DNA of 55,960 nucleotides from an uncultured Fretibacterium sp. (lineage in GTDB: Bacteria; Synergistota; Synergistia; Synergistales; Aminobacteriaceae). The notes beneath the pieces are model-generated. The model searched no databases. It saw nothing but the letters and a program-made list of their open reading frames with translations, and was not told the origin of the DNA. The stretch lies in the NCBI GenBank assembly GCA_947168585.1, contig CAMVMK010000010.1:1-55960 (forward strand), read 5' to 3'. Numbering within the stretch: the first letter of the stretch is position 1; the number at the start of each line of letters is the position of its first letter. Shown one piece after another: positions 1-55,960 of this stretch. The position numbers and the translations under genes are program-made.

Positions 1-437
1 TAAAAATTTCCTGCACCGGCGACACTTGGGTCGATTATCATCACACTGTTGAAGACGTAGGAATTTGTTTAGGCCAGGCATTTAATCAGGCACTCGGCGA
101 TAAACGCGGAATAACCCGTTACGGGAATTTTATTTTGCCTATGGACGAAGTTTTAGTTTTGACTGCTGTAGATTTTTCCGGACGTGCTTACTTAAATTGG
201 GACATGAACATAGTGCCTCAAAAAGTCGGAGAATTTGATACAGAACTTGCTTTAGAATTTTGGCTCGCTTTCGTGAGAAATGCTCTTTGCACTTTACATT
301 TTAAGCAGCTTGCAGGGTCAAACGCTCATCATATACTCGAATGCGGTTTCAAGTCTGCTGCAAGAAGCATAGCCGAAGCCGTGAAAATTAATCCTGAATA
401 TAAAGACGAAATTCCCTCAACTAAAGGAATTTTATAA
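1..437 (+). CDS. hisB: Imidazoleglycerol-phosphate dehydratase, 5'-truncated by window edge
   Basis: This is the 3' part of hisB, the enzyme that dehydrates imidazoleglycerol phosphate to imidazole-acetol phosphate in histidine biosynthesis (cytoplasmic, Mn-dependent). The open frame enters from the left edge (codons begin at base 3) and gives about 144 residues. The visible family signatures are DTWVDYHHTVEDVGICLGQA near the left edge, which carries the metal-binding HH and E of the first repeat, and later HHILECGFKSAARSIAEAV, the second repeat metal site and helix. The ending IPSTKGIL is typical of HisB C-termini. It stops at TAA 435-437. A monofunctional HisB of about 195 residues is expected, so roughly 50 residues lie outside the window. 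A downstream hairpin at 492-512 could end the transcript. No other his gene follows, so hisB would be the last his gene here. Confidence 0.95.
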   Translation, partial: KISCTGDTWVDYHHTVEDVGICLGQAFNQALGDKRGITRYGNFILPMDEVLVLTAVDFSGRAYLNWDMNIVPQKVGEFDTELALEFWLAFVRNALCTLHFKQLAGSNAHHILECGFKSAARSIAEAVKINPEYKDEIPSTKGIL

Positions 438-481
438 AAGCAAGCATGAAGCAGGAATGAAAAATTTCTAACCCCTCACCT

Positions 482-518
482 AAAAAAATCTCCCGACTTG
501 CTCAAGGCCGGGCGTTTT
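482..518. terminator. Bidirectional hairpin terminator
   Basis: CCCG at 492-495 pairs with CGGG at 509-512, with an inner CTT/AAG stem around a GCTC loop. On the minus strand it is followed by a run of seven T (A482-488 on plus). On the plus strand the tail is CGTTTTG. It could end hisB on plus and back up the minus-strand micro-ORF transcript. The stronger U-tract is on the minus strand. Confidence 0.6.
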
Positions 519-570
519 GATTGTGCATGCTTTTTGATACCTTAACGTTGAAAATTATATCATAAAAATA

Positions 571-588
571 AAGGGGATATAATCCCCC
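571..588 (-). terminator. Hairpin directly after the micro-ORF
   Basis: GGGGAT at 573-578 pairs with ATCCCC at 582-587, and on the minus strand the stem is followed by TTTATTTTTATG. It lies 9 bases past the stop of the minus-strand micro-ORF (596-676), as expected for a very short mRNA. The plus strand of the loop also reads TATAAT, so a plus-strand -10 element cannot be excluded. Confidence 0.5.
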
Positions 589-595
589 GTTTGTC

Positions 596-676
596 TTACT
601 GACGATAGTCGATGGACACTTTTATGAGCCAGCGTCCTAAACGCAAGCAAAGACGAAAAATGTTAAAGTATCGCAT
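596..676 (-). CDS. Putative 26-residue basic hydrophobic micro-protein
   Basis: An ATG frame of 26 codons gives MRYFNIFRLCLRLGRWLIKV followed by SIDYRQ. It is cationic and hydrophobic (Arg and Lys between Leu, Ile, Phe and Trp), the type of composition seen in membrane-acting small toxins and in some leader peptides. An excellent GGGAGGG Shine-Dalgarno (684-690) sits 7 bases before the ATG. That SD is partly held in a hairpin (686-704), and a second hairpin (708-725) lies just upstream. A terminator follows 9 bases after the stop. Ribosome site, masking hairpin and terminator together argue for a real translated unit, but no homolog is recognised. A type I toxin mRNA is one possible reading. 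A chance ORF inside a structured RNA is the alternative. Confidence 0.4.
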   Translation of the reverse strand: MRYFNIFRLCLRLGRWLIKVSIDYRQ

Positions 677-685
677 ACACAATCC

Positions 686-725
686 CTCCCTTCTTAAAAG
701 AGAGTTCCCTGCTTGAGCTTGCAGG
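686..725 (-). promoter_or_regulatory. 5' leader hairpins masking the micro-ORF ribosome site
   Basis: Reading the minus strand, CCTGC/GCAGG (725-721 with 712-708) forms a first hairpin. Next comes CTCTCTT (704-698) pairing with AAGGGAG (692-686) over a 5-base loop. The second stem includes GGGAG of the Shine-Dalgarno of the 596-676 frame, so it should hide the ribosome site. Just upstream on minus, TATGATAAAAT resembles an extended -10, which would put the 5' end almost at the first hairpin. Confidence 0.45.
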
Positions 726-831
726 TTGAAAATAATTTTATCATAACCGCGTATCTAAAAATTATTGTTATATAATTGTTCAGGAATTTCAAAAGAAATT
801 AATTTTTTTTCAGGAGGTTTATTTTTCTATC

Positions 832-1650
832 ATGAAAAAATTTTTCGCATTTTTCACCGTGTTATTTTTATTTGCTTTTTGCGCGTGTGCTTTTGCTGAT
901 GAAGAAGCAAAACTCAAATCCGTTAATGACCTCAAAACTCAAAAATTAGCGGCTCAGCGCGGAACAACAGGACAGTATATCGCAGAAGATTTATTAGGCG
1001 ACAATAAAAATCTTTTGCTCACAACTTATGAAAAATATGTTGACGCTGTTGCGGCTCTCCGTCAAAGAAAAATCCGTGCCGTTATCATGGACGAAATGCC
1101 TGCCCGCAGATTTCTTAACGAAGTCGAGGGTCTTGCAATAATGGACGAAGTTCTTTCAGAAGAAAGTTACGCTATCGGTTTCAGAAAAGGCAACACTGAA
1201 CTTGTTGAAGCCGTTAATAAAGCTCTCGCAGAAATTAAAGCTGACGGAAGTCTTGATAAAATTATCGGAAAATATTTCGAGGCATTTTTAGGAGACGGCT
1301 CATCTTCAATCAAGCCCGAAGATATAGATTTCAACAAAGGCGCGAAAGGCGGCACTCTCGTTGTAGGAACTGAAGCTGGTTTTGCACCTTATGAGTTAAA
1401 AGTCGGTTCAAGTTTTATAGGAATTGACATTGAAATGTGCGCTTTAATCGCTAAAAAATTAGATAAAGAGCTCGTTATCGAGAACATGAATTTTGACGCT
1501 CTTCCAATGGCCGTTTCGACAAATAAAGTTGATATGATTTGCGCCGGAATGACAGTAACAGAAGAACGCAAAGAGAACATGGATTTTTCTGATAACTATG
1601 TTAATGCTAAACAGATTGCTTTAGTCAGAGCAGGCGATTATGAGAAATAA
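832..1650 (+). CDS. Polar amino-acid ABC transporter substrate-binding protein with swapped (circularly permuted) lobes
   Basis: This is a secreted binding protein of the SBP_bac_3 (glutamine/cystine/arginine-type) family. Residues 1-22 are a signal peptide ending CAFA before DEEAK. The order of the two lobes is reversed from the family norm. The segment normally in the middle and at the end comes first: SVNDLKTQKLAAQRGTTGQY, then the DE.PA motif and the RKGNTELVEAVNKAL...GSLDKIIGKYF ending, residues about 29-150. The segment normally at the mature N-terminus, GGTLVVGTEAGFAPYE (173-188) through DMICAGMTVTEERKENMDFSD, comes last and ends the protein. A linker of about 20 residues joins them. 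Total size (272) equals one complete binding protein, so nothing is missing. An AGGAGG (812-817) lies 14 bases upstream, a long spacing, and TATAAT at 771-776 is a possible -10. The stop overlaps the permease start, so the partner transporter follows directly. Confidence 0.88.
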   Translation: MKKFFAFFTVLFLFAFCACAFADEEAKLKSVNDLKTQKLAAQRGTTGQYIAEDLLGDNKNLLLTTYEKYVDAVAALRQRKIRAVIMDEMPARRFLNEVEGLAIMDEVLSEESYAIGFRKGNTELVEAVNKALAEIKADGSLDKIIGKYFEAFLGDGSSSIKPEDIDFNKGAKGGTLVVGTEAGFAPYELKVGSSFIGIDIEMCALIAKKLDKELVIENMNFDALPMAVSTNKVDMICAGMTVTEERKENMDFSDNYVNAKQIALVRAGDYEK

Positions 1651-2473
1651 TTTTTTTAATAAGCATGACGCTTGCTTGACGAGCAGGCAGGGAGCAGGCA
1701 GAGGCGATATAGTTTTAGGACTTTTCGGCCTTTTCCTGCTTTATTTGTTGTATAGTTCGGGATTTTTCACGGCTGCAGCCTGGCAGGATTTTAACCGGCG
1801 TTTTTATCAGAATTTCATAAAAGACCAGCGTTATATGATGCTCGTTGACGGTCTTAAAGCTACGTTATTTATGACTTCGGGAGCAACTTTAATAGGCCTC
1901 ACTGTCGGATTAATTTTGAGCGTTATCCGTGTTGCTTACAAAGGCGGCGCGAAAATTCCTCTCTTAAACAAATTAGCCAACACTTATATAACTGTTTTAA
2001 GAGGCACGCCTGCAATGGTACAGCTTTTAATTTGGAACTTCACGATTTTTGCTTCGGCCCGAAATCTTAACACCCAATATATAGCGATTTTAGCGTTCGG
2101 CTTAAACTCGGGGGCTTATGTAGCTGAAATTTTTCGTGGCGGAATTGAATCAATCGACCCCGGACAAATGGAAGCGTCCCGTTCTTTGGGATTATCTTAC
2201 GGCGACTCGATGAGGTTTGTTGTTCTTCCTCAGGCTTTGAGAAACGTTATACCAATGCTTTTTAACGAATTTATAGCAATGTTGAAAGAAACTTCAGTAG
2301 CAGGCTATATCGGTATCGATGATTTAACGAGAGCAGGACAAAATATCCAGGCTTTGACCCTCGAACATTCTCAGCCGTTAATAATGGTTGCGATAATTTA
2401 TTTAGTTATCGTGCTGTTCTTAACTCACGTTGTACGAAAACTTGAAGAATGGCTAAGTCGCGGCAGACGTTAG
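1640..2473 (+). CDS. Polar amino-acid ABC transporter permease (HisMQ/GlnP type)
   Basis: This is an inner-membrane permease that forms the channel for the binding protein encoded just upstream. The family ID is from the hydrophobic segments, the conserved TVLRGTPAMVQLLI region and the cytoplasmic EAA loop EASRSLGLSYGDSMRFVVLP (starting near residue 178), which docks on the ATPase. The ATG at 1640 overlaps the preceding stop (1648-1650), suggesting translational coupling. The first 23 residues, before the first membrane segment, are unusual (KHDACLTSRQGAGRGD) and are encoded by GC-richer sequence with an internal direct repeat (1681-1690 and 1692-1701). This is probably a locally expanded, non-conserved tail. 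A length of 277 is slightly long for the family. The ATPase gene follows after 12 bases. Confidence 0.93.
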   Translation: MRNNFFNKHDACLTSRQGAGRGDIVLGLFGLFLLYLLYSSGFFTAAAWQDFNRRFYQNFIKDQRYMMLVDGLKATLFMTSGATLIGLTVGLILSVIRVAYKGGAKIPLLNKLANTYITVLRGTPAMVQLLIWNFTIFASARNLNTQYIAILAFGLNSGAYVAEIFRGGIESIDPGQMEASRSLGLSYGDSMRFVVLPQALRNVIPMLFNEFIAMLKETSVAGYIGIDDLTRAGQNIQALTLEHSQPLIMVAIIYLVIVLFLTHVVRKLEEWLSRGRR

Positions 2474-2485
2474 GAGGAATTAAAA

Positions 2486-3235
2486 ATGCCGGTTATTGAA
2501 GTTAAAAATTTGCATAAAACTTTCATACGTCAGGACGGGACAAAAATCGAAGTCTTACGCGGAATTAATACGAGCATTGTTAAAGGCGAAAAAATTGCAG
2601 TTATAGGTCCGTCAGGTTCAGGCAAAAGTACTTTCTTACGCTGCTTAAACAGAATGGAAGAGCCTACAGGCGGCGAAATAATTTTCAACGGCGAAGATAT
2701 TACAAAACCTTCATGCGATATAAATTTAGTACGCCGTAAAATGGGAATGGTTTTCCAGCATTTTTATTTATTCCCTCATTTAACTGTAAGAAAAAATTTA
2801 ACTCTTTCGCCCGTAAGATTAAAAATCATGACTCAGGACGAAGCTGACGCAAAAGCCCAAGAACTTTTAGCACGTGTCGGTCTTGCTGATAAAATTGATG
2901 AATGGCCGGACAGACTTTCAGGCGGTCAGAAGCAGAGAGTTGCAATCGCCCGCGCTATGGCAATGAATCCGGAAGTTTTATTGTTCGATGAGCCCACGAG
3001 CGCATTAGACCCCGAAATGATAGGCGAAGTTCTTGATGTTATGAAAGAATTAGCAGACTCTGGAATGACGATGTATTTAGTTACTCACGAAATGGGATTT
3101 GCTCACAAAATTGCGGACAGAGTTTTATTTATTGACGGCGGAGTTATCAGCGAAGAAGGAACGCCTCAAGAAGTTTTTGATAATCCTCAACAGCCACGAA
3201 CAAAAGAATTTCTTTCCAAAGTTTTGCACCGCTAA
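2486..3235 (+). CDS. Polar amino-acid ABC transporter ATP-binding protein (GlnQ type)
   Basis: This is the cytoplasmic ATPase that powers the transporter encoded at 832-2473. Walker A is GPSGSGKST (41-49), the Q-loop lies in [13 protein letters not shown], the signature is [15 protein letters not shown] (from 144), Walker B is [12 protein letters not shown] (catalytic Glu 169) and the H-loop is in LVTHEMGFA. At 249 residues it is the normal GlnQ/ArtP size. It starts at ATG 2486 with TAGGAGGAATTAAAA in front. This is the last gene of a three-gene operon (binding protein, permease, ATPase). The specific amino acid cannot be read from sequence. A heptad-repeat hairpin (3240-3308) follows and probably ends the transcript. 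Confidence 0.95.
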
Positions 3236-3239
3236 GAAT

Positions 3240-3308
3240 AGTGAGGGATTAGGAATTAGGAATGAGGAATTAAAAAAACTCCTCACCCCTCACCCCTAAC
3301 TCCTAACT
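3240..3308. repeat. Heptad repeat hairpin, copy 1
   Basis: Left arm is built from GTGAGGG/ATTAGGA/ATGAGGA heptads and right arm from their inverse (CTCCTCACCCCTCACCCCTA and on), around an A7 centre. The arms pair imperfectly into a long hairpin between converging genes. The TAG stop of the minus-strand gene at 3303 lies inside it. Other copies are near 467, 12189, 23824, 30529, 48233, 48314 and 53213. Confidence 0.75.
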
Positions 3309-6300
3309 GTTTTTCTTAACTTTTCTGCGGATTTTGAAAATTCCCGAAGAAAGCATCATCGCAATTAAACCTATTGCCGAGCCTGTAATACAACCTGCGT
3401 TGGAAGGTCCGAGTGTTGTATTATCTTCTTCAGACGCTGTAACAACGAATGAATAATCAGTATCGGGCTCAAGATATGCCGCTACATTAACGTTAGTGGC
3501 GTTTAATAAGCCTAAAGCATTTGTTATTTCGTTGCCCTCATCGTCAAGGAACATTCCTTTTTCACTGTTTTCTTCGCTAAGTGAAACAATTCCGTCAGCT
3601 TCATCAATTCCGCTGGAATTAGCAGAAAGTTTTGTAACTCTAATGAACACTTGCGAATAAGGCGTTATGACAGAAGCATTGATAGCTTCGCGGATTTTAT
3701 TGGCAATATCAGCAACAAAAACGTAAATTTTCGCCTCTGTTATCGTACCGCTCTCCAAGACCGGCAACGCCAAAATAGGTTCTTCATTCTCGAAGCTCTC
3801 TGAAATTTCTGTAACAGTGCGGCTTTCACTTGAGAAAGCATCAACATCAAGTGCTGCAACAGCCGTATCAGAAGCAATACCAGCTAATTTAGCTATGAAG
3901 TTAGCGGCACTTATGAGGCTGTCGCTGACTTTTTTAAGCGAAGTTTTTGCAACGTTTGAACTGTTGTTTATGAAATTCTGCCTCTTTTGCTCTTCATCGT
4001 CTGTTACGGTGCTGCTATCTCCGCTTGAAGATTGGTCTCTGCTTATGGTAGACGATGACGCAGATACGACAGCATTAATATTAAATGTCTTTGTATTTAC
4101 ATCGCCGTCAGAAACTTCGATTATAACTGTATGACTTCCTATTGCTGCTGTCGACGGCGCACTGATTGAATATCTATGCTGAGTTCTTCCGGGAGTACCT
4201 GAGTTTTCTACATTTAAGCCGCCGTTATTTTGTACATTCCAGCTTAAATTATTTTTGAATTTTCCGTCAGCCGTAACAGTTACGATTTTAGCAGTTCCGC
4301 CCGCTGTGAGACTGATTGAAGCAGTATCAGCCGAAAGCTCCAATAAATAATTTTCAGTCGAAGGCGTAACGCTCACAACAATACTTAAATCGGCACTTGT
4401 TCCGTCAACATCGTAAGCAGTTATTGAAGCATCATAATCTCCTTCTTCAGCGTCTGAAGCAGCAGTTAATGACAAATTAGCAGTGCTCGAAGATTGGGAA
4501 ATATTCCATGAGAAAATATCTTCATCGGCTGTAAGTTCCCATGAAGTTACATTTTTATTTGCTGTAAATTTCACGGTTTTAGTTTCGCCGGCCTCGAGTG
4601 TCGGATTAGTATCGCCTGTAATTCCCGTGAGTTTGTATTTTGAAATTATCGGCCAATAATAATAATTTTCTCCGAGCGGTTCAAGAGCAGCCGCGACATT
4701 AATTCCGGCTTTGCCGCTTGACGGGACTGTCGTAATTTCATTGCCGGAGTTATTAATTAAATGTGCTTCAAATTCTTCGCTTTCTTCGTCTGCAAAGATA
4801 TGAATTAAAAGTCCCTCGCCGACTGTCAAAAGTTTATTTTTTACCGCATTTTGAATTAAATCGTAGCTGACCGGGAAGACATAAATTTTTGCTTCGTCAA
4901 TTTGTTCGCCGTCAATAGCATCTAAAGCTATAACCGGGACTTCAGCAGGCTCAAATTCTGCAAATAAATCATTAAAACTTGAAATTTCAACATCTCCTGC
5001 TAATAATGCCGCTTTGTCAAGTACTGCAACACTGCCGCTGCCGGATTTATTGAAGAGACTTTTAATTCTTGCTGCGTTTGCCTCAATAAGAGCCGCGTAT
5101 TCTTCTTCGGGCGTGAGCGGTTTATCTGAAACTATTACCTTAAAACTTACATTTTTAGAAGTATTGTTTGTATCTTTTGCCGTGATTGTTACGGTGTAAG
5201 TTTTTGCAGTCGCTGACTCTAATGCTTTGACGCTGACAACCGCGCTTGAGTTAGAACTGTTAGTAAATGAAATTTCAAGCCCCGAAACTGAAGATTTTGA
5301 CCACGTTAAACTACCGTTAGGCGTTCCGCTGACTGAAATATTTACGGTTTGAGCGTCCTCTTCTTTTACAATGCTTATACTTGCAGGGCTTGCACTGAGA
5401 TTAAAATTAGACTCGGCAGGAGTGCCCTGACTTTCAATAATTAAAGTAATTTCTTTTGAAGCCGTGTAGCCCAGTGCGTCCGCTGCTGTAATCGTTGCTG
5501 TATAAGTTCCTGCGGCGGCTGAACTTGAAGGCGTAAATTTTACCGCAGCATTTCCGCCGTTTTTAGTGATTTCCGGCGTTACGCCGCTGGGAGTTCCTGA
5601 AACGCTCCACGAAATTTCAGTTTGAGTTTTATTCGTTGTGAGATTTACAGACTGGGCAGATCCTCCGGCTTTCAACGTCAAACTTGACGGAGAAACAGAC
5701 GTGATTTCTAAATCTGTATCATCTTCGGAATTTTTGACATTTACATCAATAGTAATTGAAGCGTCAATTAAATCCTCTTCATTCGATGCCGTGATTACAA
5801 CTTTATAAGTATTTCTTTGGGCGTTTGAATTTGCGCTAATTGTTAAAATTCCTGAATTATCAGGCCCTGAAACAGTCAAAGCGTCTTCATTATATGAGAG
5901 TTCCCAATTATCAACGCCGTTAATAAAGCCGCTGAGCGTCAAAGCAATTTCTTTAGCATCGCCGCCTGCAATTAAATCAATTTCTGTTTTATCTGCAATT
6001 ATAGCGTCTTCAAAATAAATGCCGACATTAAGCGGTATAGTTACAGTTGTGTCGCCTGCAGTTAAAACAATATCCGCCGAATAATTTTCTTCGGTATATG
6101 CTTCTCTGTTCGGGACAGTTACGTTAACATAAACCGCGCCGATATTAGTTTCCGGGTCTAAATCTGAAATTTCAGGCACGATTTTAATATCGTCCGGGAA
6201 ATTTGAATTTGTTACAGCTGCCGTTGGTTTTACATTTTTATAAATTATATCTGGTTTTTGGGTTTCCGGCTTGGAAAAAGAAATGTTCACCTCCTTACTA

Positions 6301-8627
6301 CCAAAAATACCAAAAGGGCGGGGTTCTTCCTCCTGCTTTTCTTCTTCTTTGTAAGTAACCTGCCAGCCGAGAACGAAAGAGCCGTTGCCTTCTTTATCAT
6401 AGAAAGGAACATGAACAGCAGCCTTATCGCCGCTCTTAACTTCCGCACCGTCTTTTATTTTTATCAATAGTGATTTTATCGGCGTTTTTGAAAAATCGCC
6501 CATTGAAATTTCCGAATCTTTATCTAAATCGCTTTCAGCAGCGTATTCGACTTTATCAACAGTGAGCCAGTCGGGAAGATCAAGAGCGTTCGCAGCATCT
6601 TCATCATCGGATTGAATAAAGACAGTAAATAAATTATTTGCGTCTTTAGGAGCCCGCACTAAAACCGAATAATTTGAGTAGCCCTGAGTAACATCAAGTT
6701 TATTTTCTGTATCAGCAAAGACTACATAACTGCTGAAATCGCCCGATGTAGGAGTAATTAAATTTGTGTGGCCTGTATCCTCTTCAAGATAAATTGTATA
6801 CTCTTCAGATTCAAAAGTTTTACTGCTTTCGTCAAGCTGGAGCAAAAGTTCTTTAGCGTCAGCATTAACGCTGTCTTCTGAAACTACAGCGGCAAGACGA
6901 TAATTGTACTTTGCAACATTATCCGGAAGAATACCTGTTACAGTCATAATGCCGCCGTTATCGTTAGAAACAATCGAAACATTAAGCCATTCGATATCGG
7001 GTGAAATTTTCCAATCGATTGCATAATTTGAATATTCTTTAACGTCTTTTCTGTTGATTTCGTCAGTTTCGTCAGCTTCGTTATATTCCCACCATACTAA
7101 TTTGGGAAGTTTGTAAATCATTTTGTAATTATAGCCGACATATGTAGATTTATTTGTATATTGTTCATCGGCTTCAATAACGGGGTCAACGGCTGGGCTT
7201 TCAGAACTTGAAAGTTTATAGCCGGGCAGGTAAAGATTTACAGTAATCGTTTCGGCCGGAAATGTCAAAGACGTTTGATATATCTTAGAACGTTCGGTTT
7301 CACTTAGGCCAGACAGACTTTTAACGTTAGGTTTAACTATAATGCTGTAAGAATAATCGCCCTCAGTATCAGGAAGATACTCCACCGTTTGGACTTTGAG
7401 AGTTTTAGTGTTCTCATCAAGTGTAATTGATAAGTTCGCGATGTCCGTTGAAAGAGTCCAATCAAATTTAACATTTTCAAATTTTTGCTGTCCCTCTGTA
7501 TCGTCTTCGGGATATTCAGCGTTATATTTCCAAACAGCTATATCCGGGAGTTGATATGTTGCAAAAAATTTCTCGCCTGTAAATCTTCTTTCTTCCGGAG
7601 TGCTGTCTATCAAAGTAAGTTCTGATATTTCTTCGGTAGGACTATTAGCCCCTGAAATCACATAGTCTTCTGAAACATAATTGACCGTAATTGTCTCGCC
7701 GTAAAGCGTCAAAGCTGCGGCCTTAGCTTCATCGTTATTAAAATTACTGTCGCTGATAGTATCGATTTCAGCTTTGATAGTAACGGGATAATCTCCTGAA
7801 ACTGCCGGTGCAGTGCCGCTGACTCTTAATATATTTCCGTCTTGAGTAACGTCGTTGAAAGTATTTCCTAAATCTCCTTCAAAAGACCATTTAAGCGTGA
7901 AATTTTGTGTTGAAGATTTATGTAATTCATCATCTTCATCGGCGGCGTTGTAACGCCATAAAGCTAAATCCGGAATTGTGTATGTAAAATCATAGTTGCG
8001 CGTTATATAAAACACGGGAAGCTCTACATCAAAAGAAAGTTCAACTTCACCGTCGTAAGCGTCCGGAGTAGCAATTTTATATACTAAATTAACTGGGCTT
8101 ACAACTATCGAGCCGACCTCGTTAAATGAGTATTGCCTACCTATTACATCGTTATAATCTTGGTTACTAACTGTGGTAATTTCAGCTATAATACCAAATT
8201 TATATTCTCCGGAAGTTTCCGGAAGTGTTCCGCTTATAGTTAATATTTTTTCATCGCCGCTTGTTGAAGGGGCAGCCGTTAATTTGCTAATCGTATCATT
8301 ATCTGAAGATATAGTATAAGAAAATGTATATTTGATTGCATTACGTCCCACGCCGATATTTGTCCATTCAACCTCACCGTTTTCTTCGTCAGGTTCTATA
8401 GCGTGATCCCATAAAATAAGATTAGGTAATTTATACGTAGCTTTATAATTTTCGCCCGCATAGGCGGTTTCTGGTATTTCTCTTTCTTCAAAATCTTCAA
8501 CATTAGTAGGGTCGCTTATATCCGAACCTCCTATTATAGTCTCATAATCTGTCGCTGCCATTGCCGACGATGTAGAAAAAATCATCACGACAAGAGCAAG
8601 AATTAATATAAATAATTTTTTAGTCAA
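3303..8627 (-). CDS. Giant secreted surface protein with Ig-like repeats and Synergist-CTERM-like C-terminus
   Basis: This is a 1774-residue exported protein. Residues 1-24 are a signal peptide (MTKKLFILILALVVMIF...AMA). Four N-terminal repeats of about 130 residues each carry a motif like YKLPNLILWDH, YTIPDLALWRYN, YQLPDIAVWKYN or YKLPKLVWWEYN. Next comes a linker, then several Ig/cadherin-like beta domains in the style SPSSLTLKAGGSAQSVNLTT. A domain that appears twice (containing EAKIYVF and NVAA.LEP) occupies the C-terminal part. The end has NAGC, a hydrophobic stretch (ITGSAIGLIAMMLSSGIF) and KIRRKVKKNS, consistent with the Synergist-CTERM sorting signal. It is probably anchored on the cell surface. 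Binding function is unknown. Start ATG 8627 has AGGAGGAA upstream. The stop lies in a heptad repeat. Confidence 0.85.
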   Translation of the reverse strand: MTKKLFILILALVVMIFSTSSAMAATDYETIIGGSDISDPTNVEDFEEREIPETAYAGENYKATYKLPNLILWDHAIEPDEENGEVEWTNIGVGRNAIKYTFSYTISSDNDTISKLTAAPSTSGDEKILTISGTLPETSGEYKFGIIAEITTVSNQDYNDVIGRQYSFNEVGSIVVSPVNLVYKIATPDAYDGEVELSFDVELPVFYITRNYDFTYTIPDLALWRYNAADEDDELHKSSTQNFTLKWSFEGDLGNTFNDVTQDGNILRVSGTAPAVSGDYPVTIKAEIDTISDSNFNNDEAKAAALTLYGETITVNYVSEDYVISGANSPTEEISELTLIDSTPEERRFTGEKFFATYQLPDIAVWKYNAEYPEDDTEGQQKFENVKFDWTLSTDIANLSITLDENTKTLKVQTVEYLPDTEGDYSYSIIVKPNVKSLSGLSETERSKIYQTSLTFPAETITVNLYLPGYKLSSSESPAVDPVIEADEQYTNKSTYVGYNYKMIYKLPKLVWWEYNEADETDEINRKDVKEYSNYAIDWKISPDIEWLNVSIVSNDNGGIMTVTGILPDNVAKYNYRLAAVVSEDSVNADAKELLLQLDESSKTFESEEYTIYLEEDTGHTNLITPTSGDFSSYVVFADTENKLDVTQGYSNYSVLVRAPKDANNLFTVFIQSDDEDAANALDLPDWLTVDKVEYAAESDLDKDSEISMGDFSKTPIKSLLIKIKDGAEVKSGDKAAVHVPFYDKEGNGSFVLGWQVTYKEEEKQEEEPRPFGIFGSKEVNISFSKPETQKPDIIYKNVKPTAAVTNSNFPDDIKIVPEISDLDPETNIGAVYVNVTVPNREAYTEENYSADIVLTAGDTTVTIPLNVGIYFEDAIIADKTEIDLIAGGDAKEIALTLSGFINGVDNWELSYNEDALTVSGPDNSGILTISANSNAQRNTYKVVITASNEEDLIDASITIDVNVKNSEDDTDLEITSVSPSSLTLKAGGSAQSVNLTTNKTQTEISWSVSGTPSGVTPEITKNGGNAAVKFTPSSSAAAGTYTATITAADALGYTASKEITLIIESQGTPAESNFNLSASPASISIVKEEDAQTVNISVSGTPNGSLTWSKSSVSGLEISFTNSSNSSAVVSVKALESATAKTYTVTITAKDTNNTSKNVSFKVIVSDKPLTPEEEYAALIEANAARIKSLFNKSGSGSVAVLDKAALLAGDVEISSFNDLFAEFEPAEVPVIALDAIDGEQIDEAKIYVFPVSYDLIQNAVKNKLLTVGEGLLIHIFADEESEEFEAHLINNSGNEITTVPSSGKAGINVAAALEPLGENYYYWPIISKYKLTGITGDTNPTLEAGETKTVKFTANKNVTSWELTADEDIFSWNISQSSSTANLSLTAASDAEEGDYDASITAYDVDGTSADLSIVVSVTPSTENYLLELSADTASISLTAGGTAKIVTVTADGKFKNNLSWNVQNNGGLNVENSGTPGRTQHRYSISAPSTAAIGSHTVIIEVSDGDVNTKTFNINAVVSASSSTISRDQSSSGDSSTVTDDEEQKRQNFINNSSNVAKTSLKKVSDSLISAANFIAKLAGIASDTAVAALDVDAFSSESRTVTEISESFENEEPILALPVLESGTITEAKIYVFVADIANKIREAINASVITPYSQVFIRVTKLSANSSGIDEADGIVSLSEENSEKGMFLDDEGNEITNALGLLNATNVNVAAYLEPDTDYSFVVTASEEDNTTLGPSNAGCITGSAIGLIAMMLSSGIFKIRRKVKKNS

Positions 8628-8708
8628 ATTTCATTCCTCCTGTGCAATTAAAAATTTTTTGGTAATAATCTTATTTTATAATAATCGTCGGTAAAAATCA
8701 TCGTAATT

Positions 8709-9446
8709 TTAACCGCCCAAGTATGCCGCCCGGACTTTAGGATTATTTAATAATTCCGCGCCCGTCCCTGAAAGACTTACAGAGCCGACTTCAAGAACGT
8801 AGGCTTTATGAGCGACTTTCAAAGCAGCAAAGGCGTTCTGCTCAACTAATAAAATCGTACGGCCTTGAGCGTTAATCTCGCGGATTATTCCGAAAACTTC
8901 ATCAACTAAAATCGGAGCAAGCCCCAAACTCGGCTCGTCAAGCATTAATAAATCAGGACGGCTCATCAATGCTCGCCCAACCGCTAACATCTGCTGCTCG
9001 CCGCCGGAAAGAGTGCTGCCTTTCTGTCTTCGGCGTTCTTTCAATCTCGGGAACAAAGAATAAACGTATTCAATATCTTCGGCAATTCCTTTTACATCAT
9101 CGCGGATATAAGCACCTAAATTCAAATTTTCTTCGACCGTTAAATGAGGCAGAATTTTCCGGCCTTCGGGGCTTAACGAAATTCCTAACTTAACGTGAGC
9201 TTCCGCAGGTTTTCCTAAAATCGAAACGGGCTTGTCATCACGGGGCGATATAAAAGTCATTTCGTCGGCTTTTGCTTTAACAAGTCCCATAATAGAACGT
9301 ATTACGCTCGATTTTCCTGCACCGTTTGCTCCGATTAATGTAACTATTTCGCCGCGTTTAATTTCAAGCGAAACATCACGGACAGCGTGAATAGCTCCGT
9401 AGCTTACGTTTAATTTTTCGATTGTCAACATTTTTGCTGCGTCCAT
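8709..9446 (-). CDS. livF: Branched-chain amino-acid ABC transporter ATPase LivF
   Basis: This is the second ATPase of a HAAT-family (Liv) importer; it works on the inner side of the membrane. Walker A is GANGAGKSS (39-47), the signature LSGGEQQMLAVGRAL starts at 146, and Walker B is LLMLDEP (166-172). LSPEGRKILPHLTVEENL is diagnostic of LivF. At 245 residues it is a little longer than the usual 235, with a small insertion around residues 60-75. It is the last gene of the liv operon and starts 1 base after the livMG stop. ATG 9446 is chosen because GGGAG lies upstream; ATG at 9431 is possible. Downstream is only a short gap before the giant surface gene, which has its own ribosome site. Confidence 0.95.
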   Translation of the reverse strand: MDAAKMLTIEKLNVSYGAIHAVRDVSLEIKRGEIVTLIGANGAGKSSVIRSIMGLVKAKADEMTFISPRDDKPVSILGKPAEAHVKLGISLSPEGRKILPHLTVEENLNLGAYIRDDVKGIAEDIEYVYSLFPRLKERRRQKGSTLSGGEQQMLAVGRALMSRPDLLMLDEPSLGLAPILVDEVFGIIREINAQGRTILLVEQNAFAALKVAHKAYVLEVGSVSLSGTGAELLNNPKVRAAYLGG

Positions 9447-9447
9447 T

Positions 9448-11283
9448 TTAAGCCGCGCTCCCTTCCGAAGCTCCTGCTCCTAAATAAGCCTCAATGACTT
9501 TCGGATTAGATTTAATTTCTTCCGGCGTGCCCTCTGCAATGTGAACGCCCTGATCTAAAACGTGAATGTAATCGCAGACATTCATAACGACTTTCATATC
9601 GTGTTCAATTAATAAAATCGTCAAGTCAAACTCATCGCGCAGACGGCGTATAAATTTCATTAATTCTTCACTCTCTTGAGGGTTCATACCTGCGGCCGGT
9701 TCGTCAAGCAGTAAAAATCTCGGTTTTGTAGCTAAAGCGCGCGCAATTTCGAGTCTTCTTTGGGCACCGTACGGCAATGATGATGCTTTTTCGTCCGCAA
9801 AAGCGTCAAGCCCTAACTGGTCAAGCAAATTCATAGCCTGCGCTCTGACTTCAGCGTCTTCTTTAATAACGTCCGTGAAAACAAACGGCAAAAGACTCAT
9901 CCACCAGTGATATTTTTGACGAATCCGCGAGCCTATCATGACATTCTGCAAAACTGTTTCATTGCCGAAAAGGCGAATATTTTGGAAAGTTCTGCTCATT
10001 CCGGCCTGACAGACTTTATCGGGGCTTAGACCGCCGATTGATTTTCCTAAAAATTTAATCGTTCCTGATGTAGGTTTATAAAATCCGCTGATGACGTTAA
10101 AAGCTGAAGTTTTCCCTGCACCGTTCGGACCGATTAAGCCGACAATCTCCCAATGTCTAATTTTCATGTTCAAATTTTCGATAGCTGAAAGTCCGCCGAA
10201 TTTTAATTTAACGTCTTGAAGTTCAAGGACTGTTTCAGTTTTAGACTCGAAATCTTTAATTTTTCTCTTAGGAAAGAAAATATCCCACGAAAATTCGCGC
10301 ATTCCCATTATGCCTTCACGGCGGAAAATTATTACCATGATTAAAAGCAGCGAGAAAATTACCATTCTCATTCCTGGAATACCGGGAATATTAATATTAA
10401 AAATTGTTATCGGATTTTCGACAAATCTCAGCCATTCTAACATTGTCGTAACCAAGAACGAGCCGATTATCGAGCCCGTTACAGAGCCCAAGCCGCCGAC
10501 AACGATAATCATCAAAATATTATAAGTTTGCGTTATCATGAACATTTTAGGGTCAATCGTCGTGATTAAATTTCCCATTAATGCCCCGCCTAAACCTCCG
10601 CCGAAACAGCCTAAAGTGAAAGCTAAAACTTTAATCTTAAAAGTATTTATGCCCATCATCTTGGCCGCAACTTCATCATCACGGACAGCACGCAAAACAC
10701 CGCCGAAATTGCTTTTTAACATACAGACTGTGCAGAGCAGAACTATTCCCAAGCAGCCCCAGCTCATAAATAAAGTCGTGTAAGCCGGAATACCTTTTAA
10801 GCCTAAAGAGCCGTTAGTCAACGGAGCCATGTTAGTAATTAAAATTCGGATTATTTCAGCAAAACCGAGCGTTGCAATTCCTAAATAGTCGCCTCCAAGC
10901 CTCAAGACCGGAAGAGCAACTAAAAGCCCGAAGAACGCCGCCGCAAGTCCTGCTAAAATCAACGAAACTACAAAAGGAGCGTTGACGTTCAATAAAAACG
11001 GATAAATATCTTCGAGTATCCACATTGCGCTTTTTTGAGCCGGACTCAAAACTAAAAGAGCCGAAACATATGCGCCGATAGCCATAAAGCCCGCGTGGCC
11101 AAGTGAGAACATTCCCGTTATACCGTAAATTAAATTAAGACTTAAAGCTAAAATTGCGTTAATCGCGATTAAATTCAAAATTCTTTGCCAGTATCCGTTA
11201 AGAAATTCCGGAGCTTTTTCAAGAAAAACCGCGAATAAAATTACAAAAATGATAGTGAGAATTAAATTTCTTACGCTCTTCAT
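9448..11283 (-). CDS. livM: Fused Liv permease-ATPase (LivM-LivG)
   Basis: This is a single 611-residue polypeptide joining two subunits that are usually separate. Residues about 1-325 are the LivM permease (SLNLIYGITGMFSLGHAGFM, then LRLGGDYLGIATLGFAEIIR). Residues about 350-600 are the LivG ATPase: Walker A GPNGAGKT, the LivG motif GMSRTFQNIRLF, the degenerate signature SLPYGAQRRLEIARAL, Walker B FLLLDEPAAGMNP and LLIEHDMKVV. A hydrophilic linker (FFPKRKIKDFESKTET) lies between. The start ATG overlaps the last base of the livH stop. The frame is continuous, so this is a real gene fusion, not an assembly of two ORFs. It should form the import channel with LivH while also providing one ATP site. 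Confidence 0.94.
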   Translation of the reverse strand: MKSVRNLILTIIFVILFAVFLEKAPEFLNGYWQRILNLIAINAILALSLNLIYGITGMFSLGHAGFMAIGAYVSALLVLSPAQKSAMWILEDIYPFLLNVNAPFVVSLILAGLAAAFFGLLVALPVLRLGGDYLGIATLGFAEIIRILITNMAPLTNGSLGLKGIPAYTTLFMSWGCLGIVLLCTVCMLKSNFGGVLRAVRDDEVAAKMMGINTFKIKVLAFTLGCFGGGLGGALMGNLITTIDPKMFMITQTYNILMIIVVGGLGSVTGSIIGSFLVTTMLEWLRFVENPITIFNINIPGIPGMRMVIFSLLLIMVIIFRREGIMGMREFSWDIFFPKRKIKDFESKTETVLELQDVKLKFGGLSAIENLNMKIRHWEIVGLIGPNGAGKTSAFNVISGFYKPTSGTIKFLGKSIGGLSPDKVCQAGMSRTFQNIRLFGNETVLQNVMIGSRIRQKYHWWMSLLPFVFTDVIKEDAEVRAQAMNLLDQLGLDAFADEKASSLPYGAQRRLEIARALATKPRFLLLDEPAAGMNPQESEELMKFIRRLRDEFDLTILLIEHDMKVVMNVCDYIHVLDQGVHIAEGTPEEIKSNPKVIEAYLGAGASEGSAA

Positions 11284-12179
11284 TAGATTTTATCCTCCAG
11301 TTTCTCGCCTAATAAGCCCGTCGGCCTGAATAAAAGAATCATTATTAAAAGTAAAAACGCAAAAGCATCTTTATAACCTGAAAGAGTCGGGAAAAATGCT
11401 ACGGACATAATCTCGACAAATCCTAAAATTAATCCGCCTATCATCGCGCCGGGCACTGAACCTATTCCGCCGAAAACCGCCGCTATAAACGCTTTAATTC
11501 CCGGTGTCATTCCCATAAAAGGCTCAACTCTCGGATAACGCAATGCCCACATAATTCCAGCAACTGCAGCGAGTGCAGACCCTAAGCCGAAAGCAAGAGC
11601 GATAATTTTATTGACGCTTACGCCCATCATTCGGGTTGTCTCGATGTCAAAAGAAATTGCACGCATAGCGAGGCCGGGTTTAGTTTTATATAAAAGCCAT
11701 AATAAAGCACCGACTAATAAAAACGCTACGACAGGAACTAAAATTCCAAGCGGAATTAAACGAACGCCGTTTGAAAATTCGATAGGCTTCATTAAAATCG
11801 GCGGCTGAACGACAGGGCGCGGCATTCCCGTAAAGACAACGACCGCAAAATTTTCAATGAAAAATGAAACTCCTATCGCGCTTATTAAAGCTGAAATTCG
11901 CGGAGCTTCTCTCAAAGGTTTATAAGCTACTCTATCGACTAAAAGTCCGCAAATAGTTGTACCGATTATCGCAAGAACAACGCCGACAGCCCACGGAAGT
12001 TTATAAACTATCGTGGCAAAATAAACAAAATACGCGCCGAGCATGAAAATATCGCCGTGAGCAAAATTTATTAATCTCAAAATCCCGTAGACCATCGTAT
12101 AACCGACAGCTACAAGACCGTAAAGCGAGCCCAAACTCAGAGCGTTTATAAAATGCTGAACAAAAATATTTAATTCCAT
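11283..12179 (-). CDS. livH: Branched-chain amino-acid ABC transporter permease LivH
   Basis: This is an inner-membrane permease partner of the LivM domain. The family signatures are NALSLGSLYGLVAVGYTMVY and LINFAHGDIFMLGAYF near the N-terminus, RAISFDIETTRMMGV (the ATPase-contact loop) and AAVFGGIGSVPGAMIGG near the C-terminus. Length 298 is normal. It is second in the operon after livK, from which it is separated by an 83-base gap containing a heptad-repeat hairpin (12189-12258). That hairpin may act as a partial terminator that lets more binding protein than membrane components be made. Its stop shares one base with the livMG start. Confidence 0.95.
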   Translation of the reverse strand: MELNIFVQHFINALSLGSLYGLVAVGYTMVYGILRLINFAHGDIFMLGAYFVYFATIVYKLPWAVGVVLAIIGTTICGLLVDRVAYKPLREAPRISALISAIGVSFFIENFAVVVFTGMPRPVVQPPILMKPIEFSNGVRLIPLGILVPVVAFLLVGALLWLLYKTKPGLAMRAISFDIETTRMMGVSVNKIIALAFGLGSALAAVAGIMWALRYPRVEPFMGMTPGIKAFIAAVFGGIGSVPGAMIGGLILGFVEIMSVAFFPTLSGYKDAFAFLLLIMILLFRPTGLLGEKLEDKI

Positions 12180-12188
12180 ATTTAATTA

Positions 12189-12258
12189 ATGAGGGATTAG
12201 GAATTAGGGATTAGGAATTTTTTTTCACTCCTAACTCCTCACTCCTAATTCCTAACTA
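12189..12258. repeat. Heptad repeat hairpin, copy 2
   Basis: Plus strand shows GAGGGATTAGGAATTAGGG... then T8, CAC, and the inverse heptads CTCCTAACTCCTCACTCCTA. It lies between livK and livH inside one operon. The pairing arms plus the T/A centre suggest a hairpin able to stop or stabilise transcripts, probably adjusting livK to livHMGF ratios. That role is inferred. Confidence 0.7.
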
Positions 12259-12262
12259 AAAA

Positions 12263-13393
12263 TTAGACTTCCGGGACAACAATTCCGACAAATGTTTTTT
12301 TGCCGCCTCTAATCTCAACGATGCCCATATCTTTTTCAGCGTCATGAGTGGCGTTAATTGTGGTCATACCTGTAACTGTCGGAAGGTCTTTTGTAGTTTC
12401 AAGAGCGTCGCGAATTTTTGCAGGCTCGGCACTTCCGGCTCTTTCGATAGCGTCTTTAAGCATGATATAGCAGTCGTAACCGAGAGCGCAGTTTACGTTA
12501 GGGGCTTTGTCGGGGTGAATTTTGTTCCATTCTTCGGTGAAAGCCTTAGCAGTCTCGTTCATTTCGGGCATTGAAGGGTCATAAGCGAAAGTAGTGTGCA
12601 TGAAACCTTCAACAGCATCGCCGCCGAGAGTAACTATTTCGGGGTTGTCCATAGCGTCAGCACCGATAAATTTGAAATCTGCGCCGAGTTCTTTAGCCTG
12701 TTTCAAAACTATTGCGCCTTCAGCAAAATATGCCGGCAAGAAAACGATGTCGGGTTTAGCGTCGATTAAGGCTGTAAGCTGTGCCGTAAAATCCGTATCG
12801 CCTGACTGATAGAAAAGGCTCGCAACGATTTGACCGCCCATTTTCTTGTAAGAATCGCGGAAAAATTTTCCAAGTCCTACGCTGTAATCGTTCGACATGT
12901 CGACTAAAGTTGCCGCGCGTTTAAGTCCCAAATTTCTGAAAGCGTAAGTAGCCGCGCCCGCGCCCTGAAACGGGTCGATAAAGCAGACTCTGAAATAAAA
13001 TTTCTTATCCTGAGTTACAAGAGGGTTAGTGCATGAAGTTCCGATAACTGGGACTCCGGCTTTTTCTGCAACTTCTCCGCCTGCCATAGCTAAAGAACTT
13101 CCGTAAGTTCCGATGATAGCGTTGACTTTGTCGTTCTCAATTAAACGTGTTACGGCGTTAGCGGCCTCGACTTTATCGGACTTATTGTCAACGATAATTA
13201 ATTCAACTTTTTTTCCTAAGATTTCGGGGTTAAGCGAATGAGCAAGCTGAGTGCCTTCAAGTTCAAGCTGTCCGCCGAAAGCATTCTGGCCGGTGAGGCA
13301 GTTGAACACGCCGATTTTGATAACGTCATCGTCAGCAAGGGCAGCAGTGCAAAGCATTAAGACAAGCATTAATGCCGCTGTAAATTTTCGCAT
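12263..13393 (-). CDS. livK: Branched-chain amino-acid binding protein (LivK/LivJ family)
   Basis: This is the secreted type I binding protein (Peripla_BP_6/ANF-like) that delivers ligand to LivH-LivM. Residues 1-20 are a signal peptide (MRKFTAALMLVLMLCTAALA). The mature part starts DDDVIKIGVFNCLTGQNAFG, and shows AIIGTYGSSLAMAGGEVAEK, GVPVIGTSCTNPLVT and FRVCFIDPFQGAGAATYAF, all typical for this family. Length 376 is normal. It is the first gene of the minus-strand liv operon. A TGCTATAAT extended -10 (TATAAT at 13435-13440 on minus) lies about 40 bases upstream, and AAAGGAGTTG provides the ribosome site. Leu/Ile/Val specificity is likely from context only; related proteins bind other ligands. 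Confidence 0.93.
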   Translation of the reverse strand: MRKFTAALMLVLMLCTAALADDDVIKIGVFNCLTGQNAFGGQLELEGTQLAHSLNPEILGKKVELIIVDNKSDKVEAANAVTRLIENDKVNAIIGTYGSSLAMAGGEVAEKAGVPVIGTSCTNPLVTQDKKFYFRVCFIDPFQGAGAATYAFRNLGLKRAATLVDMSNDYSVGLGKFFRDSYKKMGGQIVASLFYQSGDTDFTAQLTALIDAKPDIVFLPAYFAEGAIVLKQAKELGADFKFIGADAMDNPEIVTLGGDAVEGFMHTTFAYDPSMPEMNETAKAFTEEWNKIHPDKAPNVNCALGYDCYIMLKDAIERAGSAEPAKIRDALETTKDLPTVTGMTTINATHDAEKDMGIVEIRGGKKTFVGIVVPEV

Positions 13394-13434
13394 GAAAGAA
13401 ACAACTCCTTTATAAAATTGAAGAAATTTTTGAA

Positions 13435-13479
13435 ATTATAGCATTATCTAAATTAAAATTTAATAAAACTTGTTATAAT
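13435..13479. promoter_or_regulatory. Divergent extended -10 promoters between livK and the TctC-like gene
   Basis: On plus, TGTTATAAT (TATAAT 13474-13479) faces the gene at 13516. On minus, TGCTATAAT (TATAAT at 13435-13440) faces livK. Both have the TG extended element. Clear -35 boxes are not seen, which is usual for extended -10 promoters. No operator palindrome was noticed in the 122-base gap. Confidence 0.5.
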
Positions 13480-13515
13480 TCTTTCTGTAAAATTTTTTAC
13501 GCGGGGTGATTTTTA

Positions 13516-14466
13516 ATGAAGAAAATAAAAAAAATTTTTTTAGCAGCTTTTACCGCTTTGATGATTTTCGCTTCTTCGTCATATGCTTGGGCACCTTCAA
13601 AAGATATTATGCTGATCGTAGCTTATAGAGGCGGAAGCGGAACAGATACGACAGCGCGGGTTCTTGCGAAATTTGAGAGCGAGACAATAGGCAGACCTCT
13701 TGTAATTAATAACATTGAAGGAGCATCAGGCTCAGTAGGCTGGACGGCGTTATCAAAGGCAGCTCCTGACGGTCATACACTCGGATTTATAAATCTTCCT
13801 ACTTTATGCTCAAACATCGTTGAAAAACTCGGCGAATATAAAATTGAAGACTTCATACCTATCTGCAATCACGTCAACGAAACCGCTATAATAGTTGTCT
13901 CTAATCATTCTCCTTTTAATTCTCTCGAAGATTTAATTAAATACGCTAAAGAAAATCCCGGAAAACTTAAAGCCTCAACGAACGGAGTAAAAGCCTCTAA
14001 TCACATCGGCGCGGAACTTTTTGCTCATTCAGCCGGAATTAAATATACGGCAGTCCCGCAGGACAGTACGGCCAAGCAGTTACTCGCGTTACGCAACGAA
14101 GAAGTAGATTTTTCAGTTGTTAAAGAGCCTGATATAGCTTTAATGTTAAAACGCGTTAAAGTTTTGGGAGTTTTTGGTGAAAAAAGGCTTGAAAATTTCC
14201 CTGACGTTCCGACACTCAGCGAACTTGGCCTTTATAATAAATGGTACGGAAGCGCGCGTGCTATCGTAGCTCCTAAAGGAACGCCGAAAGAAATTATAGA
14301 ATTTTACGAAGATGCTTTCAAAAAAGCTATGGAAAACCCCGAATATATAGCAGCAGCAGAAAAGGCCGGAATTACTACTAACTACATGAACGCTGAAGAT
14401 ACAGCAAAATTAATTAATCAACAATATAAATTCTGCACTGACGAAGTCTCAAAACTTTGGGAATAA
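13516..14466 (+). CDS. Orphan tripartite tricarboxylate transporter-type binding protein (TctC/Bug family)
   Basis: This is a secreted binding protein of the TctC/Bug family (signal peptide 1-25, ending SSYAWA). Signatures are DIMLIVAYRGGSGTDTTARV, the loop following it, EGASGSVGWTALSKAAPDGHTLG, and FPDVPTLSELG with VAPKGTPKEIIEFYEDAFKKAM. Length 316 is normal. Members bind carboxylates and related small anions; the ligand cannot be read here. The TctA and TctB membrane subunits are absent on both sides, so it is an orphan, as is common for Bug proteins. GGGGTGA is the ribosome site, and an extended -10 lies upstream at 13474. A strong hairpin terminator follows (14511-14547). Confidence 0.9.
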   Translation: MKKIKKIFLAAFTALMIFASSSYAWAPSKDIMLIVAYRGGSGTDTTARVLAKFESETIGRPLVINNIEGASGSVGWTALSKAAPDGHTLGFINLPTLCSNIVEKLGEYKIEDFIPICNHVNETAIIVVSNHSPFNSLEDLIKYAKENPGKLKASTNGVKASNHIGAELFAHSAGIKYTAVPQDSTAKQLLALRNEEVDFSVVKEPDIALMLKRVKVLGVFGEKRLENFPDVPTLSELGLYNKWYGSARAIVAPKGTPKEIIEFYEDAFKKAMENPEYIAAAEKAGITTNYMNAEDTAKLINQQYKFCTDEVSKLWE

Positions 14467-14482
14467 ATTAAAAAAATAAAAA

Positions 14483-14610
14483 TTTATGATATAATAAATC
14501 AAACTTTCGGATCAGTTTCTTGCAAAACAAGGAACTGATTTTTTTCCACTCATTTTCCCACTCAAAAAATTCTCATTTTAATTTGCCGCCGTAAAGTTTT
14601 ATAAAATTCT
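14483..14610 (+). repeat. Promoter-hairpin-tail intergenic element, copy A
   Basis: Layout: TTTATGATATAAT (TATAAT 14490-14495 with extended TG), about 15 bases, a hairpin, a T run, then the conserved tail CCACTCATTTT, CCACTCAAAAAAT, ATTTTAATT and CGTAAA. A homologous element with the same order lies at 50455-50570. The tail aligns almost base for base, while the two stems have different sequences that both pair. Confidence 0.6.
14511..14547 (+). terminator. Rho-independent terminator after the TctC-like gene
   Basis: ATCAGTT (14511-14517) pairs with AACTGAT (14533-14539), with inner CTTG/CAAG, followed by T7. It is suited to end the 13516-14466 transcript and any short transcript from the TATAAT at 14490. 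Confidence 0.8.
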
Positions 14611-14675
14611 CGAAAAAAATTTTTGATGATTAAATTTATTTTAAGCGCGCGAAAAATTTTTTATGATTATCAAAC

Positions 14676-14714
14676 AAAAAAATCCCCTCCGGGCTTTTAA
14701 CGGCCGACAGAGGG
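14676..14714 (-). terminator. Rho-independent terminator of the 14747-16179 lipoprotein gene
   Basis: On minus, CCCTC (14714-14710) pairs with GAGGG (14689-14685), with an inner GGC/GCC, and is followed by a run of seven T. It lies about 30 bases after the stop codon. Confidence 0.7.
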
Positions 14715-14746
14715 TAAAAATTGAAATTTCTTTTAGAAAGAAAAAA

Positions 14747-16179
14747 TTAATTGGTGCCGAAAAGATCTTCAAAAATCGTCTTAATTACTCCGTTGCTCGT
14801 TACATTGGTAAGAATACCGTTGCTCGTGAGAAGGTCTGCAAGCTGCTGAATCATCGGGGCTAAGCCGCTGGCAATATTTCTAATTTTCTGCAAATCTTCC
14901 GGATTAGCTATTTCCCTTACGAGTTCAACTTCGTTAGAACCTGCAAACTGCAAACCGAAACGGACGTGATTATAATTGCCTATTGTTCCGGCCTTAGCTC
15001 TGACATCTGCATTCTTTGTTGAACTGTTGTTAAGATAAACAGCAAGTCCGGCACTCGATAAAAGTTTGTTGATTGCTTCTGCATCGCTTACGATTTCTTC
15101 GGTCGTTATTGAAGAATCAGCGCGGGTAACGTAATAGCCCATAAGGGTTAATAAATCAAGCGAACTGCTCTGGGCAAGTCTTATCTTGTCCGCAACATTC
15201 ACGTCTAATTCTGCCATGGATATGGCTGTGAGATTTGCAGATTCGGTAGAACCTGACAAGTCCATTGCAGCATTTGCTTTCAAAATATTGCTGCCGTTTG
15301 TGCGGTACATATATATGTTGTTGGCGTTCCTTATAGCGTTAGTGCCGGTAGATGTTGTACTGCGGTCAAGTTCGATCTTAACATCGTAATCTTTGCCGAC
15401 AGCCTGAGGATAGAGCGTAAAATCCAATTTTGAAGTATGTGGATTCATCGCAGAAACACCCTCGCCGAAAGTGGTGGGAGTTACAGCGGTTACACCGGAA
15501 TAATTGAAATTAATCGTGCCGTTTAATAAAGTTTCATCATCATATTTGACATTAACAGTCGCATCAGAATATGAATAAGTCAATATGAGATAACTATGCT
15601 CTTCTCCGGTTTGGGTAGTGAGCTGCTGATTGAAAAGTTTATTAAGAAGCGTGGACGATGCAGCGAAAGCCTGCCAATATCCTGTTGAAGAATTCGGCGT
15701 TACAGTGAGAATTGTAGTATGGTCGCCGCTTTGAACTGTAAGCTGGAAATCGCTTGTGTTAATGTTAAACTCCGTTACGGTACCATCTACAGCTGTGATA
15801 TGTCTGTTTGCCCAAGTTTTGATGTATACAATCTTGTCAAAACTGACAGATAAAGGATTTTCGGCGGGCAAATCTGCAACCTTAATATCAGTCGCTGAAA
15901 AAGTTTTTCCGATAGCTCTGCTAAGGATAGTAGTGTCATTAGGATCAGTTATTAAGTACTGTCTGACGATAGACTCGATAGCATTGACGATTTTTTTATC
16001 ATTAAAAGCATCGGCAGCAATTTGCTGAAGATCATCTGCAACATCGCCTACTGCGGCTACAAACTGATCGCTGTTGCTTGCTGCTGTCGGGTTATCTGAA
16101 TGGCTGCTGCCGCACCCCCCCCAAGAACCGTTACACACAATACAAATAAAAGCACAAATAAAATATTGTATTTTTTCAT
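14747..16179 (-). CDS. Putative lipoprotein split by a G8 tract between signal peptide and body
   Basis: ATG at 16177-16179 has a strong AGGAGG (16187-16192) 7 bases away and encodes a signal peptide, MKKYNILFVLLFVLCVTVLG. Immediately after, a run of eight G (minus strand; C8 at about 16115-16122) puts the rest out of frame: the signal frame stops within 25 codons. The long downstream frame (about 455 residues, open to 14747) reads CGSSHSDNPTAASNS right after the tract. With six or nine G the two join as VLGGC or VLGGGC, a lipobox with the cysteine in the correct place. So either this is a phase-variable lipoprotein captured in the OFF state or the tract was miscounted in sequencing. The mature part has no recognised domain; it is rich in Ser, Thr and Asn, ends LFGTN and is probably surface-exposed. 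Confidence 0.7.
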
Positions 16180-16228
16180 GAGAAAACCTCCTGCTAAAAA
16201 TTTTTTCAAGAAGCGAATTTCTTGAAAA

Positions 16229-17302
16229 TTATTTTGGAATTATATAACAAATTTTATATTTTTCACGCGAAATTTTTTTTCGTAAATTTTCAGTCGCAAT
16301 AATCTCGATTTTGCTGCCGTCGTATTTTATAAAAACAACGCCGATTTCATCAGAAATATTTTTTAAGATTTCAAGCGATTTTTCATAGCCCGAAGCCATG
16401 AAAGCCGTTGCAAGTCCGTCCGCTAAACTTCCGTCCGGCGTAATAATCGTAGCTGAAAGTAAATCGTTAGTTATAGATTTTCCGGTCTTAGAGTCAAAAA
16501 AATGCGTGTATTTTTTACCGTTTATAGTTTTGAAACGCTCATAGCCTCCCGAAGTTATAATTGAAGTATCGTGAACGCTCAAAACTAGAGCGGGCGGATT
16601 ATAAGGGTTTGAAGGATCTCTAACTCCGATGTTCCAATTTGAATTATCTTCGAGTTTTTTCCCGATGACGTAAACATTTCCGCCTAAATCTATGAGAGCC
16701 GATTTAACACCGCGATTTTTTAATAATTCAGCGATTTTATAACTCGCGTAACCTTTAGCAATTCCCCCTAAATCTAAAACACAGCCTTTAGACTTCAAAA
16801 AAATTTCATCGTTATTAATTTCAAGATTTTTAATTCCGCTGAGTTTTATAGCAACATCGAGGCTTTCAGGACTTGGGAGAACCCCGTCAGCTTTATTAAT
16901 TTTCCATAATTTAGTTACAGCACCGATTAAAGGATTGAAAACTCCGCCCGTTAAATCATATAGCCGCAAAGAATCTTTCACTACTTCAACAACTTCGCGC
17001 GGAACTTTGACGCTTTTAACTCCGGCATTAAAATTTATTTTTGAAATATCTGAAGATAAATCATACATTGAAAGTTCTTTATCAAGTTTATTTAATAATC
17101 CGTAGGCCTCATCAAGAATTTTATCATCGTCAGCATAAACGCTCATATTAATTAAAGTATTCATTGAAAAACCTGCGCGTGAAATTTTTCCCGGCTCACG
17201 TAAAGCAAGCGACAAAAGTCCGCATAAAATTAAAATCAAAGCGGCCTGCCAGACGCGCAGTCGGCCTGCCAGACGCAGTCGGGCGAAAATTTTTCGTTTC
17301 AA
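16229..17302 (-). CDS. apbE: FAD:protein FMN transferase (ApbE)
   Basis: This enzyme covalently attaches FMN from FAD to threonines of partner flavoproteins such as Na+-translocating NQR/RNF subunits, working outside the inner membrane. An N-terminal membrane anchor (residues 20-33) is followed by the ApbE domain: FSMNTLINMSVYA, LTGGVFNPLIGAV, DLGGIAKGYA (177-186), IDLGGNVYV, the THFFDSKTGKS metal/substrate region and DGLATAFMASGYEK. Length 357 is normal. Residues 8-21 before the anchor (RLRLAGRLRVWQAA) come from a tandem DNA duplication (17244-17263, 17264-17281), probably non-essential. GGAGCG is upstream of ATG 17302. It is divergent from the ROK kinase gene. No Rnf/Nqr genes are in the window. 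Confidence 0.95.
   Translation of the reverse strand: MKRKIFARLRLAGRLRVWQAALILILCGLLSLALREPGKISRAGFSMNTLINMSVYADDDKILDEAYGLLNKLDKELSMYDLSSDISKINFNAGVKSVKVPREVVEVVKDSLRLYDLTGGVFNPLIGAVTKLWKINKADGVLPSPESLDVAIKLSGIKNLEINNDEIFLKSKGCVLDLGGIAKGYASYKIAELLKNRGVKSALIDLGGNVYVIGKKLEDNSNWNIGVRDPSNPYNPPALVLSVHDTSIITSGGYERFKTINGKKYTHFFDSKTGKSITNDLLSATIITPDGSLADGLATAFMASGYEKSLEILKNISDEIGVVFIKYDGSKIEIIATENLRKKISREKYKICYIIPK
17244..17281. repeat. Tandem 20/18-bp duplication in the 5' end of apbE
   Basis: GCCTGCCAGACGCGCAGTCG (17244-17263) is followed directly by GCCTGCCAGACGCAGTCG (17264-17281), differing by a 2-base indel. It encodes the cytoplasmic residues before the ApbE membrane anchor and is GC-richer than its surroundings. 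Confidence 0.85.
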
Positions 17303-17390
17303 TATAAAAATCGCTCCTTAAGAAATTTTTTCTTATTATATAATTTCGCTAATTCTAAAAATTTTTTAATCGAAAGGAGAAAATTTTTTC

Positions 17391-18317
17391 ATGGCATATT
17401 ACATCGGTGTAGACATAGGCGGAACGAACATTAAAACCGGAGTTGTTGACAGCACGGGAAATATTATCAGCGAGGCAAGCGTCCCGACAGGAGCAGACAG
17501 ACCTCAAGATATAGTTCTGCAGGATATTTTGAGCGCGGTTAAAAATTCAATCGAGGTTTCAAAACTTGACCCTAAAGAAATTTTAGCAGTCGGACTCGGT
17601 TCGCCCGGAGCTATCGACACAGAAAACGGAATAGTTATAAGAAATTATAATTTAGGGTGGAAAGATTTTCATATTTGCGAAAAAATCAGCGGTGAGTTAA
17701 AAATTCCGGCGAAACTTGCAAACGATGCTGACGCTGCGGCACTCGGAGAAGTCGTTTCAGGAAGTGCTAAAGGTGCTAAGAGAGCGTTAATAATTACACT
17801 CGGTACGGGCGTAGGAACGGGAGTTGTAGTTAATGAAAAAATTTTGCCGGGCGAGTTCGGCCACATGGTCATAGCTTACGGCGGCCGTCCCTGTACATGC
17901 GGGAGAAAAGGCTGCTTCGAGGCTTATTCTTCGGCGACAGGATTAATTAACATGACTAAAGAGGCAATCGCTAAACACCCGGGCGGAGTTTTGGCGGACA
18001 CTGCTAAACTTGAAGGCGAAGTCAGCGGCCGGACAGTTTTTGATGCTGTTGAAAAAGGCGACGAAATTGCAAAAAAAGTCATTGACGAATATCTCGAATA
18101 TTTAGCCTGCGGAATTGCGAATTTAATTAACGGTCTTCAGCCTGAAGTCGTAAGTCTCGGCGGAGGAGTTGCCAAGCAGGGCGAAAAACTTTTAGCTCCG
18201 TTGCGTGTCAAAGTTGAAAGAGAAGTTTTCAAAGGTTTAATGCTTCCGAAAATCGTGTGCTGTACTTTGGGCTATAAAGCCGGATTAATCGGCGCGGCAA
18301 TGTCCGTAAAAGAATAA
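17391..18317 (+). CDS. ROK-family sugar kinase, probably glucokinase
   Basis: This cytoplasmic ATP-dependent hexokinase-fold enzyme most likely phosphorylates glucose at C6. Phosphate-1 motif: GVDIGGTNIKTGVVD (from residue 6). GLGSPGAID is next; NDADAAALGE gives the catalytic Asp region; LGTGVGTGVVVN is phosphate-2; GEFGHMVI carries the ROK ExGH motif; and the zinc motif is CTCGRKGCFEAYSS (C168, C170, C175). Length 308 is normal for bacterial ROK glucokinases. Other ROK sugars (mannose, N-acetylmannosamine) cannot be excluded. GAAAGGAG precedes the ATG and TATAAT at 17339-17344 is a possible -10. It is followed after 3 bases by a peptide-type ABC permease gene, an unusual pairing. Confidence 0.92.
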   Translation: MAYYIGVDIGGTNIKTGVVDSTGNIISEASVPTGADRPQDIVLQDILSAVKNSIEVSKLDPKEILAVGLGSPGAIDTENGIVIRNYNLGWKDFHICEKISGELKIPAKLANDADAAALGEVVSGSAKGAKRALIITLGTGVGTGVVVNEKILPGEFGHMVIAYGGRPCTCGRKGCFEAYSSATGLINMTKEAIAKHPGGVLADTAKLEGEVSGRTVFDAVEKGDEIAKKVIDEYLEYLACGIANLINGLQPEVVSLGGGVAKQGEKLLAPLRVKVEREVFKGLMLPKIVCCTLGYKAGLIGAAMSVKE

Positions 18318-18320
18318 AAA

Positions 18321-19241
18321 ATGAAAAGTAATTATATTTTCAGACGCTTAACAGCGAGTCTCTTAACTCTTTTTGTGATAATTACTCTGACGTTTTTCAT
18401 GATGAGAGCAATTCCCGGCGGGCCTTTCACTGACGAAAAAGCTATCCCGGATTTCGTTCTTGAAAAAATGATGGAACGTTATCACCTTAACGATCCGGTT
18501 TATATTCAATATGGAAGATATTTATTAAATATTTTGAAATTTGATTTAGGCCCTTCGTACCGTTATGAAGGAATGACAGTCAACGAATTAATCGCAAATA
18601 GTTTTCCTGTATCTTGTCAAGTCGGCTCGCTTGCTTTAATAATTGCACTGATAATCGGCATACCGGCCGGAATAATTTCAGCTTTAAGGCGCGGAAAATG
18701 GCAGGATAAATTAGCGATGATTTTTTCGGTCTTAGGTGTTACAGTTCCGAATTTTGTAATAGCTGCGGCATTAGTATATATTTTGGCGTGGCAGTTAGGC
18801 TGGGTTACTGTAGGATTTTGGGAAGGAATTTCAACGGCTTGGCTTCCTGCAATAACTTTAGCGGGCTATCCTGCGGCTTTTATTTCGCGTCTCGTGCGTT
18901 CGAGTATGCTTGAAATTCTAGGGCAGGACTATATCCGCACGGCTTATTCTAAAGGTTTGAGCGAACGCGCTGTAGTTTATATTCATGCGCTTAAAAATGC
19001 TCTTGTGCCGTTAATAACTTATCTTGGGCCTTTGACTGCAGGAATTTTAACGGGAAGTTTTGTAATTGAACAAGTTTATGGAGTGCCGGGTCTTGGAACT
19101 TTTTTTGTAACGAGCATAACTAACCGCGACTATACAACTATAATGGGCGTTACTGTTTTTTACAGCGCGCTTTTAATTTTGTTTAATTTTATAACAGATA
19201 TTTTATTAGTATTTATTGACCCGAGGATAAAATTAAAATGA
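18321..19241 (+). CDS. Peptide/nickel-type ABC transporter permease (DppB/OppB family)
   Basis: This is an inner-membrane channel subunit of a di/oligopeptide-type importer. It begins with the family's N-terminal pattern FRRLTASLLTLFVIITLTFF, RAIPGGPF and the conserved YHLNDPVYIQYGRYL. The EAA region is RTAYSKGLSERAVVYIHALK followed by NALVPLITYLGP, and the C-terminus has FVIEQVYGVPGLGTFF and NRDYTTIMG. Length 306 is normal. It is coupled to the kinase gene (3-base gap) and to the next permease (4-base overlap). No binding protein or ATPase gene follows, so the remaining subunits must be encoded elsewhere if the system works. Confidence 0.94.
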   Translation: MKSNYIFRRLTASLLTLFVIITLTFFMMRAIPGGPFTDEKAIPDFVLEKMMERYHLNDPVYIQYGRYLLNILKFDLGPSYRYEGMTVNELIANSFPVSCQVGSLALIIALIIGIPAGIISALRRGKWQDKLAMIFSVLGVTVPNFVIAAALVYILAWQLGWVTVGFWEGISTAWLPAITLAGYPAAFISRLVRSSMLEILGQDYIRTAYSKGLSERAVVYIHALKNALVPLITYLGPLTAGILTGSFVIEQVYGVPGLGTFFVTSITNRDYTTIMGVTVFYSALLILFNFITDILLVFIDPRIKLK

Positions 19242-20155
19242 ATGAATTAACTTTTGAAAAAGATTTTTCTCCGCTTTCCCGTGATATTTTAATCTTGAAT
19301 GACACAAGACCTTCAAAAAGTTATTGGCAGGATGTGAAGGAACGTTTAATGAGAGATCCTTTAGCAGTCTTCGGTCTTACTGTGATAATTTTAATAATTT
19401 TTGCGGCTGTTTTCGGCCCTATGATTTCAAAATATTCTTATGACGAGCAGGATTATATGCTGTCGAATGAATGGCCGAGCCTCGAACATTTATTCGGTAA
19501 TGATTTATTCGGGCGTGATATTTTCGTGAGAGTTCTTTACGGTGCGAGAATTTCTTTAGCTGTAGGATTTTTAGCGAGTATCATAAATTTATTTATAGGA
19601 GTAATTTACGGAGGAATTTCAGGTTTTGCCGGAGGAAAGCTCGATAATTTCATGATGAGAGTTGTTGATGTTATTTACAGCGTACCTACGATGATTTATG
19701 TAATTTTGTTAATGGTCGTTGTAGGGCCCGGATTAAAAAGCATTTTTATAACTCTCGGAATAGCTTACTGGGCTCCGATGGCTCGAATAGTACGCGCCGA
19801 AGTCATGAGATTAAAGAACGAAGAATTTATTTTAGCCGCGAGGGTTTTAGGTGCTTCACCGTCAAGAATTTTGCTGCGTCATTTAATCCCCAACGCTATG
19901 GGACCTATACTCGTAACTTTGACGTTCTCAATTCCTAACGCAATTTTTACTGAAGCATTTTTAAGTTTCGTAGGTTTAGGGGTCAGCGCACCAATGGCAA
20001 GCTGGGGAGTTTTGTGCAATGATGCAGTAGCTTCTCTTGCTATATATCCGTATCAATTATTTTTCCCGGCTGCAGCTATTTCTATAACGATAATGGCATT
20101 TAATTTTTTAGGCGACGGATTACGCGATGCTCTTGACCCGAAATTGAGAAAGTGA
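19238..20155 (+). CDS. Peptide/nickel-type ABC transporter permease (DppC/OppC family)
   Basis: This is the second channel subunit. Family signatures are the N-terminal RLMRDPLAVFGLTVI, HLFGNDLFGRDIFVRVLYGA, RISLAVGFLASIINLFIG, the EAA loop EFILAARVLGASPSRILLRH with LIPNAMGPILV, SFVGLGVSAPMASWGVL and the terminal NFLGDGLRDALDPKLRK. Length 305 is normal. It overlaps the DppB-like gene by 4 bases. It is the last gene of this operon: a hairpin at 20159-20182 follows right after the stop. The absence of the ATPases and binding protein is the odd point. Confidence 0.94.
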   Translation: MNELTFEKDFSPLSRDILILNDTRPSKSYWQDVKERLMRDPLAVFGLTVIILIIFAAVFGPMISKYSYDEQDYMLSNEWPSLEHLFGNDLFGRDIFVRVLYGARISLAVGFLASIINLFIGVIYGGISGFAGGKLDNFMMRVVDVIYSVPTMIYVILLMVVVGPGLKSIFITLGIAYWAPMARIVRAEVMRLKNEEFILAARVLGASPSRILLRHLIPNAMGPILVTLTFSIPNAIFTEAFLSFVGLGVSAPMASWGVLCNDAVASLAIYPYQLFFPAAAISITIMAFNFLGDGLRDALDPKLRK

Positions 20156-20158
20156 ACT

Positions 20159-20190
20159 ACTCCCTCTTATAGAAGCGGGAGTCTTCTTGC
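20159..20190 (+). terminator. Hairpin after the DppC-like gene
   Basis: ACTCCC (20159-20164) pairs with GGGAGT (20177-20182), with an inner TCTT/AAGC-rich loop, followed by CTTCTTG. The U-tract is weak, so termination may be partial. Confidence 0.5.
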
Positions 20191-20199
20191 GAGTTATGA

Positions 20200-20235
20200 T
20201 AAAAAAGTTAGTGATTTAGAAAAGCTTACTAACTG
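20200..20235 (-). terminator. Minus-strand hairpin terminator downstream of the tRNA cluster
   Basis: On minus, AGTTAGT (20235-20229) pairs with ACTAACT (20212-20206), followed by a T run (A20201-20206 on plus). It could end either a read-through tRNA transcript or a separate short RNA. Confidence 0.65.
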
Positions 20236-20445
20236 CTTATTATCTTGCCTTTTGAAAATTCATAGGGCTTTTTTGGGGGCGTAAACTAACTAATTCGCAG
20301 TTCTTACGCCCCTGTGGGTCGATGCGCAGATAAACGTTCAATAATTTAGATTTCGCGCTCTTGTTTTGAGCCTTCATTAAGCTTTTTTATACTTCGGGGT
20401 AAATGTTATGTGTAAATGTGAGATAAATCTTGATGAATAAAAAAA
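20236..20445 (-). ncRNA. Possible small RNA or short gene between tRNAs and terminator
   Basis: About 210 bases without a recognised gene. On minus, TTTACA and TATAAA (20386-20391) sit about 19 bases apart as a possible promoter. The expected RNA would run to the terminator at 20206-20235, roughly 175 nt. A strong stem (GCGTAA with TTACGC, around 20278-20312) forms its middle. An ATG frame of roughly 40 codons starts at 20375-20377 but lacks a Shine-Dalgarno. Signatures of RNase P RNA, SRP RNA or tmRNA are not present. A 6S-like RNA fits the length but cannot be shown by eye. Confidence 0.3.
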
Positions 20446-20522
20446 TGGTGGCGGCACCTGGATTCGAACCGGGGACAACGCGGGTATGAACCGCGTGCTC
20501 TAGCCAACTGAGCTATACCGCC
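20446..20522 (-). tRNA. tRNA-Met (CAT), probably elongator
   Basis: A 77-nt cloverleaf with encoded CCA. The acceptor GGCGGTA pairs with TGCCGCC, the D-arm TAGCTCAG is present, and the anticodon stem reads GCGGTTCATACCCGC with CAT at 20486-20488 (plus ATG). The TTCGAAT T-loop is intact. The paired G1-C72 rules out an initiator. tRNA-Ile with a lysidine-modified CAT cannot be fully excluded. It is last in a three-tRNA transcript. Confidence 0.93.
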
Positions 20523-20534
20523 TTTATAAAATTT

Positions 20535-20611
20535 TGGTGGCGGGGAAAGGATTTGAACCTTTGACCTTCGGGTTATGAGCCCGACGAGCTTCCAAACTGC
20601 TCCACCCCGCG
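20535..20611 (-). tRNA. Initiator tRNA-fMet (CAT)
   Basis: A 77-nt tRNA starting CGCGGGGTGGAGCAG, with anticodon region CGGGCTCATAACCCG. The three G-C pairs at the base of the anticodon stem are the initiator hallmark. The first acceptor position is unpaired, another hallmark, but the 3' strand reads CCCCGCC before ACCA, giving C1 opposite C72 rather than the usual C1 opposite A72. CCA is encoded. Confidence 0.95.
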
Positions 20612-20625
20612 ATTTGAATTTTAAG

Positions 20626-20712
20626 TGGTGCCGGACGAGGGATTTGAACCCTCACGGACTTTACGCCCTCGGGATTTTAAGTCCCGTGTGTCTACCATTC
20701 CACCAGCCCGGC
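20626..20712 (-). tRNA. tRNA-Leu (TAA)
   Basis: An 87-nt class II tRNA with a long variable arm. The acceptor GCCGGGC pairs with GTCCGGC, the anticodon loop GACTTAAAATC contains TAA, the T-loop is TTCAAAT and CCA is encoded. It is the first gene of the minus-strand Leu-fMet-Met cluster, with a promoter at 20729-20757. Confidence 0.95.
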
Positions 20713-20728
20713 TAAAACAACGGGAAAT

Positions 20729-20757
20729 ATTTTATATCTCATTCAAATTTTAGTCAA
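20729..20757 (-). promoter_or_regulatory. Sigma-70-type promoter of the tRNA cluster
   Basis: On minus, TTGACT (20757-20752) and TAAAAT (20734-20729) are separated by exactly 17 bases, ending 16 bases before the tRNA-Leu 5' end. This is the best -35/-10 pair seen in the window. Confidence 0.75.
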
Positions 20758-20798
20758 GTTATTATAAAATATCCGCGAAAAAAAATTTTTTAGGAGTT

Positions 20799-21722
20799 GT
20801 GAATATTTTGACAAAAGTTTTTATTGACGGGAGCGCAGGCACTACAGGGCTGCAAATTTATGACAGATTAAAACAGCGCGATGATATTCAAATTTTAGAA
20901 ATTTCTGAAGAAAAACGTAAAGACAATGACGCAAGAAAAAAATTTTTCAACGAAGCTGATATAGTTTTTCTCTGTCTTCCTGACGTTGCTGCTGTCGAAG
21001 CTGTAACTCTCGTTGAAAATAAAAACACCGTCATTATTGACACTTCGACTGCTCACAGAGTTTCTGACGGCTGGGCTTACGGTATGCCCGAATTAAAAGG
21101 TCAGCGCGAAATTATTAAAAATTCAAAACGAATTGCTAACCCGGGCTGTCATGCAAGCGGTTTTATTGCTCTCGTTGCACCTTTAGTCGAAAATAAAATC
21201 CTAAGTCCGGACGAAAAACTTTCATGTTTCTCTATAACAGGCTACTCCGGAGGCGGCAAAAAAATGATTGCTGAATACGAAAATTCAGAAAGAAATTCTC
21301 TGCTTGACGCTCCGAGACAATACGCTCTCACTCAAAATCATAAACATTTACCCGAAATTCAAAAAGTTTGCGGATTAAATTACGCTCCGATATTCTGTCC
21401 GATTGTTGCAGATTTTTATTCCGGCATGGAAGTTACTGTTCCTGTTCACGGCTTAAATATTAAAAATGTCCGCGAAATTTATAAAAATTATTATCAAGGC
21501 GGCGTAATTCATTTTGCAGATAACGACAATGAAAACGGATTTTTATCAGCCGGAGCTTTTTCAGGCCGGGACGATATGGAAATAAAAATTGCAGGCAATG
21601 ACGAGAGAATTTTATTAATCGCCCGTTTCGATAATTTAGGCAAGGGGGCTTCCGGTGCTGCCGTCCAAAATATGAATTTAGTTATGGGCGTTTATGAATT
21701 TAAGGGCTTAAATTTAATTTAG
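20799..21722 (+). CDS. argC: N-acetyl-gamma-glutamyl-phosphate reductase (type 2)
   Basis: This enzyme reduces N-acetylglutamyl phosphate to the semialdehyde with NADPH in arginine synthesis. KVFIDGSAGTTGLQI is the type 2 ArgC Rossmann start; LCLPDVAAVEAV, DTSTAHRV, WAYGMPEL and the catalytic cysteine motif NPGCHASGFIAL (C117 from GTG) follow, then YSGGGKKMI and LTQNHKHLPEI. Length about 305 matches type 2. The GTG at 20799 lies only 2 bases after GGAG (20793-20796), too close; the in-frame TTG at 20808 gives 11 bases and starts MTKVFIDG, so 20808 may be the real start. It is the first gene of argC-argJ-argB, divergent from the tRNA cluster. Confidence 0.95.
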   Translation: MNILTKVFIDGSAGTTGLQIYDRLKQRDDIQILEISEEKRKDNDARKKFFNEADIVFLCLPDVAAVEAVTLVENKNTVIIDTSTAHRVSDGWAYGMPELKGQREIIKNSKRIANPGCHASGFIALVAPLVENKILSPDEKLSCFSITGYSGGGKKMIAEYENSERNSLLDAPRQYALTQNHKHLPEIQKVCGLNYAPIFCPIVADFYSGMEVTVPVHGLNIKNVREIYKNYYQGGVIHFADNDNENGFLSAGAFSGRDDMEIKIAGNDERILLIARFDNLGKGASGAAVQNMNLVMGVYEFKGLNLI

Positions 21723-21737
21723 AAAGGAAATTTTTTC

Positions 21738-22970
21738 ATGAATTTTAATGAAATTAACGGCGGTGTATGTGCTCCTAAGGGCTTTAAGGCTTCGGGCGTT
21801 CACTGCGGAATTAGACATAATAGAACAAAAAATGACATCGCTATGATCTTCAGCGAAGTCCCTGCCTCCGCTGCTGCTGTCTATACACGAAATTTAGTTA
21901 AGGGCGCACCTTTAACTGTAACGAAAAATAATTTAGAAAAATCTTGCGGAACTGCTCAAGCCGTCATCTGTAACAGCGGTAACGCTAACACTTGCAACGC
22001 TGACGGTATCGAAATCGCTGAAAAAATGTGCGCTCTTGCTGCAGACGCTCTGAATATAAAGCCCGAAAATATTGTTGTCGGGTCTACAGGCGTTATCGGC
22101 CAGCCGTTAAATATCGAGCCTATTAAAAAAGGTATTCCCGAACTCGTCAAAAATCTTGCAAGTAATGAAGCCGCGAGTAATTCTGCATGCGAAGGCATCA
22201 TGACTACCGACACTGTTAAAAAAGAAATCGCCGTTGAATTTGAAATCGGCGGGAAAATTTGCAAAATCGGCGCAATCGCTAAAGGAAGCGGAATGATCCA
22301 CCCGAATATGGCCACGATGTTAATTTTTATAACGACTGACGCGGCTGTTAAATCAGAAATTTTGAACGCGGCTTTGTCTCAGGTCGTGCCGGACACTTTC
22401 AACATGATAAGCGTTGACGGCGATACATCGACTAACGACATGTGTGCAATTTTAGCTAACGGCTTGGCCGGAAATGAAATTATTTCGGATTTTAATAACG
22501 ATTTTGAAATTTTTAAGGCCGCTTTGAATTTTATCTGCGTTAAACTTTGCAGAATGTTAGCAGGGGACGGCGAAGGAGCTACAAAACTTCTTGAATGTCA
22601 TGTTACGGAAGCTAAAGACATTAACACCGCAAAAATTACGGCCAAGAGCGTTATCTGTTCGACTTTATTTAAGGCCGCTATGTTTGGAGCGGACGCTAAC
22701 TGGGGGAGAGTTTTATGCGCCATAGGCTACAGCGGTGCCGATGTTGATGTTAATAAAATCGATGTGGCTTTTCAAAGCAAGGCCGGAAAAATTGAGGTCT
22801 GCAGGAACGGCGCGGGAATTGATTTTTCCGAAGAAAAAGCTAAGAAAATTTTAACGGAACGCGACATAGAAATTTTAATCTCGCTCAATGACGGAAAATC
22901 TAACGCTACGGCTTGGGGCTGTGATTTAACTTACGATTACGTAAAAATTAACGGCGATTATAGGAGTTAA
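21738..22970 (+). CDS. argJ: Bifunctional glutamate/ornithine N-acetyltransferase
   Basis: This enzyme moves the acetyl group from N-acetylornithine to glutamate, recycling acetate in arginine synthesis; many members also use acetyl-CoA. Family motifs are APKGFKASGVHCGI, FSEVPASAAAVYTRN, ICNSGNANTC and VVGSTGVIGQ. The self-cleavage site KGSGMIHPNMATML has Thr193 as the N-terminal nucleophile after cleavage between Met-Ala and Thr. KTLLECHVTEA-like and FGADANWGRVLCAIGYSG motifs follow, with the terminal TYDYVKINGDYRS. Length 410 is normal. It is 15 bases after argC with GAAAGGAAA as ribosome site, and 2 bases before argB. Confidence 0.97.
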   Translation: MNFNEINGGVCAPKGFKASGVHCGIRHNRTKNDIAMIFSEVPASAAAVYTRNLVKGAPLTVTKNNLEKSCGTAQAVICNSGNANTCNADGIEIAEKMCALAADALNIKPENIVVGSTGVIGQPLNIEPIKKGIPELVKNLASNEAASNSACEGIMTTDTVKKEIAVEFEIGGKICKIGAIAKGSGMIHPNMATMLIFITTDAAVKSEILNAALSQVVPDTFNMISVDGDTSTNDMCAILANGLAGNEIISDFNNDFEIFKAALNFICVKLCRMLAGDGEGATKLLECHVTEAKDINTAKITAKSVICSTLFKAAMFGADANWGRVLCAIGYSGADVDVNKIDVAFQSKAGKIEVCRNGAGIDFSEEKAKKILTERDIEILISLNDGKSNATAWGCDLTYDYVKINGDYRS

Positions 22971-22972
22971 TT

Positions 22973-23827
22973 ATGAATTTTTCAAACTCTCAGCGCGCTG
23001 AAGTTTTAGTGCAGGCTCTGCCTTATATTCAGGAATATACGGGAAAAACTGTCGTTATTAAATACGGCGGAAACGCTATGACTAACGAGAACTTAAAGCA
23101 GCAGGTTATGGAAGATATTGTTTTGCTTAGGCTCGTTGGAGTTAAAGTCGTTTTAGTTCACGGAGGCGGCCCGGAAATTAATGACTTAATGCAAAGATTA
23201 GGAAAAAAGCCCGAATTTTTGAACGGCCTCCGCGTTACTGATAATGAAACTGTCGAGATAGTTCAAATGGTCTTGGCCGGAAAAATTAATAAATCTTTAG
23301 TTAATTTGCTCGAAGTTAAAGGCGGCCGCGCTGTCGGACTTTCAGGAATTGACGACAGAATTATTGAAGCTGAATGTAAAAATCCCGATTTAGGGTTCGT
23401 CGGAGAAGTTACTAAAATCAACACCGAATTAATTAACGATGTCTTAGAACGCGGATATATCCCCGTGATTTCGACAATAGGAAGCGGAAAAAACGGCGAA
23501 GTTTTTAATATTAACGGCGATATTGCCGCGTCCTGCGTTGCGGGGGCGTTGAAAGCTGAGAGATTAATAATCCTCACGGATATTGCAGGAATTTTGCGCG
23601 ACCCTTCAGACATTTCGACTTTAATTCCGGAACTTACTATTAATGAGGCCGAAAAATTAAAATCTGACGGCGTTATCTCCGGCGGAATGATACCTAAAAC
23701 AGAATGCTGTATCAGAGCAATTAACGAAGGAGTTAAGAAAGTTATCATTATGGACGGAAGAATACCTCATTCGATTTTAATGGAACTTTTCACGGACGAG
23801 GGCGCAGGAACGATGTTTTTTAAGTGA
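22973..23827 (+). CDS. argB: Acetylglutamate kinase
   Basis: This enzyme phosphorylates N-acetylglutamate, often the arginine-controlled step. Motifs are VVIKYGGNAM, VVLVHGGGPEINDLM, FLNGLRVTD, VGLSGIDDRIIEA (variant of the GLSGxD motif), NINGDIAA, LIILTDIAGILRD and SGGMIPKTECCIRAINEGV. At 284 residues it is normal. An N-terminal helix before YTGKTVVIK (NSQRAEVLVQALPYIQEY) matches the arginine-sensitive hexameric class, so feedback inhibition is likely. It starts 2 bases after argJ. The stop TGA belongs to the heptad repeat at 23824-23878. argD, argF, argG and argH are not in the window. Confidence 0.97.
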   Translation: MNFSNSQRAEVLVQALPYIQEYTGKTVVIKYGGNAMTNENLKQQVMEDIVLLRLVGVKVVLVHGGGPEINDLMQRLGKKPEFLNGLRVTDNETVEIVQMVLAGKINKSLVNLLEVKGGRAVGLSGIDDRIIEAECKNPDLGFVGEVTKINTELINDVLERGYIPVISTIGSGKNGEVFNINGDIAASCVAGALKAERLIILTDIAGILRDPSDISTLIPELTINEAEKLKSDGVISGGMIPKTECCIRAINEGVKKVIIMDGRIPHSILMELFTDEGAGTMFFK

Positions 23828-23878
23828 GGGGTTAGGAGTGAGGAGTGAGGAGTTTTTTTCACTTCCTGCTCCTAATTT
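23824..23878. repeat. Heptad repeat hairpin, copy 3
   Basis: GTGAGGG, GTTAGGA, GTGAGGA, GTGAGGA, then GTTTTTTTCAC and the inverse arm CTTCCTGCTCCTAAT. It lies between converging genes and provides the stop codons of argB (TGA) and of the minus-strand gene at 23872 (TAG). It probably serves as a bidirectional terminator. Confidence 0.75.
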
Positions 23879-25095
23879 TCTTTTATAAATTCCCGTGAAC
23901 TTAATAATTTTGCAATAGCATTTATTGACGGGAATAAATCGCGTCTTGCAGCACTCACGAAAAATTCTACATCGTCAATAGACATACTGAAACCGTTTGA
24001 GGCTTTATATGAGGCAGGATAAAGCGCGGAACATAAATACGAGGCGGCTTCCATTGCTTTTTCGTGTTTTATAATGTCAGCCAAATTATTTGTGTCGAAA
24101 TATCCGTACATCATCATTTCCCAAAATCTTTGAGCCTGCAAAATTTCAAATCCTGACAAACGTTTTATCATTTTGTCGGATTTATTTTTGTAAGTCATGT
24201 AAATTTTTCCTAAATCGTAAATAGGATTGCCTAAACGTATTCCCATCATGTTAATTAAAATTAACTCGCCGTTCGGCTGAACAAAAACATTTCGGGCGTT
24301 GAAATTTCCGTAGAGAAGAGTATCAGCTTCCGGGACAGCGTCAATAAGTTTTATCAGAGCGTCAACTTCATTTGCTCGAAGCCACTTAGACATGTTTTCA
24401 GCATAGTTTCTATAAACGTCAGAATTTTTCGAGATTGAATCAATCATCGGCGCAACTGAATGAATCTGCCGCAATAATTTTCCCATAGCATCGGCATATT
24501 GATTTTGTCTACTTTTTGAAGCAGCAATCATCGAGAAAACTGTTTTAACGTTTGAAAGTTCGTACAACATTCCGTAAAGACCTTTATACGTTACTATGTC
24601 GTAAGCAATTAAAGTCGGAATTTCAAAAACCATAGCCGCTTGAGAATATTGACGTTCCATTTCGACTGTCTCAAGGCTCGTGCCTTCGGGATAAACTTTC
24701 AATAATTTGTCATCGCCTGCATAATAAACAGTAACGCCGCCGCTTACGCCCATCATATGAACTTCCTCGTTTGAAACGTCGCGGAGTTTTTTAGTAACGT
24801 CAAAAATTTCAGTGAAGCCCGTTATGTCAAAAATTTCGTAAGCCTCAGGAGATACGTTAATAATTTTTATCGAGAGTGCTTCTTTTTTGTTGAAACTCAA
24901 AAGGACTCTAAGTCCCGCGCTCGAAATATATAAAAGGTCTTCGCAGTCAATAACGATAGAACCTTTAGGGTGATTTTTTCTCTCAGATGCCAGCATATTT
25001 TCTAACTCTGTCGAATTTTGCGAGGCTATTCTGCCGGAAAGTTTGAAGTAAAGTTTTCCGTCTTTCATTGACGCGCTTAAACTAAAATCAGGCAT
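23872..25095 (-). CDS. STAS domain fused to a degenerate aminoglycoside-phosphotransferase-like kinase, paralog 1
   Basis: Residues 1-105 form a STAS (anti-sigma-antagonist/SpoIIAA-like) domain with the phospho-switch region LLYISSAGLRVLLSF (Ser58, Ser59). From about 118 a kinase-like domain follows: GGVTVYYAGDDKLLKVY has the nucleotide-binding Lys133, and a Glu lies in EMERQY. MGKLLRQIHS leads to the catalytic loop. That loop reads YGNFNARN (262-269) where active kinases have HGDxxxxN, so the catalytic Asp is Asn264. The metal-binding Asp of the following IDW/IDM motif is Asn282 (LINMMG). The terminal NPIYDLGKIY is kept. It is thus probably catalytically dead. It is the first stop-side member of three tandem paralogs. 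Function is unknown; a partner-switching regulator is a reasonable inference. Confidence 0.85.
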   Translation of the reverse strand: MPDFSLSASMKDGKLYFKLSGRIASQNSTELENMLASERKNHPKGSIVIDCEDLLYISSAGLRVLLSFNKKEALSIKIINVSPEAYEIFDITGFTEIFDVTKKLRDVSNEEVHMMGVSGGVTVYYAGDDKLLKVYPEGTSLETVEMERQYSQAAMVFEIPTLIAYDIVTYKGLYGMLYELSNVKTVFSMIAASKSRQNQYADAMGKLLRQIHSVAPMIDSISKNSDVYRNYAENMSKWLRANEVDALIKLIDAVPEADTLLYGNFNARNVFVQPNGELILINMMGIRLGNPIYDLGKIYMTYKNKSDKMIKRLSGFEILQAQRFWEMMMYGYFDTNNLADIIKHEKAMEAASYLCSALYPASYKASNGFSMSIDDVEFFVSAARRDLFPSINAIAKLLSSREFIKEN

Positions 25096-25119
25096 TTTTT
25101 TACTCCTTTGTTTTAATTT

Positions 25120-26361
25120 TTAATAATCAGGATTAAGCAGCGATTTTATTTTTTCGGTTTGAGGGAAAAATTCACGGCGTGTCTGTGCAACAAGAAAATC
25201 AATATCCCTCGCAGGTAAATCAACGCCGTTCATTTTTTTATAACAGGCCGGATAAAGTGCTGAATATAACAGTGCTGAAGCCTCCATTCTTTCCTCATGT
25301 TTGTTTATTTCAGCAAGATTATTTGTGTCGAAATAGCTGAACATCATATTTTCCCAAAACTTTTTAGCCTGAAAAGCTTCAAAGCCGGTCATCAGCTTAA
25401 CAATATCGTTTGATTTACATATGTGCGTCATGTAAATTCTTCCTAAATCATAAATAGGATCGCCGTATTGTATTCCCGTCATGTTAATTAAAATTAAATC
25501 GCCGTTTTGATGGACAAAAACATTGCGGGCATTAAAATTATCGTAAACAGCAGTTCCTGCTTCCGGAATAACGTCAATAATATTTATCAGCGTTTGAATT
25601 TCTGAAGCATTAAAAAAGCTGTTCATTTTTTCTGCATAACTTTTATAAACTTCAGACGCTCTCGGAATTATATCTAAATGCGGCTCGGCTGAATGAATTT
25701 GACGCAGCAATTTCCCCATATCAGCGGCATACTGCATTATTTTCCAAGGAGTCTGCTCTAAGTGCGAAAATACAGTTTTAGCTTTCGGAAGCTCGTATAA
25801 CATTCCGTATTGACCGTTAAAAGTTACAATGTCGTAAGCTATTAATGTCGGTATATTTGATAAAAACGCGGCTTGAGCATATTGTTTTTCGCGTTCAATT
25901 AATTCAAAACCCGTTCCGGCTTTATAAACTTTCATAAAAATATCATCGCCGATATTATAAAGAGTGATGCCGCCGCTATAGCCTATCTTATGAACATTTT
26001 TATCATTTGAAACATCGCGGAGTTTATCTGAAACATTGCTCGAAATATCAGATTTTTGCGAAACGTCAAAAATTTCCGTGAAGCCGGTTGTGTCAAAAAT
26101 CTCGTAAACGTCGGGCAAAACGTTAATAATTTTTATAGGTTCTTTTTCTTTTTTCTTAAAACTCAAAAGAACTCTAAGACCTGCGCTCGAAATATAAGTA
26201 AGTTCTTCACAGTCAAAAATTACAGAGCCGTTAGAATTATTTTTTCGTTCGGATATAAGCATATTGCTCAAATTTGTAGCGTTTTGAGAAGTAACTTTTC
26301 CTGAAAGATTAAAATAAAGATTTCCTTCTTTCATTGAAGTACTTAAATTAAACTCAAACAT
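25120..26361 (-). CDS. STAS domain fused to a degenerate kinase-like domain, paralog 2
   Basis: This is the middle paralog, 413 residues, with the same layout as its neighbours. STAS residues 1-105 contain LTYISSAGLRVLLSFKKKE (Ser58, Ser59), then an extra stretch of about 6 residues (SDISSNVSD) before the kinase-like part. The nucleotide Lys is kept (IFMKVY). The catalytic loop is DNFNARN with Asn275 replacing Asp, and INM replaces the metal motif. It is much closer to paralog 3 than to paralog 1 (PTLIAYDIVTFNGQYGMLYE and LYSALYPACYKKMNGVDLPA are nearly shared). AAAGGAAG precedes the ATG. The 24-base gap to paralog 1 and 23-base gap to paralog 3 are also similar, as expected from recent tandem duplication. 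Confidence 0.85.
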   Translation of the reverse strand: MFEFNLSTSMKEGNLYFNLSGKVTSQNATNLSNMLISERKNNSNGSVIFDCEELTYISSAGLRVLLSFKKKEKEPIKIINVLPDVYEIFDTTGFTEIFDVSQKSDISSNVSDKLRDVSNDKNVHKIGYSGGITLYNIGDDIFMKVYKAGTGFELIEREKQYAQAAFLSNIPTLIAYDIVTFNGQYGMLYELPKAKTVFSHLEQTPWKIMQYAADMGKLLRQIHSAEPHLDIIPRASEVYKSYAEKMNSFFNASEIQTLINIIDVIPEAGTAVYDNFNARNVFVHQNGDLILINMTGIQYGDPIYDLGRIYMTHICKSNDIVKLMTGFEAFQAKKFWENMMFSYFDTNNLAEINKHEERMEASALLYSALYPACYKKMNGVDLPARDIDFLVAQTRREFFPQTEKIKSLLNPDY

Positions 26362-26384
26362 TTTATCTTCCTTTGTTTTGATTT

Positions 26385-27623
26385 TTAATAATCAGGATTA
26401 AGCAGCGATTTTATTTTTTCGGCTTGAGGGAAAAATTCACTGCGCGCCTGATCAACAAGAAAATCAATATCTTTTGCAGGTAAATCAACGCCGCTCATTT
26501 TCTTATAACAGGCCGGATAAAGTGCTGAATATAACAGTGCTGAAGCCTCCATTCTTTCCTCATGTTTGTTTATTTCAGCAAAATTATTTGTGTCGAAATA
26601 GCCTAACATCATATTTTCCCAAAATTTTTGAGCCTGAAAAGCTTCAAAGCCTGTCATCTGTTTAACAATATCGTTTGATTTACATCTGTACATCATGCAG
26701 GCTCTTCCTAAATCATAAATAGGATCGCCGTATTGTAATCCCGTCATGTTAATTAAAATTAATTCGCCGTTTTGATGTACAAAAACATTGCGGGCGTTAA
26801 AATTATCGCAGATAACAGTGTCGGCTTCCGGAATAATGTCAATAATATTTATCAGTTTTTTAATCTCTGAATTATTAAAAAAGCTGCTCATTTTCTCTGC
26901 ATAACTTTTGTAAATTTCATTAGCTCTCGGAATTATATCTAAATGCGGCTTGGCTGAATGAATTTGACGCAGCAATTTTCCCATTTCAGCAGCATATTGC
27001 GTTAATTTCCAAGGAGCTTCCTCTAAATGAGAGAATACAGTTTTAGCTTTCGGAAATTCGTATAACATTCCGTATTGACCGTTGAAAGTTACAATGTCGT
27101 AAGATATTAATGTCGGTATATTTGATAAAAACGCGGCTTGAGCATATTGTTTTTCGCGTTCAATTAATTCAAAGTTCGTTCCGGCTTTATAAACTTTCAT
27201 TAAAATATCATCGCCGATATTATAAAGAGTAATTCCGCCGCCATGAGCAATTTCCTGAACATTTTCATCTGAAATATCGCGGAGTTTTTTTGAAACTTTG
27301 CCCGGTGTATAACTTTTTTTTGAAATATCAAAAATTTCTGTGAATCTGGTTATGTCAAAAATCTTATAAACGTCAGGCAAAACGTTAATAATTTTTATAA
27401 CAGCCTCTTCTTTTTTCTTAAAGTTCAAAAAAGCTCTAAGACCTGCACTCGAAATATATGTAAGATCTTCACAGTCAAAAACGACAGAACCCTTAGGGTG
27501 ATTTTTACGCTCAGATGCCAGCATATTGCTTAAATCTGTAACGTTTTGCGAATCGATCCTGCCTGAAAGATTGAAGTAAAGATCCCCATCTTTAATCGAT
27601 GTACTTAAACTAAACTGAAACAT
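26385..27623 (-). CDS. STAS domain fused to a degenerate kinase-like domain, paralog 3
   Basis: This is the first-transcribed paralog, 413 residues from ATG 27623, chosen because GGAGG (27629-27633) lies 5 bases upstream and the protein start MFQFSLSTSIKDGDLYFN aligns with the other two. A longer frame to 27707 would run into alr and is rejected. The STAS domain has LTYISSAGLRAFLNFKKKE. The kinase-like part keeps the Lys (ILMKVY) and the DPIYDLGR element, but the catalytic loop is CDNFNARN and the metal motif INM. All three paralogs therefore share the two Asp-to-Asn changes, which argues for a selected, non-catalytic role. It is divergent from alr with 62 bases between starts. Confidence 0.85.
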   Translation of the reverse strand: MFQFSLSTSIKDGDLYFNLSGRIDSQNVTDLSNMLASERKNHPKGSVVFDCEDLTYISSAGLRAFLNFKKKEEAVIKIINVLPDVYKIFDITRFTEIFDISKKSYTPGKVSKKLRDISDENVQEIAHGGGITLYNIGDDILMKVYKAGTNFELIEREKQYAQAAFLSNIPTLISYDIVTFNGQYGMLYEFPKAKTVFSHLEEAPWKLTQYAAEMGKLLRQIHSAKPHLDIIPRANEIYKSYAEKMSSFFNNSEIKKLINIIDIIPEADTVICDNFNARNVFVHQNGELILINMTGLQYGDPIYDLGRACMMYRCKSNDIVKQMTGFEAFQAQKFWENMMLGYFDTNNFAEINKHEERMEASALLYSALYPACYKKMSGVDLPAKDIDFLVDQARSEFFPQAEKIKSLLNPDY

Positions 27624-27685
27624 TTTAACCTCCTTTGTTTCTGTATTAATTATATAATAGAAAAATAAGCAGGAGGTAAAAAGTA

Positions 27686-28849
27686 ATGAACGATTATTTA
27701 ATGTCAAGGACTTGGGCTGAAATTAATCTCGATAACTTAGCCGAAAATTTTAAGATTTTACGGGCAAAATTAAATCCTAAATCAAAATTTTTAGCAGTCT
27801 GCAAAGCCAACGCTTACGGGCACGGAATTATAGAGTGCGCGAAAAAATTTCAGGATTTAGGAGCAGATTATATCGCCGTTGCGAGCGTCATTGAGGGCGC
27901 AGAGCTTAGAGAAAACGGAATAACTATCCCGATTTTATGTTTAGGCCAGGCCAATCCTGATTTAGCTTTATTAACGGCCGAATATAAAATTACTCAGGCT
28001 GTCGGAGATTTAGAGAACGGCGAAAAAATTTCAAAAATAATTTCAGCCAAAAATTCTAAGATTAAAATTCACGTCAAAATAGACACCGGAATGAGCAGAA
28101 CGGGTTTTTATTGGCCTGATGACGAAAACGAAAAACTAAAAACTGCAGGCGAAATTAAAAAACTCTGTGAACTTCCCAGCCTCGAAGCTGAAGGAATTTT
28201 CACGCATTTTGCCGCCGCTGACGATGACAAAAATTTTACGAGACTTCAATTAAAAAAATTTTTGGACGCTAAAGAAAAATTATCCGCGTTAAAAATTAAT
28301 TTCAAAATTTCTCACGCCGCCGCGAGTGTCGGGGTCTTGAATTATCCTGAATCTCATTTAGATATGGGACGCTTCGGGCTTGTTCTTTACGGTTACGCCG
28401 ACACCGAAAAAGGCAACGAGGGAAGCACTTTAGGCTTAAAGCCCGTTATGAAAGTCAAGAGCAAAATTACAGCCGTCAGAAAATTGCCCGCCGGAACGAC
28501 TATAAGCTACGGAAGAACTTTTGAATTAAAACGTGATTCTTTAATCGCCGTCTTGCCTGTCGGATACGCTGACGGACTTCCGAGAAATTTATCAAATAAT
28601 TTCAGCGTAAAAATTCACGAAAATCTCTGTCCAATTCTTGGCCGTATCTGCATGGATATGTGCATGGCTGACGTTACGGACTTGAAATTAAAAAATATAA
28701 ACGTTAAGCCCGGCGATATTGCTACGATTTTAGACGGAGATTTAATCCCGACAGCCGCGAAAAATGCCGGAACTATTATTCACGAAATTTTATGCAATCC
28801 ATCACAGAGAGTTCCAAGAATTTTTATTAATTACAAATTAAAAATATAA
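27686..28849 (+). CDS. alr: Alanine racemase
   Basis: This PLP enzyme makes D-alanine for peptidoglycan. The PLP lysine is Lys40 in AVCKANAYGHG. The second catalytic residue is Tyr275 in TTISYGRTF. Others include KIDTGMSRTGF, SHAAASVGVLNYPESHLDMGR followed by FGLVLYG, LPVGYADGLPR and ICMDMCMADVT. The ending EILCNPSQRVPRIFIN is typical. Length 387 is normal. AGGAGG (27671-27676) lies 9 bases before ATG 27686, and a TATAAT (27653-27658) sits in the divergent gap. A hairpin (28857-28886) separates it from the converging gene. Confidence 0.97.
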   Translation: MNDYLMSRTWAEINLDNLAENFKILRAKLNPKSKFLAVCKANAYGHGIIECAKKFQDLGADYIAVASVIEGAELRENGITIPILCLGQANPDLALLTAEYKITQAVGDLENGEKISKIISAKNSKIKIHVKIDTGMSRTGFYWPDDENEKLKTAGEIKKLCELPSLEAEGIFTHFAAADDDKNFTRLQLKKFLDAKEKLSALKINFKISHAAASVGVLNYPESHLDMGRFGLVLYGYADTEKGNEGSTLGLKPVMKVKSKITAVRKLPAGTTISYGRTFELKRDSLIAVLPVGYADGLPRNLSNNFSVKIHENLCPILGRICMDMCMADVTDLKLKNINVKPGDIATILDGDLIPTAAKNAGTIIHEILCNPSQRVPRIFINYKLKI

Positions 28850-28894
28850 AAAAATCCCTCCGGTGTTCGCGCGAGTCAGCCGGGGGAATTCTTA
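28848..28894. terminator. Terminator between alr and the SprA-like gene
   Basis: CCTCCGG (28857-28863) pairs with CCGGGGG (28880-28886). On minus it is followed by a T run (A28848-28854 on plus); on plus the tail is AATTCTTATT. It is a good minus-strand terminator and possibly bidirectional. Confidence 0.75.
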
Positions 28895-28932
28895 TTCGTA
28901 AAGAGTCAGAATTAAATTCAGCATTTTATATT

Positions 28933-29874
28933 CTAAGCGGCAGGCATCAAGCTTTGTATTTCCATTTCCATAACGGAAGCCCGCACGGACTGAGCACCGT
29001 CTTTGTTGATGTCATACATTTCTTGTTCATCTTTCCTGCTTATGGGTTCAATGATGGGCGTACCTTTAGCGACTTCGGCCTTAAATTCTTCGGAATTGTC
29101 GTTAATAATTTCCTGTCTGGCCTTTGAAGCTATGGCTGCTGCTTTAGCTGCGACCTGTCTGTCTTGCCCTGAAGGGTCTGCTGGAGCATTTGCCGCGCGC
29201 TGAACTTGCTGCATATTTCTGAGAGTTTCTTCGGGGGTTCGTCCTTCTTTGAGTTTAATCGGGACTTCTCCGCCCGTGATATAACTCTGACCGTCGGGGC
29301 CTTCGGTGTAAGAGTAGCTGACTCCGCCGCCTAATTCACCAGCTGCAGCCTGATGAGCAGCCTCGTGAGCGATGACTTCACGCTGAATATTTTCGAGCTC
29401 CTGTTTCTGAGCTTCTTTTTCGTCTTCAGCTTTGTCTTCTTTTTTAGCTTCTTCGCGGCGTTCGTTTTCGGCTTTGATAATATTCTGGGTGTTTTCAGCG
29501 GTTTTGTTTTCGTTAAGAGCGTCTTGGGCTTCTTGAGCTTCCTGCTTTTTGGCCTGCAAATCCTCGTGCATTATTCCGCCGCTGACGCGGTTGAGGTCTT
29601 CCTCGCTGCCTTTCATGGTAACAGACGCACCGACAATGTAGCGTTTTCCGTCAGAGCCCATAGAGTAGTGATAGACCGTGTGAACTTTAGCATCATTGCC
29701 CAGTTTAGCTTTGAGGCTTTCTTCTTCGGCTAAAATTTCCTGTTCTTTTTGCTGTTTAGATTTGTCGAACTCGTCAACGTCTTCAACAGATTGAACATTT
29801 TTAATCCGCCCGATGCTCTGGACAGGTTCTAAATACCCTGCCGACAGCATTGATGTAACCTGCATGTTTCTCAC
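28933..29874 (-). CDS. SprA-related putative metalloprotease (HEAAH protein)
   Basis: The central-to-C-terminal segment matches the SprA-related family: VIAHEAAHQAAAGELGGGVS with a zinc-type HExxH, then YSYTEGPDGQSYITGGEVPI, TPEETLRNMQQVQRAANAPA and DPSGQDRQVAAKAAAIA. The N-terminal half includes a smaller copy-like stretch (YHYSMGSDGKRYIVGASVTM) and a charged helical region about 100-165 rich in Glu, Lys and Gln, likely coiled coil. No signal peptide is seen. Length 313. The family function is unknown; the HEAAH suggests peptidase activity but a third zinc ligand is not certain. AAGGAGGTGAG precedes ATG 29874. Family members often occur in low copy in anaerobes and proteobacteria. Confidence 0.8.
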   Translation of the reverse strand: MRNMQVTSMLSAGYLEPVQSIGRIKNVQSVEDVDEFDKSKQQKEQEILAEEESLKAKLGNDAKVHTVYHYSMGSDGKRYIVGASVTMKGSEEDLNRVSGGIMHEDLQAKKQEAQEAQDALNENKTAENTQNIIKAENERREEAKKEDKAEDEKEAQKQELENIQREVIAHEAAHQAAAGELGGGVSYSYTEGPDGQSYITGGEVPIKLKEGRTPEETLRNMQQVQRAANAPADPSGQDRQVAAKAAAIASKARQEIINDNSEEFKAEVAKGTPIIEPISRKDEQEMYDINKDGAQSVRASVMEMEIQSLMPAA

Positions 29875-29921
29875 CTCCTTCTCAGATATTTTGCGTATAT
29901 TATACTAAAATTTTCTAAGAA

Positions 29922-30458
29922 TTAATAATTAAACGTAAAGACCGGCATATAAATTTTATCGCCGCCGGTGTATTTGTTTCCGTCTTCCTGCTGGAGATAA
30001 TTGTCAGCTTCGTTAGCTTTGTCTTCTAATTTAGGTTTTACGCGTTCTGAATTATTTTCAAGATAATAGCAGACATAACAGACAGGTTTGCTGTTTCTTG
30101 TAATGTTTAAGATACCGTAGCCGCCGCTGCTGTAACTTATTTCAAAATTGCCGGTGAGATTTTTTTTAATTTCTTGTTGGCCTTCGGCTGTTGAAAAATA
30201 TGCTTGCAAAGTTTTAGCGTCTTTTGTTAAATCTCCGTTTTTATGAAAATTTCCGTCTTTGTCGAATTTGTCAATGTTATTTCTGTACCAAGTCAAGACG
30301 GACATTTTTAAGTTCGTTAAGCCGCTGACAATTTTCGCGGCTTTTGCTGCTGCTCTTGCTTCACCGCCCGCGAGCATTACCATAGTGCTGAGGATTACTA
30401 CAACGATGACGACGATTAAAAGTTCGACGAGTGTAAAAGCGTTTTTCTTATGCCTCAT
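29922..30458 (-). CDS. Type IV pilin-like/pseudopilin protein
   Basis: It has an N-terminal class III signal, MRHKKNAFTLVELLIVVIVV: a short basic leader, cleavage before Phe8, then the conserved FTLVELLIVV hydrophobic helix with Glu at +5. The residue before the cut is Ala rather than the usual Gly. The globular part (residues 50-178) is charged and has two cysteines in VCYVCYYLE. Size 178 suits a minor pseudopilin. No other pilus or type II secretion gene is nearby, so its assembly machinery must lie elsewhere. GGGGGA supplies the ribosome site, 6 bases from ATG 30458. It lies between the SprA-like gene and holA. Confidence 0.82.
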   Translation of the reverse strand: MRHKKNAFTLVELLIVVIVVVILSTMVMLAGGEARAAAKAAKIVSGLTNLKMSVLTWYRNNIDKFDKDGNFHKNGDLTKDAKTLQAYFSTAEGQQEIKKNLTGNFEISYSSGGYGILNITRNSKPVCYVCYYLENNSERVKPKLEDKANEADNYLQQEDGNKYTGGDKIYMPVFTFNY

Positions 30459-30528
30459 GAAAAAATCCCCCGAATGATTAAAAAATTTTTATAATTTATA
30501 ATTTTATCATTTTATCTATTCTGTCTTT

Positions 30529-30556
30529 CTCACTCCTAACCCATCACCCCTAACTG
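30529..30556. repeat. Heptad repeat, single arm, copy 4
   Basis: CTCACTCCTAACCCATCACC continued by CCTAAC, then TGTCTTTTTACGC. Only one arm is present, in the gap just after holA. On minus it reads GTTAGGGGTGATGGGTTAGG and on. Confidence 0.65.
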
Positions 30557-30561
30557 TCTTT

Positions 30562-31494
30562 TTACGCTCTCGACATTAATTCCCAAATAATTAACTCAAA
30601 ACCCTGCCAGCCTTCAGCCGCTCCTGTTTTTTCAAGAAAAGATAAACGCGCGGCCTTTGCCATGAAGATTTTAATTCGATCCGCTCCGAAAATTTTTACA
30701 GCTGACTGAGCTTTTTTTGCGGCGTAACTTTTTGTGCCTAAAGTTTTAAGAACTTCATCAGAAAAATTTTTATTGAAACACGCAAGCATTAACGCTGGTC
30801 TTAATCTGTTAGCTATAGCCGTGAGAGTCGGCAGAATTGAATCTTCTTTTCTTAAATATTTCAAAGCCCTTGAGACATTAAGAAAATTATTTTCGCAAAG
30901 CCCGTCAAGAAACATTAATAAAGACTTTCCGCCCTCATCGAAAGAAAGATTTTGAATGTCTTCTAATTTTATATCGCGCCCTTCGGAATAAAGAGCGAGT
31001 TTATTAATTTCGGCGCGCAGTTCTTCTTGAGATTCTATGCTGTCGGCCAATAATTGAGCGGCATTATAATCTAACTTAAATTTTTGTTCTTTAGCCAGAG
31101 CAATAAGCCATTTAGGACGCTCCCACGGAGAAATTTCAGCTTCGGGTTTGATTAATTCTATAGATTTTTTTACGGATTTAAGATTTTTTTCGAGAGTTTT
31201 TGAATCAGAATTAAAAATTAAAATTAAAAAGCAGTCGGCTTTATCGTCTTCAATAAAATCAGCAAGCCCATCAGGAAATTCGCCGAGAGTTTCAGAGTTT
31301 TCGACAACAATAGCTTCACGCTCAGCAAAAAGTCCGGGAGTTATGACTGTCTCGAATAATTTTTGCCAAGTTCCGAAATTTTGAGCCTCATAGCGTGCGT
31401 TCAAAGGTAAATTTTTTTTCGCGAGTTCTTTTAATTTTTCGCTTAATTGACGGCGCTGCGAGTCAGATTTTTCTATTGCGATTATGTGCGGCAT
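30562..31494 (-). CDS. holA: DNA polymerase III delta subunit
   Basis: This is the clamp-loader delta subunit that opens the beta clamp. The HolA pattern is visible: the TPGLFAEREAIVVENSE stretch early, ISPWERPKWLIALAKEQKFK, AAQLLADSIESQEELRAEIN with KLALYSEGRDIKLEDIQNL, then the C-terminal helical bundle LTAIANRLRPALMLACF. Sequence is divergent but order and length (310) fit. Start ATG 31494 (MPHIIAIEKS) is preferred because AAAGGT lies 6 bases upstream; an ATG at 31515 would put that site inside the gene. It has no ATPase motifs, as expected for delta. A terminator of the upstream giant gene (31544-31570) separates them. Confidence 0.88.
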   Translation of the reverse strand: MPHIIAIEKSDSQRRQLSEKLKELAKKNLPLNARYEAQNFGTWQKLFETVITPGLFAEREAIVVENSETLGEFPDGLADFIEDDKADCFLILIFNSDSKTLEKNLKSVKKSIELIKPEAEISPWERPKWLIALAKEQKFKLDYNAAQLLADSIESQEELRAEINKLALYSEGRDIKLEDIQNLSFDEGGKSLLMFLDGLCENNFLNVSRALKYLRKEDSILPTLTAIANRLRPALMLACFNKNFSDEVLKTLGTKSYAAKKAQSAVKIFGADRIKIFMAKAARLSFLEKTGAAEGWQGFELIIWELMSRA

Positions 31495-31543
31495 TATATT
31501 ACCTTTCCATAACATAGTCCTGAATTCATAAAAATTTTAGCAT

Positions 31544-31570
31544 AAAAAAAATCCGCCGCAAACGGGCGGA
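31544..31570 (-). terminator. Terminator of the giant protease gene
   Basis: On minus, TCCGCC (31570-31565) pairs with GGCGGA (31557-31552) around a short loop, followed by eight T. It lies 17 bases after the 31587 stop. Confidence 0.8.
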
Positions 31571-31586
31571 CTTTGGAGCAAGTTTT

Positions 31587-34500
31587 TTACTTAGGTTCTT
31601 TTGAGAAAAATTCTAATTCTTCTTTCTCTTCTTGTTCCGAAACATTTTCAGCTTCATCCGGAACTTGGACATCGTCTGAAATTGCAGCGTCATCTGAAGT
31701 TTTTACGGCAATTACAGGCTCGTAAATATCTCCGACGTTGAGCCAAACTGAAACTATAATCTTATGATCGGCTGTAGTCTTGTTGGTTTCGCTGCCGTCA
31801 ACTTTGAAAAATTCTGCGATTTCATCGTCAGTGTTTTTCGCGCGGTTTTTGGCAAACGCAAACCAAGTTAATTCCTTACCGGCCTCGATTTCCGGTGCAA
31901 TGTCGATTTCAAAGTCATACATATCGCTTTCAGTTACGCTGATTTCCGGCAATACAGCCGCGACAATGTAGCCTTCTAACTCATCAAATTCTTTGCTTCC
32001 GAGCGATTCAATGCTGCGTTCAGCTCCGAAATTAACAACGCCAGGCTCTTGAGTTTCGGCTTCTGTTTGAGTTTCATTTTCTGTCTCAAGCTCTTGAGTT
32101 TCCTGCGAAGTTTCATCGTTTACGGATTCAGATTCTTCCGGTTGGGACTGAGTCTCTTTCGGCTTCACATTACCAGCATCAACGGCAGGCTCTTCTTCTA
32201 CTGTTTTAAGTGTAATATTTTGAACAGCTGAGCCTTCACTGTTTTTAGCCGTAACTTTGAACGTTATTGTTTTTCCGGCTGAGGCTGGCGCAGTTCCTGT
32301 AATTGTGAACTTATTAAGCTCTTCAGTCTCTTTGATATTAAATCCGGCGACCTTGTTCATCGTAACGGTGAATTTCGGTGAACCCTTAAGAACAATCGGA
32401 ATTTCAACATTGCTGCCTTTAGCCTTCGTGAAGCTATTCTCATTTGCGAACTCCGGCTTACCGCCTTTAATCACAAGATTAAATGTTTTCTTTGCCTTGC
32501 CGTCATTCACGTTAATGGTAATCGGAAGACTCTTAATCGACTGCGTAGGTTTGCCCGTGATTTCGGCTGTGCCCTTGTTTACGTCGGCCTCGAACTTAAG
32601 TCCGTAATCATCGAGTTTCCCATTAGCGATTGAGCACTCAAATTTTGTAAACGGTAAGGCTCCGCTCGTTTCAATTTCAGCACTGTAATTTTCGTTATAA
32701 GCAGCCTGAGGAAGTGAAGATGTTGTAATTTTAGGCGCGGAGTTATTGACAGCAAGAATGAAATTCTTCGTTACTGCTTTACCGTAGCCGTTGGATGCAG
32801 TGATTCTAATCGTATACTTACCCGCAACTTTAGGCTCGCCTGTAATTTCGGCTATTCCTGTGTTTTCATCAGCCTCGAGCTTAAGTCCTAACGCATTGAC
32901 TTGCTCATCAGTGAGATTCAGCCATTCCGCAGTAAATGTTGTAAGCGGCAATGTTCCGGTTACTTGAATTTTTTGCTCGTAATCTCTGCCTATATCTGCA
33001 GCGGGAAGCGATGCCGTTTTGAATGTAGCCGGTGTGGCTTTGATATTGAGCTTTAATGTTTTCTCAACTTTTCCGCCGTACTTGTTCTCTGCTGTTACTT
33101 TAATCGAGAGATTTGTTAATTCGCTTTTAGGCTTGCCCGAGATTTTGGCTGAAGCTTCATTAAAAAATTCGTTGTCATCGCCAGCTTCGAATTTATTGAA
33201 CGTAAGGCCGACTTCCGTGAGTTTTTCAGCAGCGTTGTCATCGATTGTAATAGATTTAACAGGCAGAGTTTTCCCGGATGCTGTAAATTTGGCCTCGTAA
33301 TCTCTTCCGACATCACCTGCAGGAAGCTCCGTCTTTAATGTCGGGTTTTCGCCCTTGACAGTAAGCTTTAATGCTTTCTCAGTCTTGCCTCCGAATTTGT
33401 TAGTAGCTGTGATAGTGATCGGGAGATTAGTAACTATCTTTTTGAGCACGCCGCCGTTTTCAGTGTCAGTTGCAAGAGTTGCAGTGCTGCTGGTCTCCTC
33501 TGCGTCCGGAGTGAACTTAAGACCTAATTTTTCCGTAAGATTTTCCTTTGTAATTTCATAGGTATTTGCTCCGACTGAGTAGTCCCAAGTTATCCCGTCT
33601 CCGGTCGCTGTAAATTTCTCGCTGTAAGCAGCTCCAGCATTACCAGGCTTAAGATTTGCCGTCAATCTCGGAAGATCTCCGTTAATCGTGAGATTTAATT
33701 TCCTCTCTACAGCATTGCCAAATTCGTTATCCGCAGTGATGGTAATCGGAAGATTTTTGACTATCTTAGCGGGCGTACCCTCGATTGCTGCTTTGCTGCT
33801 GTCATCTTCATTGGCTTTGAATTCAAGACCTAATTTTTCCTTAAAGTTGTCTTTAGTAATCCCGTATTCATTATCACCGACTGAATAATCCCAAGTTATC
33901 GGTAAAGAGCCCGTTGCTGTAAATTTCGCGTTGTATTGCGTACCAGCTTTGCCTGCAGGAAGTGCCGCCGTCAATTTCACCGGGTAAGCGTTAATTTTGA
34001 GAGCTAACGGCTTTAATGAAACTTTATCCGACTTGTCGTCTTTGTGCCAAGCCGTTATTGTAATTTGCTGGTTAATTACTTTTTTAGGCGTACCCGTTAT
34101 TTCAGCTGTACCTTTGTCTTTATCAAAATCAAATTTAAGGCCGTATTCATTTTCGTTATTAAATAATGCCTTAGAGGTATCGTCAAGTTCAAAATAAATC
34201 GGTTTTGTTCCGGACGCTGAAATTTTCGAGCCTTTATATTCTTTTCCGACTTCACCGGCGGCGAGCGATGCGGTTAATTTCACAGGAACAGCGTTGACAG
34301 TAAGAGTAAACTCCTGCTCTTCTGTGTTTTCATCAGAATGCTTGTTTGTTGCCTTAATTTTAAGGTTATAAGTCTTATCTTTCGTAGGAGTTCCTGAAAT
34401 TACTAACTGCGTTCCGTTTGACTTTTTCTCGGCTTTCAAACCGTCATAATCGTCATCGTTTTCTTCCGCCAGGCCTTTAATTTCCCAATTTATAGGCGTT

Positions 34501-37500
34501 GTACCTTTGGCCGTTAATGTCGCGGTATATTTTTTATCCGTTGTAGCGTCAGGAAGTTTTTTTCCTTTTAACGCCGTTATCGTTGGAAGTTCATAAACCG
34601 TAAAATTAACTTTTTCGGAATCTTTACCGCCGCCGTTTTGAGCTGTGACAGTTGCCGTGAAAGATCCGGCTTTTGTCGGTTTTCCTGAAAGTTTGCCGCT
34701 ATCTTTGTCAATCTTTAATCCGGCAGGCAATCCTGAAGCTGTCCATGTTACAGGCTGAGTTCCTTTTGAAACTTCAAAATCATACCCTGCGAAATTTTTA
34801 TTGGCTTCAATAACAAACGAATTTTCATTTTCTTCAAATTCAGGAGTTTTAATTTTCGGCGCGAGAGCATTAATCTTCAAACTTAAAGGTTTCATTACTG
34901 ATTTTTGAGCCCCGTCTTCTCCATTTGTCGCGGTTATCTTAAGCTGGAACGTTCCCCACTTCGTAGGCTTGCCAGTGATTGTTGCTTTTCCTTCGTTCTG
35001 CTGCGCTTCAGTCTGCTTGAGTTCGAGGCCGATGTCTGCAAGTGTTCTGTAAGTTTTATCGTTGACTTCGCATGTAAACGTAATCGGCTTTGAACCGTTT
35101 GCTGAAATTTCCGCAGTGTATGTCGGAGCATCATCGTCGAGATCAGCTTGTGCCGGGTTAAGTTTTGCGGTTGTTATCGCCGGCGCAACGGGGTTGACTG
35201 TGAGAGTCAAGTTCTTAGCTTCACTATTTCCTGCTTTGTTAGCTGCTGTGAAATTAATATTGAGAATACCGAATCCCGTCGGAGTACCTGAAATTTTCCC
35301 GGTCTTCTTATCAAGCTTCAGACCTAAACCGTCTATCAACTCTACTTCTGTGGCATCGTTAACACCGCTGTCAAGATCGTTGTCATCGTTTCCAATAATT
35401 TCAAAATCCCACGTTATATTTTTTGTCCCTGTAGCTGTTAATGCAGCATTATATGCTTTGCCGTCCATAGCGGCCGGGAGTGATTTTGTAGTTATTTTAG
35501 GCTTTTCGTAAACTGTGAGCGCAGCAGTTTTTGAAGTCTTACCGTCATCGTTTTGGGCGTTGATAGTAACCTTAAAACTTCCTGCCTTTGTCGGAGTTCC
35601 TGAAAGTTTAACGGTTTTTCCTGTTTGGTCTTTTTCAAGAGTCAATCCGGCCGGTAAACCCGCAGCTGTCCATTTTATCGGCGTAGTTCCTTTTTCAAGT
35701 TCAAATTGATACTCGTATTCTGTATCTTTAACAGCAAAGCTATCATCGGCTTCAAAATTAATTCCTTTAAGCTCTGGCGCAACACCGGTAATCTTCAAAG
35801 TGTATTCTTTTTTAACTTCGTTTGCCGTACGATTATTTTTATCGTTATATGCCGTTACAACAAGCTTATACGAACCAGCTGACGTAGGTTTACCTTTGAT
35901 TGTAAGTTTACCGTTTTCTTCGTCAGCTTCAGCAGTGAAACCGAGATGACTATTATTCTTAGTAAGAATATCAGGTCCATCAAGTGTACATGTAAAGAAA
36001 ATCGGTTTTGAGCCTGTCGTTTCAATTACAGCTTCGTAGTCTTGCTGCTTTTCGAGATCCGGATCATACTCGGCATTGTCAATCGTTGTAGTTGTAATTT
36101 TCGGCGGAATAACTTTGACCTCGAGAGTCAATGTTACAGGGTTACCAGTTCCGGCTGAGTTCTTTGCAGCAATTATAAGCTCGTAAGTGCCGTAAGTTCC
36201 ACCCGCTGGAGTTCCGGAAATTTTCCCGGTGTTTTTATCAATTTCTAATCCTTTCGGTAAATCTCCAGTAAGCCCCCATTCGGTAGGCGAACCCGTAGCC
36301 GTTAATGCTGCATTATATTCTACTCCGACTGTAGCAGCAGGAAGTGATTTCGTAGTGATAACCGGAACTTCGTAAACCGTGAACGGAACTTCTTTTAACT
36401 GATATTGTCCGCCGCTGTTTTTAGCTGTTATAGTTGCCTTGAATTTTCCGGCCTTTGTCGGTGTTCCTTCAAGTTTGCCGTCCGCAGTCAACTTCATTCC
36501 TGCAGGCAATCCCGAAGCCGTCCATGTTATAGGCGGAGTTCCCTTTGAAAGTTTGAATTGATATTCTTTTCCGTAAGGTTGACCTGCAACAGCCACAAAC
36601 TTATTTTTGTCCTCGCCGTCATAATCAGGCGTTTCAATCTTCGGCGGTGTAGCCTTAATAGTCAAATTTAGAATTTTCGATACAGTATTTTTTGAGTAAT
36701 CGCCGTAGTTTTGAGCGTTTGATGCCGTTATCATAATCGGAAATGTCCCGGCAACTTTAGGCGTACCTTTGATTGTCGCTGTGCCTTTATCTTCCTCATA
36801 TTCGAAATCAAGTCCTAAATCCTTAAATAAATTATTGCTTGAATATGTAAAAGTAATCGGCATTGAGCCCGTCGCTGTGATTTTTCGTTCAGCGTATTCA
36901 TCGGCCTGCATTGGGAGGATAGCCGTTGTTGTTATCGCCGGAGGAACAGCATTGACCTTTAACGTCAACTCTTTAGTATCTTCAAATTTGCTCTCGTTCT
37001 TTGCCGTGAAATTAAAAGCGTATATGCCCGGTTTCGTTGGAGTCCCGGAAATCGTCCCGGTAGTTTCATTAAATTCTAATCCATCAGGCAAATCTTCGTC
37101 AATGCTCCATGTTATAGGCGTTGTTCCCGTAGCTTTTAATGTCGCGGTATATGCTTTGCCGTCCGTAGCATCAGGAAGTGATGTTGTCGTTATCACCGGG
37201 AGCTGGTAAACCGTGAACGGAATTTCTATATGAACTTTATTGCCGAAGTTTTCTGCGTATATAGTTGCCGTGAAAGGTCCGGCCTTTGTAGGTGTTCCCG
37301 TAAGTTTGCCGTCCGTACTTAACTTTAATCCCGTAGGCAATCCCGAAGCCGTCCATTTTATTTCGCCGGTTCCTGCTGAAGTTTCAAATTGATATTCTGC
37401 GTAGTCTTCATTAAGAATAGCAACAGGTAAGCTAGGCTCTTTAATAACCGGAGCTTGATCGATAACTTTTAACGACACCGGTATTTCTACAGGAACATTA

Positions 37501-39830
37501 TTATTTTTAAGCTCCGTGTAAGGGTTATTAGCTTTGAATTTTACTGTGTAATTTTCTGCTTTTGTCGGAGTACCTGTAATTACAAGCTCCTGCTCTTGAT
37601 TTTCTAACTTCAAGCCGTCGGGCATGCCTATAATTTCGGCTCCTAAATTAATCGGAAATGTTCCTTCCAAGTTTAATACCGATGTGTACTCCTGACCGAC
37701 AACTGCGGGTTCTTTATTTTCTAATGAAATTGTAGGCTTTGTAAGCGTTTGGACAAAAATATCAAATGCCTTAATTTCGCTCCATATGCCTTGAGTACCA
37801 GCAGATAATCCTAAAGTGTATCTGCCTGCTGTTTTAGGAGTGCCTGTTATTGCGCCGATTGTTGTGTTAAATTTAAGTCCGCTCGGTATCGTTCCGTAAT
37901 TAATTTTCCACTGGTCAGCAGTAACGCCGTCTTCAAGTTCAAGAGTTTTATTAACAGAGTAGCCGACGTAGGCATCTATGTAATTTGTTTTTATTACGGG
38001 CTTGTCTATTATTGTAAGCGTAAACGCTCTAGAATTATTGCCGTATTCATTCGTAGCGGTTACCGTGAAAGTATATTTGCCTTTAGTCGTCGGTGTTCCG
38101 CTTAAAATTCCGGCTTCAGATAAAGAAAGTCCGTCAGGAAGACTGCCGCTGTAACTCCATGTTATAGGACTTGAGCCGGAAGCTGAAAATTGATGATTGT
38201 AAGAAACGTTGACAGCCCCGGCCGGTAAAGAATTAATCGTGATTGCGGGGGCAGTATTTGAAGGCACAGTGAAAGCCCGCACGCAGGTATTGTAACTATT
38301 GTTCGACGCATTTGTCCAATATGAACCGTTAGATGAAAAAAAACTTCCCGCTTCAAACGTAACATTGTCTGAAAAACCAGTGAGAACGGACTCAAGAGGA
38401 ATTTTATTCGTGCCCGTAAGTTTTATAACAACAGAGAAATATTCACCTTTCGTCAATTCAACCGGCTTACTAAGCGTTACAGTATGATAACCTGCGTAAG
38501 CCTCAGTGCCTGTCTTCGTAGATAATGAAGCCCCCTTAACAGGAGTTGAAAGAGCAGTTGAAGTCATACCTTTGTAGATATTAACTTCGTAACTTACATT
38601 ATTGTCCGGCGTATAGAAAGCAACTTCTGTCAAATTTTCGTCATCGCGTTCGGATTGGAAAATATTTGCTGAGTAAACAGTACTTATATTATTATAATAA
38701 ATATATCCGATCCAGCCTAAAGCGTCATAATAATATGCCTTCATGTCTTTATCAGCATCTTCGACAATGAAAGCAGAACCGTCAGCTAAAAATTGTTCAT
38801 AGGACAACCAGAAGCAGCTATCTTTATCACTCCAGGTATCGCCCCAAGAATTTTTAATAAGCCATGCACCGTTTGATGAGAGATTGTAATTGAAATTTTC
38901 TTTAGGGTATGTATCATCCCAGCCGATTATTTGAACAGCGTGATTAGTTGAATATGCTGGATAGTAATAAGACTTGTTATCTTCATTATATCCTGCATTA
39001 TCATGATAATAGCTCGCGGCAACTGAACCGTTTTGCATTATTATGCGCTTAATGATATTGCGGCTCTCATCGCTGGCATTGATCTCATTTCTTGGCATGC
39101 TTAAAACATAAACATCGCGGAGTCTCAAAACCCTGTTATAAGATTCGGGAGTTGTTTTTGAAGGTGTTACTGCACTATAGGGGCTATACGGAAGTTCGCT
39201 CTCTAATATCGGGCCGTCAAGCCTTCCATAGATTGCGGTAGTCATATTATTATTACCGCCGTGCATAAGTATATTATCGAGCTCACTATATCTAGGATCA
39301 TAATAGTTGGAATAATCATCAAATGCCTTTGATTTGTCAGGATTTTTTAACGCAAAATAAGCTAAGTGCATTTCGGAAAGATCTATGCCGCTGCCTGCGC
39401 CTTTCTGCTTCAAATAATTTGATTCCATTGCGCCTGTAGTTGCAAAAGCCCAGCATGTTCCATAATCTCCCTGATTTCTTACGGACGAAACATAACGCTT
39501 GCCTTCGACATCCCTTAAATCATATTTTGCAGGTATAGACGAAGCTTTATCGTAACGGCTGATTTCTCTGGGCGGATTGTCAGCCAAATATGATAAGTCG
39601 ACAGGGAAAGGAATGTATCCGTTATTTCGGGAGTTAGGACTGCTTTTATCGAGGTTAAGTTTACTCTTCCCGGATTTCAAACCCGCCTGCCATTCCAAAA
39701 ATGCCGGAGATAAAGGTGCCATGACCGGCCTTTCTGAAGCTGCTTGAGCCGACGGCGGAAGAACTGAAAACGCAGAAAGAAGAATTGCCGTCAACATCAA
39801 GAAAGACATGAACGAAAATTTTTTGCTCAT
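31587..39830 (-). CDS. Giant secreted papain-like cysteine protease with about 21 Ig-like repeats
   Basis: This is an exported protein of about 2747 residues. ATG 39830 is chosen (signal MSKKFSFMSFLMLTAILLSA, ending AQA about 30) because AGGAG lies 9 bases upstream; a frame to 39929 adds only a non-conserved leader. The C1A peptidase domain spans about 100-390: Gln120 and Cys126 in NQGDYGTCWAFA, His297 in NHAVQIIGWDD and Asn327 in IKNSWGDTW, all intact. A lectin-like domain follows (about 395-555). Then come about 21 putative-Ig (He_PIG) repeats with the W..SGLP.GL / SGTPTKAG pattern; units about 4-15 repeat as groups of three. The end is acidic (Glu, Gln, Thr) with no CTERM or membrane anchor. 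A role in digesting or adhering to host or dietary protein is inferred. Confidence 0.9.
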   Translation of the reverse strand: MSKKFSFMSFLMLTAILLSAFSVLPPSAQAASERPVMAPLSPAFLEWQAGLKSGKSKLNLDKSSPNSRNNGYIPFPVDLSYLADNPPREISRYDKASSIPAKYDLRDVEGKRYVSSVRNQGDYGTCWAFATTGAMESNYLKQKGAGSGIDLSEMHLAYFALKNPDKSKAFDDYSNYYDPRYSELDNILMHGGNNNMTTAIYGRLDGPILESELPYSPYSAVTPSKTTPESYNRVLRLRDVYVLSMPRNEINASDESRNIIKRIIMQNGSVAASYYHDNAGYNEDNKSYYYPAYSTNHAVQIIGWDDTYPKENFNYNLSSNGAWLIKNSWGDTWSDKDSCFWLSYEQFLADGSAFIVEDADKDMKAYYYDALGWIGYIYYNNISTVYSANIFQSERDDENLTEVAFYTPDNNVSYEVNIYKGMTSTALSTPVKGASLSTKTGTEAYAGYHTVTLSKPVELTKGEYFSVVIKLTGTNKIPLESVLTGFSDNVTFEAGSFFSSNGSYWTNASNNSYNTCVRAFTVPSNTAPAITINSLPAGAVNVSYNHQFSASGSSPITWSYSGSLPDGLSLSEAGILSGTPTTKGKYTFTVTATNEYGNNSRAFTLTIIDKPVIKTNYIDAYVGYSVNKTLELEDGVTADQWKINYGTIPSGLKFNTTIGAITGTPKTAGRYTLGLSAGTQGIWSEIKAFDIFVQTLTKPTISLENKEPAVVGQEYTSVLNLEGTFPINLGAEIIGMPDGLKLENQEQELVITGTPTKAENYTVKFKANNPYTELKNNNVPVEIPVSLKVIDQAPVIKEPSLPVAILNEDYAEYQFETSAGTGEIKWTASGLPTGLKLSTDGKLTGTPTKAGPFTATIYAENFGNKVHIEIPFTVYQLPVITTTSLPDATDGKAYTATLKATGTTPITWSIDEDLPDGLEFNETTGTISGTPTKPGIYAFNFTAKNESKFEDTKELTLKVNAVPPAITTTAILPMQADEYAERKITATGSMPITFTYSSNNLFKDLGLDFEYEEDKGTATIKGTPKVAGTFPIMITASNAQNYGDYSKNTVSKILNLTIKATPPKIETPDYDGEDKNKFVAVAGQPYGKEYQFKLSKGTPPITWTASGLPAGMKLTADGKLEGTPTKAGKFKATITAKNSGGQYQLKEVPFTVYEVPVITTKSLPAATVGVEYNAALTATGSPTEWGLTGDLPKGLEIDKNTGKISGTPAGGTYGTYELIIAAKNSAGTGNPVTLTLEVKVIPPKITTTTIDNAEYDPDLEKQQDYEAVIETTGSKPIFFTCTLDGPDILTKNNSHLGFTAEADEENGKLTIKGKPTSAGSYKLVVTAYNDKNNRTANEVKKEYTLKITGVAPELKGINFEADDSFAVKDTEYEYQFELEKGTTPIKWTAAGLPAGLTLEKDQTGKTVKLSGTPTKAGSFKVTINAQNDDGKTSKTAALTVYEKPKITTKSLPAAMDGKAYNAALTATGTKNITWDFEIIGNDDNDLDSGVNDATEVELIDGLGLKLDKKTGKISGTPTGFGILNINFTAANKAGNSEAKNLTLTVNPVAPAITTAKLNPAQADLDDDAPTYTAEISANGSKPITFTCEVNDKTYRTLADIGLELKQTEAQQNEGKATITGKPTKWGTFQLKITATNGEDGAQKSVMKPLSLKINALAPKIKTPEFEENENSFVIEANKNFAGYDFEVSKGTQPVTWTASGLPAGLKIDKDSGKLSGKPTKAGSFTATVTAQNGGGKDSEKVNFTVYELPTITALKGKKLPDATTDKKYTATLTAKGTTPINWEIKGLAEENDDDYDGLKAEKKSNGTQLVISGTPTKDKTYNLKIKATNKHSDENTEEQEFTLTVNAVPVKLTASLAAGEVGKEYKGSKISASGTKPIYFELDDTSKALFNNENEYGLKFDFDKDKGTAEITGTPKKVINQQITITAWHKDDKSDKVSLKPLALKINAYPVKLTAALPAGKAGTQYNAKFTATGSLPITWDYSVGDNEYGITKDNFKEKLGLEFKANEDDSSKAAIEGTPAKIVKNLPITITADNEFGNAVERKLNLTINGDLPRLTANLKPGNAGAAYSEKFTATGDGITWDYSVGANTYEITKENLTEKLGLKFTPDAEETSSTATLATDTENGGVLKKIVTNLPITITATNKFGGKTEKALKLTVKGENPTLKTELPAGDVGRDYEAKFTASGKTLPVKSITIDDNAAEKLTEVGLTFNKFEAGDDNEFFNEASAKISGKPKSELTNLSIKVTAENKYGGKVEKTLKLNIKATPATFKTASLPAADIGRDYEQKIQVTGTLPLTTFTAEWLNLTDEQVNALGLKLEADENTGIAEITGEPKVAGKYTIRITASNGYGKAVTKNFILAVNNSAPKITTSSLPQAAYNENYSAEIETSGALPFTKFECSIANGKLDDYGLKFEADVNKGTAEITGKPTQSIKSLPITINVNDGKAKKTFNLVIKGGKPEFANENSFTKAKGSNVEIPIVLKGSPKFTVTMNKVAGFNIKETEELNKFTITGTAPASAGKTITFKVTAKNSEGSAVQNITLKTVEEEPAVDAGNVKPKETQSQPEESESVNDETSQETQELETENETQTEAETQEPGVVNFGAERSIESLGSKEFDELEGYIVAAVLPEISVTESDMYDFEIDIAPEIEAGKELTWFAFAKNRAKNTDDEIAEFFKVDGSETNKTTADHKIIVSVWLNVGDIYEPVIAVKTSDDAAISDDVQVPDEAENVSEQEEKEELEFFSKEPK

Positions 39831-39943
39831 TCTAAAAATCTCCTTTCTTAAAATTAATTTTTTTAATTTTAACTGGGGAGGGGTAAAATTCAAGGAAAAA
39901 TTTACGATTTTTTTAGAAATGAAAAGCAAATAGGAAAATTTTT

Positions 39944-40186
39944 TTAGGGTTTATAAATTTTTTTGTGAGCAGATTTTTTAGCTAAATCGTCTTGAGTTTT
40001 CCAAGCCTTTTGAAGGGCATTGACTAATTCTTCCCAGCGGAAATTCCAAGCGTTTTCGGCTTTGCTGGGCTTATCGTGGCCGGGCTTGTCGACAGCGTCA
40101 ATATCTTTGGGCTTTTTCTGAATTAAAAATTCTTTGCCGTCAAACGAAACTGAAGAGCCGTCATCAAAAGGAATATAAACTCTCAT
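39944..40186 (-). CDS. Small hypothetical protein
   Basis: 80 residues, MRVYIPFDDGSSVSFDGKEF..., with a charged middle (KPKDIDAVDKPGHDKP) and an amphipathic C-terminal helix (WRELVNALQKAWKTQDDLAK-like). No signal peptide, membrane segment or known domain is recognised. Its ATG overlaps the rimI stop (ATGA, 40183-40186), so it is translated with rimI and is the last gene of the long minus-strand run. The overlap and codon use support a real gene. Confidence 0.7.
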   Translation of the reverse strand: MRVYIPFDDGSSVSFDGKEFLIQKKPKDIDAVDKPGHDKPSKAENAWNFRWEELVNALQKAWKTQDDLAKKSAHKKIYKP

Positions 40187-40656
40187 GATTTTAATTTTAA
40201 CGGAAGACCTGAACTCATAACTATAGCGTCTTCACCGTTTGAATAATATCCGCGCCGGACGTTTTCGCCTATAAACGATAATTTTGAATATAAAGCTATA
40301 GCTCCGGCGTTTGATTTTCGGACTCTAAGTCTTAATCTTTTCATGTTCAGATAAGCTGCGCAGTCTCCGACAGCTAATAATAACTGCGTGGCTATTCCCC
40401 GTCTTCTGTAAATTTTATCAACGATAAGGCACATTAAAATCCCGATTCTTTTTTCGCGCCCTAAGACTGCATAACCTAAAAGAGGAGCTTCCGGAGTTGT
40501 TGCGAAAGCCCCTAAATAAGTCATTTCGTTTTGTGAATTTTCCTGCAGATCTTCTCTGATTACGGCTTCAGACCACGAAAATTCTGACGCGGCATTTATC
40601 CTTAAAACTTCAGGAAGATTATTAGCAGTTAAAAAATTTATTTCAGGAAGATACAA
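40183..40656 (-). CDS. rimI: Ribosomal-protein-alanine acetyltransferase-like GNAT protein
   Basis: This 157-residue GNAT acetyltransferase transfers acetyl from acetyl-CoA, most likely to the N-terminus of ribosomal protein S18 or a similar target. The acetyl-CoA loop is RRRGIATQLL (Q/RxxGxA type). RLRVRKSNAGAIALYSKLSF and RRGYYSNGEDAIVMS match RimI (usual YYxxPxEDAxxM). The substrate is not provable from sequence. It starts 8 bases after purA and overlaps the small downstream gene. Confidence 0.85.
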   Translation of the reverse strand: MYLPEINFLTANNLPEVLRINAASEFSWSEAVIREDLQENSQNEMTYLGAFATTPEAPLLGYAVLGREKRIGILMCLIVDKIYRRRGIATQLLLAVGDCAAYLNMKRLRLRVRKSNAGAIALYSKLSFIGENVRRGYYSNGEDAIVMSSGLPLKLKS

Positions 40657-40663
40657 AAACTAA

Positions 40664-41956
40664 TTACATTCCTCTATTAATTGTCTGATTTCTGTCTGCT
40701 CCGACACCGATTAAAGCTACAGGAGTTTTCAAATTTTCTTCAATGTATCTGACGTAGGCTTGAGCGTTAGCCGGAAGTTCCTCAAAAGTTTTGCAGTTCG
40801 TTATGTCATCGTCCCAGCCGGGTAAAATTTCATAAACGGGCTTTAACTCGCTTAAAGTTCTCGTGTCTGTCGGCCAAGTTGTAATTTTTTTACCGTCAAG
40901 TTCGTAAGCCGTGCAGACTTTAATTCCGCCCATTCCCGTCAAAACGTCAAGTTTTGTGAGCGCGATTACGTCAGCCCCGTTAAGTTCCATCGAATATTTA
41001 AGAGCAGGCATATCGAGCCAGCCGCAGCGTCTCGGTCTTCCTGTTGTTGCGCCGAATTCGCCGCCGTTCTTGCGTAAAATTTCTCCGGCTTCTTCAAAAT
41101 CTTCTGTCGGGAAAGGACCTTCGCCGACTCTCGTTGTGTAAGCCTTAACGACCGAAATAACCCGCGTTAAATCGTTCGGAGCAAGTCCCGTACCTGAAAA
41201 AGCCCCTGATGATGAAGTCGATGAACTCGTAACGTAAGGGTAAGTGCCGTGATCTATGTCAAGCAAAGCCGCCTGAGCTCCCTCGAGCAAAATGTGCTGA
41301 CCCTCGTCAACTGCTTTGCGCAATAAAGCGCGTGTATCATCAACGTAAGGAGCAAGAGCCTCGCCCCATTTCTTAGCAGGTTCGTAAACTTCATCGAAAG
41401 CTAACGGAGTCTGCCCGTAAAGTTTCGTGAAAATCTGATTTTTTTCTTCGAGTGCGTAAGTAAGTCTCTCACGTAAAACATCGGGGTTTAATAAATCCTC
41501 AACTCTCAAGCCCGAACGCGAATATTTATCAACATAGCAGGGGCCGATCCCGCGTCCTGTCGTACCGATTTTGCGTCCTTTGCCGCGTGCCTGCTCCTGC
41601 AATTTATCGAGCATTTTGTGATAAGGCATAACGACATGAGCATGAGGACTTACAGCAAGTCTTGCACGGTCTTGGCCTTTATTAAATAATTCTGAAGTTT
41701 CAGCTAAAAACTGCTCAGGGTCAATTACAAGCCCGTTGCCTAATACGCATAATTTTCCGGGATATAACATTCCTGACGGCAAAAGATGAAAAACAACTTT
41801 CTGACCGTCTGAAATTACTGTGTGTCCGGCGTTTGCTCCGCCCTGAAAACGGACGAAAACATCAACGTCCGAACCTAACATATCGACAACTTTTCCTTTG
41901 CCTTCGTCGCCCCACTGAGCACCGACTAAAAGATCTACTTTTTTATTTGAACTCAA
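40664..41956 (-). CDS. purA: Adenylosuccinate synthase
   Basis: This GTP-dependent ligase joins IMP and aspartate in AMP synthesis. The P-loop-like GAQWGDEGKGKVVD (12-25) has the catalytic Asp17. Further motifs are FQGGANAGHTVI with the catalytic His, IGTTGRGIGPCYVDK, EGAQAALLDIDHGTYPYVTSSST-like (cut here to EGAQAALLDIDHGTYPYV), TRVGEGPFPTE, GATTGRPRRCGW and the C-terminal GVGADRNQTI. At 430 residues it is full length. It lies in a co-directional run with ctpA upstream (18-base gap) and rimI downstream. Confidence 0.98.
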   Translation of the reverse strand: MSSNKKVDLLVGAQWGDEGKGKVVDMLGSDVDVFVRFQGGANAGHTVISDGQKVVFHLLPSGMLYPGKLCVLGNGLVIDPEQFLAETSELFNKGQDRARLAVSPHAHVVMPYHKMLDKLQEQARGKGRKIGTTGRGIGPCYVDKYSRSGLRVEDLLNPDVLRERLTYALEEKNQIFTKLYGQTPLAFDEVYEPAKKWGEALAPYVDDTRALLRKAVDEGQHILLEGAQAALLDIDHGTYPYVTSSSTSSSGAFSGTGLAPNDLTRVISVVKAYTTRVGEGPFPTEDFEEAGEILRKNGGEFGATTGRPRRCGWLDMPALKYSMELNGADVIALTKLDVLTGMGGIKVCTAYELDGKKITTWPTDTRTLSELKPVYEILPGWDDDITNCKTFEELPANAQAYVRYIEENLKTPVALIGVGADRNQTINRGM

Positions 41957-41974
41957 AATTAAAAACTCTCCTTT

Positions 41975-43198
41975 TTATATTTTTTTCCCTGCAACTTTAC
42001 GAATTTCTTTTTTGACTTCTTCAACAGCGCGTTGAAGCTGAACGTCCTCGCTGATATTTCTGCTGAATTCTCCTTTAACTTCAATATCAGGCGAGAGACC
42101 TACATGGTCAATAACTTTTCCCGAAGGTGTGTAATATCTTGCTATAGTTACATAAATTCCTGAGCCGTCAGTCAACGGGAATAAAGTTTGAACGCTGCCT
42201 TTTCCGAAACTTTTTTCGCCGATTAATTTAGCGCGTCCCCGGTCGTTTAATGCTCCGGCTACGATTTCAGAAGCTGAAGCACTGCCGCTGTTAATTAAAA
42301 CTACCATAGGAACGGAAGTTAAAAACGATGATTTATCTACGTAATATTTTTCATTAGCGCGTTCGGTGCGTCCTTTAGTTTCAACTACTAAGCCGTTGCG
42401 GACGAACATGCTGACGATTTTAACGCTCGCGTCTAAGAGGCCGCCGCCGTTGTTTCTAAGGTCAAGAATTAATGCTTTCATTCCGTCCTTAATCATTTCG
42501 CGGACACCTTTGCGGGCATCTTCTGCAGTGTTGTGCTTAAACTGCGTTAATCTCAAATAGCCTATATCATCAGAAAGCATTTCGTAACGGACGCTCTTAA
42601 GATTAATAATTTCGCGGGTGATTTCAAAACTCAATAATTCTTCTTCACCCTCACGGCGCACCCAGACCGTAACTTTTGTATCAGGTTCGCCGCGAAGTTT
42701 CTGGACGACTTTATCTGATGTCCAGCCTACTACGACTTCATCGTCAACTTTTACAATCTGGTCTTTAGGTTTCAAGCCCGCTTTTTCAGCCGGTGAATCT
42801 TCCATAGGACTTATAACTAAAATCATTCCGTCGCGTTCTCCGACATACATTCCTAAACCGCCGTAATGTCCTTCAAGTTCAATTTCTTCGTCTTTTAACT
42901 GATTGGGAGAAACGAAACGTGTATAAGGGTCTTTCCAAGCCTCGACCATTCCTTTTGCAGCACCGTGAAGCAAATCATCATCTGTCGCAGGCTTTTTATC
43001 CGCATCGACCTGATAACTCTCTATAATGTAACGAATTTGACGCAAGAGCCATAAAGACCTTACATTAAACGGTGAAATCCGATTGAAATCTGCTTCTGAA
43101 AATTCAGCCGCATGAACATTTAATCCGAATAACGAAATAATTAAAATTAACGCGGCAAATAATATTAAAAATTTTTTTGTCTTAAAGTTTTTCCTCAA
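41975..43198 (-). CDS. ctpA: C-terminal processing protease (S41 family)
   Basis: This is an exported serine protease. Residues 1-30 are a signal peptide or anchor (FLILFAALILIISLFGLNVHA). A PDZ domain follows with GGLGMYVGERDGMILVISPM and PAEKAGLKPKDQIVKVDDEVV. The S41 core has LILDLRNNGGGLLDASVKI, the catalytic Ser in NSGSASASEIVAGAL and Lys in GEKSFGKGSVQTLFPL, then YYTPSGKVIDHVGLSPDI. Length 407 is normal. In this neighbourhood (ftsEX, two EnvC-like proteins) it could process cell-wall hydrolases or their regulators, as CtpA does in other bacteria; that link is inferred. A gap of 69 bases separates it from the upstream M23 gene. Confidence 0.95.
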   Translation of the reverse strand: MRKNFKTKKFLILFAALILIISLFGLNVHAAEFSEADFNRISPFNVRSLWLLRQIRYIIESYQVDADKKPATDDDLLHGAAKGMVEAWKDPYTRFVSPNQLKDEEIELEGHYGGLGMYVGERDGMILVISPMEDSPAEKAGLKPKDQIVKVDDEVVVGWTSDKVVQKLRGEPDTKVTVWVRREGEEELLSFEITREIINLKSVRYEMLSDDIGYLRLTQFKHNTAEDARKGVREMIKDGMKALILDLRNNGGGLLDASVKIVSMFVRNGLVVETKGRTERANEKYYVDKSSFLTSVPMVVLINSGSASASEIVAGALNDRGRAKLIGEKSFGKGSVQTLFPLTDGSGIYVTIARYYTPSGKVIDHVGLSPDIEVKGEFSRNISEDVQLQRAVEEVKKEIRKVAGKKI

Positions 43199-43267
43199 TG
43201 TTGAAACGCACCTGCCTAAAAATTTAATCGCAATCTATAAAAATTCAGCGAAATTATATAACAAAAC

Positions 43268-44500
43268 TTACTTTTTAAGATAGTTCATTGGATTTTGAGC
43301 CGCTCCGCCTTTTCGGACTTCAAAATGAAGACCGTATTCAGAGTCCGCGCCTGTGTTGCCGACCTTGCCTATAACTGTGCCGGTTTTAACTGTGCTTCCC
43401 TCACGGACTGACGCGCCGCCCAAATGAGCGTAAACTGTCGACAAATCTCCGCCGTGATCAATTATAACGACTTGGCCGAAACCCCTGAGCCAGCCTTGAT
43501 ATAAAACTTCGCCCGGCCCTGCTGCTTTAACTGAAGTCCCTGAAGCTGCTTTAATATCAATTCCCGAATTAAAAACTTTTGTCTTAAAAACAGGGTGAAC
43601 ACGCGAGCCGTATTGATTAGTTACTTTGCCGTTGAGAGGCCACGCTAAAGTTTTAACTAAACTCGGAGTTGACGGGGCATTATCACGCTGTCTCTGCTTG
43701 GAATTTGTTTCAGTTTTTGTTTTCGTCTTCGTATTAGTTTGAGTTTGAGTTTTTTTAGCGGCGGCAGTTTTTTTCTGTTTCATTAAAGAATTAATTTTAT
43801 TACCGACTGCACGCTGAGCGGCTTCGAGTTCTTTAGCTGCTGCTTCGGCTTTTCTCTGCTCGCTCTGGACATTTTTTAATAAGGAATCAGTTTTTTTAAT
43901 CGTGCTGTCGTATTGAGCACGCTGCTTTTTTAATTCTTCTGTTTGTTTTTGAATTTGGCTTTTATTTCGTTCGAGTTTTAATCTTGCCTCTTTTAATTCA
44001 ATATCGCGGCGCATAAGTTCTTCTATCATTTCCTGATCCTGACGGGCAAAACATCTTAGCATATAAGCCGTGTTCACAGCGTCATGAGGGTCAGTCGAAG
44101 TCATTATTAAACTCAAAGAATTTTCTTCGGGAGTATATTTATAAATATCTAAAACTCTTGCTCTTAAAGTATCAATAATTACGACCATAGAATCCCGGAC
44201 GCTTTTAATTTTTTTGTTTAGAGCACCGACAGAATTTTGAAGTTTTTGATTTTCTTTCTCTAAATTATCCATTTTAGCCTGCGAAGCATCAGCGTCCTGC
44301 TTTAATCTTGAAAGCTGTCCAAGTAAAGTTTTAGACTGCTTAGATTTTTCGCGTGCTATAGCGTTATATTTTTGAATTTTTTTCTTCATGTCGCTCTGGC
44401 TTTGCTGCTGTGATTTAATCTGCTTATCTATACTTGCAGCATAAGCACTAAAATTCAGCGACATAACTAAAATTAAAATAACCGCAAAAATTTTTTTCAT
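43268..44500 (-). CDS. EnvC-like murein hydrolase activator with degenerate M23 site
   Basis: This 410-residue exported protein has a signal peptide (1-21), long coiled coils (about 22-255, including the EnvC-like NSLSLIMTSTDPHDAVNTAY segment) and a C-terminal LytM/M23 domain. In that domain the zinc site is broken: NSGIDIK has Asn311 where active enzymes have His (Asp315 is kept), and YGLHFEV has Gly390 where the catalytic His should be (His392 kept). It is therefore likely a regulator rather than an endopeptidase, as is E. coli EnvC. It lies 15 bases downstream of an intact paralog. A Thr/Lys-rich linker (QTNTKTKTKTETNSKQRQ) precedes the domain. Confidence 0.9.
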   Translation of the reverse strand: MKKIFAVILILVMSLNFSAYAASIDKQIKSQQQSQSDMKKKIQKYNAIAREKSKQSKTLLGQLSRLKQDADASQAKMDNLEKENQKLQNSVGALNKKIKSVRDSMVVIIDTLRARVLDIYKYTPEENSLSLIMTSTDPHDAVNTAYMLRCFARQDQEMIEELMRRDIELKEARLKLERNKSQIQKQTEELKKQRAQYDSTIKKTDSLLKNVQSEQRKAEAAAKELEAAQRAVGNKINSLMKQKKTAAAKKTQTQTNTKTKTKTETNSKQRQRDNAPSTPSLVKTLAWPLNGKVTNQYGSRVHPVFKTKVFNSGIDIKAASGTSVKAAGPGEVLYQGWLRGFGQVVIIDHGGDLSTVYAHLGGASVREGSTVKTGTVIGKVGNTGADSEYGLHFEVRKGGAAQNPMNYLKK

Positions 44501-44515
44501 GATTTTTTTTACTTC

Positions 44516-45673
44516 CTATTTTTTCAAATACTTAATCGGATTTTCGGGAGTTCCGTAAACTCTGACTTCAAAATGAAGATGATAACCCGTAGTGTTGCCG
44601 GTCTTGCCGACTTTTGCAATAGTTGCGCCGGATTTAACGACTTGGCCCTCTTTAACTAAACTCGCTGATAAATGAGCATAAAGAGTTGAAAAACCTTTCC
44701 CGTGATCCAAAACTACTACGCGCCCGTAACCTCTGAGCCACCCGTCATAAATTACTTCTCCGCCTGCAGGAGCTTTTACAGGAGTTCCGTTAGGCGCAGC
44801 AATGTCGATACCCGAATGAAGAATTTGACGCTTTAATATAGGGTGTGTTCTATTTCCGTAAGGACTTGAAATAGTTCCTCGAACGGGCCAGTTAAACATT
44901 GAGCCTTTGCCGCTGACGTAATTTCTCTGAGCTCGTTTGCGTTGAAGAGCCGCTATCATTTCTCCGGCCTGCTTCTGAGCCTGTTCAGCTTCGAGGGCTG
45001 CTTTTTCTGCTAAGGCTTTCTGCTTCTGAATAGATTTTATAAAATTATTAGCGTCCTGAATACTCTGTTTATATTTATCGCGCTGTAATTGAACGGCTTC
45101 GGTCTGTTCTTTTAATTTTATCTGCTGCTCGTCCATAGTTAAGCGGGTTAAATCTAAATTTTGAACACGATCCTGAAGCTGCTCCAAAATATCAGCCTCG
45201 CGTTTTGTTACGAGTTTCAATAAGTGAGCCATTTCGACAGCTTCAAAGACACTGCGGGACGCGAACATTGTCCGCATAGTTTCAGCTTCGCCGTATTTAT
45301 ACATATCGAGAAGAATATCATTCATTTTTTTCGAGAGTTCTTTAATTTTTATCTGCTCGTCTTTAATGTTCGAGTTTAAGACTTTAATATCTTCTTCGAT
45401 TTTTTGAGTTTCAAGTTCAAGCAGCGTCAATTCCTGTAAAGCTACACTCTCGTCCTGCTGAAGAGTGTTGACTTGAGTTAAAAGCCCCTGAACTTTCGCG
45501 CCCATTTCTTTAATCTGCTTACGGTAATTTTGAATCTGCTTAGTTAATTCGCTGCGTTTTTTTTGTTCCGCCGCTATTTGAGATTCAAGACTGCCTTTTG
45601 ACGCAGCAAAAATTTCAGCCGGAGCAATGATAATCAAACATAAAATAAAAATTAAAAAAATTTTACGTTTCAT
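44516..45673 (-). CDS. EnvC-like murein endopeptidase (M23) with intact zinc site
   Basis: This 385-residue exported protein has a signal peptide (1-23), coiled coils (about 24-240, with YGEAETMRTMFASRSVFEAV as the EnvC-like loop) and an M23 LytM domain. All ligands are present: His286 and Asp290 (HSGIDIAAPNG), and His365 and His367 (YHLHFEV). It should cleave peptide cross-links in peptidoglycan. It lies 6 bases after ftsX, which fits regulation by FtsEX as shown for EnvC, PcsB and RipC in other bacteria. It is followed by the degenerate paralog at 43268. Confidence 0.92.
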   Translation of the reverse strand: MKRKIFLIFILCLIIIAPAEIFAASKGSLESQIAAEQKKRSELTKQIQNYRKQIKEMGAKVQGLLTQVNTLQQDESVALQELTLLELETQKIEEDIKVLNSNIKDEQIKIKELSKKMNDILLDMYKYGEAETMRTMFASRSVFEAVEMAHLLKLVTKREADILEQLQDRVQNLDLTRLTMDEQQIKLKEQTEAVQLQRDKYKQSIQDANNFIKSIQKQKALAEKAALEAEQAQKQAGEMIAALQRKRAQRNYVSGKGSMFNWPVRGTISSPYGNRTHPILKRQILHSGIDIAAPNGTPVKAPAGGEVIYDGWLRGYGRVVVLDHGKGFSTLYAHLSASLVKEGQVVKSGATIAKVGKTGNTTGYHLHFEVRVYGTPENPIKYLKK

Positions 45674-45679
45674 TGAAAA

Positions 45680-46576
45680 TCATTCCGGCTTCGTTATCGA
45701 GTTTATAAATCTCACGACTATAAGATAACTGCAAACCCAGCCGAGTGTCGCCCCGAAGCCCGCGAGTAACGCGCAAAATCTCAAAATTATTCCTTGATCC
45801 GTTATTAAACTGTGCCGAAGAAAAGGCAGATTATTTTGAATTAAAGTTATTCCGGGAAAATAAGCCCCTAAAATTCCTCCGGCGGCTATTAATGCTCCGA
45901 GCAATGATAATAAAGTTCCCTCTAAAACAAACGGCGTGGCTATATAGGCGCGTGTTGCTCCGACTAAGTACATTATTCCGATTTCTTCACGGCGCGAATA
46001 AAGCGAAATATGAATAGTGTTATAAACAACTAATGCCGTAATAACGACAGACAAAATAAACATTATTAAAGCAACTCTCGAAGAAATACGCGACAACGCT
46101 GAAATTCTTTTCACGACAAGACCGGCATAAACAACGTCTTCAACTTCGGGCATTGCGTTTAATTCGTCAACAAGATGCTCAACATCTTCGGCTCTATGAA
46201 CATGAATTTCAAAATTATAAGGAATTGGATTTTCGCCTAACATATCAAGAGCGCGGGACTGAGAACCCATTTTTTCCTGTAATTTCGCAAGAGAGTCCGC
46301 AGGCGAAAAAACTTTCATGGCGTAGACGTACTCAATAGACTGAATTTTTTTAGCTACATCGTTTACATCGATTTTGCTGTCTTTAGCTAAATAGGCCTGC
46401 ACTACGAGTTCGCTTTCAAGATGAGTTAATAAATTTTCAAGATTTAACGAGAATAAAGTCGTAACTCCCAAAATCCACATCATTACGCCCGCAGTTATTA
46501 AAGTCAAAAGGCCGAGCACCCAATGATTAACAACGAGCCTGAACATATCGCGGAGAATATATTTGAAAGTCGTCAT
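45680..46576 (-). CDS. ftsX: Cell division protein FtsX
   Basis: This is the membrane partner of FtsE. It has four membrane segments (about 20-44, 165-190, 215-240, 265-290) and a large extracellular loop between the first two (LVVQAYLAKDSKIDVNDVAK, with the ECD residues contacting EnvC-type proteins). YSRREEIGIMYLVGATRAYI is the conserved FtsX motif. Length 298 is normal. Its ATG overlaps the ftsE stop, and the EnvC-like gene begins 6 bases after it. Confidence 0.95.
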   Translation of the reverse strand: MTTFKYILRDMFRLVVNHWVLGLLTLITAGVMMWILGVTTLFSLNLENLLTHLESELVVQAYLAKDSKIDVNDVAKKIQSIEYVYAMKVFSPADSLAKLQEKMGSQSRALDMLGENPIPYNFEIHVHRAEDVEHLVDELNAMPEVEDVVYAGLVVKRISALSRISSRVALIMFILSVVITALVVYNTIHISLYSRREEIGIMYLVGATRAYIATPFVLEGTLLSLLGALIAAGGILGAYFPGITLIQNNLPFLRHSLITDQGIILRFCALLAGFGATLGWVCSYLIVVRFINSITKPE

Positions 46577-47256
46577 CCTAAATAAGTGCCTCCTTTTTCG
46601 TCGCGGACTAAATGCCCGTTCTCAAGTTCTATGACGCGGCGGCGCGAAGAATTTACGATATTTTGATTATGAGTTGACATAACGACAGTAACTCCGGCGG
46701 CATTAATCGAAAATAAAATCTTCATGACTTCTGCGGCCGTATGAAAATCTAAATTTCCCGTAGGCTCATCAGCTATAAATAACGACGGCGAATTTGCAAG
46801 AGCGCGGGCTATAGCAACTCTCTGCTGCTCACCGCCTGAAAGCTGGCTTGGTCGCATGAAACGCCTCCGCCATAATCCGACCTGATTAATAACATCGCGC
46901 GTTCTTTCATCGACAATTTTTTTAGGAACTGACATAGCTTCCATTACGAAAGCTATATTTTCGTAGACCGTCAAACTCTGAATTAATTTGAAATCCTGAG
47001 CAACAAGTCCGACATCACGCCTATAATAAGGAACATCAGCGCGTTTCATTTTTCTTAAGTCAGTGCCTCCGACCGCAACAACACCGGCTGACGGTAAAAT
47101 TTCACGCGTTATTAATCTTAATAAAGTAGATTTTCCCGAGCCCGTCTGGCCTACAACGTAGACAAATTCTCCCTGTTCTATGTTCAAATTAATGTCAAAT
47201 AAAGCTGTAATATCAGGCTCAAAAGTTTTAGTAACTTCAGAAAAAGTTATATTCAT
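46573..47256 (-). CDS. ftsE: Cell division ATP-binding protein FtsE
   Basis: This is a cytoplasmic ABC ATPase that signals through FtsX to activate peptidoglycan hydrolases at the septum. Walker A is GQTGSGKST (36-44). [20 protein letters not shown] is FtsE-like, the signature is [16 protein letters not shown] and Walker B is [12 protein letters not shown], followed by STHNQNIV. Length 227 is normal. It overlaps the upstream hypothetical gene and ftsX by 4 bases each (ATGA), so the three are translationally coupled. Confidence 0.96.
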
Positions 47257-48179
47257 AGATAAAATTCTTCATCTCCTTTATATTTCGCCCGTTCTTTCAT
47301 GGCCTGCCGGACTTCATACTCGCCCCAGACGGCCATAATAAGATCATGGGTAGTCATTTTCTTTACATATTTTAATTCGTAAAAAAGTTCATGGCTAAGA
47401 TATATCCATGCTCTGAAAATCGTATGAATTTTACGTCCAAACTGACCGATTATTAACCAGCCCGCTAAAGGATTATAAACTACGAGGGGCGATGCTTCCT
47501 GTTCAGAGAGGCGTTGAAGTTCAAGCGGCGAAAATTTTAATTGCACGAGTTCTTTCAGAGCATCTTCATCAGGAAGATTTTGAATTGAAAACCAAATTTT
47601 CATAATATTTCGCGGAGCTTCAAAAATTTGCGGCTCGGCTCTAAGCCATGCTTTTAAGCGTCCTGTAGTTTCGAGTTCGCCTCTTGCAAGCGAAAATCTC
47701 AAAGTCCAATAGGCTTTATATAAAATTACATCGCGCTTCATGAAATTTATAAAAAATTTCTCGTCTAAAAATTTATTTTCAATATCGTTAAAGACGGGAT
47801 GATTTCTCATCATAGTTCTAAGCATTAAGACAGTCGGCTCATGACGGCCGGGAGGCTCGCTTAAAGATAATAATTCGCGGCGCAAAATATTTACAGTGTC
47901 AGCCGGAATAACTATAGGGCGCGTTCCCTCATTGATGAGCGAAACATCTTCATCTTCATAAAGATAAACATCGGAGGGTTTTTCGTCTTCGTCCGGCTTA
48001 TTGCTTGCGTAAATCCATTTGCCTCCTTTTGTCCCTAATAAATATTTATTGTGAGGCAGCAACAGCACGACTGAAGGCTCAGCGTTCTCATTTAATCTAA
48101 AAATTTCGTCAGGCATTTTCGGCATATTTTCGGGCGGAAGCTCCGCTAATTTTCCGTTGGACATTAATTCGAGCAGCAA
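47253..48179 (-). CDS. Hypothetical protein coupled to ftsE
   Basis: A protein of about 308 residues that I do not recognise. It has no signal peptide or membrane segment. Visible features are a short beta-rich start (PSVVLLLPHNKYLLGTKGGK), a charged loop (DEDEKPSDVYLYEDEDV), then a mainly helical part with KDVILYKAYWTLRFSLARGE-like and YLSHELFYELKYVKKMTTHD. The C-terminus is charged ([14 protein letters not shown]). The GTG at 48224 has no ribosome site. TTG at 48179 is preferred, with AAGAGGTG about 11 bases upstream; ATG 48164 is the next choice. It is first in the ftsEX operon and overlaps ftsE by 4 bases, suggesting a linked role in division. Confidence 0.72.
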   Translation of the reverse strand: MLLELMSNGKLAELPPENMPKMPDEIFRLNENAEPSVVLLLPHNKYLLGTKGGKWIYASNKPDEDEKPSDVYLYEDEDVSLINEGTRPIVIPADTVNILRRELLSLSEPPGRHEPTVLMLRTMMRNHPVFNDIENKFLDEKFFINFMKRDVILYKAYWTLRFSLARGELETTGRLKAWLRAEPQIFEAPRNIMKIWFSIQNLPDEDALKELVQLKFSPLELQRLSEQEASPLVVYNPLAGWLIIGQFGRKIHTIFRAWIYLSHELFYELKYVKKMTTHDLIMAVWGEYEVRQAMKERAKYKGDEEFYL

Positions 48180-48232
48180 TTTATATTTTTCACCTCTTAA
48201 AATAATTTTATAATCATAACACACGAAAAAAC

Positions 48233-48286
48233 AGTGAGGGGTTAGGGGTTAATTTTTCACGCGCTTAGTTCGTAATAAAAATAAAA
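48233..48286. repeat. Heptad repeat plus TCACGCGCTTAGTT module, copy 5a
   Basis: GTGAGGGGTTAGGGGTTAA is followed by TTTTTCACGCGCTTAGTT, C, GTAATAAAAATAAAA. The last 34 bases match the element at 53236-53269 with one difference. It lies upstream of the 47253 operon. Confidence 0.8.
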
Positions 48287-48313
48287 TTTAAGCACGCACA
48301 AAGTTTTTTTAAG

Positions 48314-48373
48314 GTGAGGGGTTAGGGGTTAGGGGTGAGAGAGAAAAAACTTCCTACTTCCTAACTCCTCACT
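48314..48373. repeat. Heptad repeat hairpin, copy 5b (inside ppx 3' end)
   Basis: GTGAGGG, GTTAGGG, GTTAGGG, GTGAGAG around AGAAAAAA, with the inverse arm CTTCCTACTTCCTAACTCC and TCAC. It overlaps the last 14 codons of the minus-strand ppx/gppA gene and supplies its stop. Confidence 0.8.
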
Positions 48374-49285
48374 TAATAAAAGTCCGTGCCTAAGTCCGTT
48401 TATGCTGATGGTACAGCTTTTAGCTTTCAAAATTTCTAAGGCCGCAAAAATTATGCACGCGCTTCCTAAAATTACGTCCGCTCTGTTAGCCGGTAAACCT
48501 ATAACATTTTGACGCTCTTTCAAAGTTAAAGACGAATACATTTTAATCTGCAGTTTTATATCGTTCATAGTTAAGACGCTTCCGTGAAATTTAGCAGGCA
48601 CGAAATTTTCGCAGGCAAATTTAACTCCGGCCATAGTTACGACACCGCCGCCGACCCCGATAATTTCAGCAGGATTTTCTTGCGAGACAAATTCGTCAAT
48701 ATGATTTTCAAGAAAAAGATTTTTGACGTATTTTACAGCCTCATCGCAAAAAATTTTTTTTATGGGCTTATCGTGAATATTAAAAAATTTCTCAGAAAGA
48801 TTTACCGCACCTACAGGGACGCTCGTAATTTTATTGACTTTGCCGCAAGAACCTAAAACAAATTCCGTGCTTCCTCCGCCACTGTCGAACATTATTAAAT
48901 TTCCGTCAAAATTAAAACCGTCTACAGCACCGAGCCATGAATATTTTGCTTCTTCTTCGCCCGTGAAAACATGAACATCAAGACCGGTCGAGTCTTTTAT
49001 CATTTTTATAAATTCTCCGGCATTTTCAGCCGTTCTTAATGCCATAGTTCCGGCTATAAAAATTTCAGCTCCGAGCCTCGAAGCCCTGCGCGCCATTTTT
49101 GTAACAGTTTCGCAAGAAATTTTCATGCTGTCTTCATTCAAAACTCCCGTTTCAGACATTTTTAACCCGCGCCCTAATCTTACGACTTCAGTTTCGTCTC
49201 TAATAACGTGAATTTTTCCGGAATTTATACGGGCGACACGCATTTTTATAGAATTGCTCCCGATGTCGATAACAGCTTTAATCAT
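48329..49285 (-). CDS. Ppx/GppA exopolyphosphatase-like phosphatase
   Basis: This enzyme of the actin-like ATPase fold removes phosphate from polyphosphate or pppGpp. Motifs are the phosphate-1 IDIGSNSIKMRVA, VVRLGRGLKMSETG, FIAGTMALRTAENAGEF, TGEEEAKYSWLGA, FDSGGGSTEFVLG and VPVGAVNLSEKF. It is the short (about 310) form without the C-terminal HD domain. The last 14 residues (SEELGSRKFFLSHP) are encoded by a heptad-repeat hairpin and look non-native. It overlaps the yibE/F-like gene by 8 bases. Confidence 0.9.
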   Translation of the reverse strand: MIKAVIDIGSNSIKMRVARINSGKIHVIRDETEVVRLGRGLKMSETGVLNEDSMKISCETVTKMARRASRLGAEIFIAGTMALRTAENAGEFIKMIKDSTGLDVHVFTGEEEAKYSWLGAVDGFNFDGNLIMFDSGGGSTEFVLGSCGKVNKITSVPVGAVNLSEKFFNIHDKPIKKIFCDEAVKYVKNLFLENHIDEFVSQENPAEIIGVGGGVVTMAGVKFACENFVPAKFHGSVLTMNDIKLQIKMYSSLTLKERQNVIGLPANRADVILGSACIIFAALEILKAKSCTISINGLRHGLLLSEELGSRKFFLSHP

Positions 49286-50405
49286 CCTGCCGCCTCAAAG
49301 ACTCCTGCAAGACGAAACAGAAAGCTGTTACAGGAATTGTCAGCAAAAGCCCCAAAGTTCCTGCAAGTCCTTGCACAATTTCTTGAGCAATATAAGGATC
49401 GTTCATTAATCCTGAAACTTCGACCCCGGCACTGCAGATTAATATAGCCATTGGGAGCGAGCTTCCCATGTAAGCAAGAATTAAAGTGTTAATCATGCTC
49501 CCTAAAACTTCGCTGCCGACATTCAAACCTGCAAGCAATAATCTATCCAAAGGTATTTCGCTGTCATAATCTATAAATTCAGACATTGAAGCCGTTACTG
49601 ATACAGCAACGTCAAGAACTGCCCCGATCGAGCCTATTAAAACTGACGCTAATAAAACTCCCCTCATATTTAAGCCCGGCAATGTTGAAGCAAGAAGAGC
49701 AGAGCCCTCGCCCGCAAGTCCCGATAACTGCCAAGCCCATACCATTAAAGAACCGAATAAAAATCCGCACAATGCTCCGCCCAAACTCCCTAATAAAGCA
49801 ACGAGCATATATCGAACATGTTGAACGACACATAAAATAGTTACAGTTGCTATTATCAAGACCGAACAAAGAGCAAGCCCGACAGGACTCCAGCCGTTAG
49901 TTACAAGAGGCAGCATAGTAAAAATTAATACAGCTATCGAAGCTCCGAGCCCAAAAAGCGCAAAAAGTCCGCGATAGCCCGTCATAGCTATTAAAATTGC
50001 ACAGACAGCCATTACTATCCCTGCGACTGAAGGAACTCTGAAAGCGTCAGCTATAGAATATTGAACTCTGCCGTCGCTGAACATATCCCAAACTAATAAA
50101 TATCTGTGTCCGCTGACTACTTCAATGCCCGTTCCTGCGAGCCTTACCGTTCTGACTTTCATTAAGCGTTCTGTATCTGTGCCTGAAAGAACTTGCAGAA
50201 TAGTATCGCGCTCTAACATTTCATAGCTTTCTTCTTCTTCATTTTCGGGCGGAATAACGCTCTCAGGCCCGGCCTCAATAACTTTAACAATTAAAGATTC
50301 GTTATTGTCCCAATGATGAACGGCGTAATAATCTACAGCGCAGTAAAAAGCCCATGATATTAAACAGGCCAAGATTAAACGCGCAAAAAAACTTTTAGTT
50401 TTCAA
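49278..50405 (-). CDS. YibE/F family membrane protein
   Basis: This is a polytopic membrane protein of 375 residues. Residues 8-28 are the first membrane segment, followed by an exported loop (to about 130), then about 7 membrane segments. Characteristic YibE/F features are YRGLFALFGLGASIAVLIF, LVTNGWSPVGLAL, SVLIGSIGAVLDVAVSVTAS, LAGLNVGSEVLGSMINTLIL and NDPYIAQEIVQGLAGTLGLL. The function of the family is unknown; some members were named as possible transporters. The ppx/gppA start lies inside its end (8-base overlap), so both are coexpressed. Confidence 0.9.
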   Translation of the reverse strand: MKTKSFFARLILACLISWAFYCAVDYYAVHHWDNNESLIVKVIEAGPESVIPPENEEEESYEMLERDTILQVLSGTDTERLMKVRTVRLAGTGIEVVSGHRYLLVWDMFSDGRVQYSIADAFRVPSVAGIVMAVCAILIAMTGYRGLFALFGLGASIAVLIFTMLPLVTNGWSPVGLALCSVLIIATVTILCVVQHVRYMLVALLGSLGGALCGFLFGSLMVWAWQLSGLAGEGSALLASTLPGLNMRGVLLASVLIGSIGAVLDVAVSVTASMSEFIDYDSEIPLDRLLLAGLNVGSEVLGSMINTLILAYMGSSLPMAILICSAGVEVSGLMNDPYIAQEIVQGLAGTLGLLLTIPVTAFCFVLQESLRRQDD

Positions 50406-50454
50406 TTTTTATAATCCCTCCAAACCTCGTGAAAAAAATAAACATAATTTTATT

Positions 50455-50570
50455 TTTTATGATATAATCTCACTCAGAAAATTTCCCGTTGAAAGTCGGG
50501 AAATTATTTTTTGCCACTCATTTTTCCACTCAAAAAATCTTAATTTTAATTCGTCATCGTAAACTCTCAC
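50455..50570 (+). repeat. Promoter-hairpin-tail intergenic element, copy B
   Basis: ATGATATAAT (TATAAT 50463-50468), then AATTTCCCG (50480-50488) paired with CGGGAAATT (50497-50505), T run, and the tail CCACTCATTTTTCCACTCAA followed by AAAATCTTAATTTTAATTCG and CGTAAA. It is homologous to the element at 14483. Flanking genes are both on minus, so the plus-oriented hairpin does not serve them. Confidence 0.6.
50480..50512 (+). terminator. Hairpin terminator inside element B
   Basis: A perfect 9-bp stem with an 8-base loop followed by ATTTTTTG. A transcript from the TATAAT at 50463 would be only about 40 nt. Confidence 0.65.
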
Positions 50571-50648
50571 GAAAATATAAAAATAAAAAATCGTAAATCG
50601 TTTTTCGAGAGACTTCCATGAAAATTTTACGGAACAAAAATTCATTTT

Positions 50649-51590
50649 CTAAAAACTCATTCCGCGAACTTCTAAAAATTCTTTCATGTCGTCAGGCAAA
50701 GGAGCAGAAAAAATTTTCCCCTCAATTTCTTTCAAAGCAGGCTTCAAATTTTCAGGAAATTCTAATTCGTAAGCATGAAGAAAAGGCCGCATGATATTTT
50801 TTAATGCCCTGTTAATTCTAAAATCACCGTATTTTCTATCACCGATTATAGGGCATTTAATATGAGCCATATGAACGCGGGCTTGATGAGTTCTCCCCGT
50901 CAATAATTCAAGTTTAACGAGCGAAAATTTTCCCGCTTTATCAACCGCAAGTCTTTCACATTTAGTAACTGCTGTTAATCCCTCGTCTGAAACTTTTACT
51001 AAATTATTTTCAGAATCCTTTAATAAAGGAGCGTCAATAACAATTTCTTCAGGAGCACGGCCTGCAACAATCGCAAGATAAAATTTTCTGATATTTCTAT
51101 TCTTAAAAAGTTCTTCGAGTGCCCTCAAGGCTTCACCGTGCAAGGCTACTGCTAAAACTCCGGTCGTGTTTCTGTCAAGTCTGTGAACGGCGGCAGGAGT
51201 TTTTGAGCCTGTTACGCCCCAAACACGCGATATAACGCTGTCTCCTCCGGCCTCGTCAGGCTGGACTAAAATTCCGGCGGGTTTATTTAAGATTAAAACA
51301 TTTTCGCCCTGAAATAAAACTTTGATTTTTCCCCAAGATTTATGAGTGAAAATTTTTTGCTCGTTCTTAAAATCATCGTTTTCATTTTCAAGCGACCACG
51401 GCACAACAAGTTCATCACCGGCAAAAATTTTTGTTCCGGGTTCTTTAGCGCGTTTTGAATTTACACGGACTTCGCCTTTTCGGATTGATTTCATGATCTC
51501 GCCTAAAGTTACGTGCTTGAAAAGTCCACGTAAAATTCTGTCGAGCCTCCTGTCGTTATCGTCTTGAGAAATTTTTAACGTGTAACTCAT
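50649..51590 (-). CDS. RluC/RluD-type pseudouridine synthase
   Basis: This enzyme isomerises uridines in 23S rRNA (or other RNA). An N-terminal S4 RNA-binding domain (about 12-75: RRLDRILRGLFKHVTLGEIM) is followed by the catalytic domain with NKPAGILVQPDEAG, VHRLDRNTTGVLAVAL containing the catalytic Asp, KFYLAIVAGRAPEE, LLTGRTHQARVHMAHIKCPI and GDRKYGDFRIN. The ATG at 51590 overlaps the upstream stop (ATGA), which is preferred over a start at 51611. Length 313 is typical. RluC and RluD cannot be separated by eye. Confidence 0.93.
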   Translation of the reverse strand: MSYTLKISQDDNDRRLDRILRGLFKHVTLGEIMKSIRKGEVRVNSKRAKEPGTKIFAGDELVVPWSLENENDDFKNEQKIFTHKSWGKIKVLFQGENVLILNKPAGILVQPDEAGGDSVISRVWGVTGSKTPAAVHRLDRNTTGVLAVALHGEALRALEELFKNRNIRKFYLAIVAGRAPEEIVIDAPLLKDSENNLVKVSDEGLTAVTKCERLAVDKAGKFSLVKLELLTGRTHQARVHMAHIKCPIIGDRKYGDFRINRALKNIMRPFLHAYELEFPENLKPALKEIEGKIFSAPLPDDMKEFLEVRGMSF

Positions 51591-52606
51591 TGTGCCGAAG
51601 TTCCCCGCCAAAGTCTTCTTTCAATTAAAGATTGAAATTCAGTAACGTCATTTTGAGGAGATAAATTTTCAATTTGATTTTTCCAGAAACTCATTTTGAA
51701 ATCTACATCATCGACAGCACTCACGATAAAAGCCTCAGGAGTTCCGGGCAGAACAGGCGATCCGAATTCTTTGCGCCCGTGATGAGAAATTATTATGTGA
51801 GCGATAGCAAGTTTTATATTTTCGCTGAGATTTTCGAGCTGTGCGAATTTCATGAACATTCCGTAGCCCAAGAAAATATGTTCGATAACGTTTCCGGCAA
51901 CATTTACAGACGGAGCAGGCGAGGGATTATAGGCTTCAATTTTTCCGATGTCGTGCAATAAAGCCCCCGCAACTAAAATATCCATGTTCACGGGATTTTT
52001 GAAATCGTCATAATGTTTGGCCAAGTCTTTTGCTCCGATAGCAACAGAAACAGAATGTTCAAGAAGTCCGCCCGAATAAGCGTGATGAAGAAGAACGGCG
52101 GCAGGCCAAGTGCTGTATTTTTCCCAGAGATTATGTTTGAAGAAAACCGCGTTAAGAAAATTTTTAATTTCTTCGTTTGAAATTTCAGCGATTAAATTCT
52201 TAAAAGTCTGCTCTAAAAATTCCTGGCTTAACGGAGAACGTTTCGTGTAATTTTTCGGCGGATATTTATTCTGGTCTAAAATATAAATCTCATTGAAATT
52301 ATATTGAAGCTGATCCCTAAAATCTCCGATATGTCCGACTATGCCGACTGTCATACCTTCGAGCTTAAAGCCGCAGTTCTCAGGGTCAATCATAAATTTG
52401 TCGCCGCCTTGAGTGTTATACCAGCTTGAATTTCCCCAAGCTTTGCCCTCTAAATCGCCGGACTGATCGCCGATACCTATATCCCAAAACATATTTCCGT
52501 TTCTATCGGTGCGGGTTGAGAGCCTCGTTATCATTCCGACGGTCTGAAAATCAAAATTTTTGGGAAGCTGCTTAACTGATTTAATATTCATTGAAATTTG
52601 TTTCAT
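51587..52606 (-). CDS. OB-fold/HD-domain nuclease, YhaM-like
   Basis: This 339-residue cytoplasmic protein has an N-terminal OB fold (about 18-110: VGMITRLSTRTDRNGNMFWD) and an HD domain (about 170-300: HHAYSGGLLEHSVSVA, ALLHDIGKIEAY with the HD pair, HIFLGYGMFM and IIISHHGRKEFGS). The layout matches the YhaM/CBF1 3'-5' exoribonuclease family, which is metal-dependent. It has a regular length and intact HD motif. It is first in a pair with the pseudouridine synthase, so both may act on RNA. It is divergent from dcd with 94 bases between starts. Confidence 0.9.
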   Translation of the reverse strand: MKQISMNIKSVKQLPKNFDFQTVGMITRLSTRTDRNGNMFWDIGIGDQSGDLEGKAWGNSSWYNTQGGDKFMIDPENCGFKLEGMTVGIVGHIGDFRDQLQYNFNEIYILDQNKYPPKNYTKRSPLSQEFLEQTFKNLIAEISNEEIKNFLNAVFFKHNLWEKYSTWPAAVLLHHAYSGGLLEHSVSVAIGAKDLAKHYDDFKNPVNMDILVAGALLHDIGKIEAYNPSPAPSVNVAGNVIEHIFLGYGMFMKFAQLENLSENIKLAIAHIIISHHGRKEFGSPVLPGTPEAFIVSAVDDVDFKMSFWKNQIENLSPQNDVTEFQSLIERRLWRGTSAQ

Positions 52607-52700
52607 GAAGTTTAATCTTGCCCTCTTTAACGTGAAATTTTTAATTTTGTTGCTATTATATCAGCGCGAAAATTTTGAATTAAAAAGGAGAAAAATTATC

Positions 52701-53234
52701 TTGATTCTTTCAGGTCTCGAAATTAAAAAACATATAGGCCGCGAAATTTTAATCGAGCCTTTTGATCCGGCACGCTTAAATCCGAACAGTTATAATCTTT
52801 CGCTGCATAACGAGTTATTAATTTATACGGAAAAAATTTTAGACATGAAAAAAGCTAACGAAACTCAAAAAATTTTAATTCCTCCAGAAGGTTTAATCTT
52901 AGAGCCGGGAAAATTATATCTTGGCCGTACGGAAGAATATACTAAAACTGAAGGATTTATTCCTATGCTCGAAGGACGTTCGTCAATAGGCAGGCTGGGA
53001 ATTTGTATTCACGTTACTGCGGGCTTCGGTGATGTCGGCTTTGCGGGCTACTGGACTCTTGAATTATTTTGCGTTCAGCCCGTCAGAATTTACGCAGGAG
53101 TTCAGATCGCTCAAATTTACTATCACAATATCAGCGAGCCTTACGAAAATTACACGCGCGGAAAATATCAAAATAATAAAGGTATTCAAGCAAGTATGCT
53201 CTATAAAGAATTAGGAGTGAGGAGTGAGGAGTGA
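52701..53234 (+). CDS. dcd: dCTP deaminase (or dCTP deaminase/dUTPase)
   Basis: This enzyme converts dCTP to dUTP for thymidylate synthesis. The TTG at 52701 is chosen: AAAAAGGAG lies 10 bases upstream and the protein then starts MILSGLEIKKHIG, as in the family; a longer frame to 52560 is not conserved. Motifs are RLNPNSYNLSLHNELL, PGKLYLGRTEEYT, the core LEGRSSIGRLGICIHVTAG with FGDVGFAGYWTLEL, and YAGVQIAQIYYH. Length 177. The last residues (ELGVRSEE) come from the heptad repeat at 53213, which also gives the stop. Whether it is also a dUTPase cannot be told by eye. Confidence 0.93.
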   Translation: MILSGLEIKKHIGREILIEPFDPARLNPNSYNLSLHNELLIYTEKILDMKKANETQKILIPPEGLILEPGKLYLGRTEEYTKTEGFIPMLEGRSSIGRLGICIHVTAGFGDVGFAGYWTLELFCVQPVRIYAGVQIAQIYYHNISEPYENYTRGKYQNNKGIQASMLYKELGVRSEE

Positions 53235-53290
53235 GTTTTTCACGCGCTTAGTTAGTAATAAAAATAAAAGACAGTGAGGAGTTAAAAAAG
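53213..53290. repeat. Heptad repeat plus TCACGCGCTTAGTT module, copy 6
   Basis: TTAGGAG, TGAGGAG, TGAGGAG, TGAG, then TTTTTCACGCGCTTAGTT, A, GTAATAAAAATAAAA, then ACAGTGAGGAGTT. It covers the end of dcd and most of the dcd-nadK gap, and the last GGAG may serve as the nadK ribosome site. Confidence 0.8.
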
Positions 53291-53292
53291 TT

Positions 53293-54171
53293 ATGAAAGA
53301 GTTAGGAATGATTATAAATTTACGCAAGCCCGAAGCCGTGAACATGGCGAAAAAATTGCTTCAATGGGGCAATGATAACGGCTGTAAATTTCTTCTGCCT
53401 CATCAGGAAGCAAGCGCATTAACTACTGCAGGACTTAGCGATGAAGAATGGCTTAAGACCGTGAAAATTGCTATTGTGATCGGAGGCGACGGGACTTTTT
53501 TACGTGCCGCGCGTTACGTAATGGGAACGGAAATAATTTTACACGGCGTTAATTTAGGGCATTTAGGATTTTTAGCTATGAGCAGACCCGAAGAAATTGA
53601 ACAGGATCTGAAAAACATTATTGAAGATAATTTTGAAATTTTAGAGCGGCGTGTCTTAAAGTGTCTCGTTTTCCGTGATGATTTAACTTCGCCTCTTCAT
53701 AAAATTTATGCGCTTAACGATATAGTTTTAAGCTCAAATTCTATAGCGAGGCTTTTGCAGATTGAAATTGATTTTAACGAAAAATTTTTCTGCGTTCTTC
53801 CGACTGACGGCGTTATAGTTTCAACTCCTACAGGCTCAACGGCTTATGCTCTTTCAGCAGGAGGCCCGATAATTCCGCCTCATATGGACGCTCTTTTATT
53901 AGCTCCTCTTTGCGCTCATACTTTATACTCGAGGCCGTTAATGGGTTCGGAAAACGACACTATAAATTTAATTCCTCGCGGTGCTTCACGGGATTTAATG
54001 CTGACTCAAGACGGGCAGTTAGCTTACGAAATTTTTCCGGGCGATAAAATAGACGTGAGACTTTCGCGGACTAAAAAAATTCGTACGGTGAATTTACCGG
54101 GACGGGATTTTTTAGACGTAGTTAGAGAAAAACTTGGCTGGGGATTAAAAGCCGCAATGGCTTCTAATTAG
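53293..54171 (+). CDS. nadK: NAD kinase
   Basis: This enzyme phosphorylates NAD to NADP with ATP or polyphosphate. GGDGTFLRAARY (64-75) is the phosphate-binding core. HGVNLGHLGFLA, NDIVLSS, the second motif TDGVIVSTPTGSTAYALSAG and PIIPPHMDALLLAPLCAHTL are all conserved, then DGQLAYEI. Length 292 is normal. ATG 53293 is preceded by GTGAGGAGTT from the repeat, about 12 bases away. It is 10 bases before recN, as often seen in bacterial genomes. Confidence 0.96.
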   Translation: MKELGMIINLRKPEAVNMAKKLLQWGNDNGCKFLLPHQEASALTTAGLSDEEWLKTVKIAIVIGGDGTFLRAARYVMGTEIILHGVNLGHLGFLAMSRPEEIEQDLKNIIEDNFEILERRVLKCLVFRDDLTSPLHKIYALNDIVLSSNSIARLLQIEIDFNEKFFCVLPTDGVIVSTPTGSTAYALSAGGPIIPPHMDALLLAPLCAHTLYSRPLMGSENDTINLIPRGASRDLMLTQDGQLAYEIFPGDKIDVRLSRTKKIRTVNLPGRDFLDVVREKLGWGLKAAMASN

Positions 54172-54181
54172 GAAGTTAATA

Positions 54182-55768
54182 ATGTTAGAGAAAATTTTTA
54201 TAAAAAATATCGGCGGCATTAAAGAAGCTGACTTAAATTTTACCGGCGGCCTTAACGTCATCACGGGCGAATCGGGAGCAGGAAAATCAAGCGTAGTCCG
54301 GGCTATCGAATTATTAACGGGCTCGAGGGGCGGAGTGAAATTTATTCGTGTCGGAGAAACTCACGGAAGCGTTGAAGCAAAATTTACTGACGCTTTAATT
54401 TCACGCGAAATAAATCAAAACGGACGCTCTAAAACTAAAATTAACGGAGAAAATTTGCCTTTGAATGACTGCGCTAAAATCACAGGCTCTCTTGTACGTA
54501 TTCAAAATCAATTTGCTCAGTTAGAACTCTTAGATAAAGAAAAACAGCTTGAAATGCTTGACTCTTGTCTTGACGAAAAAATTAAAAATAAAACTTTCAA
54601 AGATTTTCAAGAAATTTACGACAAGGCCAAGAGCAGTGCTGAAGAATTACGCGCAATTAAAAAACGCCGCTCCGATATTGAAAAGCAATATTCAAACGCT
54701 AAAGAAATTTTTGAACTCGTTAAAATAGCCAAGCCCGAAGCAGGTCTTGAAATAAAATTAGAAAATTCTTTAGCTGATTTAACTCACAAAATTTCACGAA
54801 GAGAGCGCGCCAAAGAAAGTTTTGATACCCTCACCGGCGGACTTTCTGAGAACGGTTTAATCGAAAACGCTGAAACATGCTTCGAAGAACTTTACGAATT
54901 TATGAGCGATGAAGATGCTGACGAAGCTAAACGTTCATTTGAAAACTTATACGCCGTGATTAAAAATTTATCTGGGGCTTTTAATGACGAAGAAAACGAC
55001 TTAAATTCACGCGAAGAAATTGAAAAACGTCTCGGAGCTTTACGGAGATTAAAACGCCTCTGCAATATCCCGGACGAAAACGAATTATTAAATTACTGCG
55101 GAGAAATTTATAAAAATCTGCAGTGGCTCGAAGCAAGCTATAAAGATTTAGAAATTTTATCGGTTCGTTCTCTTGACGAAAAGAAAAAAGCTAATGCCCT
55201 CGCTCTGGAAATCAGACACGCAAGGCAGGAGGCCGCAAAAAATTTAGAACTTAGAGTTAATGCTTTATTAAATGAACTTGCAATGAACGGAATAAATTTC
55301 AAGATTAATTTTATAGGCTTGCAGAAATTAAAACGTAACGGTGCTGACGGTATAGAATTTATTTTGAATGACGGATCTCGTGAAGGCTCTATAGAAAAAA
55401 TTGCTTCCGGCGGTGAACTAAGCCGTTTGCTTTTAGCTTTGCAGTTATCTTTACCGCGCCAGTGGCTTCCTCCTACTATAGTCTTTGACGAAGTTGAAGC
55501 AGGGCTCGGAGGCCGTGCCGCTGTATTATCGGGAACGCAGCTAAAAAAACTCTCGAAAAACTGCCAGGTTATTTTGGTAACTCATGAGGCTTCTATAGCT
55601 GCACTCGGAGACAATCATATTTTAATTCAGAGATTAAACGGCTCGACTTTCATGAAAAATATTTCAGGCGAAGAAAGAATTAAAGAAATAGCTCGAATGT
55701 TATCAGGCTCGCCCGATATGACTGAAGCATTAGAACACGCGAAAAAATTAATTAATGAGCAGTTGTAA
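54182..55768 (+). CDS. recN: DNA repair protein RecN
   Basis: This SMC-like ATPase acts in double-strand-break repair. Walker A is GESGAGKSS (29-37), the Q-loop region IQNQFAQLELLDKEKQLEML follows, then a coiled-coil middle (about 150-360) with QWLEASYKDLEILSVRSLDE-like hinge sequence. The C-terminal half has SGGELSRLLLALQLSL, Walker B PTIVFDEVEAGLGGRAA and VILVTHEASIAALGDNHILI. Length 528 is slightly shorter than the usual 550. Notable is QFAQLELLD where RecN usually has Q(H)EHQxLLxP, a variant. Its last 17 bases overlap the opposite-strand gene at 55752. Confidence 0.96.
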   Translation: MLEKIFIKNIGGIKEADLNFTGGLNVITGESGAGKSSVVRAIELLTGSRGGVKFIRVGETHGSVEAKFTDALISREINQNGRSKTKINGENLPLNDCAKITGSLVRIQNQFAQLELLDKEKQLEMLDSCLDEKIKNKTFKDFQEIYDKAKSSAEELRAIKKRRSDIEKQYSNAKEIFELVKIAKPEAGLEIKLENSLADLTHKISRRERAKESFDTLTGGLSENGLIENAETCFEELYEFMSDEDADEAKRSFENLYAVIKNLSGAFNDEENDLNSREEIEKRLGALRRLKRLCNIPDENELLNYCGEIYKNLQWLEASYKDLEILSVRSLDEKKKANALALEIRHARQEAAKNLELRVNALLNELAMNGINFKINFIGLQKLKRNGADGIEFILNDGSREGSIEKIASGGELSRLLLALQLSLPRQWLPPTIVFDEVEAGLGGRAAVLSGTQLKKLSKNCQVILVTHEASIAALGDNHILIQRLNGSTFMKNISGEERIKEIARMLSGSPDMTEALEHAKKLINEQL

Positions 55769-55960
55769 GTTTTTCGCGGATTTCTCTGAATTTTTCAGGA
55801 ACGTCTGAGAGTTTAAGATTTTTCATAGCTTTTTCAGTTCCGGCTTCGCAGGCTGTCTCGTAATACCAGCATTTATATTCCATGACGCTTAAAACTTCCT
55901 GCAGGTCTTTAAGTTCGCGTTTAAGAAAATCTCTGCGTTTCTTAAAAATTTTCAGACGTT
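55752..55960 (-). CDS. C-terminal part of a MerR-family-like regulator (truncated by window edge)
   Basis: The minus-strand frame enters from the right edge and ends at TAA 55754-55752. It encodes about 68 residues, FLKRELKDLQEVLSVMEYKC then WYYETACEAGTEKAMKNLKL and ending EKLTTAH. The coiled coil followed by YKCWYYE.A.EAGTE is typical of the C-terminal half of MerR-type regulators with a YKCWYY motif. The DNA-binding part is outside the window. It overlaps the recN end by 17 bases in the opposite direction. Confidence 0.75.
   Translation of the reverse strand, partial: RLKIFKKRRDFLKRELKDLQEVLSVMEYKCWYYETACEAGTEKAMKNLKLSDVPEKFREIREKLTTAH

What the first reader, a model, noticed from the sequence alone, without database searches (positions are those of the whole stretch)
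23872..27623. Tandem triplet of STAS fused to kinase-like domains with both catalytic aspartates changed to asparagine
Each protein has a SpoIIAA-like STAS domain with the YISSAG switch and an APH-like kinase domain. In all three, HGD becomes YGN, YDN or CDN and the metal motif IDM becomes INM, while the nucleotide Lys and the RN and PIYDLG elements stay. Conservation of the same two losses across three copies suggests a selected non-catalytic role, perhaps sensing a nucleotide or ligand and passing it through STAS partner switching.
Basis: partly seen in the sequence, partly recalled or inferred. Interest (0 to 1): 0.8.

Follow-up and report, generated by a model that had tools for sequence, protein, structure and literature searches.

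The report
Dead-kinase STAS switch proteins, tandem triplet
Three neighbouring genes of a gut bacterium encode switch proteins fused to a kinase-shaped domain that has lost its catalytic residues; relatives carry the same change and often sit beside a phosphatase of a known type of regulatory switch, so the dead kinase probably serves as a sensor or binding part.

Summary
Confirmed. Three minus-strand ORFs (23872-25095, 25120-26361, 26385-27623) are STAS plus APH/choline-kinase-fold proteins. All three lack the HxD His, the catalytic Asp and the metal Asp, but keep the nucleotide Lys, catalytic-loop Asn and structural Asp; the glycine loop is broken too. Two paralogs in the same genome keep HGD and IDIG, so the columns are right. 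The losses mark one clade of Synergistaceae proteins: in my tree 22 of 25 members lack both Asp, against 0 of 55 outside it. One member keeps both and two keep one. Full-length-range matches occur in 14 of 81 family genomes. Sampled pairs show purifying selection on the kinase part. Neighbours differ as well: SpoIIE-type phosphatase within 1 kb in 16 of 27 clade genes and 0 of 42 other Synergistaceae relatives; a tyrosine-phosphatase-like gene in 0 of 27 and 17 of 42. The window genome has the matching operon on another contig without the pseudokinase. Best reading: non-catalytic STAS-pseudokinases of a partner-switching module, perhaps controlling an ABC importer whose ATPase carries an RsbW-like tail. 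Function is inferred, not shown.

The parts
26385..27623 (-). STAS-pseudokinase copy A, 412 aa (ATG at 27623 after AAAGGAGG; CDN..INM)
25120..26361 (-). STAS-pseudokinase copy B, 413 aa (YDN..INM); 82% identical to A
23872..25095 (-). STAS-pseudokinase copy C, 407 aa (YGN..INM); 59% identical to B; AF2 model mean pLDDT 94.8
24784..25095 (-). STAS domain of copy C (residues 1-104); S59 lies where SpoIIAA has its phosphoserine (that this is the phosphorylated residue is recalled)
23875..24783 (-). APH/choline-kinase-fold domain of copy C (residues 105-407); K133, E147, N269, D294 kept; Y262, N264 and N282 stand where active relatives have His, Asp and Asp; glycine-loop positions 118 and 121 are no longer Gly

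Best explanation
The triplet encodes STAS proteins whose APH-fold domain is a pseudokinase. I propose that they work as anti-anti-factors in a partner-switching module. A sensor phosphatase (dCache-HAMP-SpoIIE) dephosphorylates, and an RsbW-like HATPase phosphorylates, Ser59 of the STAS domain. The free STAS protein then binds an RsbW-like domain and releases its target. The dead kinase domain would be an allosteric input or docking part that decides when STAS can engage. In several relatives the module is co-encoded with tandem SBP_bac_3 proteins, a permease and an ABC ATPase with an RsbW-like C-terminal domain, so uptake through that ABC importer is the likeliest output. In the window genome the triplet would act in trans on the operon at contig C2. 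Shown: sequence losses, predicted fold, clade, purifying selection in sampled pairs, linkage. Inferred: lack of catalysis, Ser59 phosphorylation, partners, output.
For: The 55 other STAS-kinases in the tree all have the His and the metal Asp, and 53 have the catalytic Asp; in the clade Y262 is found in 22, N264 in 21 and N282 in 22 of 25. The clade is one branch at 100/100 in a careful tree of 40 rows and one branch in the kinase-only tree of 80 rows. K133 and E179 are kept in 25 of 25, N269 in 22, D294 in 24. Residues fixed in the clade but not outside it (F271, M204, G205, P360, 25 of 25) point to a new constraint. Kinase-part dN/dS is 0.08-0.38 in 10 hand-picked pairs. SpoIIE lies within 1 kb on the same strand in 16 of 27, HATPase in 15 of 27. 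The own genome holds the operon c8-STAS-STAS-LPG_synthase-EamA-SpoIIE/HATPase-SBPx3-permease-ABC with 18 bp between SpoIIE and the first SBP, where relative L043 carries the pseudokinase. The own ABC ATPase is 80% identical over its whole length to that of L043, whose tail is in the profile that matches the RsbW-like domain at hhalign probability 95.6. Firmicutes relative L117 fuses STAS, APH and HATPase_c_2 in one chain.
Against: The triplet has no SpoIIE, HATPase or PTP gene anywhere in the window, which is its whole contig. SpoIIE is found in 42 of 43 genomes of the genus whether or not the pseudokinase is present, so its presence in trans says little. 11 of 27 clade genes have no SpoIIE within 1 kb (one of them has it at 1034 bp). 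L047 keeps both Asp, and L046 and L052 keep the metal Asp; the careful tree needs 2 changes at the catalytic Asp and 4 at the metal Asp, so the metal Asp was lost repeatedly or regained. Window pairs have the highest kinase dN/dS of the ten (0.36, 0.38), and a fourth copy in the genome is split, so constraint may be weaker in this lineage. No binding, phosphorylation or output was tested. Whether a sigma factor is the target was not searched.
Confidence: 0.5

Rival explanations
1. Non-catalytic scaffold: the kinase fold only fixes STAS dimers or docks the protein on a partner, with no ligand sensed; partner switching as above.
For: Structural residues are kept while both Asp are lost in 22 of 25 and the glycine loop in nearly all; clade-fixed residues lie in the C-lobe and tail, and the C-tail is less variable in the clade than in active Synergistaceae relatives (mean entropy 1.91 against 2.39 bits).
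Against: The lysine, its glutamate and E179 of the nucleotide pocket are almost invariant in the clade (25, 24 and 25 of 25), more than a pure scaffold needs. STAS and N-lobe are more variable in the clade than in active relatives.
Confidence: 0.25
2. Still an enzyme, with altered chemistry, as kinase folds such as SelO or SidJ show (recalled and from listings); the clade member L047 with both Asp could be a plain kinase.
For: L047 keeps both Asp and L046 and L052 the metal Asp; Lys, Glu and Asn of the site remain.
Against: In 22 of 25 both Asp are gone; glycine-loop G118 is lost in 24 and G121 in 25 of 25, leaving no acidic metal ligand at the usual sites of the window copies. L047 lacks the His and the glycine loop (LAKDEDMSLYRM).
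Confidence: 0.12
3. Decaying duplicates on the way to loss, with no selected role.
For: A fourth copy in the genome (L010) is split between two frames, L211 holds a copy split by a stop and L057 a truncated one; window dN/dS is the highest of the clade pairs.
Against: Three intact window ORFs; 24 matches above 500 bits in 14 of 81 genomes, 23 of them without an internal stop; dN/dS 0.08-0.38; Asn in 21 and 22 of 25 at the two Asp sites.
Confidence: 0.08
4. Classical sigma-factor control: the proteins free an alternative sigma factor from an RsbW-like anti-sigma factor.
For: STAS and HATPase_c_2 partners of the SpoIIAA/SpoIIAB and RsbV/RsbW type; the own genome has 7 HATPase_c_2 matches at E up to 0.01, 3 of them over the cut-off.
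Against: The conserved neighbours are transporter genes, and one of them carries an RsbW-like tail itself. None of the neighbour proteins that I scanned with Pfam was a sigma factor, but the genomes were not searched for sigma factors.
Confidence: 0.2

Closest known systems
Bacterial spore kinases (BSK: YtaA/CotI, CotS, YutH), choline/aminoglycoside kinase group, with predicted pseudokinase classes (PMC2860764, passages seen)
   Same: Bacterial APH/choline-kinase fold in which some classes lost the catalytic Asp and other motifs but keep fold residues; a non-enzymatic role is inferred there too.
   Different: BSKs are spore proteins (no STAS fusion mentioned in the passages that I saw); here STAS is fused, the clade is Synergistaceae, and the neighbours are partner-switching and transport genes. 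The CotS model TIGR02906 hit the active paralog weakly (29.7 bits, cut-off 172.7) and was not listed for P0001 and P0003.
SpoIIAA/RsbV anti-sigma factor antagonists with SpoIIAB/RsbW kinases and SpoIIE/RsbU phosphatases
   Same: STAS domain with the switch Ser; SpoIIE phosphatase and HATPase_c_2 encoded beside many clade members (16 and 15 of 27).
   Different: Fused pseudokinase domain; no sigma factor among the neighbours scanned; the linked output looks like an ABC importer.
Active STAS-APH proteins of gut Firmicutes, Coriobacteria, Treponema and Synergistaceae (nearest NCBIfam model TIGR02172, below cut-off)
   Same: Same domain order and homologous along the whole length.
   Different: Nearly all keep HGD or HND and IDxG/IDM (of 88 rows, 5 Fretibacterium rows have YGN with INM or LNM, 3 Lachnospiraceae rows have HGN with MDM, 1 row is cut before the site); in Synergistaceae 17 of 42 relatives outside the clade lie beside a PF13350-type phosphatase and none has SpoIIE within 1 kb.

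Membership tests
STAS domain family (PF01740) | profile match above the curated cut-off | tested here: met
   41.4-45.3 bits against 22.6 in all three
STAS anti-sigma factor antagonists (TIGR00377) | match above the curated cut-off | tested here: not met
   50.3 and 49.4 bits against 53.45 for P0001 and P0003; P0002 not scanned
STAS anti-sigma factor antagonists (TIGR00377) | switch serine at the SpoIIAA phosphoserine position | tested here: met
   YISSAG aligned with SpoIIAA FMDSSG; S59 in 23 of 25 clade rows, 1 Gly, 1 row lacking the STAS part
STAS anti-sigma factor antagonists (TIGR00377) | phosphorylated by a cognate HATPase and binds it when dephosphorylated | not testable with these tools
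   needs biochemistry
APH / choline kinase fold enzymes (PF01636) | fold | tested here: met
APH / choline kinase fold enzymes (PF01636) | HxD catalytic Asp and IDxG/IDM metal Asp | tested here: not met
   N264 and N282 (C) and Asn in the same columns of A and B
Bacterial spore kinases / CotS family (TIGR02906) | profile match | tested here: not met
   not listed at E up to 0.01 for P0001 and P0003
SpoIIE/RsbW partner-switching module | phosphatase, HATPase and STAS genes encoded together | tested here: inconclusive
   SpoIIE within 1 kb in 16 of 27 clade genes, not at the window triplet; own genome has the operon on another contig

The most novel reading that the evidence does not exclude
A partner-switching system whose output is not a sigma factor but an ABC importer: the ATPase carries an RsbW-like domain, and STAS-pseudokinases, in which a dead small-molecule kinase serves as the sensor, bind that domain to turn uptake on or off.
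Probability: 0.25. Interest if true: 0.78.

Novelty: new variant of a known kind. Interest (0 to 1): 0.52.

Why it matters
Pseudokinases are studied mainly in eukaryotes; among bacterial proteins of this fold, spore proteins are the described case that I found. Here a catalytic-looking and a dead branch of one STAS-kinase family live in the same genomes, and the loss of catalytic residues goes with a different neighbouring phosphatase. That gives a natural experiment on how a dead kinase becomes a regulator. The transporter-linked RsbW-like tails suggest that partner switching can act on transport, which is testable.

Tried and rejected
Tried without result: a first scan of genome contigs with the single window protein confirmed no relative; promoter and terminator scans gave no more than shuffles; a profile comparison of the c8 protein with the RsbW-like domain gave 7% probability, and of the EamA tail 25.7% directly, though that tail matched the ABC tail at 94.9%. 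I do not claim that c8 is RsbW-like.

Considered and rejected: mis-assigned Asp columns; chance (the clade); an antibiotic-resistance role, since the protein lacks the catalytic residues and is fused to STAS.

Literature: searches returned no paper; some searches listed 1, 15 (of 125), 3 and 5 papers, none of whose listed titles or abstract openings names a STAS-pseudokinase. This holds only for that library and those terms. Of PMC2860764 I saw passages, of PMC4718504 the abstract and outline, of all others only the search listing. The roles of individual active-site residues are partly recalled.

Choices made by hand: 23 of the 88 STAS-kinases went into the 80-row tree; 11 short, kinase-only or cut rows of the 59-row alignment were left out; 15 of the 55 outside rows served in the careful tree; the dN/dS pairs (10 and 11, sharing sequences, some with dS above 1) were picked by closeness. 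The clade tree row of L010 is the kinase piece of a split copy. In one search, L057 (truncated) and L211:5279 (split) were put in the clade group without a tree; without them the SpoIIE count is 14 of 25 and the HATPase count 13 of 25. The 42 others include 9 kinase-only proteins. Many loci end at contig edges, so linked genes may have been missed. The neighbour profiles were built from two sequences each.
Full report
OBSERVATION. Three ORFs lie head to tail on the minus strand between an argB-like gene (22973-23827 +) and an alr-like gene (27686-28849 +), 23 and 24 bp apart, each with a plausible ribosome site (the gene names argB and alr are my reading of the translations). A = 26385-27623, B = 25120-26361, C = 23872-25095.

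HOW FAR IT EXTENDS. Among 81 genomes of the family, 24 matches above 500 bits to the degenerate profile occur in 14 genomes, 10 of 43 in the window's genus and 4 of 4 in a second genus; one of the 24 has an internal stop. In a tree of 80 proteins with the catalytic columns left out, these form one branch of 25 rows (SH-aLRT 100), again in the kinase-only tree and at 100/100 in a careful tree of 40 rows. The STAS-only tree, of few columns, needs 2 changes. In the branch 22 of 25 lack both Asp; L046 and L052 keep the metal Asp and L047 keeps both. The careful tree needs 2 changes at the catalytic Asp and 4 at the metal Asp, so the second was lost more than once or regained. Outside, 53 of 55 have H, D and D; L151 and L166 (Lachnospiraceae) have HGN with the metal Asp, an independent loss. 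L165 shows the same motif but was not in the tree. L052 is a very long branch and its place is unsure.

WHAT IS KEPT AND WHAT IS LOST. In the 25 clade rows: K133 25, E147 24, E179 25, H212 25, N269 22, D294 24 kept. Position 262 is Y in 22 (His in 55 of 55 outside), 264 is N in 21 (Asp in 53 of 55), 282 is N in 22 (Asp in 55 of 55); glycine-loop G118 is lost in 24 and G121 in 25 (G in 52 and 44 of 55 outside). Other residues are fixed in the clade (M204, G205, F271, P360 in 25 of 25) and differ or vary outside. N282 ranks 39th and N264 67th of 292 kinase columns by conservation in the clade. Fold residues kept and catalytic ones replaced is the pattern described for spore pseudokinases of the same fold (PMC2860764, passages).

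SELECTION. Pairwise kinase-part dN/dS is 0.08-0.38 in ten clade pairs and 0.08-0.28 in eleven pairs of active relatives. The window pairs are the highest (0.36, 0.38). A and B are 75-84% identical in DNA over the first 400 alignment columns (STAS) and 86-96% after, which suggests partial gene conversion; the triplet is therefore not three independent witnesses.

CONTEXT. Among Synergistaceae loci, clade members have a SpoIIE gene within 1 kb on the same strand in 16 of 27 and a HATPase_c_2 in 15 of 27; a tyrosine-phosphatase-like gene (PF13350 in the one scanned) in 0 of 27. For the other 42 the counts are 0, 0 and 17 (L057 and L211:5279 placed by hand). Of those 17, the phosphatase gene is upstream in 14 and downstream in 3. 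Outside Synergistaceae 11 of 67 have SpoIIE within 1 kb although nearly all the sequences look active, so the split is not universal. In relative L043 the order is c8, STAS, STAS, LPG_synthase, EamA, (one opposite ORF), SpoIIE-HATPase, STAS-pseudokinase, three SBP genes, permease, ABC ATPase. L049 has seven SBP-cluster genes in that place. The window genome has the same operon on contig C2 (L012, L219) but with SBP 18 bp after SpoIIE, so the pseudokinase is missing there and the triplet stands elsewhere. The phosphatase protein of that operon has dCache, HAMP, SpoIIE and HATPase_c_2 domains.

OUTPUT. The ABC ATPase of the operon has a C-terminal extension that matches the RsbW-like domain (hhalign probability 95.6, E 1.2e-8, profile of four rows); Pfam itself does not call it. 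The own genome's ABC ATPase is 80% identical to that of L043 end to end, and its gene lies about 3.4 kb from the SpoIIE gene. Matches to the tail at E up to 1e-6 occur in 47 of 81 genomes, by my count 41 of them with 150 bits or more; some weaker ones are ordinary RsbW-like domains, and fusion to an ABC domain was checked only in the rows named here. A MATE transporter with C-terminal HATPase_c_2 (L084) and an EamA transporter with a related tail point the same way: transport proteins carry the domain that partner switching acts on. This link is inference.

STAS SWITCH. YISSAG of the window proteins aligns with FMDSSG of SpoIIAA; Ser59 takes the place of the serine that one SpoIIAA structure has as Ala. 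It is Ser in 23 of 25 clade rows. That this serine is the phosphorylation site in SpoIIAA is recalled knowledge.

VERDICT. A non-catalytic role in partner switching is the best reading, at about 0.5 for the whole model; loss of ordinary kinase activity alone I would put near 0.85. Nucleotide sensing is not supported. Against it stand the missing linkage in the window itself, the three clade members that keep one or both Asp, and the absence of any experiment.

Noticed in passing
L043:11993-13099; own genome L219:6303-7412 (C2:66302-67411): Amino-acid-type ABC ATPase with a C-terminal RsbW-like domain in a SpoIIE/STAS operon; tail matches in 47 of 81 family genomes at E up to 1e-6.
   Followed up: partly
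L117:8330-9919: Firmicutes chain with STAS, APH kinase and HATPase_c_2 in one protein; other 500-580 aa chains may be alike but were not scanned.
   Followed up: partly
L060:5926-6819, L011:6121-6999 and 15 more genes: A tyrosine-phosphatase-like gene (PF13350 in L060) lies beside STAS-kinases outside the clade, 17 of 42, upstream in 14; the two proteins named start with a signal-peptide-like stretch by eye.
   Followed up: partly
L151:8004-9083, L165:2-1051, L166:1266-2345: Lachnospiraceae STAS-kinases with HGN and a broken glycine loop but the metal Asp kept: an independent partial loss.
   Followed up: partly
L010:6006-7143 (own genome, contig C44): A fourth, more diverged copy split between two frames, beside a phage-type integrase gene (L010:4870-6018).
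   Followed up: no
L049:275-6251: Seven tandem genes of the SBP cluster downstream of the pseudokinase.
   Followed up: no
window 3303-8627 and 31587-39929, minus strand: Very long ORFs of 1774 and 2780 aa; the first has only a sub-threshold Pfam match, the second was not scanned.
   Followed up: no
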